Assembly: GCA_904374385.1 (NCBI GenBank)
Contig: CAJFGA010000004.1
Coordinates: forward strand, 1-50,503
DNA length: 50,503 bases
DNA from: an uncultured Clostridia bacterium
Lineage (GTDB): Bacteria > Bacillota > Clostridia > Christensenellales > Borkfalkiaceae
Direction: 5' to 3'
A model generated the notes under the pieces. The model did no database searches, was not told the DNA's origin, and saw only the letters and a program-made list of their open reading frames with translations. Shown here piece by piece: positions 1 through 50,503 of the stretch. The translations under genes were made by a program, and so were the position numbers. Position 1 is the first letter of the stretch. Every line of letters begins with the position of its first letter.

Positions 1-2
1 GT

Positions 3-36
3 AGCCCACTATACTTCGCAGGCGAAGTTGTGGGCT
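3..36 (+). other. oriT-like inverted repeat of the mobilizable element
   Basis: An interrupted hairpin: AGCCCAC (3-9) pairs with GTGGGCT (30-36), and inside it ACTTCGC (13-19) pairs with GCGAAGT (22-28). It lies about 100 bp upstream of a MobV relaxase. MobV origins of transfer typically carry a hairpin built on TATACTT followed by a TGTG-containing nick region. Here TATACTT opens the inner arm and TTGTGGGC follows it, which fits. The nick site is not proven, and the window starts here, so the left context is unseen. Confidence 0.5.
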
Positions 37-133
37 CTGCGAGGCTGTGAATCCACTAATAAAACAGTCGGCAGAGGAAATTCTACACACTTTGCTCAAC
101 GAGAAAAAAACAAATTTCAGGAGGGAAAACATC

Positions 134-1171
134 ATTTCATATTTAGTGTGCCATATGGAGAAATACCATAAACAAGACGTCGCTCCTATCGAAAAGGAAA
201 ACGAACGGGACGAAAAATACGAAGCGTCAAATCCGCAGATAGACAGTGAGCGGACGAGAAACAATTATCGCTTTACGCCATATTTCGGGAAAACTTATAC
301 GGAGTTCATAAACGGCAGAATTAAAGAGTTAGGCTTATCCCCGCGCAAAGACGCAGTTGTAATGAACTCGTTTGTATTAGGCTCGGATAAAACTTTTTTC
401 GACGGTTTAGCCAAGATAGAGCAGTATAACTTTTTCTCGGACTGTTACACATTTTTTGCGGAGCGTTACGGCGAAGAAAATATCATTGCGGCGGTAGTAC
501 ATAACGACGAAACGACATCGCATATGCACTTAAACCTGATGCCCGTAACAAAGGACGGCAGACTTTGCAGCAAGCAACTTTTTGACAAACCGCAATTACA
601 ACAACTACAAACGGATTTTTACGAAACCGTCGGAAAACGTTGGGGCTTACAGCGCGGTAAAGAAGGCAGTCAGAAAAAGCACCTTTCCACCGCAGAATTT
701 AAGGCAAAAAAGATAATCGAACAAGCGGAAGCCATACGGGAAGAAAATCAGGTTTATGCGGACGCTTTAACCGAGGCAAAGAGCGGAGAAATTCCACGGA
801 AACGCGGAAAGTTACAAGAGCAAGTAATCGCTTTAACGGCAGATAACAACGACCTTTCAAAGCGGCTTACAAAGGCTATGAACGAAACGCTCGAATACGT
901 CCGAAAAGCAGAAACTCTGCAAAAGGAAAAGGATAACAATTCCCACTATACAAACGTCGGCAAAGAACTTGCAAGGACAAATCCGACGGAATATCGACGT
1001 ATAGTCCACGGGAAGCCGAAAACAATCGGAAGTTTTTTCGATTCCGTTCTTTCGCTCTTTACTCCCGACGTCGTTCGGCAAGTTCCGCGATTGCAACAGA
1101 TAGAAGCGGAACTTGAAGAAGAACGCAAAAAGCAAGAAAAACTCAACAATAACGACAATTATAAGAAATAA
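134..1171 (+). CDS. MobV-family relaxase (Mob/Pre, TnpZ-like)
   Basis: Relaxase that would nick the transferred strand at oriT so that the element can be mobilized by a co-resident conjugation system. The opening SYLVCHMEKY is the usual MobV start after Met. The metal-binding HNDETTSHMH signature of the family follows about 125 residues in, and a long charged coiled-coil tail ends the protein (about 345 aa). The start is odd. AGGAGG (119-124) is followed nine bases later by ATT at the position where homologues have ATG. The next in-frame ATG (155) would remove the conserved first strand, and an upstream GTG (47) lacks a ribosome-binding site and adds unrelated residues. Either ATT is used or the gene has lost its start. 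The family call is firm; expression is uncertain. Confidence 0.85.
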   Translation: MSYLVCHMEKYHKQDVAPIEKENERDEKYEASNPQIDSERTRNNYRFTPYFGKTYTEFINGRIKELGLSPRKDAVVMNSFVLGSDKTFFDGLAKIEQYNFFSDCYTFFAERYGEENIIAAVVHNDETTSHMHLNLMPVTKDGRLCSKQLFDKPQLQQLQTDFYETVGKRWGLQRGKEGSQKKHLSTAEFKAKKIIEQAEAIREENQVYADALTEAKSGEIPRKRGKLQEQVIALTADNNDLSKRLTKAMNETLEYVRKAETLQKEKDNNSHYTNVGKELARTNPTEYRRIVHGKPKTIGSFFDSVLSLFTPDVVRQVPRLQQIEAELEEERKKQEKLNNNDNYKK

Positions 1172-1204
1172 AGGGATATTTTCTGCCCCGTTCACAAAAA
1201 GAGC

Positions 1205-1252
1205 TTGACTTCTGAGAGTAAAATCGTTATAATATGTATCAATACGATTTTA
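1205..1252 (+). promoter_or_regulatory. Promoter with overlapping inverted-repeat operator
   Basis: TTGACT (1205-1210), a 17-nt spacer and TATAAT (1228-1233) form a near-consensus vegetative promoter. A perfect 9-bp inverted repeat, TAAAATCGT (1219-1227) and ACGATTTTA (1244-1252), straddles the -10 box, so a bound repressor would block RNA polymerase. The gene directly downstream encodes a putative ribbon-helix-helix protein, which makes autoregulation a reasonable inference. Confidence 0.6.
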
Positions 1253-1273
1253 TATTTTCGGAGGTTTAACTTA

Positions 1274-1498
1274 ATGGAACGGAAAGAAGATACTCCCGTG
1301 CGTAAAACGCGCAGGAAGTACGAAGAAAAGAATAAAGAAAAGAGAAAGCAAGCGAGCGGCAATTTCGGAACGATGATACCGAGAGCCTTATATGATGAGA
1401 TAAACGCATTTCTCGAAGAAAACGGGATTACAAAAGTCCGGTTGATAAAAGAAGGCTACGAAGCCTTGAAAAATATGAAAAAGGACGGCAAATTGTAA
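1274..1498 (+). CDS. Small ribbon-helix-helix-like protein
   Basis: A 74-residue, very basic protein. The first 30 residues are Lys/Arg-rich. The rest (NFGTMIPRALYDEINAFL, then ENGITKVRLIKEGYEAL) looks like a short beta-strand plus two helices, as in MetJ/Arc or CopG-type DNA-binding proteins. GGAGG (1260-1264) sits nine bases before the ATG. It lies between the relaxase and recombinase genes, under its own promoter with an inverted repeat over the -10 box. A role as element repressor or partition-type regulator is inferred from fold resemblance only; it could also be a relaxase accessory protein. Confidence 0.55.
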   Translation: MERKEDTPVRKTRRKYEEKNKEKRKQASGNFGTMIPRALYDEINAFLEENGITKVRLIKEGYEALKNMKKDGKL

Positions 1499-1557
1499 AA
1501 CTGCCGCCCATTCCTGCCGTTTTGCGTAAATAAATCATTGATAAGGAGATTATATTT

Positions 1558-1845
1558 ACGGAAAACACGGCTAAAAACATAAAGCAAAACACAAAACCAA
1601 AAGCAAGTATATTTACCGTTTATAAGAAGGAACCAAACGGTGAATACACGCGAACCCGCGAAAGAGTTCTCGGCAATACGGTTTATACCATTATTTCTCA
1701 CGAAAAACAGAACGTCGGCGTTACGGCGTTCGATATTACGAAAACGTTGATAGAACGAAATATAGACGAGGCGTTAAAACCCGCCGTTCATATCACGGAT
1801 CGGTTATCGTTTGAAAGTTGCAATTCGGGAGGTAATAAACAATGA
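1558..1845 (+). CDS. Small TnpW-like element protein with non-ATG start
   Basis: An uninterrupted 95-codon frame that ends in TGA inside the ATGA that opens the recombinase gene, the usual sign of translational coupling. AAGGAG (1543-1548) is followed after nine bases by ACG (1558), exactly where ATG would be expected; no ATG or GTG lies near it, and the only in-frame TTG is more than 60 codons in. The product is basic at the N-terminus and has a central RVLGNTVYTIISHE segment reminiscent of small TnpW-type proteins encoded beside TnpX-like recombinases in Clostridia. That family assignment is a resemblance, not a search result. ATG-to-ACG is a single transition, so this may be a recently lost start or genuine ACG initiation. 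Confidence 0.5.
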   Translation, partial: TENTAKNIKQNTKPKASIFTVYKKEPNGEYTRTRERVLGNTVYTIISHEKQNVGVTAFDITKTLIERNIDEALKPAVHITDRLSFESCNSGGNKQ

Positions 1846-3515
1846 ATTTGCAACCGACAATTAAAAATAGAAAGATAAAAAGCACAGAAGAACAATGGAC
1901 AGCCTGCTATTGCAGACTTTCCTGCGACGACGATTTAGACGGCGACAGCAACAGTATCCGCAATCAGAAAATGTTACTGCAAAAGTATGCGGACGAAAAT
2001 CATTTGCGGAACGTAAGATTTTACGTTGACGACGGCTTTTCGGGAAGTAACTTTGAAAGACCTGACTTCAAACGGATGATGTCCGACGTTGAAGACGGTA
2101 AAATTTCTACGGTAGTCGTAAAAGATATGTCCCGTTTCGGAAGAGATCATATTCTTGTGGGATATTACACGAAATATTATCTTGCCGAAGCCGACGTAAG
2201 ATTTATCGCCATTTACGACCAAGTGGACAGCGAGAAAAATCCCGATGACGATATTACCCCGTTCAAGAACATTCTGAACGAGATGTACGCGAAGGACTGC
2301 AGTAAGAAAATCAAAGCGGTTTTCAAAGCCAAAGGCAACGCAGGAAAACATCTTGCAAGTATTCCACCGCTCGGATATAAGAAAGATCCCGAAAACAAGG
2401 AAAAATGGATTATAGACGAAAAGGGTGCTGAAATCGTAAGAGAAATTTTCAAGTTGTGCGTTCAGGGCTTTGGTCCGACGCAGATTGCAAGAATACTTAC
2501 CGAAAGAGGCATAGACACTCCTGTCGTTTATCTTCATAAAAACGGACTGCCGACGGCATTAAAAGTCAGAGAAGATTCGGAAGTTTGGAATCCAAGAAGT
2601 GTCGCGGATATTCTTGAAAATTTGGAATATACGGGATGCACCGTCAATTTCAAGTCGTATAAAAAGTCGTACAAGTCGAAAAAACGCATTAACTTGCCGA
2701 AAGAAGACTGGGCAATCTTTGAAAACACGCAGGAAGCAATCATCGACAAGCAGACTTTTGAAACCGTTCAGAAAATTCGTCAGGCAAAACGCAGACCTAC
2801 CGATATGGGCGAAATGAGTCCTCTTTCGGGACTGATTTACTGTGCCGATTGCGGACAGAAAATGTATCTTTGCCGTTGCACGACGATGAAACAAAAAGAA
2901 TACTTCAACTGTTCGACTTATCGTAAAAAGAAGAAAAAATATTGCACTTCTCATCAGATAACGGTCGAAGCGTTGACTGTTCTAATTCAGGACGATTTGC
3001 GACGAACAATTTATTTTGCACAACAGCAAAGAGAAATGTTTTTGCAGACGTTACGGAAAAACGCCGCAACGAGAACGGAAAAAGAACTGAAAGAGTATTC
3101 AAAGGAAATTAAAACTTCGGAAGAACGAATCGAAAGGCTGGATAAAATCATCGAAAGTCTCTACGAAGATAAAGTCGAAGGTAAGATTTCCGAAGAACGA
3201 TACTTAAAAATGAGCGACACATACGAAACCGAGCAAGCAGGTTTGAAAGGACGAGTTAAAACGTTGAAGTCGGAAATTGCGAAAGCGAAAGAAGACGACG
3301 ATAAAATTCTCGATTTTATGATGCTTATTTACAAGTATAACAGTTTTGAAGAACTCACGCCCGAAATACTGCGCGCGTTCATCGAAAAGGTCGTTGTTCA
3401 CGAAAAGACGAAAGTCGACGGACATTACAGACAAACGGTAGAAATCTTCTATAATTTCGTCGGAGCGATCGACCGACCGATATGGGGCGACGAACTCTCT
3501 GACGATGATGATTGA
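1842..3515 (+). CDS. Large serine recombinase (TnpX-like)
   Basis: Site-specific recombinase expected to excise and integrate the element. It is 557 residues, the usual length. The resolvase N-terminal domain has the catalytic serine in CYCRLS (Ser27) and the arginine-rich SRFGRD motif. A recombinase domain follows, then a zinc ribbon (Cys334, Cys337, Cys357, Cys368), a coiled coil at about 395-480 and a C-terminal segment typical of TnpX-type enzymes. GGGAGG lies nine bases before the ATG. The gene sits at the right end of the element, as recombinases of this class commonly do. With the MobV relaxase it points to a Tn4451/Tn4453-type mobilizable transposon. Confidence 0.92.
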   Translation: MNLQPTIKNRKIKSTEEQWTACYCRLSCDDDLDGDSNSIRNQKMLLQKYADENHLRNVRFYVDDGFSGSNFERPDFKRMMSDVEDGKISTVVVKDMSRFGRDHILVGYYTKYYLAEADVRFIAIYDQVDSEKNPDDDITPFKNILNEMYAKDCSKKIKAVFKAKGNAGKHLASIPPLGYKKDPENKEKWIIDEKGAEIVREIFKLCVQGFGPTQIARILTERGIDTPVVYLHKNGLPTALKVREDSEVWNPRSVADILENLEYTGCTVNFKSYKKSYKSKKRINLPKEDWAIFENTQEAIIDKQTFETVQKIRQAKRRPTDMGEMSPLSGLIYCADCGQKMYLCRCTTMKQKEYFNCSTYRKKKKKYCTSHQITVEALTVLIQDDLRRTIYFAQQQREMFLQTLRKNAATRTEKELKEYSKEIKTSEERIERLDKIIESLYEDKVEGKISEERYLKMSDTYETEQAGLKGRVKTLKSEIAKAKEDDDKILDFMMLIYKYNSFEELTPEILRAFIEKVVVHEKTKVDGHYRQTVEIFYNFVGAIDRPIWGDELSDDDD

Positions 3516-3536
3516 AACCGACAAACAGCAAGAGAA

Positions 3537-3626
3537 AAGGCGTGGCATCACGCCACGCCTAACTCTGAACCTTGCGCCTTTACCTGAAATTCCCTATGGG
3601 AACTGCGGTAATCAGGTGCTTTTTTT
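3537..3626 (+). terminator. Hairpins closing the mobile element
   Basis: A perfect 9-bp hairpin, AGGCGTGGC (3537-3545) with GCCACGCCT (3551-3559), is followed by a second structure (ACCTGA/TCAGGT enclosing TTCCC/GGGAA, about 3583-3617) and a run of seven T (about 3620-3626). The second is a good intrinsic terminator for the recombinase gene. The right junction of the element probably lies close by, since base composition rises to the chromosomal level after about 3600, but no attachment repeat could be defined with one end only. Confidence 0.6.
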
Positions 3627-3693
3627 ATTTCATGTTCGAAATTTTGAGCGCAACATTCGGTAACGCTTGCGTCACGCCTGCGCCGTTCGTTTT

Positions 3694-4152
3694 TCAAGGC
3701 TCCAGTTTGAGCGGCCCATAAAAATAGCTTGCCGTCGCGCCGCCGTCGATGAGGAAATCCGCACCCGTGATGAACGCACCCCGCTCCGACATCAATAGTT
3801 CGGCGACATTTGCGACTTCGTCCGCCGTACCCGGACGGCCGGCCGGACATTTTGCAAACATATTTTTATAAAAGCTGCCGCGGATGCCGTTAAATTCGTC
3901 TACCGCGATGCTTTCGGGCAGCGATTTGAGGGCCGGCCGCGCATGGGCGCGCAGCTCCTCTTGCGCCTCGCCGATACAGGCGTAATAGTCCTTTGGGTAT
4001 TCTTTGGCCGTTTCCAGCGCGAACAAATCGCCCCCGACCGCCCTTTGGATCATTGCAGCGGCAACTTCCGTATTGCCCTCGGCGAGATTTTTGATCGTTC
4101 CGTTCCAATAATTTTCGCCTCTGCGCGAATAATAGACGATAAGATTTGCCAT
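3694..4152 (-). CDS. Flavodoxin/short-chain dehydrogenase chimera
   Basis: A 152-residue protein whose halves belong to different families. Residues 1 to about 88 match the start of a flavodoxin (LIVYYSRRGENYW, then GNTEVAAAMIQ and ARPALKSLPE) but stop just before the usual second flavin-binding region. From about residue 89 the sequence is the C-terminal tail of a short-chain dehydrogenase (GRPGTADEVANVAELL, FITGADFLIDGG). No catalytic Tyr-x3-Lys remains. It has a good ribosome-binding site (GGAGG, eight bases before ATG) and its own promoter, so it is probably transcribed. The simplest origin is an in-frame deletion that joined two adjacent oxidoreductase genes. It is unlikely to bind FMN or NAD(P) normally. 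Confidence 0.8.
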   Translation of the reverse strand: MANLIVYYSRRGENYWNGTIKNLAEGNTEVAAAMIQRAVGGDLFALETAKEYPKDYYACIGEAQEELRAHARPALKSLPESIAVDEFNGIRGSFYKNMFAKCPAGRPGTADEVANVAELLMSERGAFITGADFLIDGGATASYFYGPLKLEP

Positions 4153-4178
4153 CGATGCAACCTCCTTTTTCCGCGCTA

Positions 4179-4207
4179 ATTATAGCACTCGCAGAGCAAA
4201 GAATCAA
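4179..4207 (-). promoter_or_regulatory. Promoter of the chimeric oxidoreductase gene
   Basis: On the minus strand TTGATT (4207-4202), a 17-nt spacer and TATAAT (4184-4179). The transcript would have a leader of about 20 nt containing GGAGG. Confidence 0.6.
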
Positions 4208-4243
4208 TCTGCATTTTCGGCCCTTTACATAAGAAAAACTTAT

Positions 4244-4273
4244 AGAGCCGCCCTGCGTCTGCAGGGCGGCTCT
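4244..4273 (-). terminator. Intrinsic terminator of the lysR gene
   Basis: A perfect 13-bp stem (AGAGCCGCCCTGC, 4244-4256, with its complement 4261-4273) and a 4-nt loop, three bases before the end of the regulator gene. On the minus strand it is followed by a T-rich stretch (ATAAGTTTTTCTT). Confidence 0.8.
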
Positions 4274-4275
4274 GA

Positions 4276-5172
4276 TCATGATTCCTTTTTTGCAAATTCT
4301 TTGCGCAATATGGAGGCAAATTCTTCGATATAATAATTGGCCCTCTTTTTTTGCCAAAACGCGCAATATGTCCGCACAATGGGGCTGCCGTCCGCGCGGC
4401 GCACTTCCTTTCGCACGAGCGGCGGCTGTGTTTGCGCATTGGCGCTTTCAACCGGCATATATCCCCTGCCGCTCATCGCCAAAAGGCGCGCTTCGTCTTG
4501 ACCGGCTGCAAACAGAAATTCTCTGCCGATCCCCAACGTATGTCCGTAAAAATTTTTCTCTGTATTTTCCTCTTCCTTTTCCGCCACTAAAATGCAGGGG
4601 TATTTTTCCAACTTGTCCGCCGTAACGAACGCCCCGCCCTCTGCCAAGGGATGAGCGGGCGACATATCGATGTACGCCGGGCTCTGTGCGAGAATATAAT
4701 TTTCATATTCATCGGAGAAGGCGCGGCGCTGATCGCTCATCAACAGGCTCGCCCTGCCCTCCCGCAGGGCGTCATATAAACTTTCGTGCGAACCCTTAAA
4801 GACGTTGACGATGACTTCCGGATAAAGGCGGGAAAACTCGACGACGGCATTCTGTAAGGCAAGCCCGTGATACCCTGCCAGATAGCCGATGTCCAATTTC
4901 AGTTCGCTGTCTGACCCAATCCGCACCGTTTCGGCGCGCATCTCCTCTACATTCGCCAAAATCACCCTGCTCTTTGCGTAAAAATATTCGCCCGCCGGCG
5001 TAAGTTTACACTTTCTGCCCTCGCGCGCCATCAGTTTTACCCCCAGTTCGGCCTCCAGCGCGGCGATCTGCTGCGAGATCGCCGACTGCGAGATATAGCA
5101 TCGCTCGGCTGCTTCGGTAAAGCTGCCGCAATCGACGATGGCAACAAAGTACTTCATTTGACGAAACAGCAT
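4276..5172 (-). CDS. LysR-family transcriptional regulator
   Basis: A 298-residue DNA-binding regulator of usual LysR length. The N-terminal winged helix-turn-helix (residues 1-60) contains the standard FTEAAERCYISQSAISQQI helix pair, followed by a linker helix and a periplasmic-binding-protein-like effector domain. The start was placed at the ATG preceded by GGAGGGAGAGGC; the upstream in-frame codons merely read through this ribosome-binding site. It stands upstream of, and on the same strand as, the flavodoxin/SDR chimera. LysR proteins of this type often control neighbouring flavodoxin or reductase genes, so its original target may be the gene pair that collapsed into the chimera. The effector is unknown. 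Confidence 0.9.
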   Translation of the reverse strand: MLFRQMKYFVAIVDCGSFTEAAERCYISQSAISQQIAALEAELGVKLMAREGRKCKLTPAGEYFYAKSRVILANVEEMRAETVRIGSDSELKLDIGYLAGYHGLALQNAVVEFSRLYPEVIVNVFKGSHESLYDALREGRASLLMSDQRRAFSDEYENYILAQSPAYIDMSPAHPLAEGGAFVTADKLEKYPCILVAEKEEENTEKNFYGHTLGIGREFLFAAGQDEARLLAMSGRGYMPVESANAQTQPPLVRKEVRRADGSPIVRTYCAFWQKKRANYYIEEFASILRKEFAKKES

Positions 5173-5242
5173 GCCTCTCCCTCCGATTATCCGCAATACA
5201 GGCTCAAACCTTTTTTCATAATATTTTCCCCCTTTTTTTTAT

Positions 5243-5506
5243 TCATTCTATTATTTCTATAATAATGTCATCTATGCGAGCTTTTGCATAAAACGAGTCT
5301 CCGTCACCGATGTTGTGACTAAGCGCATTGATGTATAAATCGAATTTATAAATTCCTACATCCGTAAAAGTTCGATTGGTTTCTGCACCTTCTACAATTT
5401 CTACATTACCTGCATACCCATCAACAGACAACGTAGCAATCAAAAGTTCTGGACGGTCAGGGACATATGCCTTAAATATTTGGGCTTTTGTCGATCGCCG
5501 TTGTAC
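5243..5506 (-). pseudogene. Fragment of an unrecognised beta-rich protein
   Basis: An open frame of 87 codons that begins right after a stop and has no ATG or GTG; the only in-frame start candidate, TTG at 5443, lacks a ribosome-binding site. The predicted product alternates polar and hydrophobic residues and ends IDDIIIEIIE. A short GTG-initiated frame just upstream, behind a plausible promoter (TTTACT-N17-TATACT), ends after 16 codons in another frame, consistent with a frameshift. The stretch is more AT-rich than its neighbours. I do not recognise the family. A decayed gene 3' end is the best reading. Confidence 0.3.
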
Positions 5507-5949
5507 TTATACTTTGATTCACTTTACCGAAGCTATTTATAGTATAGCCGATTTTGCCGAACAAGTAAATCGTTTGCCGCCAGGCAAGGATATTCTTCCG
5601 CTTTTTTATCATAAATAATGTCGCAGATTTTCTTTTACCTTCCCCGTCGGGAAAACGCTTTTAGCTTTTCTTTTGCCTTCCCCCGTCGGGGGAAGGGGGC
5701 CCGCTTGCGGTGGATGAGGGGGGTATACTACCCCTCTTTCTCCCCTCATCAGCCACCTTCGGCGACAGTTTCCCCCCAAAGGGAAGCCGTTTTTTGTTTG
5801 TATGGTTATATGCAGCGACTGCGTACCCTCTCCAAGGGGAAGCCTGTTTTGTTCGCTCGGACGCATACTGTGACAGCCCAAAGGAAAAACCTTTTTGTTT
5901 GCGCATCGGCTTTAGACTCCGCGACTATCGCGGGGCATTTATATAAAAA
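5507..5949. repeat. Gene-free region with dispersed palindromic repeats
   Basis: No convincing gene in this stretch. It carries several copies or half-copies of a C-rich palindrome: TTCCCCGTCGGGAA, CTTCCCCCGTCGGGGGAAG, GAGGGG/CCCCTC around TATAC, and CATCAGCCACCTTCGGCGACAG followed by CCCCCCAAAGGG. The same elements recur near 24.4, 30.6 and 35.8 kb. Frames seen across it are low-complexity and are not supported as genes. Confidence 0.7.
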
Positions 5950-5972
5950 TGCGCCCGGCTGAGCCGGGCGCA
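5950..5972 (-). terminator. Intrinsic terminator of the rhamnosidase gene
   Basis: TGCGCCCGGCT (5950-5960) and AGCCGGGCGCA (5962-5972) pair almost without a loop. On the minus strand the stem is followed by TTTTTATATAAA. It lies five bases after the stop codon. Confidence 0.8.
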
Positions 5973-5977
5973 CGCGG

Positions 5978-8140
5978 TTATTTTTGCAATGACGGGCGTT
6001 CGTAAGCATATTTGCCGCCCTTAACGGCAAACGGCCGCTCATTCGGCAAAGCGATCTGTGCCGTGACGCCCTGCGGGATTTCCGCAAAATAGAGCGTTTT
6101 GCCGTCCTTTTGCTGGTATCCGGCGACAATTTTTCCGTACACACTGTCGTACTCCGCGCGCACGCGGCCCAAACCTTCGCAGGGATGCGGGGCATATTTG
6201 ACCTGTTTGAATCCGGGCGCCTTCGCCTCTAACCCCGCAATACGGCGATAGACAAACTCCAATACCGAACCGTAGGCATAGTGGTTGTAGCTGTTCATGC
6301 CGTCCGGATTGGGCGTGCCGTCTGGCAATAGAGAGTTCCACCTTTCCCAAACGGTCGTAGCGCCCATATCCACTTCATACAGCCAACCGGGATAATCGCC
6401 GTTGAGCAGCACGCGGCACGCCGTTTCAAAATACCCGTTATCGGCGAGCGCATACAGCAAAAAGGGAGTACCGATAAAGCCCGTCGTTACATGAAAGTCA
6501 TGCTTTTTTACGTTCTGATCGAGCGCCGCCGCGAGGCCCGCGCGGTGCGCTTCGGGAATGATGCCGAAATGCAGCGCGAGCACTTGCGCCGTGACCGTAT
6601 CTAAGGCGAGCCTGCCGTTGGGCGTGATATATTCGGCGCGTATTTTTTTCAGCAGCTCTCTGCGCTTGGCGGCATATTCCTTTGCCGACTCCTTTTCGCC
6701 GAGCAGTTTTGCCGTATTTTCCGCGATATGCAGGGTATTCAGGTGCAGTACATTGGTCAAATAATAGACGTCCGTCCTGCCGACCGGGTCTTCCTTCATC
6801 AAAATTTCCCGATCGAGCGCGAGCCAGTCTCCGTATTCGTGCCCCTTGGCGACCAACCCGCCGACCATGGCCTGCTCGCGCGCGGCGATAAACTTTTTCA
6901 TCGCGGAGAAATTTTCGGACAGGAAAGACAGATCGCCGTACATCTCATACAGCGTCCAAGGAACCATCGTGACCGCATCGCACCACATGGCGTCGGTATC
7001 TTTCCAACCCAATACGTCGGGCACAACGTGCGGTATTTTTCCCGTTTCCGACTGATCGTTGCGGACGTCGGCAAGCCATTTTTTTAAAATTCGGCGCACA
7101 TCGTATTGATACGCCGCCGTGCGGCAGAACGCGTTGATGTCGCCCGTCCAGCCCAGCCGCTCGTCCCTTTGAGGGCAGTCGGTGGGAATATCCACAAAGT
7201 TTCCGCGCTGGCCCCAAACGACATTTTCGATCAGGCGGTTGAAGCGCGCGTTGTCCGTTTCGAGTTTGCCCGTACGGGGCATATCGGTATGCCGCACCAG
7301 CGCCGTCACGCTCGCAGCGGGCAGTTCGGCGCCCTCCATCTTCATATAGCGGAACCCGTGAAAGGTGAACTCGGGCGAAAGGGTATGTGCCCCCTGCACG
7401 GTGAACCGATCTGTCGCCTTAGCGCTGCGCAGATTTTCCGTATAAAAATTCCCCTTGACCAAAATTTCGGCAAATTGCAGCGTGATGGTGCCGGCAAACC
7501 CTTCGGGCGTCTTGATTTCGGCAACGCCCGCAATATTTTGTCCGAAATCGTATACGAGTTCGCCCTTGGGCGTGCGGATGACCTCGCGGACGGACAGCCG
7601 CTCCGTCGTGCGGACGGGCTGACAGATCTGCTCCGTCAAAACTGTTTTATCAAATTCGACTTCGCAGGGCGTAAGGCGCGCGCAATCCGCCGTGAGATCC
7701 TGCGTTTCTCCGTCATAAATGCTCGAAAAGCGGATAAAACTTTCCTTCGCCTGCCAGTTTTCATCCGTCACGGCGACCGTTTCGCCGTCTGCGATTAGTT
7801 CCGCGCATACTGCGCTCTTTTTTCCATAAAGCCCCTTTTTGCCCTGCCAGGTCAGCCCGCCGCAATACCAGCCCTCGCCGACCGTCAATTGCAGCACGTT
7901 TTCGCCCTCTCGCAAGAGCTCTGTGACATCATATGTCTGTACCTGCAACATCTTGTTGTAGGAAGTCCACCCGGGCGCCAAATAGGCGTCGCCCACGCGC
8001 ATGCCGTTGATCCGAGCAAAATAGACGCCCAACGCCGTCGCGCGGAGGGTCGCCGTTTGCGCCTTGCCGGCGAAAAACTTTTTTTCGAGCACGAAAACGT
8101 TCGCCTCTTCCTTTACGCCGATCCATTTTCCGTTTAACAT
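5978..8140 (-). CDS. Alpha-L-rhamnosidase, family GH78
   Basis: Hydrolyses terminal alpha-L-rhamnose from plant or bacterial glycans and glycosides. The 720 residues show the GH78 order: beta-sandwich N-terminal modules (about 1-270), the (alpha/alpha)6 catalytic barrel (about 285-620) and a C-terminal beta-sandwich. The catalytic-acid motif DCPQRDERLGWTGD is at 321-334 and the second carboxylate is in TTVWERW (Glu599). No signal peptide is visible, so it should act in the cytoplasm on imported rhamnosides. It is monocistronic, with a strong terminator, and is divergent from an AraC regulator that probably controls it. The family is secure; the substrate is not determined. Confidence 0.95.
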   Translation of the reverse strand: MLNGKWIGVKEEANVFVLEKKFFAGKAQTATLRATALGVYFARINGMRVGDAYLAPGWTSYNKMLQVQTYDVTELLREGENVLQLTVGEGWYCGGLTWQGKKGLYGKKSAVCAELIADGETVAVTDENWQAKESFIRFSSIYDGETQDLTADCARLTPCEVEFDKTVLTEQICQPVRTTERLSVREVIRTPKGELVYDFGQNIAGVAEIKTPEGFAGTITLQFAEILVKGNFYTENLRSAKATDRFTVQGAHTLSPEFTFHGFRYMKMEGAELPAASVTALVRHTDMPRTGKLETDNARFNRLIENVVWGQRGNFVDIPTDCPQRDERLGWTGDINAFCRTAAYQYDVRRILKKWLADVRNDQSETGKIPHVVPDVLGWKDTDAMWCDAVTMVPWTLYEMYGDLSFLSENFSAMKKFIAAREQAMVGGLVAKGHEYGDWLALDREILMKEDPVGRTDVYYLTNVLHLNTLHIAENTAKLLGEKESAKEYAAKRRELLKKIRAEYITPNGRLALDTVTAQVLALHFGIIPEAHRAGLAAALDQNVKKHDFHVTTGFIGTPFLLYALADNGYFETACRVLLNGDYPGWLYEVDMGATTVWERWNSLLPDGTPNPDGMNSYNHYAYGSVLEFVYRRIAGLEAKAPGFKQVKYAPHPCEGLGRVRAEYDSVYGKIVAGYQQKDGKTLYFAEIPQGVTAQIALPNERPFAVKGGKYAYERPSLQK

Positions 8141-8280
8141 TGCAATCCTTTCCTTCGGTAAATTCAGCCGACTTCCGCTGCGCAGAGCGCCGCGCCTCTG
8201 TCGACGCCATCATTGTATCATCAATTTGCAAAGAAATCTACATGTTATACGGCATATAATCACTAAATTTTGATATATTG

Positions 8281-8315
8281 TTGCCTTTTGGCAAAAAGCA
8301 TGCTATACTTTTTGC
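8281..8315 (+). promoter_or_regulatory. araC promoter with two inverted repeats; leaderless start
   Basis: TTGCCT (8281-8286), a 17-nt spacer and TATACT (8304-8309). The expected start point, about seven bases past the -10 box, is the A of the ATG at 8316, and there is no Shine-Dalgarno sequence. A palindrome TTGCC-TTTT-GGCAA (8281-8294) covers the -35 box, and GCAAAAA (8291-8297) with TTTTTGC (8309-8315) flanks the -10 box. Both are candidate operators. Confidence 0.6.
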
Positions 8316-9173
8316 ATGGAAAACTTATTTATCTCGTTTACGTCAAAAAATATCGTGCCGGTCACACGATACACTTCTCTATGTGCCGAGCCTTCGCCCC
8401 GGCATACGCATAACTTTTTCGAAATTTTGATCCCCCTGACAGGGCAGGCGGAAAACATTTACGGAGGCGCGAGCCATTCCCTTTGCCCGGGAGACGTCGT
8501 TTTGATGCGCCCCGGAGACGCGCACGAGCTCCGCATCCTGTCCGCCCGCGAAAAACATACGCACCGCGATATTTATGTATCGCCCGAAAAGATGCAAAAG
8601 ATCTGTTCGATGTTCCCGCACCTCTATCACCGCCTGCTGGCCTTTCGGGAACCCGTCGTCTTTCGCGTCGATCTGCAGCGGCTGCGCGTCCTCGAACAGC
8701 AACTTGCGCTGTTCGATCAAAAATCCATCGAATTGACTGATTACGACAGTTTTCATACCTGCATCGTATTCGAAATTTTATCCTACTACATGGAATATCA
8801 GTGCAAACAATACGAAGTTCTGCCCGGATGGCTGCAAAATTTTCTGCTTCGCCTGAACGATATAGATTACCTCTCTATGAAGGTGAAAGATCTGGCAAAG
8901 GCCGTCAATTACAGCCCCGAACATTTATGCCGCGAATTTAAAAAATATATGGGAAAGCCGCTGGAAAAATATCTGACCGAAAGCCGCGTCAATTGTTCTT
9001 TATCTCTTTTAGCAGAAACGGATATGCCCATCGTAGAGATCTCCGCCTGTTTGGGGTACGATTCACAGAACAGCTTTACGCGAAACTTTTGCAACCGGCT
9101 CGGGGTCACGCCGAGGGCATGGCGCAAAGAGCACAAAAACACATCTTCCGCCCGGCAACTAAAATTATTCTGA
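8316..9173 (+). CDS. AraC-family regulator with cupin sensor domain
   Basis: A 285-residue regulator. The N-terminal cupin-like ligand pocket (about 20-100) has PRHTHNFFEILIP and PGDVVLMRPGDAHEL. The C-terminal AraC DNA-binding domain (about 185-275) has two helix-turn-helix units, including MPIVEISACLGYDSQNSFTR. It is divergent from the GH78 rhamnosidase, with 175 bp between them, so control of that gene in response to rhamnose or a rhamnoside is a fair inference; many AraC/cupin proteins beside rhamnosidases act this way. Translation is probably leaderless. Confidence 0.9.
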   Translation: MENLFISFTSKNIVPVTRYTSLCAEPSPRHTHNFFEILIPLTGQAENIYGGASHSLCPGDVVLMRPGDAHELRILSAREKHTHRDIYVSPEKMQKICSMFPHLYHRLLAFREPVVFRVDLQRLRVLEQQLALFDQKSIELTDYDSFHTCIVFEILSYYMEYQCKQYEVLPGWLQNFLLRLNDIDYLSMKVKDLAKAVNYSPEHLCREFKKYMGKPLEKYLTESRVNCSLSLLAETDMPIVEISACLGYDSQNSFTRNFCNRLGVTPRAWRKEHKNTSSARQLKLF

Positions 9174-9177
9174 AAGC

Positions 9178-9209
9178 GCGCCCTCCGGCCTGTACAGGCC
9201 GGAGGGCGC
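9178..9209. terminator. Bidirectional hairpin between araC and the ROK gene
   Basis: A perfect 32-base palindrome centred on TGTACA, running outwards through GGCC and GAGGGCGC. ATTTCTCTATT follows on the plus strand. It separates convergent genes and probably ends both transcripts. Confidence 0.75.
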
Positions 9210-9245
9210 ATTTCTCTATTATATTTGCATATATATTTGTACGCT

Positions 9246-10454
9246 TTACGCTTCCCTCCGCAAATTTATATCCATGCGGCGGCGGGTGATCAAGATATCA
9301 AACGCCGCTTCGATCGCATGAAACACGGCGCCCAGCAACACGGAATTGTCCGTGCGGGAAAACAGAACTTCCGCCGACCGCGCGGCCAGCATCTCGTTGC
9401 CTTTGATCTGCTGTAAATACGCATCGCCGAAAGCGCGCACGCGCCCGGACAAAATGATGCGGTCGGTATCCAATATATCGATCAAGCTGACGATCAGCCT
9501 GGCAACGATGTCTGCCGAGCGCAGCACGATCTTACGGACGGCAGGCTGGCCTTCCTGAAATTTTTTGACGACATCGCGAAAACGAAATTTTTCCGCAAAG
9601 ATCTGCTCGCCGCTCTCCCTCTGATAGGAGCGGATCTTGTCTTTCAGCGCATTGATCGATACGATGCAGTCGTACGGCTGTTCGCTGCCGTCATCGTCTA
9701 CCGTGACGGCCAATCCGAATTCGCCCGCGAACCCGTTCCGCCCCGATAAGATATTGCCGTCGGACAGAATCGCGCCGCCGATACCGGAATCGATGTACAG
9801 CAGCACGGCGTCGTTTTTATCCGCCCCGCGCAGCGCACCGTATTTTTTTTCGGCGAGCAGCGAAAGATCCATATCGTTTTTGACCAGCACCTTGACGTCG
9901 AACCGCTTTTCAAAAAACTCCTTCAAATTGATATCGCGGCAATTGTAAAATTTAGGAGATGCTACGATGTCGCCCGTTCTCTTATCGACCTTACCGGAAG
10001 CGCCGATGCAGAGGCAGAGCAATTCCCGCCCCTGCACGCATTTATCCTGCAGGAGGGAAGTAAGGATATCCGCCACTTTGCCGAGGATCTCTTCCGTAAT
10101 AAATTCAGAGTCGATCAACTCTCGCACGAGGATCTCTTGCCCGGACAGGCTGTACAGCCCGATGCGGATATCGACGGTGGAAAAGTCGATCGCCGCGACG
10201 ACGCCCACATTTTCGTTGATGGCCAAATACGACTTTTTGCGCCCCAGCGCATAGGAGCGGCGATCCTTGCTGCCGTTGGAAACGATCAGCCCCAATTCCA
10301 GCATTTCCGAAGTGATCTTGGTCATCGCGGGCTTACTGAGCAGCAACTTTTCCGCGAGATCGGAGCATGACATACTGTTTTCGAGCAATGAAAACAAGAT
10401 CAGCTTCATGTTGTTGTCTCTGACTATCGTTTGATTTTGACCTTTATTGACCAT
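9246..10454 (-). CDS. ROK-family transcriptional repressor
   Basis: A 402-residue ROK (NagC/XylR-type) regulator. A winged helix-turn-helix (about residues 16-65, SCSDLAEKLLLSKPAMTKI) precedes a sugar-kinase-like sensor domain with the family motif IDSGIGGAILSDG and NGFAGEFG. The cysteine-rich zinc site (CxCGxxGC) found in most ROK proteins is missing; only one Cys lies in that region. It is the last gene of the glucan operon, 64 bp after the GH94-like gene. ROK repressors bind AT-rich inverted repeats, and the repeated TTAACAAAGTTAA near 22.74 and 22.89 kb is the best candidate target. The effector is probably a glucose or oligosaccharide derivative (inference). Confidence 0.92.
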   Translation of the reverse strand: MVNKGQNQTIVRDNNMKLILFSLLENSMSCSDLAEKLLLSKPAMTKITSEMLELGLIVSNGSKDRRSYALGRKKSYLAINENVGVVAAIDFSTVDIRIGLYSLSGQEILVRELIDSEFITEEILGKVADILTSLLQDKCVQGRELLCLCIGASGKVDKRTGDIVASPKFYNCRDINLKEFFEKRFDVKVLVKNDMDLSLLAEKKYGALRGADKNDAVLLYIDSGIGGAILSDGNILSGRNGFAGEFGLAVTVDDDGSEQPYDCIVSINALKDKIRSYQRESGEQIFAEKFRFRDVVKKFQEGQPAVRKIVLRSADIVARLIVSLIDILDTDRIILSGRVRAFGDAYLQQIKGNEMLAARSAEVLFSRTDNSVLLGAVFHAIEAAFDILITRRRMDINLRREA

Positions 10455-10518
10455 AACCGTTATGCCTCTCTATCAACCTTCTCATATATGATTGCCGTGA
10501 TTACTTTAATATTATAAA

Positions 10519-13092
10519 TCAATCAACGACAGAAATCAACAATTTTTGTAAGTTCCGCATTTCCTCATGTAGAATAATTTTATCTGCATGGATGCCGCCG
10601 GACTCCGGTTTATACTCAGTGCCGTTGACAAAAAACGCTCTCTTTCCCCTTCCCTCTTTGCGGTATTGCAGCGTGACCAAACACTGCTTGATGCGCAATT
10701 TGATCGAGCAATTTTCAAAGGGAATATAGGCGGCCGGCTGTACGACCAGCCCGTCTAAAGAGGGCTGCAAGCCAAACACAAACCGGATAAACGTTTTGAT
10801 CAAAACGTTCGCGCTGCCCGTAAACCAGTCGGACATCGATTCGCCGTCCATGCCGAATTCTTCGTTATATACATATGAGTTGGACATGACGAAGGGAGAC
10901 GTCGAAATTTTTTTGTGCGTCAGCGGCAGCACCTTTTCGATCTGTTCAAAGGCCAAGCGGCTTTCATTGACCATAAAGAGCGACCAAATGCCGAACATCG
11001 TAGCATGTATGTACGTTGCGGCATTTTCGGCCGTGCCTTTGGGCAGATTGATGATGCGCCCCACGCCGCGCACATCCTTCGCAAAGTACGGTTCAAACGT
11101 CTTTAAGCCGTACTTGCTGTCTAACCGGCGGTAACTTTCGAGAACATCTTTCTTCAAAGAAGGATCCCAATCGATGGCGCCGCTGATAATCCAGTACGCA
11201 TTGACGACGAGACCGTCGCGCGCTTTTCCGTCTACATCGCAAAAGCCGCCGACTTGATAGCTGTATTTATCTCCCCAACCGTGCAAGATCCTGCGCTCCT
11301 CGCCTTTTTGGACGATCGCATATTTTTTCAATCCCTCTTTGAGCAGTTCGCGCGTCTTGCCGTATTCTTCGATATACCGATCATAACCGCCGACTTTTTC
11401 GAGGATCTCGCTCATCTCTTTGAGATTGGCATATAACTGCAGCGTCGCCATGACGGAAACGCCCGTGCCGTATTCCTTGCCCTTGTCCTCGGTAGTGCCC
11501 AGTCCGTCCAGCGCGTCGTTCCAATCGCCGTACATGATGCGCAGGCAATGTGTCTGCTCATAGTCGATATGATCGATCAAATATTTCGTGATCGCCAAAA
11601 GGTGGTCGAGAACGGTATCGCGCCGATCTGTCAGTTTTACGGTGCCATCGGTAAAGTCGAGATAGCCGCACATCTCGCGGAGGATCGAATAATCTTCCGT
11701 ATAGCACAGATATTGGTATACGGTGTTGATGACCCAAACCCCTTGATCGATGAACGCGCGCAGATCCATCTGCGGGACGGCGCCTTCGCAGGGGGGTAGG
11801 GAATACTGCCGCGGCAGACGACCGTCGACATTGGTAAAGGAGAGCGCTTCGAGGATCTTGGCGCGGCACGCCTTCGGATCCCATATGAGGCACGCCTCGA
11901 GCTGCTGGAATACGTCGCGTATGCCCAAAAGGGAAACGCCCGAATTTTTCGCCAAGGCGCAATACCATACCTGCCGCTGTACGTTATGCAAAAAATAAGA
12001 CAAAAGATCGCCGTCTACCATGCCTTCGAGGCTCTTGCCGAACTGCATATCCATCATGTCGGGCGTGTCGTACTTTTCGACGGCGATGCGCGTCTGCTCG
12101 GCGATCTCTTCGTCGATCTGCGCTGCGTCGTCGGGCAATGCCGCCCTTTCCACACAGGCAGGGTCTGCATCGGGGAACACCTTCAGGATATAATCCGCCC
12201 GGAACATTTCCCCGCCCTTCAGCTTGAATTTCAACAGATCGCCCGCTGCCGCCGTATCGGTAAAATTGCATGCGAGCCGTCCCTGTTCAAAGGTGCCCGT
12301 AAAGAGGGGCGCAGCGCAATTCAAACAATTGGATTTGCCGCCGACAAAATCGGCGCGCGAGGTCGTGACACAGCGCGAAAGCCCTTCTCTGTTCGGCGCA
12401 TTCACTTGCAGCACGGCAAAATTGTTCAGATGCGTTTTGCGGTCGAGATCGACCACACTGTGAAAATAAAAGCGATTTCCCTCTGCCTTGCACGACTTGA
12501 ACCATTTTGTTTCGTTGCTTTCATACGGAGAATACATCAACAGGCAGTTGAAAAAGCCGGAAAGATATAAATCTTGTTCCTTTTTCGTCCTGTTGACGGC
12601 GAGCAGGGAAAAGACCGTCTGTTTATCCTTTCCGTCACCGTTATAGCCGCGCAGGCAAAAATCCGCCTCTTTGGCTCTGGCAATATAATAGACGCATTTG
12701 GGCGTAAACACGGTATAGCGGCGCACTGCCTCGATGGGCTGCCGCGCCACACCCGTCACCGAAACGGGCTCATACCTCTCCCCCCTTTTTATGCCGCCGA
12801 AAAAGGCAAGATACGGTTCTTTCCCCTCGTCGCTGGGCTGTATCGCATAAAAGGTGCTTTCGTTGAGCGACATGTTGCCCGACGAATGCGCCCATAGCGT
12901 ATAGCCGCCCGTCCCATAAGGATAGCGGCTGTCGCCCGACCCGCGGGGATAGCACAAAACGGTATCCCTGTCTAAAAAATAACACTTTTCCGGCAACGGT
13001 TTCGCCGAAGAATGTCCGCCTTCTAAAGCCTCGATTTGATCAATCAAACGGGCAAACTCTTCATAATACACAATAACCTTGCTCCTACGCAC
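10519..13092 (-). CDS. GH94-like carbohydrate phosphorylase
   Basis: An 857-residue enzyme of the glycoside-phosphorylase clan. It shows an N-terminal beta-sandwich (about 30-320) and an (alpha/alpha)6 barrel with YGDWNDALDG (521-530). By analogy with cellobiose phosphorylase, Asp526 is the proton donor. SDWFTGSANVLIKTFIRFV and the LDGLVVQP segment near the end match the GH94 C-terminal core. Such enzymes split beta-glucosidic bonds with phosphate to give alpha-glucose 1-phosphate. No signal peptide, so cytoplasmic. It overlaps the upstream mutase gene by 8 bp. The sequence departs from textbook cellobiose phosphorylases, especially in the N-terminal part, so linkage specificity (1,4, 1,3 or 1,2) is open, and a neighbouring phosphorylase family is possible. 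Confidence 0.8.
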   Translation of the reverse strand: MRRSKVIVYYEEFARLIDQIEALEGGHSSAKPLPEKCYFLDRDTVLCYPRGSGDSRYPYGTGGYTLWAHSSGNMSLNESTFYAIQPSDEGKEPYLAFFGGIKRGERYEPVSVTGVARQPIEAVRRYTVFTPKCVYYIARAKEADFCLRGYNGDGKDKQTVFSLLAVNRTKKEQDLYLSGFFNCLLMYSPYESNETKWFKSCKAEGNRFYFHSVVDLDRKTHLNNFAVLQVNAPNREGLSRCVTTSRADFVGGKSNCLNCAAPLFTGTFEQGRLACNFTDTAAAGDLLKFKLKGGEMFRADYILKVFPDADPACVERAALPDDAAQIDEEIAEQTRIAVEKYDTPDMMDMQFGKSLEGMVDGDLLSYFLHNVQRQVWYCALAKNSGVSLLGIRDVFQQLEACLIWDPKACRAKILEALSFTNVDGRLPRQYSLPPCEGAVPQMDLRAFIDQGVWVINTVYQYLCYTEDYSILREMCGYLDFTDGTVKLTDRRDTVLDHLLAITKYLIDHIDYEQTHCLRIMYGDWNDALDGLGTTEDKGKEYGTGVSVMATLQLYANLKEMSEILEKVGGYDRYIEEYGKTRELLKEGLKKYAIVQKGEERRILHGWGDKYSYQVGGFCDVDGKARDGLVVNAYWIISGAIDWDPSLKKDVLESYRRLDSKYGLKTFEPYFAKDVRGVGRIINLPKGTAENAATYIHATMFGIWSLFMVNESRLAFEQIEKVLPLTHKKISTSPFVMSNSYVYNEEFGMDGESMSDWFTGSANVLIKTFIRFVFGLQPSLDGLVVQPAAYIPFENCSIKLRIKQCLVTLQYRKEGRGKRAFFVNGTEYKPESGGIHADKIILHEEMRNLQKLLISVVD

Positions 13093-14482
13093 TCAAAAAT
13101 TTTTTTACGGCAGAGATCTGCCCGTCGCTCTCATCGGCCGACTTCATCTCTGCAAATACGCGCACGACCGGCTCGGTGCCGCTCATACGGATGAGCACCC
13201 AGCAATCGTCGTCGAAATAATACTTATAGTTGGAATTGAACTGCTGCATGCGCACGATCGGCCCGTCAAATGCGGGCGCGGCGCCCTCCAGCTGCTTTTT
13301 GACGCGATCCATCTCGCTGAACGTGAGCGTTTCCTCTTCGATCGCATGGTCGTACCCCGCAAAATCGTGTACTTCGCGCACGATTTCTGATACGGGTTTG
13401 CCCATGCGGATGACCATCTCCATAAAGAGAGAGGCGGAAAAGACGCTGTCCTTTCCCATGACATAGCCGCGCACCGTCAAACCGCCAGAGCTTTCTCCGC
13501 CGATCAGCGCATCCGTTTCCAGCATTTTAGAGGAAATATTTTTGAATCCGACATCGACCTCGTGGCAGCGATACCCCAATTTCTCCGCTACCCTATCCAC
13601 TAAAATACTCGTCGCACAGTTTTTGACGATGTCCCCTTTCATCCCGCGATACCGCACGAGATAGTAATAGAGGCAAGCGAGAATGTCGTTGCTGTCTACA
13701 TATTGCCCCTTTTCGTCTAATACGCCGAGCCGATCGCTGTCGCTGTCCGTCGCGATGGCGAAATCATAACCGCCTTCCAAGACGCGCCCGCGCATGCTGA
13801 GCATCATCTCTTTGGTCGGATTGGGCAGCACGCCGCCGAAGAACGCGTCGCGCTTGTCGTTGATCACGTCAAACTGCGCGATGCCGTATTCCGCCGCGAG
13901 CGGCTTTAAACATACCGCCCCCACGCCGAACAGATCGTTGTATAATATTTTCGCATGATTGTTCTTTATGCTTTCGTCGATAAACGACTTGATGTTGTCA
14001 AAATACTGTCTTTTAAAACTTACTTTTTGAATGAATCCCTTCGCCGTACCCTCTTCCGAAGAGATCGCCTGCACCGAGCGGATCGCCGCGCACTCCTTTT
14101 CGATCTCTCCCGTAAACGCGACATCGGCATCGACGCCGCCCTTCATAAACAATTTGACGCCGCTGTAATAATACGGATTATGGCTCGCCGTGATCATTAC
14201 GCCATAGTCGAGCTGCTCATTTTTGACGACGCTCATAATCGCCGGCGTCGGCATCGCCTCGTCGTACAGCCAACATTGCATCCCGTTGCCGGCAAGCACT
14301 TCCGCCGCCCATACCCCCGCAAATTCGGAGGCAAAGCGATAATCGTACCCGACGATGACTGGCTTTGTACTGCCGCTCCTTTTTGCCATGTTGCAGAGCG
14401 CCTGGATGCAGAGCTGCACGTTTTCCTTTGTAAAATCGACCCCGATCACCCCTCGGAAGCCGCCCGTTCCAAATTTGATCAT
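13085..14482 (-). CDS. Alpha-D-phosphohexomutase (PGM/PMM type)
   Basis: Interconverts hexose 1-phosphate and 6-phosphate in the cytoplasm. All four family loops are present in 465 residues: phosphoserine TASHNP (Ser100), metal loop DSDSDR (246-251), sugar loop GGESSGG (328-334) and phosphate-binding RMSGTEP (432-438). It is distinct from the GlmM encoded at 44-45 kb. Its 8-bp overlap with the GH94-like gene indicates coupled translation and a joint role: the phosphorylase releases sugar 1-phosphate, and this enzyme feeds it into glycolysis. Preference for glucose rather than mannose is inferred from that partner. Confidence 0.9.
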   Translation of the reverse strand: MIKFGTGGFRGVIGVDFTKENVQLCIQALCNMAKRSGSTKPVIVGYDYRFASEFAGVWAAEVLAGNGMQCWLYDEAMPTPAIMSVVKNEQLDYGVMITASHNPYYYSGVKLFMKGGVDADVAFTGEIEKECAAIRSVQAISSEEGTAKGFIQKVSFKRQYFDNIKSFIDESIKNNHAKILYNDLFGVGAVCLKPLAAEYGIAQFDVINDKRDAFFGGVLPNPTKEMMLSMRGRVLEGGYDFAIATDSDSDRLGVLDEKGQYVDSNDILACLYYYLVRYRGMKGDIVKNCATSILVDRVAEKLGYRCHEVDVGFKNISSKMLETDALIGGESSGGLTVRGYVMGKDSVFSASLFMEMVIRMGKPVSEIVREVHDFAGYDHAIEEETLTFSEMDRVKKQLEGAAPAFDGPIVRMQQFNSNYKYYFDDDCWVLIRMSGTEPVVRVFAEMKSADESDGQISAVKKFLSA

Positions 14483-14511
14483 ATGATGTATTTTTTTCTC
14501 CCTGAAAGGGA

Positions 14512-14565
14512 GGGGCGGGCGTCGCCGTCCGCCCCCGTTCTCTGTTTTCCCGCACTGCCGTGCGG
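14512..14565 (-). other. Intercistronic hairpins inside the glucan operon
   Basis: In the 94-bp gap between the GLUG lipoprotein gene and the mutase gene, GGGGCGG (14512-14518) pairs with CCGCCCC (14529-14535), and CCGCAC (14550-14555) with GTGCGG (14560-14565). Neither has a T tract, so they look like mRNA-stabilising or processing structures that could uncouple levels of the surface genes from the enzyme genes. This is the only large gap between these two groups. Confidence 0.45.
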
Positions 14566-14576
14566 CTGTTTTGCCG

Positions 14577-17500
14577 TTAATCCTGCACCCTCAAAGTCGG
14601 ATAGCTGCCGTCCTGAATGTTCCAGATATCGGAATCGAACGCGCTATACAGAGAAGCCTGCTGCATCTCTGCAGTATTTTTTAAGCTGCTTGCCAAGATG
14701 CTGCCGTCCCCGTTTGCCCCGACTGCCGTAGCCCCGTTGAGCTGCGTGTCAATAAACACATTGCTGACGCTGCCGTTGACCGCACCGCCGATCGCGCCGA
14801 TCGTCTGCTGCCAACCGGAAGGAGTATATCCGGAGAGGTCTGCCGTTCCCAAAACGATGGAATTGCGGAAAGAAGCATCGCCGGGCGCCGCCTCCGGAGC
14901 TAAGCATCCGAACACAAGTCCGACAGCCTGGTTGGGTGCGCTCATCTCAATATCGATGATGCAATTTTCGACGATGCCCCTGTTGAACCAAGTGGCCAAT
15001 CCGCCGACCCAGCTTTGTCCTCCTAACGTGATTTTGCCTTCCAATCTGAGGTTTTTGATGACGACCGTATCTGCCGTCGCCGCTTCGACCGTCTGGAACA
15101 AGCCGTTCGTCGTAGAGGTCAATCCGCTGATGGTATGGCCGCGGCCGTCAAAGGTGCCCGTAAAGGTGAGGATCCCCGTCCAATCGCTGTACCCGCTCAG
15201 ATCGATATCCGCCGCGAGGTAATAGTCGCGCGACAGGTCTGCGCCTTCCTGCGTCAGCGCATACAATTCTTCCGGCGTAGAAATGGCAACTGCCGTGGAT
15301 GCCGTGGTGCTGATCACCTTTTCAGCCGTCTGGCCTTCATATGTGGCGATGACGGTAAAGGCGGTACCGGGCACAAAATCATCGGCAAATTCGATCAAAC
15401 CGCTTGCGCTGACCGTGACCCCCGTGACGGAGCCCTGCAGTGCAAAGGCCGCCTCGACATTGCCCGCCGTAAATTCTTTTGCCTGCAATTGATAGGTGGG
15501 ATTCGCCACGACGTCGATCACGCCGCTGAAATCGATATAGACGTATGTTTCCGTCGGCGGCGCCACAAACCCGTCATGGATAAGCGTCGGCCAGCTTGCA
15601 TCCTGTTTATGCCAGAATTCGTCGGGAAGCATCTCGTCCGTAAAGGTTGCCGCCGTGCGCATTTCGATATCGGTATACAGCGCACAGGTGTCTACGGTAG
15701 GAGCATATACGGTCAACTTATCGGCGCCGCTGTTGGACGCATCGACATAGCAATACTGCATGGTGCCGTTATTCGCAATGGCAAACCCGCCCGCGGTTGT
15801 AACGTTGCCGCCTGTATTCACTTTTCCGACCGATACGCAATGACGGATCGTCGTTTGATTCGGATTGGTATCGGCAGAGTTGACGCCTACAAAGCCGCCG
15901 ACGCGCAGTCCGGATTCCGTCGTAATATCGACGTCGACAAAGCAATTTTCAATGATGCCGCGCTGGAAAGTTCCGACCAAGCCGCCGGCCCAAGAAGGCG
16001 ATCCGGCGATCGTGCCGATCAATTTCAAATTCTTGACGGCAACCGTATCTGTGCTCGCCGCATTGATAAATCCGAACAAGCCGGCACCGCCCGTTGCGCC
16101 CGTCCTTGTAAGTCCGCTGATGGTGTAGCCCTGCCCGTCAAACGTGCCCGTAAACGGCGATGTTTCATTGCCGATGCCGGGCCAGTTGTACTCGGAAATG
16201 TCGATATCGTTCATCAAGATGATATCGCCGCTGAGGAACATGCTCTCCGTTGCGACGCGGTAGAGATCCTGCGCGGTGCGCACGCGGAAAATGTTTGTTT
16301 CGGCAAAGTCGTTGTTGAGCAAACGGAACGTGACGTTTGCGGAAACGGAAGGGGCCGCCTTGAGCTTTGCCACGACCGTGATGGGCGTATAATCCGCCAC
16401 AAGTTCTCGGTCAAATGTCATCAGGCCAGTATTCGCGTCGATGTTGACGCCGTCGACCGGCTCTGCGAGAGAGAATTCCACAGAACGGTCCTCAATGCCG
16501 GAAATTTCTACCGTCACCTGATAATCGTATACGGTGTTGATGTCAAGATCGTTCGAACCGCTCGTGATCGCGATAAACGGCTCTTCTTCGCCGCCTTCGA
16601 ATTCATCGTTGATCAGCTGAGGATAATTTCCGTTGGTGATCGACCAAATTTCCGTATCCCATCCGTCAAAGGTGGAAGCCGTCTGCATTTCGGCAGTGGT
16701 GCGCATGATCTCGTTATTTTTGATCGCGCCGAGAATGGTCTGATAGTTGTCCGTCGTCATCGCTTCTTTATCGCCGAAGCAGGAGGTCACCGACCCCGCA
16801 TTGACGAACAAGCCGGCGCTGCGCTGAGAAGAATTGTCTGCGCTCGAAGTGATCTTGCCGGTGCAGAAGCTGTACTCTACCCTGCCGCGGTTAACGCTGA
16901 CAAGGCCGCCGGCGGGCGCACCCGTCAGCTCGACGTCGATATCGCTCCAAACATTGGAGATCAACCCGTCGTTGATCGCGGCGACGCCGCCGCACCAACG
17001 AACCGCCTTGATCGAGCCTTCCAATTTGACATTTTTAACTTCGCCGCTGCCGCCGATCTGTTCGAAGAACCCGAGCACTTCGCCGATCGTGCCGGCTTCG
17101 GGATCCACGTTCGTATTCTCATACTGAATATTGCTGATGGTGTAGCCGTTGCCGTCAAACACGCCGTTGAAAGGTTCCGCCGGGCTGATAATGGCGCCCG
17201 TGTCGTCCTCCTTTTCGGAAGAGCCGATCGGCTCCCAAGGCTGCGTGAGTTCGATGTCGTTCATCAAAATATAGCTGCCGTTGAGATCCATATTGCGCAG
17301 CTCTTCTTCCGTCGTAATGGGCGTGCCCTCTACTTCGGGAATGTCGAGCGTATAATTACGGGTCACATAGACGGCCGAATCGTATGTGGACGTCGCGCGG
17401 ACTGTGATGACGGCGCCGTCGGTCGCGTTCGAACCGACCGTCAGCACATTGCCGTCCGCCCCGCCGACGGAAACGCCGGTGGTATCCTCGCCCGAAACCA

Positions 17501-17726
17501 TCCAGCGGACACCCTGGTCCGCCTGTGCGGGTTTGACCTTCGCTTCCAGCGTATATTCGCCGGGCGTAAACGTTGTATTGGTGCCGAGGATCTCGATGCT
17601 GTCCGCATCCGCATGGCGGATCTCGCTGTTATTGCCGTTCCCCTGCTGCCCGCATGCCGCGAGCGTAAAGGAGAGCGCGCACAGAAGCGCGAGCACGAAA
17701 GCCCATAAAACTCTGACTCTTTTCAT
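14577..17726 (-). CDS. GLUG-repeat surface lipoprotein
   Basis: A 1049-residue secreted lipoprotein (signal peptide with lipobox LAAC, Cys near residue 25). It has a Big/Ig-like domain (about 40-130) and three blocks (about 136-375, 480-720, 825-1049). Each block starts with a DIxL/ISxY segment and F-x-G-x-FDGxGYTISG, continues with GLUG-type strands (GGLVGTFQRGIIENC) and ends near MxTAxTF...W..TL. Ig-like linkers separate the blocks. GLUG repeats occur in surface adhesins and proteases, and their function is poorly known. The second ATG was chosen because AGGAGG is six bases before it. It is seven bases after the GH16 gene, so a role in holding the polysaccharide or anchoring GH16 at the surface is inferred. 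No catalytic motif was seen. Confidence 0.85.
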   Translation of the reverse strand: MKRVRVLWAFVLALLCALSFTLAACGQQGNGNNSEIRHADADSIEILGTNTTFTPGEYTLEAKVKPAQADQGVRWMVSGEDTTGVSVGGADGNVLTVGSNATDGAVITVRATSTYDSAVYVTRNYTLDIPEVEGTPITTEEELRNMDLNGSYILMNDIELTQPWEPIGSSEKEDDTGAIISPAEPFNGVFDGNGYTISNIQYENTNVDPEAGTIGEVLGFFEQIGGSGEVKNVKLEGSIKAVRWCGGVAAINDGLISNVWSDIDVELTGAPAGGLVSVNRGRVEYSFCTGKITSSADNSSQRSAGLFVNAGSVTSCFGDKEAMTTDNYQTILGAIKNNEIMRTTAEMQTASTFDGWDTEIWSITNGNYPQLINDEFEGGEEEPFIAITSGSNDLDINTVYDYQVTVEISGIEDRSVEFSLAEPVDGVNIDANTGLMTFDRELVADYTPITVVAKLKAAPSVSANVTFRLLNNDFAETNIFRVRTAQDLYRVATESMFLSGDIILMNDIDISEYNWPGIGNETSPFTGTFDGQGYTISGLTRTGATGGAGLFGFINAASTDTVAVKNLKLIGTIAGSPSWAGGLVGTFQRGIIENCFVDVDITTESGLRVGGFVGVNSADTNPNQTTIRHCVSVGKVNTGGNVTTAGGFAIANNGTMQYCYVDASNSGADKLTVYAPTVDTCALYTDIEMRTAATFTDEMLPDEFWHKQDASWPTLIHDGFVAPPTETYVYIDFSGVIDVVANPTYQLQAKEFTAGNVEAAFALQGSVTGVTVSASGLIEFADDFVPGTAFTVIATYEGQTAEKVISTTASTAVAISTPEELYALTQEGADLSRDYYLAADIDLSGYSDWTGILTFTGTFDGRGHTISGLTSTTNGLFQTVEAATADTVVIKNLRLEGKITLGGQSWVGGLATWFNRGIVENCIIDIEMSAPNQAVGLVFGCLAPEAAPGDASFRNSIVLGTADLSGYTPSGWQQTIGAIGGAVNGSVSNVFIDTQLNGATAVGANGDGSILASSLKNTAEMQQASLYSAFDSDIWNIQDGSYPTLRVQD

Positions 17727-17736
17727 CATATACCTC

Positions 17737-19329
17737 CTAACCCAGATCGATCACGCGGTGCATGCTGATCGAATCGAACAGCGCGATGGCATTTTCTCCG
17801 GCGCTGCGCAAAACAAGGCGCATTTGCACGGATCCTTCGGGAGCCGTGACGCTGCCGCTGAACTCTGCAAACGCATCGCCTTCCGCTACGGTAAAGGTCT
17901 GCGCTTCGCCGATGACCGCACCCGTTTCATCCAAAAATTCTATCGCAAATTCCGCCTGTCCGCCGGAAACTCTCGCGCTGCCGCTCAACGTATATTCGAA
18001 GCCGCCGTAAACGGCGCCGATCGTCTGCGTCGCGGAAGAATCGGCGATCAAACGATATGCCCTGTCGCTGTTCGTATAGTCGGTCGCGATGATGCCCGAA
18101 CGCTGATCGGAATCATCGGAAAGCGTCCATGCGGACGCGATGCCGCTGAAATCGCTGTTGGAAACGATCTCGACCGCGTTTTCATCCAAGGTGATCGGCT
18201 CGGTCGGGAAAGAGTTTTCGCTCGCCACAGAGCGCTCCAAATATTCTTCGTTCGCTTCAATAACGCCGTCCTCCGCCGTTTCGTCGTAAGGCGTATAGGC
18301 GACCCAGTCGATGAGCATGTCAGACGTTTCGTATTCGGGAACGCCCGCCCAGTTGTTGGGCAGCCAAACGCCGATCCAAAGCTGTGCCTCGTACGGAGAG
18401 ATCGTCGTATTGGATTCAAAAGTGAGAACGTCGTCGATGTAGTATCTTACATAATTGTCTTTGACGCTCCACTCGATGCCGTATTTGTGCCATTTGCCGT
18501 CATTCTGCGGGCCGAGCCCCTTTTCGGAAAGGTCGACCGTCGCGTGCGTGTTGGTGCTTTCGCTCGTATAGTTGGTATTCATCACGCTGTCATACCCGAT
18601 GCGGCCGTTCAGCGTGCCGGGGAACTCGATATCGATCTCGGAGTTGACGTTGCCGCCGTCCTGATAATAGTAAGTCCAAATCGCCGAGCACATGCCGAGG
18701 CGGGGCGAAATCTTGGCGGCCACTTCAAACTTGCCGGGGCCGAGCGCCTCTTTGGTCGCAATGGCGGCACCTGTGTTGCGTTCGCTCGAATTTTCCCAAT
18801 ACATGCCCTTGGAAGAGAGAACGAGAATGCCGTCCGCCGTGTAATTGACATTGCTGGCGTTTACGCCGTTGAAGGACGGGTTGCCGCCCCATGTTTTGTT
18901 GACGATATCCCATTTGCCGTCCGGCGAGATGCCGTTTTCGAAATCGTCATAAAGGCTTCCGTCGGTAGGCGCGGGGATGCGCGTTTTGTCCGCGGGCTCT
19001 ACGGGCTGTGCGGGCTGTTCGACCGCCGTTGCCGTAAAGTCAGCATCTTCGCGCGCAAAGCTGACCGTGAGAGATTCGGGCATAAACGTATACCCCTCCA
19101 AAACAGGCGTCACCGTGACTTCTTCCGTAAAATCCCCGATCGAATAGACGCCGTTCGCATCGGTCGTATCCATAGATTCACCGTCGACGAGGATGGAAAC
19201 ACCGGCAAGCCCGACGCCGTCGCACTTGATGGTGCCCCCTACGGGAGAGCCCGTATCCTCTATGCCGCCGCATGCCGCAAGGCCGAAGGCAAGCAGTACG
19301 GCACAGCAGAGAGCGAGTAGTTTTTTCAT
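17737..19329 (-). CDS. GH16 family beta-glucanase lipoprotein
   Basis: A surface-anchored endo-glucanase (signal peptide, lipobox LAAC, Cys20). An Ig-like module (about 29-100, GVGLAGVSILVDG) is followed by the GH16 beta-jelly-roll (about 125-350) with the catalytic NSEIDIEF (Glu231, Asp233, Glu235) and a C-terminal carbohydrate-binding-like beta-sandwich (about 380-530). The uninterrupted E-I-D-I-E strand is the form typical of lichenase-type GH16 enzymes, whereas most laminarinases carry an extra residue (EIDxME). Mixed-linkage beta-1,3-1,4-glucan is therefore a plausible substrate, but related GH16 activities cannot be excluded. It follows the permease gene by 15 bp and precedes the GLUG gene by about 10 bp. 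Confidence 0.9.
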   Translation of the reverse strand: MKKLLALCCAVLLAFGLAACGGIEDTGSPVGGTIKCDGVGLAGVSILVDGESMDTTDANGVYSIGDFTEEVTVTPVLEGYTFMPESLTVSFAREDADFTATAVEQPAQPVEPADKTRIPAPTDGSLYDDFENGISPDGKWDIVNKTWGGNPSFNGVNASNVNYTADGILVLSSKGMYWENSSERNTGAAIATKEALGPGKFEVAAKISPRLGMCSAIWTYYYQDGGNVNSEIDIEFPGTLNGRIGYDSVMNTNYTSESTNTHATVDLSEKGLGPQNDGKWHKYGIEWSVKDNYVRYYIDDVLTFESNTTISPYEAQLWIGVWLPNNWAGVPEYETSDMLIDWVAYTPYDETAEDGVIEANEEYLERSVASENSFPTEPITLDENAVEIVSNSDFSGIASAWTLSDDSDQRSGIIATDYTNSDRAYRLIADSSATQTIGAVYGGFEYTLSGSARVSGGQAEFAIEFLDETGAVIGEAQTFTVAEGDAFAEFSGSVTAPEGSVQMRLVLRSAGENAIALFDSISMHRVIDLG

Positions 19330-19344
19330 ACAATTCCTCCTTTT

Positions 19345-20286
19345 TTATCCTTTCAGCCCGCCTGCGACCGTGTTCTCCATGATGGTTTTTTGGAAACAGA
19401 TGAACACGACGAGGATCGGGATCAAAGCAATGATCATCGTTGCGAACATTTCGGGATAAGCCGACTGTCCGCGCAATTCACTGAGAAGCAGGTTCACGCC
19501 GACTGCCAACGTGGGCAACCTGGGCAGATAGATCGAGGGGGTCACATAATCGTTCCACAGCCCGATCGCATGGATGACGCCGACCGCGATGAGCGCGGGC
19601 TTTGCCATCGGAAGCATGATCCTGAAAAAGATGCCGAAATCGGAGCAGCCGTCGATGAGCGCCGCCTCGGCATATTCCCAAGACAGGTTTTTGAAAAATC
19701 CGTACAGGATTAAAAAGTTAAAGCCGAAGCCGCTCGCATACAGTATGAGCACGCCGACGATCGAGTTGGTCAGGTGCAGTGTCTGCATGATGTTGTACTG
19801 TGCGGGAAGCGTGCCTGCCACGGGCACCGCCATGACGAACACGGCTAGCGCGTACAGCGCATTGCGGCCTATGAACTTATACTTAGAGATGACATATGCC
19901 GCGATCGAAGACATCAGCAAGCTGAGCACCGTGCCGCAGATCGTGACGATGATGCTGATGCCGAACATACCGATCAGAGATACGTTGTGCACTTCGTAAT
20001 TGAGGAGCACGTTCGTATAATTTTCGATATGAAAGCTCTGCGGGAACGCCCAAATATTCTGAAAGTATTCCTGATTGGATTTGACCGAGTTGAACAGCAT
20101 CCACACAAACGGGAATACCAAGGTGACCGCATAGAGAAAAAATACGGCGAACACAACCCACAGCGCCCAATCTTTGGTGATTTTTCGGTGCGGCTTTTTA
20201 AGTTTCTCTGCATCGATGATCCGCTCCTCTGCGGAGCGGATCCCGTCCTCGGGGCGGGCATTCGACGCTATCATGTTTTCATTCAT
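19345..20286 (-). CDS. Sugar ABC transporter permease, MalG type
   Basis: A 313-residue inner-membrane subunit of a CUT1-family importer, with about six membrane spans and the cytoplasmic EAA loop (YAEAALIDGCSDFGIFFRI) that contacts the ATPase. It ends with the typical MENTVAGGLKG tail. GAGGAGG precedes the ATG. It pairs with the permease gene 12 bp upstream. No ATP-binding subunit is encoded in this operon; in Firmicutes CUT1 systems a shared MsmK/MalK-type ATPase usually serves several transporters, so it is expected elsewhere in the genome. Confidence 0.93.
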   Translation of the reverse strand: MNENMIASNARPEDGIRSAEERIIDAEKLKKPHRKITKDWALWVVFAVFFLYAVTLVFPFVWMLFNSVKSNQEYFQNIWAFPQSFHIENYTNVLLNYEVHNVSLIGMFGISIIVTICGTVLSLLMSSIAAYVISKYKFIGRNALYALAVFVMAVPVAGTLPAQYNIMQTLHLTNSIVGVLILYASGFGFNFLILYGFFKNLSWEYAEAALIDGCSDFGIFFRIMLPMAKPALIAVGVIHAIGLWNDYVTPSIYLPRLPTLAVGVNLLLSELRGQSAYPEMFATMIIALIPILVVFICFQKTIMENTVAGGLKG

Positions 20287-20298
20287 AGTTTGCCCTCC

Positions 20299-21285
20299 TC
20301 AATACTCTACATCCGCGAACGGCTTGCCCATCGCCCATTTGATGACGAGAATGATGGGCACGCCGATGACAGACATCGCCAAGCCGAATGCCGAAAGGTA
20401 CGGCAGGTTGCGGCCGTTGAGCACGCCGTTGTAGATCATCAGCGCGATCGTCTGCGTATCCGAACTGCCCGGCGTGAGCATCAACGGCTGCATCATGACC
20501 GTGAACACAGAAGTGCAGCCCAATACGAACGTCGTCGAAATCGTCGGCCAAACCAAGGGAATGGCAATTTGGAACAATTCGCGGGCTTTGCTGACGCCTT
20601 CCAGTTTGGAATACTCCATGATCTCTACGGGGATACGGCTAATCGCGCCAGAAATAAGCACGATATTTGTGCCGAGGCCCGCCCAAATACAGTAGGCAAA
20701 GATCATGATCTGATTGTTCGGATACTGGCCGAACCAAGAGGGAATGTGATCCACGCCCAGCGCGCGCAAGATCGGGTTAACAAAGCCGAGCGTCGCGTCA
20801 AACGAAAACGAGAAAGTCATCGTCAGCACTGCCACCGGGATAATGGACGGCAGGAAAAAGATGACGCGGAATGCCGCGGAACCGGGCACCTTTTTGTACA
20901 AAAAATACGAAAAAAGGATGGAAAGCGGCAAACTTATGAAGCAAGTGACCGGAAAATACAGCACCGAGTTGATGACGGCGCGGCGCGTAACGGCCGACTC
21001 TCCGCCAATCTCGCGAAATACGCGGATAAAATTATCGAATCCGTTAAAGATGTACTTTCCGCTCGACCAATCGAATTCCTGGAACGCCATGATGATCGTG
21101 TTCACGTTGACCAGGAACCAGAAAATAAAAAGCTGTATCAGCGGCAAGGCGAGCATCACGACAATGAAGATCAGCTTGCGCTTTTTTCTGTTGAGGCGGT
21201 GCCCACGCGGCGGTTTTTCCGAATTCGGCTGTTCGGCCGTATATTCGTTTTCCGCCGTCACGGCGTTTTCCAGGCGGATACTCAT
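20299..21285 (-). CDS. Sugar ABC transporter permease, MalF type
   Basis: A roughly 328-residue membrane subunit with six predicted spans. The first follows a charged N-terminal tail (HRLNRKKRKLIFIVVML). The EAA loop reads IMEYSKLEGVSKARELF. The ATG chosen overlaps the TGA of the binding-protein gene (ATGA); another ATG nine bases earlier is also possible. With its partner permease it forms the channel for oligosaccharides delivered by the lipoprotein encoded just upstream. Confidence 0.92.
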   Translation of the reverse strand: MSIRLENAVTAENEYTAEQPNSEKPPRGHRLNRKKRKLIFIVVMLALPLIQLFIFWFLVNVNTIIMAFQEFDWSSGKYIFNGFDNFIRVFREIGGESAVTRRAVINSVLYFPVTCFISLPLSILFSYFLYKKVPGSAAFRVIFFLPSIIPVAVLTMTFSFSFDATLGFVNPILRALGVDHIPSWFGQYPNNQIMIFAYCIWAGLGTNIVLISGAISRIPVEIMEYSKLEGVSKARELFQIAIPLVWPTISTTFVLGCTSVFTVMMQPLMLTPGSSDTQTIALMIYNGVLNGRNLPYLSAFGLAMSVIGVPIILVIKWAMGKPFADVEY

Positions 21286-22706
21286 TCGAACCATTCACTC
21301 CATCTGCTTACAATCGATTCATAGTTGCTTTGGTAAAGCGCATCGATATCCGTATTGGGATCGGCGACGAGGGAGGCATAGTGCTGTACGCCTTCGATCG
21401 GCCAGTCAAGGCTCAAAAAGCCTTCCAAAACGGGCATCGCGGAAGACAGAAGATCGAACTTCTGGCTGTTGGCGTTGATGTTATACACGCTCTTCATAAA
21501 ATCCGTCGCTTCGTCGTCCAGCGTGACATTGCTGTAATCGGCAGCGAGCTGCACGCCGTACGTCTCTTCGGAGAAGAGCTTGAGATTGTCGTCGCGGAAC
21601 ATGAATACGAGGAACTGCTTGGCGGTATCCTTATGCGGCGCGTCCGCGGGGATCAAAATGCTGTCGCCCGAGTTGGTGGAGCCGACCGAATAGTTCACCG
21701 CGATGGGATCGCCGTTTTCGTCCGTCTTGGCGCCGTCAATGAAGGGGGTGGGCATCAAGTCCATCACGCAGGTCGATTCATCATAGTTGCCCATCATGCC
21801 CGATTCGAGCCACTGCGCACAGGGGATCATCGCGGCGCGGCCGGTAACGAACTCCATCTGCGCGGCGGTGTACTGCTTGCCGGCGCAGTCTTCCATGCTG
21901 TATTCGGGATGATCCGCGATCAGGTTTTTCCACGCTTTCAGCGCTTCTTTCTGTTCAGGGCTGGTCGTGGGATTGAATACTTCCGGGGAACCGAGCTGGG
22001 TATACGCTTCGATCTTGTCTACCCCGGCAAGCTGTGCCCACCAATCGAATACGACGTAATCCCAATAATATGTTTCGCTGCTCCATACGAACGGCTTGAC
22101 ATCTCCGTTGGTATCGTCGAGGATCACTTCGCAGAGCTCCAAAAGGCCGACCGCACCGACGTTCGGATCGCAGGTCGGGTTGGCGGGATTGGAATATACG
22201 GTGGGAACAGACCAACCGTAATCTTCAAACATCTTTTTGTTATAGACCAGGCCGCCCGTGCCGTTCGTCCAAGCGACTTTATAATAATGGTCGTTGAAAC
22301 GCGCGGCGGTGCGGAACTGCGGCAAAACCTTGCTGCCGAAGGTGACGCCGTCGCTCACTTCCATTTCATACAGATCGTCCAAAGGTTCCAGCATACCCTG
22401 CGCCGCGTACAGTTCCCAAGTGATGCCGTGGCTGAAGAAAAGGTCGTCGTCGCTGCCGTTCTGCAAGCGGTTGGGGATTTCCGACTGCAAATTCGGATTC
22501 GCCTCCACTTCTACGACAAGGCCGGTTTCTTCTTCGAACTTTCTGGCAAGTGCGTTGATCCATCTTTGCCCATATTCTTTATGGACAACGGCGATCTTGA
22601 GATCGTAAGGGCTGTTCTCGCCGCATGCCGCAAACATGACACCGACGGAAAGAGCCATGACGACCGCCATGATCAAGACAAAAAACTTCAGAACTTTGTT
22701 TTTCAT
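21282..22706 (-). CDS. Sugar-binding lipoprotein of the ABC importer
   Basis: A 474-residue family-1 extracellular solute-binding protein: signal peptide with lipobox FAAC (Cys28), then two alpha/beta lobes (NALARKFEEETGLVVEV; GTGGLVYNKKMFEDYG; VTGRAAMIPCAQWLESGMM), all typical of CUT1 systems. It captures oligosaccharides at the membrane surface for the two permeases encoded downstream. It is the first gene of the operon, with GGAGG before ATG and a consensus promoter plus operator upstream. Ligand specificity cannot be read from sequence; beta-gluco-oligosaccharides are inferred from the GH16 and phosphorylase neighbours. Confidence 0.92.
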   Translation of the reverse strand: MKNKVLKFFVLIMAVVMALSVGVMFAACGENSPYDLKIAVVHKEYGQRWINALARKFEEETGLVVEVEANPNLQSEIPNRLQNGSDDDLFFSHGITWELYAAQGMLEPLDDLYEMEVSDGVTFGSKVLPQFRTAARFNDHYYKVAWTNGTGGLVYNKKMFEDYGWSVPTVYSNPANPTCDPNVGAVGLLELCEVILDDTNGDVKPFVWSSETYYWDYVVFDWWAQLAGVDKIEAYTQLGSPEVFNPTTSPEQKEALKAWKNLIADHPEYSMEDCAGKQYTAAQMEFVTGRAAMIPCAQWLESGMMGNYDESTCVMDLMPTPFIDGAKTDENGDPIAVNYSVGSTNSGDSILIPADAPHKDTAKQFLVFMFRDDNLKLFSEETYGVQLAADYSNVTLDDEATDFMKSVYNINANSQKFDLLSSAMPVLEGFLSLDWPIEGVQHYASLVADPNTDIDALYQSNYESIVSRWSEWFE

Positions 22707-22730
22707 AACTTTCCTCCGTTAGAATTATTT

Positions 22731-22784
22731 TTAACAAAGTTAATTAACTATTTTGAGTATACTACCGTTTTTCTCATTTGTCAA
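22731..22784 (-). promoter_or_regulatory. Glucan operon promoter and operator O1
   Basis: Minus-strand TTGACA (22784-22779), a 17-nt spacer and TATACT (22761-22756). The predicted start is near 22749. Just downstream lies the palindrome TTAAC-AAA-GTTAA (22731-22743), embedded in TTAACAAAGTTAATTAACTA. A protein bound there would block early elongation. The same core occurs at the divergent promoter. Confidence 0.8.
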
Positions 22785-22847
22785 CAGTATTTTTAAATTT
22801 TTCACAAAAAATTTTTTACTTTCACAAAACAAATTTTAAAATCTGTA

Positions 22848-22897
22848 TTGACAGAACGCGGGATACATGATATAATATAATTAGTTAACAAAGTTAA
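22848..22897 (+). promoter_or_regulatory. Divergent GH16 promoter and operator O2
   Basis: TTGACA (22848-22853), 17 nt and TATAAT (22871-22876) make a perfect consensus promoter. The predicted start is about 22883. TTAAC-AAA-GTTAA (22885-22897) follows immediately. The shared core between O1 and O2 extends to TTAACAAAGTTAATT, in the same orientation, which ties both transcripts to one regulator, most likely the ROK protein. Confidence 0.8.
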
Positions 22898-22933
22898 TTT
22901 AATAAAATCATTATTATTTCTTCGAGGTAATCC

Positions 22934-24265
22934 ATGAAAAAAACTGCGATTTTGCTTTCGGGGGCTTTTTTGCTTGCGGCGGCGTTCCCACTGTTGGCTG
23001 CCTGCGAAGGCGGCACTTCGTCCGAATTTGACCCCGACGCCAATTTAGACACGGAAAATGTGTTCTTTGACGATTTTACAGAGGGCGTCCGATCGGAATA
23101 CTGGAATATCGGCAATTCTAAATGGGGAACGGACAACGGCGGCGTACTGCCCGAAAACGTAAAATATACGGAAGACGGCATCTTGATCCTGCAATGCAAC
23201 GGCGACAATTATGTGGGCGAATTGCGCGGGCACGGCAACGACCACGGCAGAAGGACGGGCGCACAGATTATTTCGAGAGAGTATTTCGGGCCGGGGCGGT
23301 TTGAAGTACGGATGAAATGCCTGCCCCGTTTTGGTTCAACCACCGCTTTTTGGACATATTACAATAACGGCGCAAACAACTATGAGATCGATATTGAACT
23401 CAACGTAGAACAGGATTTTACCAAAGTTTGGAACACCAACTGGCTCACCCTCGAACAGACGGACCACTATGTGGCGGAATCCCCTATCGTCAACAATGAC
23501 GGAGAGTGGCACACCTATAAATTCGAATGGCATACAAATCCTGCGCGCATCGACTACTATATCGACGACGTTTTGACGCACACTTCGCAGGTATTTGTCC
23601 CCGATGTGGCGATGCCGATCAATATCGGCAACTGGTTCCCTTCCGGTTGGGCAGGGTCGCCCGATTTTGAAACGGATTATACTTTCGTCGATTGGTTCCG
23701 CTATACCCCCTACTTAAACAATGACTATACGGCGATGGAAAAAGACGCCGCTTCGCCGGACGAGTTGTATCCGGCCGAGCCGGTAGAACTGCCCGTTGCA
23801 AATTTAATATCCAACGCGCAGATGGAAAGCGACCTCGAGATCCCCATCAGCAATTCCGTTGCGGGCATGAACGCCTGGAGGCAGGGACGCGCGGGCGAAG
23901 TCGCATTCGTCGCAGGCGGCGGGATCGACGGTTCGAGCGCCATAGAGATCAAAGACGGGCACAGCGTCTACCAATACATTTCCGGCATGCACGAATCGTT
24001 TGAACTGACGCTGCGCGGTTCTGCCAAAACGATCAGCGGCAGCGGCAGGATCGTGATCGAGTGTATGCCCCTGTATACGCAGACTTTGCAGGAATACACG
24101 ATCGAATTTTCCGACTGCGCCGACTTTACAGAAAAATCGCTGACCTTTACCCTGCCCGAAGGAACGCAGCGGCTGCGCATTTCGCTCGAAGCGGACGAAG
24201 GCAGTGACGTCATGTTCGACAATTTGTTCTGCAATTTGACCAAAAAGATGGCGCAAAGCGCTTAA
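22934..24265 (+). CDS. Second GH16 family glucanase lipoprotein
   Basis: A 443-residue surface lipoprotein (lipobox LAAC, Cys24). The GH16 domain (about 42-270) has the catalytic YEIDIEL motif (Glu151, Asp153, Glu155), again without the laminarinase-type extra residue. A C-terminal beta-sandwich (about 290-440) resembles carbohydrate-binding modules and the tail of the first GH16 protein. It lacks the N-terminal Ig-like module of that protein. It is alone on its transcript, divergent from the transporter operon, and shares the operator, so the two GH16 enzymes should be co-induced. They may differ in where along the glucan they cut. Confidence 0.9.
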   Translation: MKKTAILLSGAFLLAAAFPLLAACEGGTSSEFDPDANLDTENVFFDDFTEGVRSEYWNIGNSKWGTDNGGVLPENVKYTEDGILILQCNGDNYVGELRGHGNDHGRRTGAQIISREYFGPGRFEVRMKCLPRFGSTTAFWTYYNNGANNYEIDIELNVEQDFTKVWNTNWLTLEQTDHYVAESPIVNNDGEWHTYKFEWHTNPARIDYYIDDVLTHTSQVFVPDVAMPINIGNWFPSGWAGSPDFETDYTFVDWFRYTPYLNNDYTAMEKDAASPDELYPAEPVELPVANLISNAQMESDLEIPISNSVAGMNAWRQGRAGEVAFVAGGGIDGSSAIEIKDGHSVYQYISGMHESFELTLRGSAKTISGSGRIVIECMPLYTQTLQEYTIEFSDCADFTEKSLTFTLPEGTQRLRISLEADEGSDVMFDNLFCNLTKKMAQSA

Positions 24266-24274
24266 AAATCGATT

Positions 24275-24308
24275 CCCCCTCTCCGCGTCTTACGGAGAGG
24301 GGGTTTTT
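24275..24308 (+). terminator. Intrinsic terminator after the second GH16 gene
   Basis: An 11-bp perfect stem (CCCCCTCTCCG, 24275-24285, with CGGAGAGGGGG, 24293-24303) followed by TTTTTAT. Confidence 0.88.
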
Positions 24309-24369
24309 ATGTCCTCCGGCAAAGGACAGATGCCTGTAATAGGCTGTTCGAAAGGAGGATACGCGTACA

Positions 24370-24474
24370 AATAGCCTTTCCCGACGGGGAAAACGTTTTT
24401 GTATTTCATTTCTTGCCTTCCCCCGACGGGGGAAGGCTTTTTTGAACCCCGCGGATCGTCCTCGGGGTTTTTCA
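24370..24474. repeat. Copies of the dispersed palindromic repeat plus a hairpin
   Basis: CTTTCCCGACGGGGAAAACG and CTTCCCCCGACGGGGGAAG are in the same order and spacing as the pair near 5.64 kb. A hairpin with T run (ACCCCG ... CGGGGTTTTT, about 24446-24471) follows. No gene is visible between 24266 and 24526. Confidence 0.65.
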
Positions 24475-24484
24475 ACAAAAAAAA

Positions 24485-24510
24485 GGAGGAGGAAAATTTT
24501 CCTCCCCCTT
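24485..24510 (-). terminator. Intrinsic terminator of the GH20 gene
   Basis: GGAGGAAAA/TTTTCCTCC forms the core stem. On the minus strand eight T follow. It lies about 17 bases after the stop codon. Confidence 0.75.
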
Positions 24511-24526
24511 TTTTGCTATGGTGAAA

Positions 24527-26134
24527 TTAAGAACAGAGAATGGTCGCCGTCGAAAGCCAATGGTTATGAGAGATCGATTGGCCGTCGGGCGTTTCGCCGA
24601 AGGGAAGCACATCCTGCTCCAGCTCTTCGATCGACATCAGTTCGCCGCTCAAATATTTTTCGAGCACTTTGCGGCAATGGCGCAGTCTCTGCATCAGCCC
24701 GCCGAGGCGCACGTCGATCCGTTCGAAGCCGAAGCCCTTCGCTTCGCGATCCCACTGGTCGCGGAAACTTTCATAGAAGGTTTCCACCCGACATTCGCAT
24801 TCGGTATAATCGGACAAAAGCTGGCACAGCCCGTCCATATTGTGATTACGGTACAACTCGCGCGTGCGCACGCCGAGATCATATTTGATCTCCAACACGG
24901 CGCAGAGATCTGCAAGCGTGCGGAATAAATAGCCGAAGCGCGAATCCGACGCGCTCTTTTCTATCGCCTGTTTTGCCTCGGTGAACAAAATTTTCTTTGT
25001 AGGATCGACCGTACGGTCAAAAATCCCCAAAAACGGATCGCTGTACAGCATATATTTGCAGGCATTCTCGATTTCGTTCCTTTCATCGCGCAGGTTCGGC
25101 AGATCGAGCGCCATATAATCATCCCACGCAATACCGATCAATTTTTCAAAACGCGCGTGAATTTTTTTCTCGTCGAAGTTGCCCGCACAATATTCCGCCG
25201 CACAGAAAAGGGAGGGCAATATGCTGAACAGAGAGCTCTCCGAGCCGTCATCCTTCCATACGGTAAAGAAAATATCCTGAACGCCGTTCTTTTCGCAGGC
25301 AGAAACCGCCGCGCGCGAAGCGGCAACGCTGAATCCGTTGCAGGGCGCGAATCCGGACCAGCTCCAAGCCCCGCCTGCAAATACGATGCGCTCTTTCAGC
25401 TTTTTGTGGGCGCGCAACATCATATCGTAATTCGCCTCGTCCTTGCTGTAATAATCCCAATAGACGAGATCGACGTTTTCGGGTATGAGAGCGGAAACGG
25501 AACGGAACACTTCATCGTCGATCGCCTCCGCCGTATATATGCCGTGCGTTGCGAGGCGGAAGAACATATCCGACCACATCATGGGGCGGAAACCGTATTT
25601 TTTAGCGATCTCGCTCACCCTTCCGAGATGTTTGGCGAGGATATCGAAGCGGTTCTGATAGCCGTGCTTGTCTAAATACTTGCCCAAACCGACGGTATGC
25701 GCCTCGTCCATGCCGATATTGATGCGGCGGCTCTTAAAGCACCGCGCACAGGCGGCGAACATCTTGTCGATCAGTTCATAGGTGCGCTCTTCCCCCGCAA
25801 GCAGAATATCCGCATTGTCGGTCACCGCTCCGTACGGGTAGCCCCAACGGGTGATGCCGCCGAGGTGGGCGAGCGTTTGGATACAGGGAATGAGTTCGAT
25901 CCCCTGTTCCGCCGCATAGGCGTCGAGCGAGCGCAGCTCATCTTCCGAATATCTGCCGCGCATATATCCGAAGTAAGGCTCCCCCTCCAGCGTGTAGACA
26001 TCTTCGGTGTACAGCTGTAAACTGCCGTATCCCATCTGTGCAATCAGGTCGATAAACTTTTGGATCGCCGGAACGGTATAAACCGCCCCGCGCGAACAGT
26101 CGAGCATGACGCCCGGTTTGCATTTTTCCTTCAT
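24527..26134 (-). CDS. GH20 family beta-N-acetylhexosaminidase
   Basis: A 535-residue enzyme whose TIM barrel occupies about residues 5-330. The hallmark catalytic pair Asp143-Glu144 lies in INIGMDEAH; in GH20 the Asp orients the substrate acetamido group and the Glu is the proton donor. QLYTEDVY near residue 40 is also typical. It lacks the usual N-terminal GH20b domain and has a roughly 200-residue helical C-terminal extension, as in the Paenibacillus Hex-1-like subgroup. No signal peptide, so it should act on imported GlcNAc/GalNAc oligosaccharides. It has its own promoter and lies downstream of the GH31 gene. Substrate unknown. Confidence 0.88.
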   Translation of the reverse strand: MKEKCKPGVMLDCSRGAVYTVPAIQKFIDLIAQMGYGSLQLYTEDVYTLEGEPYFGYMRGRYSEDELRSLDAYAAEQGIELIPCIQTLAHLGGITRWGYPYGAVTDNADILLAGEERTYELIDKMFAACARCFKSRRINIGMDEAHTVGLGKYLDKHGYQNRFDILAKHLGRVSEIAKKYGFRPMMWSDMFFRLATHGIYTAEAIDDEVFRSVSALIPENVDLVYWDYYSKDEANYDMMLRAHKKLKERIVFAGGAWSWSGFAPCNGFSVAASRAAVSACEKNGVQDIFFTVWKDDGSESSLFSILPSLFCAAEYCAGNFDEKKIHARFEKLIGIAWDDYMALDLPNLRDERNEIENACKYMLYSDPFLGIFDRTVDPTKKILFTEAKQAIEKSASDSRFGYLFRTLADLCAVLEIKYDLGVRTRELYRNHNMDGLCQLLSDYTECECRVETFYESFRDQWDREAKGFGFERIDVRLGGLMQRLRHCRKVLEKYLSGELMSIEELEQDVLPFGETPDGQSISHNHWLSTATILCS

Positions 26135-26244
26135 AAGCCCCTCCAGGTCTTTTAAAAAATGTCTTCGTTTCTGCGGTCAGCCGCCGGGGATTCCCGCGCG
26201 CCCATCGCCACGATAAGGCGATGCTTTGAGACCCCATTGGTTTA

Positions 26245-26273
26245 AGTATACCGTGTAAACGGTAAAAAAGCAA
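26245..26273 (-). promoter_or_regulatory. GH20 promoter with palindrome/cre-like site
   Basis: Minus-strand TTGCTT (26273-26268), 17 nt and TATACT (26250-26245). The spacer is filled by the palindrome TACCGT-GTAA-ACGGTA (26249-26264). TGTAAACGGTAAAA (26254-26267, plus strand) also matches the CcpA cre consensus TGWAANCGNTNWCA except at one position. Repression by CcpA or by a LacI-type protein is inferred. Confidence 0.6.
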
Positions 26274-26340
26274 CCCTTTTTTTCTAAAAATATATCCGTT
26301 TTTTTACTTGTTTTCAGCGGCTCGGCGCAAAATTTTCTGT

Positions 26341-27882
26341 TTATTTATCCGCCCTTTCGAAATAGGGCAGAACGGAAAGACCTGCGCTGACTTCCAGCGT
26401 TTGGCCGCCCTCATAGAGCGCACCGTCAAACCCCTTCCATCTGCCGCTCGGAAGGACGACCCTGCGCGATCTTGCGCCGCTTTTTAGCACGGGACAGACC
26501 AATAGCCGATCGCCGAGCATAAACTGATCGATAACGCGGGCAAGGCCCTCATGCGGAAATTCGTATTCGAGATAGCGCAGCATCGGTTCTCCGCTTGAGG
26601 CGGCGCGATGCGCCGTTTCGAGAATATAGTCACGATAGCGGCGATGCAGGGCGACACATTCCCTGACGATCGCAAGCGAACTTTCATCGAGCGCCCGCCA
26701 CGGCGCCGCGCTGAACTGCATCATCGGCATCAGTGCGGCAATTTGGGCATAGCGCACAAAAAGCTCCCGATCGGCGTTGCGGATCCGCTCTTCCGTAAAG
26801 GACAGATAGTTGCCGCCGCCGATCATATCCGGGCAGCTGTACAGGCTGCCGATGATCCCCTGCGCCAACCCGCAGGGGACAATGGAAGCGATACCGTCCT
26901 CTCCCCATTCGTTCAGTTTGTCGCACTGGCGCTGTACGAGCGGACGGGCGCCCCGCTTGAAGCAGGCGCGCAGTTCGTTATAACGGTAATTTTCGGCAAA
27001 GCGCGCCCACAATTCCGACTGTTCGTTGGCAGTGACGTTTCCCGCCGTCCGGTCGCCGTCGCTGTAAAAGGAAGCGTCGCCCGCGTCGAACTTGAACCCG
27101 TCTACGCCATAATCGGAGATCAGGGCATCCAGCTGCCCCTTCAGCCAATCAACGGCGCGGGGATTGGAAAGATCGAGGACGGCGGAATAGCCGTTCCACC
27201 ATTTTTTGACGGAAGGGCTCTTGTCCTCTTCCTGTACGAGCAAGCCCTGTTCCATGCAATAGCGGAATTCCTGCGTGTCGCAAGTGACAAACGGGCAGAC
27301 CCAGAGCATCACTTTATATCCGTACCCGTGCAATTCGTCGATCATGCCCTTCGGGTCGGGAAATTTCCCGCTGTGAAATTTCCAATTTCCGTAGCTTTCC
27401 GACCAGCCGTCGTCTATCATAAAGACGGAACAGGGAAAACCGTTTTCCTCGATACCCCTGGCAAAGCGCAAAATGTTTTCCTGCGTTTGGTGATAGGTCA
27501 ATTCGATCCAACTGTTAAACTGAATATCGAAAAAAGCATCGGGGACGCATTGACCGTTCGGCGGAAACAGGCGGCTGCACGCCGCCATATACGCCCCGCG
27601 CAGCGTTTCATATCCATCATACAGGACGGGAACGCCCTTCGAAGAGGCGATCGCGATCGTCCCGTTTTCTATGGTGAGATCGAATCCGGAAGAGCAGGCG
27701 ATATATCTCCCTCTGTTCGACACCAATAAGGGTGCCGCCTGGTTGGTCGTTTCGTTCGGGTCGAGCGATCTATGGAAAGCGCTCTCTGCCGTAAACGGCA
27801 TATGGATCCCGTCGACCGCGGCGCCGCCGTACCAACATTCTTCGGCCATCATGGCAAACGTAAAAAGCTTTTTGTCAGGCAT
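26341..27882 (-). CDS. GH31 family alpha-glycosidase (MYORG-like)
   Basis: A 513-residue retaining glycosidase with the GH31 barrel. MIDDGW (155-160), the nucleophile in DGFKFDAGD (Asp266) and a later CPDMIGGGNY segment are seen. The KFDAG form of the nucleophile motif, in place of the common WxDxxE, is shared with the MYORG-like branch, members of which include alpha-galactosidases. No signal peptide is visible and the N-terminal beta-sandwich is short. It is followed by the GH20 gene on the same strand, suggesting cooperative trimming of a mixed glycan in the cytoplasm. Specificity (alpha-galactose, alpha-glucose or alpha-xylose) is undetermined. Confidence 0.87.
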   Translation of the reverse strand: MPDKKLFTFAMMAEECWYGGAAVDGIHMPFTAESAFHRSLDPNETTNQAAPLLVSNRGRYIACSSGFDLTIENGTIAIASSKGVPVLYDGYETLRGAYMAACSRLFPPNGQCVPDAFFDIQFNSWIELTYHQTQENILRFARGIEENGFPCSVFMIDDGWSESYGNWKFHSGKFPDPKGMIDELHGYGYKVMLWVCPFVTCDTQEFRYCMEQGLLVQEEDKSPSVKKWWNGYSAVLDLSNPRAVDWLKGQLDALISDYGVDGFKFDAGDASFYSDGDRTAGNVTANEQSELWARFAENYRYNELRACFKRGARPLVQRQCDKLNEWGEDGIASIVPCGLAQGIIGSLYSCPDMIGGGNYLSFTEERIRNADRELFVRYAQIAALMPMMQFSAAPWRALDESSLAIVRECVALHRRYRDYILETAHRAASSGEPMLRYLEYEFPHEGLARVIDQFMLGDRLLVCPVLKSGARSRRVVLPSGRWKGFDGALYEGGQTLEVSAGLSVLPYFERADK

Positions 27883-28072
27883 GCCTCTTTTCCTCCTTGT
27901 ATGTAAAAATTGTCCTCTGAAAAGCTCCGCTTACATAGTTTAGCATAAAAACGCAGCCTTTGTACAAAAAATTCTTCATTTAAAAATATTTTTTAAAAGC
28001 GGCGCTGCCGCGCTCTTCGCCCGCCCTCTGCACTATACTTAACAGGCATAGTTAGGTATTCGACATTGATAT

Positions 28073-28101
28073 TTGACATACGCATCCAACGCCTGTATAA
28101 T
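28073..28101 (+). promoter_or_regulatory. Consensus promoter of the acetyltransferase gene
   Basis: TTGACA (28073-28078), 17 nt, TATAAT (28096-28101): an exact consensus. It gives a leader of about 22 nt with GGAG. Upstream of it, 27883-28072 shows only AT-rich sequence that should hold the GH31 promoter, which I could not pin down. Confidence 0.8.
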
Positions 28102-28129
28102 GGTATCAAAAAATTGTTCGGAGTGCAAG

Positions 28130-28696
28130 ATGGATATCGAAGAGTATAAAGAACGGATGAAAAATCGGGAATATATTTTCGCCGATACGGATGCGCACCG
28201 GCTGATGCACGGCGCCGCGGAAAGGGCGCGCCGCATCACCTGCGAGATCAACGGGAGCTTTCACACGGCAGAGGAACTGCGCGCCCTGTTTTCCGAATTG
28301 ATCGGGCAGCCGCTCGATGAAAATTTTGCCTTATTCCCGCCATTTTACACCGATTTCGGCAGAAATATTGCGCTCGGGAGAGGCGTTTTCATCAATGCGG
28401 GATGCTGTTTCCAAGATCAGGGCGGCATTGAGATCGGCGACAAGTGCCTGATCGGGCATCAGGTCGTTTTGGCGACGCTCAACCATGATCCCGCGCCCGA
28501 AAAGCGGGGCAATATGCTTCCCGCCCCCATCAAATTGGGAAAGCGCGTTTGGATCGGCGCACACGCGACGATCTTGGCCGGCGTGACGATCGGCGACAAT
28601 GCGATCGTCGCTGCGGGCGCCGTAGTAACTAAGGATGTACCTGCCAACGCCGTAGTCGGCGGCGTACCGGCAAAACTTATCAAGACGATCGGTTAA
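28130..28696 (+). CDS. Maltose/galactoside O-acetyltransferase-like protein
   Basis: A 188-residue CoA-dependent sugar O-acetyltransferase of the left-handed beta-helix class. The N-terminal helical Mac domain (residues 3-55, [15 protein letters not shown]) is followed by hexapeptide repeats (about 70-185, [37 protein letters not shown]). His in the LNHD segment is the likely base. Such enzymes acetylate non-metabolisable or excess sugars, often as detoxification. The start is fixed by GGAG and the promoter just upstream. Its 3' end overlaps that of the convergent aroK gene by four bases. Confidence 0.9.
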
Positions 28697-29208
28697 TTTT
28701 TTTGTTTTCCTACGCCCGCCATGATCGCGGCGACCGTGCCGTCGATATTCAAGCCGTCGCAATCAACGACGACGTCCGCATATTTTTCATAGAGGGGCGC
28801 GCGCTCGGCATACAGCTGTGCGAGCGTTTCCCCCTTTCTTTTCATGACGACGCCGCGGCGGAAAATATCCTTGTCGGCAAGGCGCCGCTCCGATTCCTGC
28901 AGGCTGAGCCGCAGATAGACGACCTTTCCGATCTCCTTTAGATGCGCCATCGCCCTTTCCCCGTACACGACGCTGCCGCCCGTAGAGATAACGCACCGCT
29001 CCGCCCACAGGGCGGCGTTGACGCGCTCTTCGATGGCGATAAAGCCCTCGGCGCCCTCGCGCGCGATGATGTCGCATAAAAGCGCCTTCTCTTCATTTTG
29101 GATGAGAAGATCGGAATCGATATAGCCGTAGCCGATGGTCTTGGCGAGCAAAACGCCCGCCGTGCTTTTGCCCGATGCGGGCATCCCGATGAGAACGATG
29201 TTTTCCAT
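28693..29208 (-). CDS. aroK: Shikimate kinase
   Basis: Phosphorylates shikimate at the 3-hydroxyl in the chorismate pathway; cytoplasmic. In 171 residues it has the P-loop GMPASGKST, the shikimate-binding DSD motif (YIDSDLLIQ), GGSVV (the usual GGGxV region has Ser in the third Gly position), and a lid segment with KDIFRRG. The ATG was chosen because the seven codons upstream read through the -10 box. The promoter (TTGACG-N17-TATAAT) predicts a start about three bases before this ATG and there is no Shine-Dalgarno sequence. It stands alone, away from other aro genes. Confidence 0.9.
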
Positions 29209-29217
29209 AACGGAAAA

Positions 29218-29246
29218 ATTATACCGCAAAAGCGCGCGCCCGTCAA
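29218..29246 (-). promoter_or_regulatory. aroK promoter (near-leaderless)
   Basis: Minus-strand TTGACG (29246-29241), 17 nt, TATAAT (29223-29218). The predicted start, near 29211, leaves a leader of only a few bases. Confidence 0.7.
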
Positions 29247-29294
29247 TTTTTTGCGCGGTCCATACACGTTTTTACCGCAAACGCGCAAAAAGAT

Positions 29295-29323
29295 TTGAAC
29301 GGACGGGCGTTTTTTGCTATAAT
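29295..29323 (+). promoter_or_regulatory. mutY promoter (leaderless)
   Basis: TTGAAC (29295-29300), 17 nt, TATAAT (29318-29323). The predicted start coincides with the ATG at 29330. Confidence 0.7.
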
Positions 29324-29329
29324 ACGGCT

Positions 29330-30364
29330 ATGGACAGAAACGAAAAATTTGCCGCCTTGCCCGCCCCCCTGCTCGCTTGGTACGATCAAAACAAGCGGGA
29401 TCTTCCTTGGCGGGAGAACACCGACCCTTACCGCGTATGGGTTTCTGAGATCATGCTGCAGCAGACGCGCGTAGAGGCGGCGCGCGATTATTATATCCGA
29501 TTTTTACGGGAATTACCGACGGTAGAGGCGCTCGCCGCCTGCCCCGAAGAAAAGCTGTTAAAACTGTGGGAGGGCCTCGGCTACTACAGCCGCGCCAAAA
29601 ATATGCAAAGGGCGGCAAAGGAGATCGCCGCCCGCGGCGGCTTTCCGGAACGGGCGGAAGAACTCAGAAAATTGCCGGGCGTGGGAGAATATACGGCGGG
29701 GGCGATCTCTTCCATCGCCTTCGGCAATCCCGCCCCCGCGGTAGACGGCAATGTGGTGCGCGTGCTTTCGCGCATCATGGGAGACGGCGAGGCGCAGGAT
29801 ATACTGCGCAAGCGGTATTTTGCCGAACTTGCCCCCATATACCCCGCCGGACGGTGCGGCGATTTTACGCAGAGCCTGATGGAACTGGGCGCCCTGCTGT
29901 GCCTACCCGCCTCCCCGCGCTGCCTGCTTTGCCCCGTCTACGCGCTGTGCGCGACGAAGAGCGACGCCCTGCCCGCCAAGCGCGATAAGCCCGCCCGCAA
30001 AGAGACGGAGATGACCGTTTTTTTGTTTCGCGGCGACAACGGCCTGTGGCTGGGCAAGCGGGGAAGCGGCGTATTGGCGGGAATGACCGAATTTTATAAC
30101 CGCGAACAGAAGATGTCGGCTGCCGAAGCGCATACATTTTTGCAAGGAGCGGGGCTGCAACATTTTTGCCTGCAGCGCGCCGGGGCGCATAAGCACATAT
30201 TTACTCACCTTGTTTGGCATATGACCGCCTATACCGTCGACACGCAGCAAGCCCTTTCCTCCCTTCCCGCTTTTGCGGAATTGAAATTTTATACAAAAAA
30301 AGAGGCGGAAGAGAGCGTTTCTCTCCCCTCCGCCTTCCGCTGGTGCATGCAGTGGATCAAATAA
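29330..30364 (+). CDS. mutY: A/G-specific adenine DNA glycosylase MutY
   Basis: Removes adenine mispaired with 8-oxoguanine. The 344 residues show the catalytic glutamate region SEIMLQQTRVE, the helix-hairpin-helix LPGVGEYTAGAI, the catalytic aspartate in VDGNVVRVLSR, and a [4Fe-4S] cluster with spacing C-x6-C-x2-C-x5-C (CLPASPRCLLCPVYALC). A NUDIX-like C-terminal domain follows (about 225-340) for 8-oxoG recognition. It is divergent from aroK with 121 bp between them. The start at ATG 29330 is fixed by the promoter; the open frame extends upstream but only through promoter sequence. Confidence 0.95.
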   Translation: MDRNEKFAALPAPLLAWYDQNKRDLPWRENTDPYRVWVSEIMLQQTRVEAARDYYIRFLRELPTVEALAACPEEKLLKLWEGLGYYSRAKNMQRAAKEIAARGGFPERAEELRKLPGVGEYTAGAISSIAFGNPAPAVDGNVVRVLSRIMGDGEAQDILRKRYFAELAPIYPAGRCGDFTQSLMELGALLCLPASPRCLLCPVYALCATKSDALPAKRDKPARKETEMTVFLFRGDNGLWLGKRGSGVLAGMTEFYNREQKMSAAEAHTFLQGAGLQHFCLQRAGAHKHIFTHLVWHMTAYTVDTQQALSSLPAFAELKFYTKKEAEESVSLPSAFRWCMQWIK

Positions 30365-30373
30365 AGACTTATC

Positions 30374-30403
30374 AAAAGGCTGCCGCCAATGCGGCGGCCT
30401 TTT
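30374..30403 (+). terminator. Intrinsic terminator of mutY
   Basis: A 13-bp stem with one G-T pair (AAAAGGCTGCCGC, 30374-30386, with GCGGCGGCCTTTT, 30391-30403), loop CAAT, ending in a T run. Confidence 0.8.
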
Positions 30404-30650
30404 CACATCCGTCCGTTTCGGCAATTTCGCCCGCCTTTAACACGCCGGGAATGAGGACTTCCCCTACCGATCGCCATTGCAGCAGCGCAGCCGTGCGCTC
30501 GTAAGGAATGCGAATGCCCGCATGTTTTTTCTCGCTTCCCTCCTGACGGGAGAAACGCCCGCATAGTTTACCTTTTGCCTTCCCCCTCATCTGTCGCCTT
30601 CGGTGACAGATGAGGGGGAAGCCTTTTTGATTTACGCGTTACATGCAAAA
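30404..30650. repeat. Intergenic stretch with a long palindromic repeat copy
   Basis: Contains a hairpin with a stem of about 20 bp: CTTCCCCCTCATCTGTC (30579-30595) pairs with GACAGATGAGGGGGAAG (30605-30621) around GCCTTCGGT, followed by CCTTTTTG. It is the clearest copy of the repeat family seen also at 5.7, 24.4 and 35.7 kb. The remaining part (30404-30570) has a minus-strand open frame ending at 30372 whose last codons are the mutY terminator; it is not supported as a gene. Confidence 0.6.
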
Positions 30651-30673
30651 CTCCGCCGGCTAAGCCGGCGGAG
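30651..30673 (-). terminator. Intrinsic terminator after the kor-operon membrane gene
   Basis: CTCCGCCGGCT (30651-30661) and AGCCGGCGGAG (30663-30673) form an 11-bp stem. TTTTGC follows on the minus strand. Confidence 0.7.
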
Positions 30674-30680
30674 CATTCCG

Positions 30681-32195
30681 TTATGGGTTCATCATGATAT
30701 ATAAATTTTCGGTGTCTGCCTCGGAGAGCAGCGCGCGTAAAAACGCTTCGGCGTTTTCCTTCTTTTCAAACAACTCTTCGATGAGCGTTTCCCAAGAGAC
30801 GGCCTCTTCTTCCGTTTCCTCGCGGGCGATAAATTCAGCGCCGCTTTCCGCGGCGATCATCTCCTGCGGGGGAGATGCCGGCATCTGAAAGAAGGGCGCA
30901 CTCACACGCGCGCAGTAAAATTCGCCCTGAATGCAGACAAATCCGCGCACAAGGCCGTCTGCCGAATAGGAGAACACCGCATTTTCCGCGCGCTCGCGCT
31001 CGCTTTCGGCGTAAGCTGCGAGCAGCTCTTTTTCGAGCGCGTCGTTCTTCGCGATATCCTCTTTCGGCACGTTCGCATAGATCGCCCGCCTGTCGCGCCC
31101 GCGCGGAAATCCGATAAATGTGACCCCTTTATGCCGCACGACGGCAACATAAAAAACGCGCGACTGCCCGTTGATTTTATACAGCTCCGCCTTCTTTACA
31201 TGGCCGAAGATATTGAGCGTTGCCGTTGCATTGCCTTCCGCGGGAGATGCGTTTTCGGTAGAGAGCACATCGACGCCGTCCATATAATACTGCGCACAGC
31301 GGGTAAATGCGCCCTCCTTCGCGCGATAGAGCTTAGCGGCGAGCGGGCGCGTTTTGCGCCGTTTTTTCGGTTTTTTGTCCTTTTTGGCATCCCCCGTTTT
31401 CCGCCGGGCAAAAAGATACAGCCAAATCAACAGCGCCGTCACGACGACGATGAATGCCAATCCGACCGCGTGCTGCCATGCGAACGGAATGAGCGCGGCA
31501 AAGAATGCGGCGTGCAGCGCGCAGGAGAGCAGGCATGCGATCGCATATCCCCTGCCGAACGAAAAGGCCGCAGGCTCGTTTGCTCCCTGTTTTTCCCTTT
31601 TGCATTCCCATCGCCAAAGCGCAAAACCAGCGATCGCGAAAGGTATAAATATAAAGGAAACGATCGCCGCAAACGTATTGTCATAATCTCCGGCAACGGC
31701 AAAGCCGACCGCAAACGCCGCAAAAATAACGGACATCAGGGCAAGACAAAAAAATTGCACGGCAAAACTGATTTTCCTGCTGTGCGCCGAAGGATAGCCC
31801 TTGCCCGCGGCGCGCAAATAATTCTTTGCCTGCCGCGCATATTTCTGCGCGCGCGCAAAGTCTTCCTCGCCGATGACGGGCGCCGTACCCTCGCCTTCCC
31901 GCGCGGGCAGGGCGGGAAGGGCGGCGATCTCCGCCCAAAAGCCTTCCTGCCAGGCCTCTTTCCAATACCGCCCGCGGGCAGCCAATTTGACCTCGTCGCA
32001 GGCGTACAGGCGCCCCGCCGCAAAGATGAGCAGGCGAGCCGCACACAGCCTCTGCATGGAGGCATTCAGCACGTCTCGCCCGATTTTTTCTTTACTTTCC
32101 GCAAGGCAGAGAGCTGCAAACTGCGCCAAATCGTCAAAAGGCATATACTGCGCAAAAGTCTCGAGTGTCTGCCGGTCGAAAGCGTTGAGTTCCAT
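30681..32195 (-). CDS. Membrane protein of unknown function
   Basis: 504 residues with no family that I recognise. A soluble helical N-terminal part (about 1-140) is followed by four hydrophobic segments (about 145-170, 180-200, 220-245 and 248-268). Then come a very basic loop (KKDKKPKKRRKTR), a beta-rich domain (about 300-390) and an acidic C-terminus (about 455-500). AAGGAG precedes the ATG. It starts 18 bp after the gamma subunit of the 2-oxoacid:ferredoxin oxidoreductase and is likely the last gene of that operon, although nothing in the sequence links it to electron transfer. Confidence 0.75.
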   Translation of the reverse strand: MELNAFDRQTLETFAQYMPFDDLAQFAALCLAESKEKIGRDVLNASMQRLCAARLLIFAAGRLYACDEVKLAARGRYWKEAWQEGFWAEIAALPALPAREGEGTAPVIGEEDFARAQKYARQAKNYLRAAGKGYPSAHSRKISFAVQFFCLALMSVIFAAFAVGFAVAGDYDNTFAAIVSFIFIPFAIAGFALWRWECKREKQGANEPAAFSFGRGYAIACLLSCALHAAFFAALIPFAWQHAVGLAFIVVVTALLIWLYLFARRKTGDAKKDKKPKKRRKTRPLAAKLYRAKEGAFTRCAQYYMDGVDVLSTENASPAEGNATATLNIFGHVKKAELYKINGQSRVFYVAVVRHKGVTFIGFPRGRDRRAIYANVPKEDIAKNDALEKELLAAYAESERERAENAVFSYSADGLVRGFVCIQGEFYCARVSAPFFQMPASPPQEMIAAESGAEFIAREETEEEAVSWETLIEELFEKKENAEAFLRALLSEADTENLYIMMNP

Positions 32196-32213
32196 ATTCT
32201 CCTTCTGCCGCCA

Positions 32214-32750
32214 TTATTTTTTTTCCGCGGCTTCTTTGCCGAGTTTAAAGGCGCGCTCGTTGATCTCCATGAGCGCGGGCTTGCCGACGAATTTTTCGTT
32301 GAGGCAATTGATGATGCTCTTATCCTTCACGATCTGTGTCGCCCGGCAAAGCGCCCCTAAAATGACAATATTCGCGCTGCGGATGTCGCCCGCCTCCATG
32401 GCGAGATCGTTCGCGGCGATGTCGTAGACGGCAATATCGTCTCTGCCCGCGTAGCAGTCTGACATGGAGCCGTTGACGATGACGATGCCGCCCTTTTTGA
32501 CGCGCGGCGTGAATTTGTGAAAGCTCGGGCTGTTCATCGCGATGAGCACGTCCGGCTCGTTGCAAAGGGGAGAAGCGATCTCTTCCTCTGAAATGATGAC
32601 CGAGCAATTCGCCGTGCCGCCGCGCATTTCCGGCCCGTACGCGGGAAGATAGGAAACTTCTTTGCCCTCTTTCAGCCCGCTTTCGGCGAGCATCTTGCCC
32701 GCAGAGAGAACGCCCTGGCCGCCCTGGCCTGCCAATAAAATTTTGATCAT
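32214..32750 (-). CDS. 2-oxoacid:ferredoxin oxidoreductase gamma subunit
   Basis: The catalytic gamma domain of a ferredoxin-dependent 2-oxoacid oxidoreductase (178 residues). The opening ILLAGQGGQGVLSAGK and the SYLPAYGPEMRGGTANCSV segment are diagnostic. With the alpha and beta subunits and ferredoxin it would oxidise a 2-oxoacid with CoA to acyl-CoA, CO2 and reduced ferredoxin. One base separates it from the beta-subunit stop. The set matches clusters annotated VorABC or KorABC in Clostridia; branched-chain 2-oxoacid versus 2-oxoglutarate preference cannot be told here. Confidence 0.92.
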   Translation of the reverse strand: MIKILLAGQGGQGVLSAGKMLAESGLKEGKEVSYLPAYGPEMRGGTANCSVIISEEEIASPLCNEPDVLIAMNSPSFHKFTPRVKKGGIVIVNGSMSDCYAGRDDIAVYDIAANDLAMEAGDIRSANIVILGALCRATQIVKDKSIINCLNEKFVGKPALMEINERAFKLGKEAAEKK

Positions 32751-32751
32751 T

Positions 32752-33501
32752 TTACGCCCTCCCCTCCGATTTATCGCGATATACGCCGAGCGGGAAAGTC
32801 TTGCTCGTCTCTTCCGCCATGAAGCGGAGCGCCTCGATCGGCTTCATGTGCCAGTTGGTCGGGCAGGAAACGAGCACTTCGACAAAGGAGTATCCCCTGC
32901 CTTCCGCCTGGAATTGAAGCGCCTTTTTGATCGCCTTTTTGGCCGCCAAAACGTGCTTGACGTCGTGCGTGGAGACGCGCTCAATATAATACGGCGCATC
33001 GAGGGTCGCCAGCAGTTCGCATACGCGGATGGGATACCCGTTGACCGCGGGGTCGCGCCCGTTTTGGCAGGTAGTCGCCTTCTGCCCGATCAAAGTGGTG
33101 GGCGCCATTTGGCCGCCCGTCATGCCGTATATGCTGTTGTTGATGAAGATAATGGTAATGTGCTCGCCGCGCGCCGCCGCATGCACCGTTTCCGCCATGC
33201 CGATGGATGCGAGGTCGCCGTCGCCCTGGTAAACGAACACGAGCCTGTCGGGCAGGCACCGCTTGATGCCCGTCGCGACGGCGGGAGCGCGGCCGTGCGC
33301 CGCTTCCTGCATGTCGCAATTAAAATAATCGTACGCAAATACCGCGCAGCCGACGGGAGCGATGCCGATCGCCTTATCCTGCAAGCCGAGCTCTTCGATG
33401 CTCTCCGCGACCAGCCTGTGCACGATGCCGTGCGTGCAGCCGGGGCAGTAATGCAGGTGCGCGTCTGTCAGCATTTTTGTTTTTTGAAATACTTTCGCCA
33501 T
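32752..33501 (-). CDS. 2-oxoacid:ferredoxin oxidoreductase beta (TPP) subunit
   Basis: Thiamine-diphosphate-binding subunit of 249 residues. It has HYCPGCTHGIVHRL near the start, GDGDLASIGMAE with a downstream NNSIYGMTGGQ (the GDG...NN TPP-binding signature), and a C-terminal SCPTNWHMKP. The single CPGC plus further cysteines can ligate a proximal [4Fe-4S] cluster in this class. It lies three bases downstream of the alpha gene. Confidence 0.93.
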   Translation of the reverse strand: MAKVFQKTKMLTDAHLHYCPGCTHGIVHRLVAESIEELGLQDKAIGIAPVGCAVFAYDYFNCDMQEAAHGRAPAVATGIKRCLPDRLVFVYQGDGDLASIGMAETVHAAARGEHITIIFINNSIYGMTGGQMAPTTLIGQKATTCQNGRDPAVNGYPIRVCELLATLDAPYYIERVSTHDVKHVLAAKKAIKKALQFQAEGRGYSFVEVLVSCPTNWHMKPIEALRFMAEETSKTFPLGVYRDKSEGRA

Positions 33502-33504
33502 AAT

Positions 33505-34581
33505 TTATACCTCTTGGGGAAGGCGCGCCTTTGCGAGCGCGTTCTTGGCCGCCGCGACGACCTCCTCTTCGTCCATGACGTTGCCGCCCGTTCTGCCGTA
33601 AAAATAGACGGGCTTTTTGCCGTTGACGGCAAGGCGGACGTCTTCGATCATCTGCCCGAGCGAAAGCTCGACGGTGAGGAACGCCTCGGCGCGCTCTGCC
33701 GCTTTCGCATAGGTTTCCGAGGGGAAAGGATACAGCGTGATCGGGCGGATCACGCCCGCCTTGATCCCCTGCTTTCTGAGCGTTTTGACCGCGCTCTTGC
33801 AGATGCGCGCGACGGTGCCGTATGCGGTGATGACGATCTCCGCGTCGTCCGTCATATACGTTTCGCACTGTTTTTCACAGGAGGCGATCAGGTCGTACGT
33901 CCTCTGCATCTCGTTGACGTGCGGCTCCAATTCCTCCGGCTTGATGATCAGGCTGTTCAAAACGCGCCTGTTTTCGCCGTAGCCGCCGTCTGTCGCCCAA
34001 TCTTTTTTGGGGATGTCGGAAAGGGGCCGCATCGGGGGAAGCTCGACCGGTTCCATCAGCTGGCCGATCATCCCGTCGGCAAGCAGCATGACGGGCACGC
34101 GGTATTTGTCGGCAAGGTCAAAGGCGCGATAGGTAAAGTCGCACGCCTCCTGCACGGAGCTGGGCGCAAGCACGATGAGGTGATAGTCGCCGTGCCCGCC
34201 CCCCTTGGTCGCCTGAAAATAGTCGCCCTGCGCGGGTAAAATGCCGCCCAAACCGGGGCCGGCGCGCATGATGTTGACGACGACGCAAGGAATGCGCGCG
34301 CAGGCGATATATGAAATGCCCTCTTGCTTGAGGCTGATGCCGGGGCTGGAGGAGCTGGTCATGGCGCGAATGCCCGCGCCGCCCGCGCCGTATACCATGT
34401 TGATGGCGGCGACTTCCGACTCTGCCTGCACGAACACGCCGCCCACCTTGGGCATGTTGACGGACATGTACTCGGGAACTTCGTTCTGCGGGGTGATGGG
34501 ATAGCCGAAAAAAGCGCGGCAACCGTTGCGGATAGCGCCCTCGCAGATCGCTTCCGTCCCGTGTAATAAAATTTTAGACAT
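33505..34581 (-). CDS. 2-oxoacid:ferredoxin oxidoreductase alpha subunit (VorB-like)
   Basis: A 358-residue alpha subunit. The N-terminal pyrimidine-binding domain has GNxA-like GTEAICEGAIRNGCRAFFGYPITPQNEVPEYM spread over the first 40 residues, followed by SSSSPGISLKQEG and a C-terminal swivelling domain (about 240-350). The ATG with GGAGG seven bases before it was chosen; upstream in-frame codons cover the intergenic region. The closest naming in Clostridia is subunit VorB of 3-methyl-2-oxobutanoate:ferredoxin oxidoreductase, which I give as likely but not proven. Confidence 0.92.
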   Translation of the reverse strand: MSKILLHGTEAICEGAIRNGCRAFFGYPITPQNEVPEYMSVNMPKVGGVFVQAESEVAAINMVYGAGGAGIRAMTSSSSPGISLKQEGISYIACARIPCVVVNIMRAGPGLGGILPAQGDYFQATKGGGHGDYHLIVLAPSSVQEACDFTYRAFDLADKYRVPVMLLADGMIGQLMEPVELPPMRPLSDIPKKDWATDGGYGENRRVLNSLIIKPEELEPHVNEMQRTYDLIASCEKQCETYMTDDAEIVITAYGTVARICKSAVKTLRKQGIKAGVIRPITLYPFPSETYAKAAERAEAFLTVELSLGQMIEDVRLAVNGKKPVYFYGRTGGNVMDEEEVVAAAKNALAKARLPQEV

Positions 34582-34642
34582 AAATAACCTCCGTGTTCGC
34601 GCGTTTTGCGGCGAGCCGCGCAAAACTCTTCGCGCAAAACAT

Positions 34643-34849
34643 TTATCTTTCCACCTCGATCGCGCAGTCGGGGCACATGATCGCACAGAATGCGCACCCG
34701 ATACAGTTCTGCGGATTCACCTTTTCCGCGACAAAATATCCGTTTGCGTTCATGCGGTGCTCACTCAAAGAAATCACGTTCTTCGGGCACGCATCCGCGC
34801 ACAGGCCGCAGCCCTTGCAAACTTTTTCGTCGATCGTGATATTCGCCAT
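34643..34849 (-). CDS. 2x[4Fe-4S] ferredoxin subunit
   Basis: A 68-residue ferredoxin with two CxxCxxCxxxCP motifs (CKGCGLCADACP and CIGCAFCAIMCP). It is the delta subunit or electron acceptor of the oxidoreductase encoded directly downstream and is the first gene of the operon. GGAGGG lies about six bases before the ATG. A promoter TTTATT-N17-TATAAT (34933-34905) and a leader hairpin (CTCCGCCC/GGGCGGAG, 34867-34888) lie upstream. Confidence 0.93.
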   Translation of the reverse strand: MANITIDEKVCKGCGLCADACPKNVISLSEHRMNANGYFVAEKVNPQNCIGCAFCAIMCPDCAIEVER

Positions 34850-35015
34850 TGTGTTCCCTCCACCTGCTCCGCCCCTCTGCGGGCGGAGAATTATGCTTCC
34901 TTTCATTATATACCATCACGCGACAAAAATAAAGCGGTTTTCGACACCGCAGCGCAAAAAATTACGTAAAGCCGCAAGAAAAAACAGGAAAATTATGTAA
35001 ATGTGAGCAAATCGT

Positions 35016-35044
35016 TTGCCAAACGGCACAAATGCGTGTATCAT
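35016..35044 (+). promoter_or_regulatory. Promoter of the small membrane protein gene (near-leaderless)
   Basis: TTGCCA (35016-35021), 17 nt, TATCAT (35039-35044). The predicted start, about 35051, is three bases before the ATG. Confidence 0.55.
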
Positions 35045-35053
35045 GGTGGTACT

Positions 35054-35611
35054 ATGAGTTTGAAAAAGCGTATCAAGGTATCGCGCTTTATCCTCAGCTG
35101 CGTTTTTTTGACGGGTTATGCCGCCTATACGGTGTATGCCATCTATTACTATCGCAATTATGAGGACAGCCGCATCGGCACGATTCTGCTGTGCCTGATC
35201 GGCGCGGCGCTGGCGCTGAATATCGTCATCACGTTTGTGAGTTACCGCATCAACTTAATGGACAAACAGCGGCCGAAGATACACCGCTTTTTGAAGATGA
35301 CTAAGTACACCTTTCAATTGGTCGCTTCAGCCATTACGGTGTTCCTCGTCATTTCGACCGTTCAGAACACGAGTGTTTTTTCGCTGATCATGTCTTTTAT
35401 TTCTATCCCTTTTTTGCTGTGGAGTTTGTTTGTAAACGTATTGGCAGAGATCTTTGACAGGCTTTTCCGCGGATTCGGCAAGCGGGAATTTGTACGGCAG
35501 GAAGTGAAAAACGAAGAGGGCGAAACTGTGGATGTGCGCGCGCTGATCGTCAATTTGGACGCCGAGCAAAACGTGAAGATGCAGATGAACCCGAAAAAGA
35601 AAAAATTGTAA
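35054..35611 (+). CDS. Small integral membrane protein of unknown function
   Basis: 185 residues with four hydrophobic segments (about 10-33, 43-63, 87-106 and 112-133), then a basic, soluble C-terminal tail ending in PKKKKL. I do not recognise a family. The ATG used lies just past a promoter; a GTG 51 bases upstream would place the promoter inside the coding region. It is monocistronic and ends before a strong terminator. There is no contextual hint, since the flanking genes face other ways. Confidence 0.75.
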   Translation: MSLKKRIKVSRFILSCVFLTGYAAYTVYAIYYYRNYEDSRIGTILLCLIGAALALNIVITFVSYRINLMDKQRPKIHRFLKMTKYTFQLVASAITVFLVISTVQNTSVFSLIMSFISIPFLLWSLFVNVLAEIFDRLFRGFGKREFVRQEVKNEEGETVDVRALIVNLDAEQNVKMQMNPKKKKL

Positions 35612-35624
35612 ACGGATATTTTTT

Positions 35625-35659
35625 AAAAGCCGCCTTTCCGGAATGGAAAGGCGGCTTTT
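35625..35659 (+). terminator. Strong intrinsic terminator
   Basis: A perfect 15-bp stem (AAAAGCCGCCTTTCC, 35625-35639, with its complement 35645-35659), loop GGAAT, ending in TTTT. It also ends in T on the opposite strand and may act both ways. Confidence 0.88.
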
Positions 35660-35704
35660 GCGATGGGTTTAGCTTGGAGAAAATGCCCGTATATTCTGCT
35701 TTTG

Positions 35705-35985
35705 CCTTTCCCCTTTTATTTCTCCCCTCATCCGTCAGCTTGCGCTGACACCTTCCCCCTGAGGGGGAAGGCTGATGGAATAAATCCGATCGCTGAACTG
35801 CCGAGGGGGAAGGCTGATAAAAAATAGCCGACGGCTGAACCACCGAGGGGAAGGCTAAGAAAAATACATCCGACCGCTGAAGCACCGGGGGGAAGACTGA
35901 TAAAAAAATCTGACGGCAACTCTCTCAGGGGATGGCTTGTTTGATTACCTTTTTGCCTTCCCCCTGAGGGGGAAGGCTGATTTTA
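35705..35985. repeat. Palindromic repeat copies with a 42-bp tandem array
   Basis: Starts with a copy of the dispersed repeat (CTCATCCGTCAGCTTGCG and CTTCCCCCTGAGGGGGAAG). Four tandem units of exactly 42 bp follow (35761-35802, 35803-35844, 35845-35886, 35887-35928), each opening with G(A)GGGGGAAGGCTGAT or a variant and ending CTGAACCACC or similar. A last palindrome (CTTCCCCCTGAGGGGGAAG, about 35958-35976) closes the array. A minus-strand frame across it encodes a 14-residue repeat but has no start support; I treat the region as non-coding. Confidence 0.8.
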
Positions 35986-36149
35986 TTTAAAAAAAGAACA
36001 GCGGCATGCGGGGGACGCACACAGCCGTTCTCTCGTTATATGAAATTGGGGTAATGCTAAAATTCAAAAGCCTTTGCCTTTGTCAGCGGCACCCGCCCGC
36101 AAGCGGGCGCCGCAACATCTGCAATGCAGGCTAATTTTTTTGTAAGTGC
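35986..36149. other. Gene-free 3' region of the large lipoprotein gene
   Basis: Contains a compact hairpin CGCCCGC-AA-GCGGGCG (36094-36109), which may protect or end the minus-strand lipoprotein mRNA, although no T run follows it. Nothing else recognisable. Confidence 0.4.
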
Positions 36150-39100
36150 TTAGGCAGTAGCCCCGTCATTTGCATGAACGATATCATACCACTCTTCAAC
36201 AGTGGGCATATCATCGTTGTTGGTACGAGCGGGTTCACTATCACCAATCGTGGTGTAATAGTTATTACCGTTTCTGTAATCCTGCAACTGATAGATCACA
36301 TTGTTGAAAGTGCAGCCATTGACCGAATATTCGTTTGCTGCCTGGCCGATCGAAATCGCGCACCAGTTGTTTGCAAACGCCGTATTCGTGATGACCAAAT
36401 CGGAATCAGTCACAGCGGAACCGCCCAACTGCACGCCGAACAGGAAACCGTCGATTACGCAATTTTCAATCGTAAGCGTCAAGTTAGAAGTAACTTCGTT
36501 AGAAGCAATCGAAACGCCCATCTGAGCCGTCGTGTTTGCTTCCGTGTTTACGATCGTAAGGTTGCGCAGGGTAACAAAGCCATTGGAATAAGAAACGTGG
36601 CTGTTATTTGTACCGATATTGATGTAACCATTGATGATGGTAGAACCATCCTCAGCGCCGACGAGCGTGATATTTTTAAATCTGATAACAATATTCATGT
36701 TATACGTGCCGCCTGCAAGGTTGATCACCGTGCCGTCCTGTGCGGCTGCAATTGCAGCCGCCAGTTCAGTATCATTCGATACATTCACTGCAGGACGATT
36801 TGTAATCTGAGAAGTCAAAACAACAACCTGGTGGCAAACCGTGCATTCATAACCGGTGTAAGAAGTGGTAACACCATCTTCATCCGTAACGGTCCAGCTA
36901 AGAAGCCTATCGGTTCCTTCCACATATTCGCTGTGGGCTACCATTTCAACTACGTTTCCAAAGGTAAGGCTCAGCGTCTGCGTAGCATCTGCATCATTCG
37001 GGTTACCAATGTTCTGCACATAGTTGAAGGTGTATTCTTCATAGCCCTGGCGCGTGCACGTAGGATTGGAAATAAGAGCATACTCGCCTTCGCCGTCGTA
37101 ATTACTCTGTGTCAATGCAGGAATCACGATACCAGAAACAACGTCACCGCACTTCGTGCAACGCAGTTCAGCAGACCCGTTAGCCGCCGTGGTGGGCACG
37201 TCAATTACAACGATCTCATAGCTGTGACCAGTAGCCTGGATCACCTGATTGCCAACCTTCGTACCGCAAACTTCGCAGGTGAACTGCCCTTCGCCGTTTG
37301 TTGTACAAGTAGCCGGTGTGGTTACCTCCAAATCGCTGCCCGCAACGTGGCTTCTGCAAGTATCGACATATACCAGCTCGCCGCAATCAGCGCAGGTGAA
37401 GTAGCCTCTGCCAATCGCATTTGGAGCATCCGGGGCGCAACTAGAGGTATTGTCAGGGAATTCAGTAATACCCGCATACTTTGTGATATCGATCGCGCCG
37501 TTCTCTTCAAGCAACGTCGTGATATCCGTCTTGACACCATTAACTGTCAACGTATGATTGGGTTTAGCAAATTCGATCGTACCGGTTCTGTCTTCGTTAT
37601 TCTCATTCTTATAAGTATAAGTGATATGACCACCGGTACCTTCCGCTGCGCAAGACGCAGGAACAACTTCCGTAACGGTTGCAGAAATTTCTCTCTCATC
37701 CGTTGCGTCACAATTTGCGCAATCACCGTTCAACGTGCCTTCCAACGTATCGCCGACTTTAACCGTGTTAAGATCGATCTCTTCGCCGTTCGTCAGCGTG
37801 AAAGTATAAACAAAGCTATGACCGGTTGCAGGAATCACAACGTCAAGATCCGGCGTTCCGCAGACAATACAAGTACCGTGACCGCTACCGGCTTCTTCGC
37901 ATGTAGGCTTCACATCGATCGTCGTCGTGTCAGCATCAGGATCCACTTCATGGGCACGCATGGTGTCGACATAAACGAGGTCTTGGCAGATCGGGCACCG
38001 GTAATAGCCGCGGCCGGCTTCTACGCAAGTAGAAACATCATCCGGGAATTCCGTGATCAAAGTATTGCCTTCCGCATCCTTGATAACGTCAGGGTTATAG
38101 TAGTTGACGTTATCAATTTGACGGATCCAACCCCTTGTAAGCATCTGCGCAATGCCTGCTTCGTTCTGCAGCACGCCATTGAGGGTATGATGACCCTTAG
38201 CCATCGTGATCTGCGTCGTGACAGGATCGCCGCCAGCTGCCGGCGTATAGGTCACATCATAGACAAGCTCTTCAAGGCAGGTCGCATCTTCGGAACCTTC
38301 AGCAAGGTCAATCGAAACTTCCGTGATGTCATTTTCAATAACCTCGCTGTAGTTACATCCGGGTCTCTGGCAAACCTGCACCAAATCAAACTTAGGTGTG
38401 CTACCATCTGCCGCTACACCGTCTTCAACCAATTCGAGTTGCAGCTGATGCTCCAAAGCAGCGATCTCTTCTACCAACCTGTCGCCGCAGCTCGAGCAGA
38501 TAGAAACTCTCTGACCGGGTTCGGTACAAGTAGGCGCAACGTACTGAGATTCATCTTCCACATAATTGTGCGCACGGAAAGTATCAACGTAAACTTCCCA
38601 TTCACAGACAGGGCATACAAAGTAGCCACGGCCGTTCATTTCACCGCAATCAGGCGTCTGATCGGGGAACTCTGTAATCAGCTTGTCGCCATTTGCATCC
38701 AATACCTTATCAGGATTGAAGAGGTAGACACCTGCTTCCGTTTTATACACTGTACCGGACATATCCTCGCCCGATGTTGCCTGTGCATACCACTGATCGA
38801 GCGTCATACCGTTCAAAGTATGCTGACCGCCTTCAACAGGATCTTCAAACGTGAAGGAGGTAATGCGATCTTCATCCGTAAGCGTAATACCTTCTTCCGC
38901 GGCCTGTTCTACAATCAAAGCCCATTCCGCATCTGTAGGTACGAGCTCTTCAGGAATTGTATAGACATATGTGTCAGTTCCGGCAAGCGTGCAAACTTCG
39001 CGATCGGTGCTGAACTCATAATCCGTCCTATTCAACATAGGAAGAACTTCCGTCAAAACATGGCCGCAACCGCTGCAAACAGCCGTCATCGTACCCGTCT

Positions 39101-40322
39101 GCGTCGTTGTAGGAGGATTCTGCACTCTCCATTCATACGAATAGTGACCGCGCGCCTCTACATACTCGGTTCTGCTTTCATCAACGTCACCGCAACGTGA
39201 GCAGACATAAATAACCTGATGCCCAAAAGTGCAAGTAGGCTCATCGGGATTGATAACATCCTTCGCCTGGTAATCATGATCGAGCGGTTCAGGATGGTCG
39301 GGATCGATCTCTTTTTCTGCAACATAGCCGCATTTACAAGACTTTGTGATATAGCCGGGCTCTGTGCAAGTAGGAGCTACCGGAACGCCTTCCTCAAAAT
39401 TGTGGCGCGCTTCATCCCTTACAATCCAGGTCCAACCGCAATCAATACAAACGTCGAGATATACGCCGTTGGTAACCGTGTCGGTTGCCGCATTGTAAGT
39501 ATGCTCCTGCAAAACCCATGTATCAAGGTTCTCGTGCGCGCAAACCTCTTCCGTCAGCATAGGAAGAGCAATGCGATCGATATGAGGCACTTCTTCCGTG
39601 CTGTCGGTATAGGTGATTTCCCAATAATATGTACCGACTACGTCGAGGCCTTCTTCGGTGAAGTTATCGTCTTCCTGTACCTGCTTCAAGTCGATATTGG
39701 CAATGCCGACGCCGTTCGCACCGTCTTGGCCCTTAATGTTGAAAGTATAGGTCTGTTCGTTGCTGAGCGTGATCGTCAAATCGCCTGTTTCGGTATTGTA
39801 GTCAATGCTACTGATACCTACGCCCGTCGCGCCCGTTTCGCCCTTATCGCCGACAACAGTACCGGGCCTCAGCACAGTATCGTCCGTCAGCGTGATGACG
39901 AGTTCACCATTTTCATCAATGGTAATATCTTTAATGCCAACACCAGCTGCACCCGTATCGCCTTTGTCGCCCTTGATGGGACCGACAGTGACACCAGTGG
40001 TTTCATCAGCCGTATAGTATACGACCAAATTGCCGTTCTCATCGATTTCAACTTTCGCGATACCGTTACCGGTAGCACCCGTAGCGCCGTCATCACCGGG
40101 CGCACCGTTTTCGCCATCAGCGCCGACAACAAGACCGAGGTCTTGCTCTTCGCTGTCGCTCCAAGTGATAATCAAGTGCCCTGCGTCATTGATGGCTACG
40201 GAAGAAATGCTCCTTGCATCCCCCGAGCAGCCCACCAAGCCGATTGCCAGGCAGACCGTACATACAACGACGAGCAACAACATTATCAACTTGCCAAACT
40301 TTGTTTTCGCTTTTTGAAACAT
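36150..40322 (-). CDS. Large modular cysteine-rich surface lipoprotein
   Basis: 1390 residues, secreted (signal peptide, lipobox LVGC, Cys32). Residues about 40-225 alternate short beta-hairpins (IAKVEIDENGNLVVYY, IKDITIDENGELVITL) with collagen-like Gly-x-y runs (GDDGATGATG, GDKGDTGAAG, GDKGETGATG). A long region with twelve CxxC pairs follows, largely the Clostridia surface-repeat type (APTCTEPGYITKSCKCGY). Within it a unit with HTLNG or HTLTVNG, ITEFPD, GRGYF/Y, CxxC and VYVDTxRxH occurs three times (near 38.8-38.6, 38.2-37.9 and 37.6-37.3 kb). The C-terminus (about 1195-1345) is a right-handed beta-helix (NLAGGTYNMNIVIRFKNITL). Ribosome-binding site AAGGAGAG. A role in adhesion, metal binding or matrix formation is guesswork. 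It is monocistronic with a leader of about 210 nt. Confidence 0.85.
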   Translation of the reverse strand: MFQKAKTKFGKLIMLLLVVVCTVCLAIGLVGCSGDARSISSVAINDAGHLIITWSDSEEQDLGLVVGADGENGAPGDDGATGATGNGIAKVEIDENGNLVVYYTADETTGVTVGPIKGDKGDTGAAGVGIKDITIDENGELVITLTDDTVLRPGTVVGDKGETGATGVGISSIDYNTETGDLTITLSNEQTYTFNIKGQDGANGVGIANIDLKQVQEDDNFTEEGLDVVGTYYWEITYTDSTEEVPHIDRIALPMLTEEVCAHENLDTWVLQEHTYNAATDTVTNGVYLDVCIDCGWTWIVRDEARHNFEEGVPVAPTCTEPGYITKSCKCGYVAEKEIDPDHPEPLDHDYQAKDVINPDEPTCTFGHQVIYVCSRCGDVDESRTEYVEARGHYSYEWRVQNPPTTTQTGTMTAVCSGCGHVLTEVLPMLNRTDYEFSTDREVCTLAGTDTYVYTIPEELVPTDAEWALIVEQAAEEGITLTDEDRITSFTFEDPVEGGQHTLNGMTLDQWYAQATSGEDMSGTVYKTEAGVYLFNPDKVLDANGDKLITEFPDQTPDCGEMNGRGYFVCPVCEWEVYVDTFRAHNYVEDESQYVAPTCTEPGQRVSICSSCGDRLVEEIAALEHQLQLELVEDGVAADGSTPKFDLVQVCQRPGCNYSEVIENDITEVSIDLAEGSEDATCLEELVYDVTYTPAAGGDPVTTQITMAKGHHTLNGVLQNEAGIAQMLTRGWIRQIDNVNYYNPDVIKDAEGNTLITEFPDDVSTCVEAGRGYYRCPICQDLVYVDTMRAHEVDPDADTTTIDVKPTCEEAGSGHGTCIVCGTPDLDVVIPATGHSFVYTFTLTNGEEIDLNTVKVGDTLEGTLNGDCANCDATDEREISATVTEVVPASCAAEGTGGHITYTYKNENNEDRTGTIEFAKPNHTLTVNGVKTDITTLLEENGAIDITKYAGITEFPDNTSSCAPDAPNAIGRGYFTCADCGELVYVDTCRSHVAGSDLEVTTPATCTTNGEGQFTCEVCGTKVGNQVIQATGHSYEIVVIDVPTTAANGSAELRCTKCGDVVSGIVIPALTQSNYDGEGEYALISNPTCTRQGYEEYTFNYVQNIGNPNDADATQTLSLTFGNVVEMVAHSEYVEGTDRLLSWTVTDEDGVTTSYTGYECTVCHQVVVLTSQITNRPAVNVSNDTELAAAIAAAQDGTVINLAGGTYNMNIVIRFKNITLVGAEDGSTIINGYINIGTNNSHVSYSNGFVTLRNLTIVNTEANTTAQMGVSIASNEVTSNLTLTIENCVIDGFLFGVQLGGSAVTDSDLVITNTAFANNWCAISIGQAANEYSVNGCTFNNVIYQLQDYRNGNNYYTTIGDSEPARTNNDDMPTVEEWYDIVHANDGATA

Positions 40323-40536
40323 TGTTTACTCTCCTTAAAAATTTTTATAATTTTTTTGTTTCGAATGCTTTGGGTTTACTAAAACTAAAAATTTCATATA
40401 ACTAAAAAACTCATCCCGCTACTATTCTACCTCCTAACATTTAATTCCCGCCTGCGGTACGGGTATCCGCCGGCTGTACCGCCAAGCCAATTTATGCATA
40501 CATAGACGCAAAAATGACGGAATGACCCTTTTGTGT
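40323..40536 (-). other. Long leader of the large lipoprotein mRNA, structured
   Basis: From the predicted start near 40536 the leader is about 210 nt. It contains a stem GCGGTAC/GTACCGC (40454-40460 with 40476-40482) close to the 5' half, and a short reading frame behind an internal AGGAGG near 40430. No known riboswitch family was recognised. Confidence 0.4.
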
Positions 40537-40542
40537 AGAATC

Positions 40543-40571
40543 ATTTTACAACACTTCACAAACGGTGTCAA
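40543..40571 (-). promoter_or_regulatory. Promoter of the large lipoprotein gene
   Basis: Minus-strand TTGACA (40571-40566), 17 nt, TAAAAT (40548-40543). The surrounding 60 bp are very AT-rich. Confidence 0.7.
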
Positions 40572-40650
40572 CTGTTTTATCGAAAAAAATTGCACCAAAA
40601 TTATGACAATATAAATAATTATGCCGAATTTGGCATATACTGGCAGGAAG

Positions 40651-40767
40651 TTATCCACAAAAACGCGGCCGAATCTGCGCCGTTTGCCGCGGCGGCAGGC
40701 GCAAAAAAGGCATGCGGACGGGCGGCGACCGGCGCTTGCGGGCGGGTTATCCACAAAGTTGTCCACA
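40651..40767 (+). promoter_or_regulatory. Cluster of three DnaA boxes
   Basis: TTATCCACA at 40651-40659 and again at 40747-40755, both identical to the strongest DnaA box, plus TTGTCCACA (one mismatch) at 40759-40767, all in one orientation. The last two are spaced 12 bp start to start. An AT-rich stretch with TATAAATAATTATG lies just to the left (40560-40620). It is intergenic, between rpmA and the lipoprotein promoter. Confidence 0.65.
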
Positions 40768-40825
40768 TTGCGGACTGCGCCACGCCGCGCATGCGGAGGC
40801 GTGCGGGGGGTTACAGGGTGCAACA

Positions 40826-40854
40826 GCCGCCCGCGGCAAAATGCCGCGGGCGGC
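40826..40854 (-). terminator. Hairpin downstream of rpmA
   Basis: A perfect 12-bp stem (GCCGCCCGCGGC, 40826-40837, with 40843-40854) and a 5-nt loop. The following T content on the minus strand is weak, so termination is likely but not certain. Confidence 0.55.
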
Positions 40855-40907
40855 CGGATAAATAACATTTTTTACGGCGGGCGATCCGCCGCGGACGATG
40901 TTACAGG

Positions 40908-41183
40908 TTACTGCGCTTTGTAAACGCTGACCTGCTTTCTGTCTTTGCCCAAACGTTCGAAGCGGACGACGCCGTCGACCAAAGCAAAAAGGGTATCGTC
41001 TTTGCCGATGCCGACGTTGTTGCCCGGATGGAACTTGGTGCCGCGCTGGCGGACCAAAATATTGCCCGCGAGCACTTCCTGCCCGTCGGAACGCTTCACG
41101 CCGAGGCGCTTCGCCTCGCTGTCGCGGCCGTTGTGGGAGGAACCCGTTCCCTTTTTATGAGCAAACAAACTGATGAAAATCAT
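40908..41183 (-). CDS. rpmA: 50S ribosomal protein L27
   Basis: A component of the peptidyl-transferase side of the large subunit. 91 residues, with [24 protein letters not shown] and the [15 protein letters not shown] core. The protein starts MIFISLF before AHKKG. Firmicutes L27 has such a short hydrophobic extension, which the protease Prp removes in front of the Ala. AGGAGG lies eight bases before the ATG. It follows rplU in the same operon, separated by 111 bp without a gene, where Firmicutes normally carry prp. Confidence 0.97.
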
Positions 41184-41294
41184 TGTTTTTACCTCCTTTT
41201 TTGTTCGCGCGCTTTTGCGCGGCGGCTCCGCGCGATTTCTGCGCGACGCCTGCGTGCAATTTGCGCAAGGGCGCTGCAATCGGATTGCGGCGCG

Positions 41295-41600
41295 TTACAG
41301 CGTGATCTTTTCGATCTTGACTTGCGTGAAGGGCTGGCGATGGCCCTGTTTTTTACGCTCGTTCTTTTTCGCTTTGTACTTGAAGACGATGATCTTTTTG
41401 AACTTGTCCTGCGCTTCGACGGTGCCGCTGACTTTGGCGTTCGCAACTTCCGCGCCGCACTTGATGCCGTTTTCGTCGGCAAGCATCACGACGGGAAATT
41501 CGACGCTGTCGCCGACGTTTGCGCCGAGTTTTTCGAAACGAACGACGTCGCCTTCGGAAACTTTATACTGTTTGTTTCCGTTTTCGATGATAGCGTACAA
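41295..41600 (-). CDS. rplU: 50S ribosomal protein L21
   Basis: A 101-residue large-subunit protein that binds 23S rRNA. The sequence matches L21 from MYAIIENGNKQYKVSEGD to KKQGHRQPFTQVKIEKI. The start codon is TTG, eight bases after AGGAGG. It is the first gene of the rplU-rpmA operon, with a long structured leader. Confidence 0.97.
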   Translation of the reverse strand: MYAIIENGNKQYKVSEGDVVRFEKLGANVGDSVEFPVVMLADENGIKCGAEVANAKVSGTVEAQDKFKKIIVFKYKAKKNERKKQGHRQPFTQVKIEKITL

Positions 41601-41722
41601 AATTTTTACCTCCTCTAACCAGTCTCGCCGTATGCCAGGCGGCGCACAAAAAGCGCGCGCTTATAACAGCCCGCTCCGAGCGGCTCGGAGATTACTCTAC
41701 CATATGCGGGCGCAAAAGTCAA
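41601..41722 (-). promoter_or_regulatory. rplU promoter and structured leader
   Basis: Minus-strand TTGACT (41722-41717), 17 nt, TAGAGT (41699-41694); start near 41687. The leader of about 85 nt begins with the hairpin CTCCGAG-CCG-CTCGGAG (41690-41674) followed by GC-rich pairing segments before AGGAGG. Firmicutes rplU mRNAs carry an L21-type leader used for feedback control; this is a candidate by position and structure only. Confidence 0.5.
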
Positions 41723-41800
41723 GCAAAAAGAATGCCGCATAAAAATTTTTTTGCATAGCGCGGCATGTGTGCGCACATACTGAAAGAAAAGGAGGATTTT

Positions 41801-42244
41801 ATGGCGGATATCAAAAAGGACAGCGAGCTTTTGGCGGAGATCTACAGGAACACGCACTATGCGCTGCAGTCGATTTCTGACCTTCTGCCCGAAACGGAGG
41901 ACGAAACGATGCGCGAAGAACTGAAAAAGATGCACGACGGGTATGAACTGATCTCCGGCAAGGCGGCGCTTTTGGCAAAGGACGCGGGCCTGGAACTGAA
42001 AGAGCCGGGGCCCTTTAAAAAGGCGATGATGTGGGGGTCGATCAAGATGAACGCGATGAAAGACGGAAGCCGCGCGCACATTGCCGAGATGATGACGCAG
42101 GGCACTGTGATGGGGATCACCGCGCTGGCGCGCTCGATCGGCGATTGCGACGAAAACTGCGACCCGCAGATCAAAAAACTTGCCGAAGAGCTGCTGAAGA
42201 TGGAACAGGACTACGAAAAGAAAATGAAGACGTACCTCGCCTGA
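41801..42244 (+). CDS. Small all-helical protein of unknown function
   Basis: 147 residues, predicted to be four or five amphipathic helices, acidic, with no signal peptide or membrane span. It opens MADIKKDSELLAEIYRNTHYAL and has a conserved-looking MTQGTVMGITALARSIGDC near the C-terminus with three Cys-free helices before it. The size recalls ferritin-like DUF bundles, but no iron-binding ExxH pair is evident. AGGAGG precedes the ATG, and a strong terminator follows. It is monocistronic, between the rplU promoter and glmS. Confidence 0.75.
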   Translation: MADIKKDSELLAEIYRNTHYALQSISDLLPETEDETMREELKKMHDGYELISGKAALLAKDAGLELKEPGPFKKAMMWGSIKMNAMKDGSRAHIAEMMTQGTVMGITALARSIGDCDENCDPQIKKLAEELLKMEQDYEKKMKTYLA

Positions 42245-42265
42245 CGGAAACACGGCGGGCGCCGG

Positions 42266-42302
42266 GGGCAGGGCGTGCGGCATCGCACGCCCTGCCCTTT
42301 TT
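42266..42302 (+). terminator. Strong intrinsic terminator
   Basis: A perfect 14-bp stem (42266-42279 with 42284-42297), loop GCAT, then TTTTT. It ends the helical-protein transcript and lies just past the convergent glmS stop. Confidence 0.92.
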
Positions 42303-42311
42303 GCGGAGGAT

Positions 42312-44084
42312 CTATTCTACCGTCACGCTCTTTGCCAAATTTCTCGGTTTGTCGGGGTCGAAACCGCGCTCTAAGCACATTTTATAGGCGAAATATTGGA
42401 GCGGAATGACGGCGACGGCGGGCATGAGCGGTTCGGGCAGCGCGGGAAGAAGGCATTTGGCGTCGGCACAGCTTTCCTGCAGTACCTGCGGATATTGCGA
42501 AAAGAGGGCGCAATACCCGCCGCGCGATTTGACTTCGGCGAGGGCGTTTTCGCTCTTTTTTGCGAGCGACGCCCCCGTAGAAATACATACCACGGGAAAA
42601 TGATCCTCGATGAGAGCGAGCGAACCGTGTTTGAGTTCGCCGGCGGCATAACCCTCGGCAAAGACGCGGGCGATCTCTTTGACTTTGAGCGCGCCCTCGC
42701 GCGCCGTGCACAGATCGAGCCCCCTGCCGAGATAGTACATCGCGCGGGCGCCGTGCAGGCGGTCGGCAAGGCGGTCGACTTCGGCAAAGCAGCCGAAAGA
42801 GGCTTCCGCCGCGGCGGGCAGCCTTTCGAGGGAGCCCCACCAGGAAGGCAGGCGCTCTTCTTTAAAAAACAGCATCTGCCCCGCGAGATAGTACAGGCAC
42901 AGCAGCTGGCAATTGTAACTTTTCGTCGCGGCGACGGCGATCTCGGCACCTGCGCGCATGACGAGAAGAAAATCGGCGAGCGAAGCGAGGGAAGAACAGC
43001 CGATATTGGTGACGGCAATGACGTACGCCCCGCGCGCCCTCGCGAGGCGCGCCGCCTCGAGCGTATCTGCCGTTTCACCGCTCTGGCTGACGGCGACGAG
43101 CACGTCGCCCGTCCCCAAAACGGGCGCACGGTAACGAAATTCGCCCGCCGTATGGCATAAAACGGGAATACCCGCCTCCTTTTCGACGATATCGGCAAAC
43201 ACGAGCGCACTGTGATATGCCGTGCCGCAGGCGACGGCGAACACCCTTTGCGCCGCGCGCAGAGCGCGGGCGCAAGGAGCAAAATCTTTTTCCCGCAGGG
43301 CGGCGAGCGTATCGCGCAGCGCGCGGGGGATCTCCGCAATTTCAGCGCGCATGAAGTAACCTCCGCCCGCCACGGACAGGGCGCGCAGCTCTTCCTGCGG
43401 ACGGAAAAACGTTTTGGGCACGGGATGCAGCGCGCCGTCAAAAAATTCGATTTCCCCGTCCGCGATGCGGATCAACTCCCCGTCCTCCGCCTGGGCAATG
43501 TACTCGGCCGTTCCCGCAAGGGCCGGAATATCGCTACAGACGAACAGCCCCGCGCTTCCCTTGCCCGCAACGAGCGGGCTTTTCCGCTTTGCCGCGACCA
43601 GCTCCCCCGGCCGATCCTCCGCGATGACGGCGACGGCATACGAGCCTTCCACGCGCAGGAGCGCGCTCTGCACGGCCGCCAGCAGATCCCCGCGATATGC
43701 GCGCGAAACGAGTTTTGCGATGATTTCGCTGTCCGTATCGGAAAAAAAGCGCTCCCCTTCCCCCTCCAGCTCGGCGCGGAGCGCCGCAAAATTTTCCACG
43801 ATACCGTTATGCACGAGGGCGATCTTTCCGGCGCGGTGCGGGTGCGCGTTCGCATCGGATGGCGCGCCGTGCGTGGCCCAGCGGGTGTGCCCGATGCCCG
43901 TGCCGCCCCGCGCATAAAAGGCGGAAAGGTTGGACACGCCCCCTTTCTTTTTAAATATGCGCAGTTCCCTGTCGAGCACGGCAATGCCGGCGGAATCGTA
44001 CCCGCGGTATTCGAGGCGCTTTAATCCGTCATACAGCGCGCCGTAACAGTCTTTTTCGCTTACGCATCCTATGATCCCGCACAT
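42312..44084 (-). CDS. glmS: Glutamine-fructose-6-phosphate aminotransferase
   Basis: Makes glucosamine 6-phosphate from fructose 6-phosphate and glutamine, the first step of amino-sugar synthesis. 590 residues. The N-terminal glutaminase needs Cys as its first residue after Met; hence the ATG giving MCGIIGCV was chosen over one two codons earlier. Two SIS sugar-isomerase domains follow (SQSGETADT; EGYAAGELKHG), ending in the typical KPRNLAKSVTVE. It lies two bases after the glmM stop, with AGGAGG inside the glmM end. No glmS ribozyme can fit there. Confidence 0.97.
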   Translation of the reverse strand: MCGIIGCVSEKDCYGALYDGLKRLEYRGYDSAGIAVLDRELRIFKKKGGVSNLSAFYARGGTGIGHTRWATHGAPSDANAHPHRAGKIALVHNGIVENFAALRAELEGEGERFFSDTDSEIIAKLVSRAYRGDLLAAVQSALLRVEGSYAVAVIAEDRPGELVAAKRKSPLVAGKGSAGLFVCSDIPALAGTAEYIAQAEDGELIRIADGEIEFFDGALHPVPKTFFRPQEELRALSVAGGGYFMRAEIAEIPRALRDTLAALREKDFAPCARALRAAQRVFAVACGTAYHSALVFADIVEKEAGIPVLCHTAGEFRYRAPVLGTGDVLVAVSQSGETADTLEAARLARARGAYVIAVTNIGCSSLASLADFLLVMRAGAEIAVAATKSYNCQLLCLYYLAGQMLFFKEERLPSWWGSLERLPAAAEASFGCFAEVDRLADRLHGARAMYYLGRGLDLCTAREGALKVKEIARVFAEGYAAGELKHGSLALIEDHFPVVCISTGASLAKKSENALAEVKSRGGYCALFSQYPQVLQESCADAKCLLPALPEPLMPAVAVIPLQYFAYKMCLERGFDPDKPRNLAKSVTVE

Positions 44085-44086
44085 AT

Positions 44087-45385
44087 TCACCCCTCCTCGG
44101 CGGCGCGGATGTATGCGCGCACCTTTTCGACGGCGGCCTTTGCCGCTTTCATGCTTTCCGCTTCGGCAAAGATGCGCACGACGGGTTCCGTGCCCGAAGC
44201 TCGGACGACCAGGCGCGCGACCCCCTGCCGCGTGCGGTCGATAAAGTCGCGCAGGTATTCGTCGCCCAAGATGCGCACTTTATCTTTGACGCGCACACTG
44301 CCGTTATATTGGGGCAAAAGGCGTATATCGGCAAGGCGGGAAAAATTTTTTTCGGCGACAAGTTCGGCGAGCTTGACAGAGGTGAGGATGCCGTCTCCCG
44401 TGACGGCGTAATCGGCCAGGATGATATGCCCCGACTGTTCGCCGCCGATCTGTGCGCCGCTCTTTTGCATCGCCTCGGCAACGTATTTGTCGCCGATATC
44501 GGTGCGGATCAGTCGTATGCCGAGTTTTTTGAGATAATTTTCCGCCCCCGTATTGGTATGCGCGGTGCCGACGACCACATTTTCGCGCAGCGCCCCCGCA
44601 CTTTTTAGCGTGGCGGCAAAAATACACAGGATCTTGTCGCCGTCGACGATGTTGCCCTTTTCGTCGCAGGCGATCAGGCGGTCGGCGTCGCCGTCATAGG
44701 CAAATCCGGCGTCAGCGCCCGCTTCGAGGGTCATCGCGCGGATGCGTTCGGGATACAGCGCGCCGCAGCCTTCGTTGATATCCAGCCCGCCGCGGTTGGT
44801 GTTCGCGGCGACGACTTCCGCCCCCAGCCGTTTAAAGACGGCGGGCGCGATGCGGCCCGCGGCGCCGTTGGCGCAGTCGACGACGAACTTTTTTCCCTTG
44901 AGGGGGCGGGCGGCGCAGCCGGCAAGCCATTCGACGTACGTCTCCTCCCCGGCGAGCGGATCATATCTGCCCATGGAAAGGGGGCCGGCAAAGGAATATT
45001 CCCCCATATAGTGTTCGGCGCGCTTTTCCTGCTTTTCGGAGAGCTTTCTGCCGTCCTCGCCGAACACTTTCAGACCGTTATAGGCCGCCGGATTGTGCGA
45101 CGCGCTGACGACGACGCCGAAATCAGCGCCGCGCATACGCACAAAGTGCGACACCGCCGCCGTAGGCAGGACGCCCCCGCCGAGCACCCTGCCTCCGCCC
45201 GAAGTGACGCCCGCCGCCAGTGCGAGCGCGAGCATATCCGAAGACACGCGCGTATCCTGCCCCAGTATGACCGTCGGTTCCGCTTTAAGGCGGGAAAGCG
45301 CATTGCCGAGCGCGAAGGCGGTACGGGAAGTCAGCTCCTCCCCCGCGATGCCGCGGATGCCGTCCGTTCCGAACAAATTACCCAT
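44087..45385 (-). CDS. glmM: Phosphoglucosamine mutase
   Basis: Converts glucosamine 6-phosphate to glucosamine 1-phosphate. 432 residues, starting LFGTDGIRG, with the phosphoserine loop SASHNP (Ser96), metal loop DGDADR, sugar loop GGEQSGH and phosphate loop RASGTEP. The ATG with a GAGGAGGG site about seven bases upstream was selected. It overlaps the upstream acetyltransferase gene by eight bases. The order acetyltransferase-mutase-aminotransferase puts consecutive pathway steps in one coupled operon. Confidence 0.96.
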   Translation of the reverse strand: MGNLFGTDGIRGIAGEELTSRTAFALGNALSRLKAEPTVILGQDTRVSSDMLALALAAGVTSGGGRVLGGGVLPTAAVSHFVRMRGADFGVVVSASHNPAAYNGLKVFGEDGRKLSEKQEKRAEHYMGEYSFAGPLSMGRYDPLAGEETYVEWLAGCAARPLKGKKFVVDCANGAAGRIAPAVFKRLGAEVVAANTNRGGLDINEGCGALYPERIRAMTLEAGADAGFAYDGDADRLIACDEKGNIVDGDKILCIFAATLKSAGALRENVVVGTAHTNTGAENYLKKLGIRLIRTDIGDKYVAEAMQKSGAQIGGEQSGHIILADYAVTGDGILTSVKLAELVAEKNFSRLADIRLLPQYNGSVRVKDKVRILGDEYLRDFIDRTRQGVARLVVRASGTEPVVRIFAEAESMKAAKAAVEKVRAYIRAAEEG

Positions 45386-46004
45386 TTTTTCCCTCCTCTC
45401 TCTTTTTGCGGATAGAGTCGCTCTCCTGCTGGCGGACGCGGCCGATGACGCAGGCGCCCGCCGGGATATCTTTGGTGACGGTGGTCCCTGCCGCGATAAA
45501 CGCCCTCTCGCCGACGCAAACGGGCGCGACCAAATTGACATTGCTGCCGATAAAGGCGCGGTCGCCCACTTCGGTAAAGTGCTTTTGCCTGCCGTCGTAA
45601 TTGCAGAATACGGCGCCGCAGCCGATATTTACATTTTTTCCGACGCGCGCGTCGCCGACATAGGCGAGATGGCTGACTTTACTGCCGCAGCCGATTTCCG
45701 CGTTTTTAATTTCGACAAAGTCGCCGATGCGGCAGTTTTCTCCGATGACGGCCCCCTCGCGCAGGTTGGCAAACGGGCCGATCTTGGCGCCGCGCCCCAC
45801 CTTGGCGCCGCGCACGACGCTGGCCGTCAGTTCGGCGTTTTCTCCGATTTCGGCATTTTCTACGATGTTGTTCGGATACAGCACAGCGCCGCGCCGCACG
45901 ACGGCACCCGACCCGAGCACGTTGCCGGGATGGATGACGGCGCCCTCTTCAATGATGACGCCTTCGGCGATGGTGACCGTTTCGGGCGAAATGATTTTAT
46001 ACAA
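45378..46004 (-). CDS. Standalone GlmU-type acetyltransferase domain
   Basis: 208 residues that align with only the C-terminal half of GlmU: left-handed beta-helix repeats (VIIEEGAVIHPGNVLG through VKVGRGAKIGPFANLR-type turns), FVEIKNAEIG, KVSHLAYVGDARVG, CNYDGRQKH and the acetyl-CoA-site segment FIGSNVNLVAPV. It should acetylate glucosamine 1-phosphate. The uridyltransferase half of bifunctional GlmU is absent, so UDP-GlcNAc formation must use another protein. It starts with TTG, seven bases after GAGGAGG. First gene of the glm operon. Confidence 0.9.
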   Translation of the reverse strand: MYKIISPETVTIAEGVIIEEGAVIHPGNVLGSGAVVRRGAVLYPNNIVENAEIGENAELTASVVRGAKVGRGAKIGPFANLREGAVIGENCRIGDFVEIKNAEIGCGSKVSHLAYVGDARVGKNVNIGCGAVFCNYDGRQKHFTEVGDRAFIGSNVNLVAPVCVGERAFIAAGTTVTKDIPAGACVIGRVRQQESDSIRKKREEGKNG

Positions 46005-46073
46005 TGAGCCGCCTCCTCGAAAAAAGAAATCATTTCATAGTATGCGGCGGGCGCGCCGCTTGTTGACGGACGC

Positions 46074-46102
46074 TTTACATCGAAGCCGATTTGTGATACA
46101 CT
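46074..46102 (+). promoter_or_regulatory. Promoter of the kinase-GNAT gene (leaderless)
   Basis: TTTACA (46074-46079), 17 nt, TACACT (46097-46102). The predicted start falls on the ATG at 46109; there is no ribosome-binding site. Confidence 0.6.
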
Positions 46103-46108
46103 AATAAC

Positions 46109-47056
46109 ATGAATTTGATTTTTATCAACGGTACGATGGGCGTCGGCAAGACAACGGTTTGCCGCGCGCTGCAAAAAAAACTGCCGCCGTGCGTTTTTGC
46201 CGACGGCGACGATTTTTGGAACATGTATCCCTTTCTCGTAAACGAACAGACGAAAAAGATGGTGCTCGACAACGCGGGCGCCGCGCTGTCCAATTTTATT
46301 CAAAGCGGGCAATTCAAAAACATCCTTTTCTGTTGGGTGATGCACGAAAAGAGCATTATTAAAGAGCTCCTTGCCCGCATACCGTCGCGTCCTCTTCGCT
46401 TTTTTCTGTTTACGCTGACGGCGGACAAAAAAATCGTCGAAAAGCGGCTGCGGCAGGACATCGATGCGGGCAGGCGGAGCGAAGGCGTGCTCGCGCGCAG
46501 CGAAGAGCGGGCGCAGCATTATAGAGAGATGCTTTCCTATAAAATCGATACGACCCTGCTTTCCGCCGAAGGAGCGGCGGATCTCATTGCGGCGACGGTC
46601 GCGGGAAAGACGGGGCTGCTCCCCTATAAAGAGACGCGGCGTTTGACCAAAGCGGGGCGCGCCGTCCGCGAAGAAGTGTTCATGCAGGAACAGGGATTTG
46701 CGGGCGAATTCGACGCGCGCGACGAAGACTGTACGCACATGGTATTTTATAAGGGCGGCGAGCCCGCCGCCTGCTGCCGGTATTTTGCGACCGATCAACC
46801 GGGCGTATTTGCCGTCGGGCGGATCGCCGTGCGCAAAAAATTTCGCGGGCTCGGCTACGGCCGCACCGTATTGCGGGCAGCGGAGGCATGCGCGCGGCGA
46901 GAAGGCGCGAAGGCGATGACCCTTTCCGCACAGGTGCGGGCGCAGGGTTTTTACGAACGGTGCGGCTATACCGCCGAAGGCGCGGCATACGAAGAAGAGG
47001 GCGTACCGCATATTACGATGCGAAAAAAAATACTTTTTCTTTTGCCGCGGCTGTAA
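46109..47056 (+). CDS. P-loop kinase fused to a GNAT acetyltransferase
   Basis: A 315-residue two-domain protein. Residues 1 to about 165 form a small P-loop kinase (NGTMGVGKTT at 7-16, ADGDDFWNMYPF as the acceptor-side motif, RRSEGVLARSEERAQHY as lid), similar to shikimate or nucleoside kinases acting on small molecules. Residues about 170-310 form a GNAT acetyltransferase of the ElaA/YjcF type (REEVFMQEQGF; acetyl-CoA loop RGLGYG at 246-251; FYERCGY). I do not know this fusion as a named family. The domains probably act on one small substrate or modify a common product. Monocistronic, divergent from the glm operon. Confidence 0.85.
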   Translation: MNLIFINGTMGVGKTTVCRALQKKLPPCVFADGDDFWNMYPFLVNEQTKKMVLDNAGAALSNFIQSGQFKNILFCWVMHEKSIIKELLARIPSRPLRFFLFTLTADKKIVEKRLRQDIDAGRRSEGVLARSEERAQHYREMLSYKIDTTLLSAEGAADLIAATVAGKTGLLPYKETRRLTKAGRAVREEVFMQEQGFAGEFDARDEDCTHMVFYKGGEPAACCRYFATDQPGVFAVGRIAVRKKFRGLGYGRTVLRAAEACARREGAKAMTLSAQVRAQGFYERCGYTAEGAAYEEEGVPHITMRKKILFLLPRL

Positions 47057-47072
47057 AACCGCGGCTTTTTCT
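47043..47072 (+). terminator. Terminator overlapping the kinase-GNAT stop codon
   Basis: GCCGCGG (47043-47049) and CCGCGGC (47058-47064) with TTTTTCTT after. The stop codon is in the loop. Confidence 0.8.
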
Positions 47073-47137
47073 TACGATCCGCGCGCCATCATACACGCGC
47101 CCTTGTTCCCGCGCCGGTCGCAGAGGCCGCATATATA

Positions 47138-47166
47138 AAAAACGCGCCGCAAAACGGCGCGTTTTT
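47138..47166. terminator. Bidirectional terminator, mainly for ypeB
   Basis: A 12-bp stem AAAAACGCGCCG/CGGCGCGTTTTT with loop CAAAA; T runs on both strands. Confidence 0.85.
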
Positions 47167-47185
47167 CAAATGAAACGATATCAAT

Positions 47186-49030
47186 TTACATCAGAGCCCT
47201 GCCCGCGCTCGAATCGACCACGGTGAACAATTCGACCATGCGTCCGGTTTTAGCGTCGAGGTAGGCATAATATTCGCTGCCCGCGTGGGTGCCGTTGATT
47301 TCGTAGGCGAGCGTTTCCTGCCCCTCTACGGGAATGAGCGCCAGCCGCACGCCGACAAGTTCCATGCGGCTCGCCGCCGCACGCTCGATTTTGCTCTGGG
47401 CGATCGCGGGGGCGGGAAGTTCGCGCTCCGTGTGGTTCATCAGATACGAACGCGCTTCCAACCCGGTAACGGCGCCGCGTTCTTCGCACACTTTTACTTT
47501 GACGAGGTCGTTATAGCAAACGACGCCGTTTTGCATATAGGCAAAGTTGATGTCGCACTGCACGCCCGCCTCGCTGACCCAAACGGGCGCAAGACCCTCG
47601 TACCCCAATCCGGTGAGAAACTTTTCTGCAATGCCGATGCACGCATCCGCGTTGAAGTTGCGGTCTTTGCACTCTTTATAGCTGTCCAACAGCAGCAGTT
47701 TGCCCCCCTGTGCGGTAAACTGGGCAAAATAGCGCTCGCCCGTTTCCGTATGCACCTCTACGCCGTAGGAGACAAGCCCCTTCCGTTCGCTTTTCCCAGC
47801 GGCGCGGATCTCTTTTACGCCGTAATCGGCAAAGATCTCTTTAGCCTTTTCGAGGATCTCTTGCTCGCTCATTTCGGGAAAATCCTTCAGCGCTTTGCAT
47901 TCCGCGCTTTCGCCGGAATCGGCAAACGGGCCGTCATAGATCATTTTGGGCGTTTCGATGATATTGTTTTCGAGATTGTCCATACGGTCGGCAATGCCGC
48001 CCTCTTTCAATACGTCGTCGATGCTCCTTTCCTTGCCTCCCGCAATGATTTCGGCAAGTTCGTACTTGATCTTATCCGTCGTTTCGTACATATATTGAAT
48101 GACCGCCTCTTCCTCTGCCGTGATCTCTCCGCCCATCGCGAGCTGATTCAACAATTTTCTCGAATAGTCGCCCACACGGTTGATAAACGCCGTCAGATTT
48201 TCGGTACGATGCGCCTCTACGGGGAAAGATTCGAGGCAGCTTTCGGCAAGTTCGCTCTCTACGAGCACGTCGGTCAAAATTTTCTGCATCTCGTAATTGC
48301 CCGTGGCGACGCGCGCTTTGGAAAGGTTGGTATCCATATTCTCCACGAGTTCGGAAAGCTCGTACAGCGAACTTTGATAGCCGTTATACAACCCGGCCTT
48401 CGCTTCGGTCAAGTCAAAATAGCCGACGGTGACGATGGCGCCGAGCGCCAGGACGGCGACGCCGAGAGAGATGACCGCGGCGAGCCACCCGCCGAAACCG
48501 GGCGCGCGCTTGTGCCGGTTCTGCTTTTTTTCTTCGCGCCGGTCGTGCCGCGCCTGCCGTTCCGCCTCCTTCTGCCGCCTCTTTTCAAGGGCGGCGAGCC
48601 GTTCGCTTTCGCGCTCTTCCAGCAGGGCGCGTTCCTTTGCGGCCTTCTCGCGCGCGATGCGCTTTTCGCGCTGTTCTTTGGTTTCGTTCGCGATCTGTTC
48701 GCGGCGCGCGCGGCGCTCTTCGGCGCGGATGCGGCGCTCTTCCTGCGCGTGCAGCTTTGCCTGTTCGCGATTTTCCTTCTTTTCCGCCTTCAGTTTGGCG
48801 GCTTCCAGACGCTTTTCGGCGCGCATGTTTTCTCGCTCCACCTTGATTTTTTGCAGCCGCTCGCGCTCGGTGGATGGATCCCCCCGGTGCCGTGCGCCGC
48901 CGTTCGCCGCGCCGCCCTGCAACTCACTGCCCGCAGCGGCGTCCTCGAACACGTCGCTGCCCTTGCGGGATATTTTTTCTACCTTTTCCGCCCCGCTGGA
49001 AAGCTCTTCCTGTTCTCTGTTTTTATCCAT
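47186..49030 (-). CDS. ypeB: Germination protein YpeB with long charged N-terminal extension
   Basis: YpeB is required to assemble and protect the cortex-lytic enzyme SleB in spores. The part from about residue 178 is normal: a membrane span (about 181-204), a helical region (about 205-380) and C-terminal PepSY-like domains (about 385-610). The first 178 residues are unusual: a Lys/Arg/Glu-rich, probably coiled-coil stretch (repeating EKR, EERRARRE, KEAERQARHDRREEKK) that would lie on the cytoplasmic side. Typical YpeB is about 450 residues and begins almost at the span. It lies 12 bp after sleB, the conserved order. Confidence 0.9.
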   Translation of the reverse strand: MDKNREQEELSSGAEKVEKISRKGSDVFEDAAAGSELQGGAANGGARHRGDPSTERERLQKIKVERENMRAEKRLEAAKLKAEKKENREQAKLHAQEERRIRAEERRARREQIANETKEQREKRIAREKAAKERALLEERESERLAALEKRRQKEAERQARHDRREEKKQNRHKRAPGFGGWLAAVISLGVAVLALGAIVTVGYFDLTEAKAGLYNGYQSSLYELSELVENMDTNLSKARVATGNYEMQKILTDVLVESELAESCLESFPVEAHRTENLTAFINRVGDYSRKLLNQLAMGGEITAEEEAVIQYMYETTDKIKYELAEIIAGGKERSIDDVLKEGGIADRMDNLENNIIETPKMIYDGPFADSGESAECKALKDFPEMSEQEILEKAKEIFADYGVKEIRAAGKSERKGLVSYGVEVHTETGERYFAQFTAQGGKLLLLDSYKECKDRNFNADACIGIAEKFLTGLGYEGLAPVWVSEAGVQCDINFAYMQNGVVCYNDLVKVKVCEERGAVTGLEARSYLMNHTERELPAPAIAQSKIERAAASRMELVGVRLALIPVEGQETLAYEINGTHAGSEYYAYLDAKTGRMVELFTVVDSSAGRALM

Positions 49031-49042
49031 TTTCTCTCCTCC

Positions 49043-49780
49043 TTAAATGGCAAAGACGTGTTTGCCGATGGTCGTGACCGTCTCGCGCGAGAAGATCCAC
49101 TGACTGGTCGCCGTGACGGGATTGTAATAATAGAGGCATCCGTACGTCGGGTCCCATCCGTTCATCGCGTCCTTGGCGGCATTGATCGCCGTCTGATTGG
49201 GGGTCAAGTTGATCTGCCCGTCGTCCACGGCCGTGAAAGCGCCCTTTTGGTAAATGACGCCCGAGATCGTATTGGGAAAGCTCGGGCTTTTGACGCGGTT
49301 CAAGACGACCGCCCCGACCGCGACCTGACCTTCGTAGCACTCGCCGCGCGCCTCGCCATAGATGCAGCGCGCGAGCAGATATACGTCCGAACTGGTGTAG
49401 CCGTTCGTACCCGACGAACTGCCCGTCTGCGAAGAAGAGCCGTTTGCCTGACTCATCATGCCGAGGGCGGCAAAAGTATTTTTACCCACGATGCCGTCCG
49501 CGGTGAGCCCGTTCTTTTTTTGGAAATACATGACTGCTTTTTTGGTTTTAGAGCCGTAAATGCCGTCTACCGCGCCGTCATAATATCCCCAGCGCTTGAG
49601 TTTTGTCTGTACAGTTCTGACATCGCTGCCCGTGCTGCCCTGTTTGAGCACGGCGGCTTCTTCCGCCATGCTGTACGCCGCCTGCTCTGCCCGCTCATAG
49701 CGATGCGCGGCGATTGTGCCGCCCGCAACGGCGGCGGCAAGGGTGAGCGACAGCGCCAGAACCCTGATCGATCTTTTCAT
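49043..49780 (-). CDS. sleB: Spore cortex-lytic enzyme SleB
   Basis: A lytic transglycosylase that degrades spore cortex at germination. 245 residues: N-terminal signal anchor (about 5-24), peptidoglycan-binding domain (about 45-107, DVRTVQTKLKRWGYYDGAVDGIYG), a Ser/Gly linker and a Hydrolase_2 domain with the catalytic glutamate in YGEARGE (Glu143). It is 60 bp downstream of spoIIR and is followed by ypeB. Its ribosome-binding site lies in one arm of an 11-bp inverted repeat, so translation may be regulated. Confidence 0.95.
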   Translation of the reverse strand: MKRSIRVLALSLTLAAAVAGGTIAAHRYERAEQAAYSMAEEAAVLKQGSTGSDVRTVQTKLKRWGYYDGAVDGIYGSKTKKAVMYFQKKNGLTADGIVGKNTFAALGMMSQANGSSSQTGSSSGTNGYTSSDVYLLARCIYGEARGECYEGQVAVGAVVLNRVKSPSFPNTISGVIYQKGAFTAVDDGQINLTPNQTAINAAKDAMNGWDPTYGCLYYYNPVTATSQWIFSRETVTTIGKHVFAI

Positions 49781-49835
49781 TTTTTCTGTCCTCCGATAAA
49801 ACTTTTGCGATCTCTTTTTTCGTCGGACAGAAAAA
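49781..49835 (-). promoter_or_regulatory. Inverted repeat over the sleB ribosome-binding site
   Basis: In the spoIIR-sleB gap, TTTTTCTGTCC (49781-49791) and GGACAGAAAAA (49825-49835) are perfect complements separated by 33 nt. In the mRNA the downstream arm contains the end of GGAGG and the A run up to the sleB ATG. Pairing would hide the initiation region on a spoIIR-sleB readthrough transcript. Confidence 0.5.
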
Positions 49836-49840
49836 GGGAG

Positions 49841-50383
49841 TCAGCCGTCCTTCCGATCCGAGAAAAAATTTTGTATGATCTCCCAAATGCGGGAGCGATA
49901 TTGCACGTTTTCGCCCGGCCTGCCCGCAAAACAGAGGGGCGGATAGACGACGCACCACCAATTAGCGCCTTGACCGGAACCGAGCTCGACGATGAGCGCG
50001 TCGTAAACGCCCGCTTCCAGCGTCACGCCCTCGTACACGCGGGTGGGAAATTCCTCCGCGCGGATCTCGGCGCGGGACACATAGGAAAAGCCGTTTGCGG
50101 CGAGGACGGCATCCGCTGCCGCCTCAATGCCGGGGATCGCGCTATTCAGGGCGGCGATCGCCTCTTCTTTGCTCTCTGCCGAAGCGGCGATGGGCGTAAG
50201 ATAGTCGACGACCGCCTCTTTGACCTCGTATTTGACCGCCTGATCGGCCGCGGAATCAGAATTGGCGCGAACGTGCAGACGGAGATAGGCGCCCGTTTCC
50301 CCCGATGCCGTGGGTTTGGCGCATACCGCCGCCGTCACGATTATTATGAAGAATAACGCGAAAACTATGCAATATTTTTTCAT
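49841..50383 (-). CDS. spoIIR: Stage II sporulation protein R
   Basis: The forespore-made secreted signal that triggers SpoIIGA to process pro-sigma-E in the mother cell. 180 residues: signal peptide (about 1-22), then LRLHVRANSDSAADQAVKYEVKEAVVDYL, the family hallmark, and GANWWCVVYPPLCF near the C-terminus. A GAGGAGG site precedes the ATG. It is the first gene of a spoIIR-sleB-ypeB series. The linkage to germination genes is unusual in that spoIIR acts early and sleB is needed late, although all three products belong to the forespore. Confidence 0.95.
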   Translation of the reverse strand: MKKYCIVFALFFIIIVTAAVCAKPTASGETGAYLRLHVRANSDSAADQAVKYEVKEAVVDYLTPIAASAESKEEAIAALNSAIPGIEAAADAVLAANGFSYVSRAEIRAEEFPTRVYEGVTLEAGVYDALIVELGSGQGANWWCVVYPPLCFAGRPGENVQYRSRIWEIIQNFFSDRKDG

Positions 50384-50432
50384 GGATCCTCCTCGATGCG
50401 GGAAAGTTTTTTCGTCCCTTTCGGTACGGCTT

Positions 50433-50461
50433 TTTATTGCCCGTTCTGAAAAGATTTATAC
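50433..50461 (-). promoter_or_regulatory. Sigma-F/sigma-G-like promoter of spoIIR
   Basis: Minus-strand GTATA (50461-50457), a 15-nt spacer and GGCAATAAA (50441-50433). This fits the forespore consensus GYATA-N15-GGnnAnAnT except for the last base. spoIIR is sigma-F controlled in known spore formers. Confidence 0.55.
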
Positions 50462-50503
50462 TTTCCGCAAAAAGAAAAGGCGGCCGCGCGTTTGGCAAAT
50501 TGC

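Follow-up and report, generated by a model that had tools for sequence, protein, structure and literature searches.

A candidate ROK-controlled polysaccharide utilisation locus with a GH94-clade phosphorylase and GlcNAc-1-P as its favoured product

We found that positions 9246-24265 of the window (the whole stretch of 50,503 nucleotides that was analysed) hold nine ORFs which form one module, i.e., the divergent gene GH16B and an eight-gene operon in the order solute-binding protein (SBP), two permeases, GH16A, GLUG-like lipoprotein, phosphohexomutase, GH94-clade phosphorylase and ROK regulator. On sequence grounds, we read it, with a probability of about 0.5, as a ROK-controlled Gram-positive polysaccharide utilisation locus with a phosphorolytic step, GlcNAc-1-P being favoured as the product. 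Profile searches gave clear family matches for eight of the nine ORFs, the GLUG match being weaker; all nine genes of the original prediction exist, and their order is kept in relatives. Both GH16 proteins match PF00722 (1.2e-14 and 2.3e-16). The genes are:

22934..24265, plus strand: GH16B, divergent gene; lipoprotein with LAAC lipobox, EXDXE licheninase-like GH16 domain and putative C-terminal beta-sandwich
21282..22706, minus strand: solute-binding lipoprotein (SBP); PF01547 (SBP_bac_1) 3.1e-22; 84% in G030, 79% in G036
20299..21285, minus strand: permease 1, MalF/UgpA type; PF00528 8.9e-13; start Met4
19345..20286, minus strand: permease 2, MalG/UgpE type; PF00528 2.1e-17
17737..19329, minus strand: GH16A, a lipoprotein composed of a small N-terminal domain, a GH16 domain with EXDXE (EIDIE) and a C-terminal region; PF00722 1.2e-14
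14577..17729, minus strand: GLUG-like lipoprotein, its three repeat blocks related to one another; PF07581 17.9 bits
13085..14482, minus strand: alpha-D-phosphohexomutase, PGM/PMM domains I-IV, TASHNP and GESSGG loops
10519..13071, minus strand: GH94-superfamily phosphorylase, 850 aa from GTG 13071; PF17167 1.3e-27
9246..10454, minus strand: ROK-family regulator, last operon gene; PF00480 1.1e-28 and a sub-threshold MarR-type HTH

Two gene junctions had been described as overlaps. That of 8 bp between the mutase and phosphorylase genes is a start-codon artefact of placing the phosphorylase start at GTG 13092; GTG 13071 has a GTAGGAG of its own, its equivalent is the start codon in the three closest relatives, and the gap is then 13 nt. 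The ATGA overlap of SBP and permease 1 (21285-21282) holds if Met4 of the permease is the start, as in G036 and L045, the ORF caller having placed it at 21294. The locus cannot be called complete, as neither an ATPase nor a beta-glucosidase gene lies inside it; one MalK-type ATPase gene was found elsewhere in the genome. The neighboring AraC (8316), GH20C (24527) and GH31 (26341) genes, unmatched beside the module in G030 and G036, were rejected as members. A tRNA-Gly call at 17412-17509 lies inside the GLUG gene and is probably spurious, and the Rfam search gave no match at gathering thresholds.

The predicted signals of the two transcription units are:

22848..22876, plus strand: GH16B promoter, TTGACA-17-TATAAT, 12/12
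22756..22784, minus strand: SBP operon promoter, TTGACA-17-TATACT, 11/12
22731..22743, strand not assigned: candidate ROK operator 1, TTAACAAAGTTAA, between the -10 and the SBP start
22885..22897, strand not assigned: candidate ROK operator 2, TTAACAAAGTTAA, immediately downstream of the GH16B -10
24275..24303, plus strand: candidate GH16B terminator
9178..9209, strand not assigned: 14-bp hairpin separating ROK from the convergent AraC gene, candidate terminator for both

The identical palindromes downstream of both divergent promoters are likely a ROK operator, a candidate whose support lies in their position and repetition. In G030 and G036, TTAACTAAGTTAA occupies the position equivalent to operator 1. 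The palindrome occurs twice within 227 bp, which none of 5000 shuffles equalled, the regions having been picked once the sites were known. Across the window, with at most one mismatch, it has three matches, all exact and one of them distant (37759); shuffles of the window gave a mean of 1.06, and 9 of 100 reached three. Genome-wide, the backward control pattern outnumbers the operator pattern (10+13 vs 3+2 matches). A general palindrome scan did not rank the operator site in the top six in the window or in G036, the G030 GH16B promoter lacks the palindrome, and no convincing operator site was found in more distant relatives.

All nine genes are kept in G030 and the eight-gene operon in G036. 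The phosphorylase clade counts at least 35 loci, spread over three families of the bacterium's taxonomic order and one Oscillospiraceae record. A GH16 gene is found close to 12 of the 34 clade loci (the window's locus apart) and to none of 18 loci with other GH94 genes; the corresponding counts are 14/34 vs 0/18 for PGM and 11/34 vs 0/18 for GLUG, in a comparison that was not blind, the markers being taken from clade loci and the 18 controls hand-picked among the search matches. The clade tree comprises 29 of the 35 loci (excluding G377 with an in-frame TAG, the fragment G254, and G513, G481, G612 and G504), and its label "GH16" covers G021 and L039 (= G276), whose contigs end before any GH16 gene. 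Contig ends cut G021, G276, G070, G203, G451, G346, G450, G440 and G254. It is hardly credible that the genes form a chance neighborhood instead of a functional unit: GH16B stands outside the operon, and a promoter-like site at 10539-10511 (10/12) might drive ROK by itself, but the conserved gene order, the shared candidate operators and the GH94 control loci, free of GH16, PGM and GLUG, speak for one module.

The "GH94-like phosphorylase" of the original prediction is supported as to class, its activity being predicted from sequence and model; enzymes of GH94 phosphorolyse beta-glycosides and release alpha-Glc-1-P or alpha-GlcNAc-1-P. The protein combines the superfamily catalytic domain (PF17167) with the full-length fold; R392, D393, W524, D526 (acid), E689, Y694, H696 and T758 are invariant in 8/8 sequences, and the GH94 catalytic and subsite -1/phosphate motifs are kept in 15/15 clade sequences, with residue roles mapped via the relevant part of PMC5309861. 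The predicted model has a pLDDT of 69.7 and a pTM of 0.76, with active-site loops below 50, and structural alignments show 15-16% identity to 8bou. The fold was rejected as a guide to linkage, as the scores of CBP, ChBP, BpGH94 and the cyclic glucan synthase differ by no more than ~1.5 Z. At the donor site, the position of Leu683, mapped through the CBP alignment, carries Leu in all but one of the 15 clade rows, L041 having Thr; the pertinent section of PMC10318527 gives Tyr for CBP/CDP and Val for chitobiose phosphorylase.

All 12 GH16 proteins examined, including the licheninase-like GH16A and GH16B, have an EXDXE strand without the beta-bulge. Both enzymes are closest to glucanases, with licheninases as top-ranked matches, and GH16B (model pLDDT 71.5, pTM 0.67) is closest to licheninase-type structures. 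Licheninases of GH16_21 cut only the beta-1,4 links of mixed-linkage glucan. Two hallmarks given for them in the corresponding part of PMC6827312 are a Phe at position 92, in the -1 platform, and a Trp at position 103; the former position holds Trp in 12/12 proteins and the latter Asn in 11/12 and Tyr in 1/12, so GH16A/B were not filed in that subfamily. This mismatch, the secondary NCBIfam match to ExoK (1.4e-7, 1.6e-8) and the XET and EG16 structures among the weaker profile matches would suit a glucose-releasing locus for another polymer, e.g., succinoglycan-type exopolysaccharide or xyloglucan, but the first rank of licheninases and the absence of a side-chain enzyme within the module (the GH31 gene at 26341 is outside) make this improbable. 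To our knowledge, GlcNAc-containing beta-glycans are not among the substrates of known bacterial non-bulge GH16s. The nearest precedent for a GH16 cutting a GlcNAc-glycan would lie in the fungal GH16_18/19 chitin-glucan enzymes.

The genes linked to the module in relatives bear on the sugar released. In G021, G030, G036 and G032, PIG-L and deaminase genes lie directly 3' of ROK on the same strand, at 18-76 nt. The PIG-L protein scores 56 bits with PF02585 (cut-off 28), while the deaminase is NagB in G021 and G030 (TIGR00502, 250 bits, cut-off 237) and a NagB-II-like SIS protein in G036 and G032 (211 bits, under the NagB-II cut-off of 430). DAGK and PIG-L flank the G032 module, and the rest of that stretch resembles G020; we read this as an independent insertion beside the PIG-L/deaminase pair, which also occurs in G004, G013, G020 and G022, all without the clade phosphorylase. 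The window genome has a PIG-L/SIS pair at C71 (80% and 69%), unlinked to the locus. In G108, the order is PGM, NagB (262 bits) and MalK-type ATPase, and a nagA-like ORF with one TGA inside lies ~3 kb past the fetched stretch, beyond nagB and the ATPase gene. The sister loci G006:C12 and G305 are organized as GLUG-GH20-NagA-PGM-GPase. PIG-L or NagB is absent from the fetched stretch in 8 of 12 GH16-context loci, several of them cut by contig ends, and GH16 and nagA contexts do not co-occur within the 34 clade stretches. In light of the PIG-L/deaminase linkage, the C71 pair and the sister nagA/GH20 loci, we favor GlcNAc-1-P, at roughly even odds, over the rather less probable Glc-1-P.

The strongest competing explanation, though a less probable one, is that GH16A/B cut beta-glucan, most likely mixed-linkage, that the mutase turns Glc-1-P into Glc-6-P and that leftovers pass to GH3 enzymes encoded elsewhere. 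It draws on the licheninase-type resemblance of GH16B, the two GH3 genes of the genome, a GH1 beta-glucosidase gene that follows the locus in G036, the Blautia producta precedent (as far as described in PMC10318527) and Glc-1-P as the product of most characterised GH94 enzymes (PMC8950772, in the part concerned). A nagA gene above cut-off is lacking in the window genome and in G000, G021, G030 and G036; we have withdrawn this as an argument for glucose, and it is not decisive because deacetylase and deaminase genes adjoin the locus in four relatives. Those genes, Leu683 at the donor-site position and the nagA-type loci, which carry the same PGM-GPase pair with the same sugar loop, speak against the glucose route, and a dedicated mutase would hardly be needed for Glc-1-P, since the genome has four mutase-family genes. 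The proposed beta-glucan substrate is suggested by the resemblance of the GH16 enzymes to licheninases and glucanases but is put in doubt by the hexosamine-phosphate genes linked in relatives; of the single route once proposed, surface depolymerisation, ABC import, phosphorolysis and the mutase hold as a regulated module, the beta-glucan by resemblance only.

Under the favored GlcNAc-1-P reading, ROK would block both divergent promoters at TTAACAAAGTTAA when substrate is absent. The two surface GH16 lipoproteins would cut a beta-linked polysaccharide, the GLUG lipoprotein may keep the glycan at the wall, and the SBP and two permeases would take up oligosaccharides with a MalK-type ATPase encoded elsewhere. 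The GH94-clade enzyme, classed by fold and residues, would phosphorolyse these to a sugar 1-phosphate, more likely GlcNAc-1-P, which the operon mutase would convert to the 6-phosphate; PIG-L deacetylase and glucosamine-6-phosphate deaminase could then lead GlcNAc-6-P into glycolysis. The substrate would be a beta-glycan with GlcNAc, alone or plus glucose. As a bolder reading, with clearly less than an even chance, we tentatively propose that an uncharacterised GH94 clade yields GlcNAc-1-P, that EXDXE GH16s of an unnamed subfamily attack GlcNAc-containing beta-glycan, and that the GLUG lipoprotein is a Gram-positive surface glycan-binding protein.

As for the latter, its PF07581 score is under the curated gathering cut-off (20.5 bits), but its repeat blocks cross-match between relatives (61% in G030, 65% in G036), and a role as surface glycan-binding or scaffold protein is likely. 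The best NCBIfam match of the SBP is the general CPR_0540 (92 bits), followed by NgcE (83 bits, cut-off 400). GlmM proteins carry SASHNP and GEQSGH loops, which we found in the mutase paralog at 44087; the locus mutase differs in both loops and scores 164 bits with TIGR01455 (cut-off 448), its best match being TIGR03990 (267 bits, cut-off 439). The loops were rejected as a guide to sugar identity, being the same in GH16-type and nagA-type loci.

The original prediction also held that this is not a described textbook locus, which is too broad, as the portion of PMC10318527 concerned describes a Blautia producta locus for mixed-linkage beta-glucan with a cell-anchored GH16, GH94, a regulator and an ABC transporter. 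Both have GH16 at the surface, ABC import that depends on an SBP, GH94 in the cytoplasm, a local regulator and GH3 enzymes encoded elsewhere. Our locus differs in having a pair of GH16 lipoproteins, a mutase of its own and a GLUG lipoprotein, and in its phosphorylase (the 15-16% identity to 8bou). It also has ROK in place of AraC: B. producta-type loci include an AraC-type regulator, whereas the AraC gene at 8316 is unmatched beside the module in G030 and G036. In Acholeplasma laidlawii, a GH161, GH16 and GH3 cluster adjoins a GH94 laminaribiose phosphorylase cluster; a phosphorylase, permeases without ATPase and an adjacent GH16 are shared, whereas its phosphorylase families differ, and GLUG, mutase and ROK are not named in the relevant passages (PMC6484121). 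VpChBP (1v7v) has the same GH94 fold and residues, and its product GlcNAc-1-P would suit the linked deacetylase and deaminase, but identity is 14% and Val replaces Leu at the donor-site position. Phosphorolysis of oligosaccharides by GH94 is shared with 1,2-beta-oligoglucan phosphorylases (PMC5309861, in the part concerned; PMC3960220 as listed). Chitin catabolism in Thermococcus, a GlcNAc-glycan route, uses an LmbE-like deacetylase (TkDAC) of the same LmbE/PIG-L family; no phosphorylase is named in the corresponding part of PMC4101496, and the PIG-L role is putative here.

Among the matches listed in open-licence papers, we found no comparable locus that includes both a GLUG lipoprotein and a mutase, and neither "GLUG motif" nor "GLUG domain" occurs in the 15 listed of 334 matching papers. 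The general design is known; new are the palindromes at both promoters and, among those listed matches, the combination of GLUG lipoprotein and dedicated mutase. The locus adds a little-studied gut lineage to those with phosphorolytic use of glycans and offers a concrete candidate operator for its ROK regulator. Should GlcNAc prove true, it would add an activity to GH94, give non-bulge GH16 enzymes a new target, and be a case in which gene neighborhood overturns a substrate guessed from the glycosidase family alone.

All nine ORFs of the original prediction were found in the window, and the unit that they form, the divergent gh16B plus an eight-gene operon (sbp, two permease genes, gh16A, glug, pgm, gpase and rok), proved real and conserved. 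In the related genome G030, all nine genes occupy the same places as in the window, with identities of 84% for the binding protein SBP, 88% for the permeases, 70–71% for GH16A, 61% for the GLUG-like lipoprotein, 74% for the phosphohexomutase PGM, 77% for the phosphorylase GPase, 71% for ROK and 74% for GH16B. The genome G036 keeps the eight-gene operon (SBP 79%, permeases 83% and 87%, GH16A 67%, GLUG 65%, PGM 79%, GPase 76%, ROK 71%), while a short contig of G021 carries pgm-gpase-rok at 80–82% identity. Rearranged, more distant versions are found in G401, G006:C27 (contig 27 of G006, which shares its genus with the window genome), G032, G108, G481, G513 and G612.

A family profile search gave clear assignments for eight of the nine ORFs; the GLUG protein scores 17.9 bits against the GLUG profile cut-off of 20.5, and separate blocks of it match one same region in the relatives' proteins. 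An AAC-ending lipobox is seen in GH16A, GH16B, SBP and the GLUG protein. A 98-base tRNA-Gly reported by ARAGORN at 17412–17509 lies inside the GLUG coding sequence and is probably false. The ATGA overlap of the binding protein and permease genes is correct if the permease starts at Met4. The claimed 8-bp mutase/phosphorylase overlap, in turn, holds only with a phosphorylase start at GTG 13092; the start in G021, G030 and G036 is the codon equivalent to GTG 13071, which is preceded by GTAGGAG overlying the mutase stop.

The 227-bp intergenic gap contains two exact TTAACAAAGTTAA palindromes. Each follows a near-perfect promoter by a few bases; the operon promoter reads TTGACA-17-TATACT, that of gh16B TTGACA-17-TATAAT. 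At the equivalent place before sbp, G030 and G036 carry TTAACTAAGTTAA. Shuffled gaps reached the observed site number in 0 (window gap), 3 and 8 of 5000 cases. When the pattern is lengthened slightly, the whole genome holds a single exact match and three more places with one mismatch, one of which is the second gap site. We infer that the palindromes are a candidate ROK operator, although some results, such as the absence of the site from the gh16B promoter of G030, speak against this.

Among solved structures, the phosphorylase profile matches GH94 enzymes only: cellobionic acid phosphorylase first (9.3e-26), then cellobiose phosphorylases, cyclic beta-1,2-glucan synthase, B. producta GH94, and chitobiose, cellodextrin and laminaribiose phosphorylases. 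The predicted model aligns to GH94 over almost its full length. The residues named for the 1,2-beta-oligoglucan phosphorylase SOGP (R630, D631, W758, the acid D760, E917, Y922, H924 and S1005; PMC5309861) correspond to R392, D393, W524, D526, E689, Y694, H696 and T758 (857-aa numbering), all invariant in 8 of 8 rows. At the donor-site position, given as Tyr653 in cellobiose phosphorylase and BpGH94 and Val631 in chitobiose phosphorylase (PMC10318527), 14 of 15 rows from the clade of the window GPase carry Leu, and the remaining row carries Thr.

Members of this clade (E <= 1e-60) occur in 26 of the 398 family genomes and in 7 of the 396 sampled from the order. We compared 34 clade loci (window excluded) with 18 loci of non-clade GH94 genes. 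GH16 (12/34), PGM (14/34), GLUG (11/34) and ROK (10/34) markers were absent from all 18 controls; the others were SBP (10/34 versus 2/18), permease (16/34 versus 8/18), NagA (5/34 versus 1/18) and GH20 (6/34 versus 2/18). In a midpoint-rooted tree of 29 phosphorylase rows, the group of four that includes the window is fully supported, and one group (95/89) unites G070 and the nagA-type pair G006:C12/G305 with 12 rows labelled GH16-type, in two of which the contig ends before any GH16 gene. At 11659–17252 of L053, a DNA stretch from a relative, a clade phosphorylase gene adjoins genes for an FAD oxidoreductase and an alpha-L-rhamnosidase, the latter 61% identical to that at window 5978–8140.

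The GH16 label is the sole basis for beta-glucan as substrate. At two sister loci, G006:C12 and G305, the genes glug, gh20, nagA, pgm and gpase are consecutive (permeases were seen in G006:C12 only), and the mutase is shared between window-type and nagA-type loci. For G037 the genes are mocA, nagB-like, nagA and gh20C; for G392, mocA, nagA and gh20C. The G006:C12 NagA is under the cut-off (199.5 versus 225.65 bits), that of G037 over it. Among 16 genomes searched, NagA over the cut-off is present in 10, including the GH16-context genomes G401, G006, G203, G346 and G108, and absent from G000 (the window genome), G021, G030, G036, G032 and G451. We dropped this absence as an argument for glucose, as PIG-L deacetylase and deaminase genes adjoin the module in relatives. 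In G021, G030, G036 and G032, pig-L is next after rok on the same strand (18–76 nt); the gene behind it is nagB in two of these genomes (G021, G030) and encodes a NagB-II-like SIS protein in the other two (G036, G032). In G032 the module sits between dagk and pig-L; since the equivalent stretch of G020 reads argS, had, r225, dagk, pig-L, sis, aaa, the module was inserted there and came to lie beside pig-L independently of the closest relatives. For G108, the order after the mutase gene is nagB, then a MalK-type ATPase gene, with a nagA-like ORF farther on. Within the stretches covered, PIG-L or NagB was not seen in 8 of 12 GH16-context loci; PIG-L/SIS pairs without the clade phosphorylase occur in G004, G013, G020 and G022. 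The window genome, in which no NagB match was found, has adjacent pig-L and sis genes at C71:3575–5521 beside a sugar-kinase-like ORF. This pair may replace nagA in the genus. Because the module repeatedly lies beside deacetylase/deaminase genes, shares its mutase with nagA-type loci and has the donor-site Leu, GlcNAc-1-P would be a better guess than Glc-1-P, at roughly even odds (about 0.5).

Consecutive gh20, nagA and mutase genes are found at the sister phosphorylase loci in L050 (6941–14034) and L099 (8807–15654). Pairs of PIG-L and NagB-II-like SIS genes (L159 3575–5521, the C71 pair; L161 205–3727, with gh20C between the two; L162 6751–8677) are common in the genus.

The carbon flow first proposed is plausible; completeness and novelty of the locus were claimed too strongly. 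The locus contains neither an ATPase nor a beta-glucosidase gene. One MalK-type OB-domain gene and two GH3 genes lie elsewhere in the window genome (1.96 Mb, completeness 89.6%), which has a single match to the phosphorylase query and four mutase-family genes. PMC6484121 describes ATPase genes as often missing from such loci, and a GH16 gene adjoining GH161 and GH94-LBP (laminaribiose phosphorylase) clusters in A. laidlawii. For mixed-linkage glucan in B. producta, PMC10318527 describes a cell-anchored GH16, GH94, an AraC regulator and an ABC transporter; phosphorolysis was measured there on cellotriose and G4G3G. Given these precedents, the kind of locus is already known; ours differs in having another phosphorylase clade, a pair of candidate ROK operators, a mutase of its own, a GLUG lipoprotein and a linkage to hexosamine genes.

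Other features of the window are as follows.
47–3515, left end: genes for a Mob_Pre relaxase and a large serine recombinase (Resolvase, Recombinase, DUF4368), which suggests an integrated mobile element.
30681–32195: a 504-aa ORF without a Pfam match, adjoining split pyruvate ferredoxin oxidoreductase genes (32214–34686).
36150–40322, minus strand: a 1390-aa ORF whose only match is a sub-threshold zinc finger; an opposite-strand ORF of 1008 aa overlaps it.
42312–45541: a glmS-like gene (SIS and GATase) overlapping a GlmM-like mutase gene (SASHNP/GEQSGH loops), likely a hexosamine synthesis pair.
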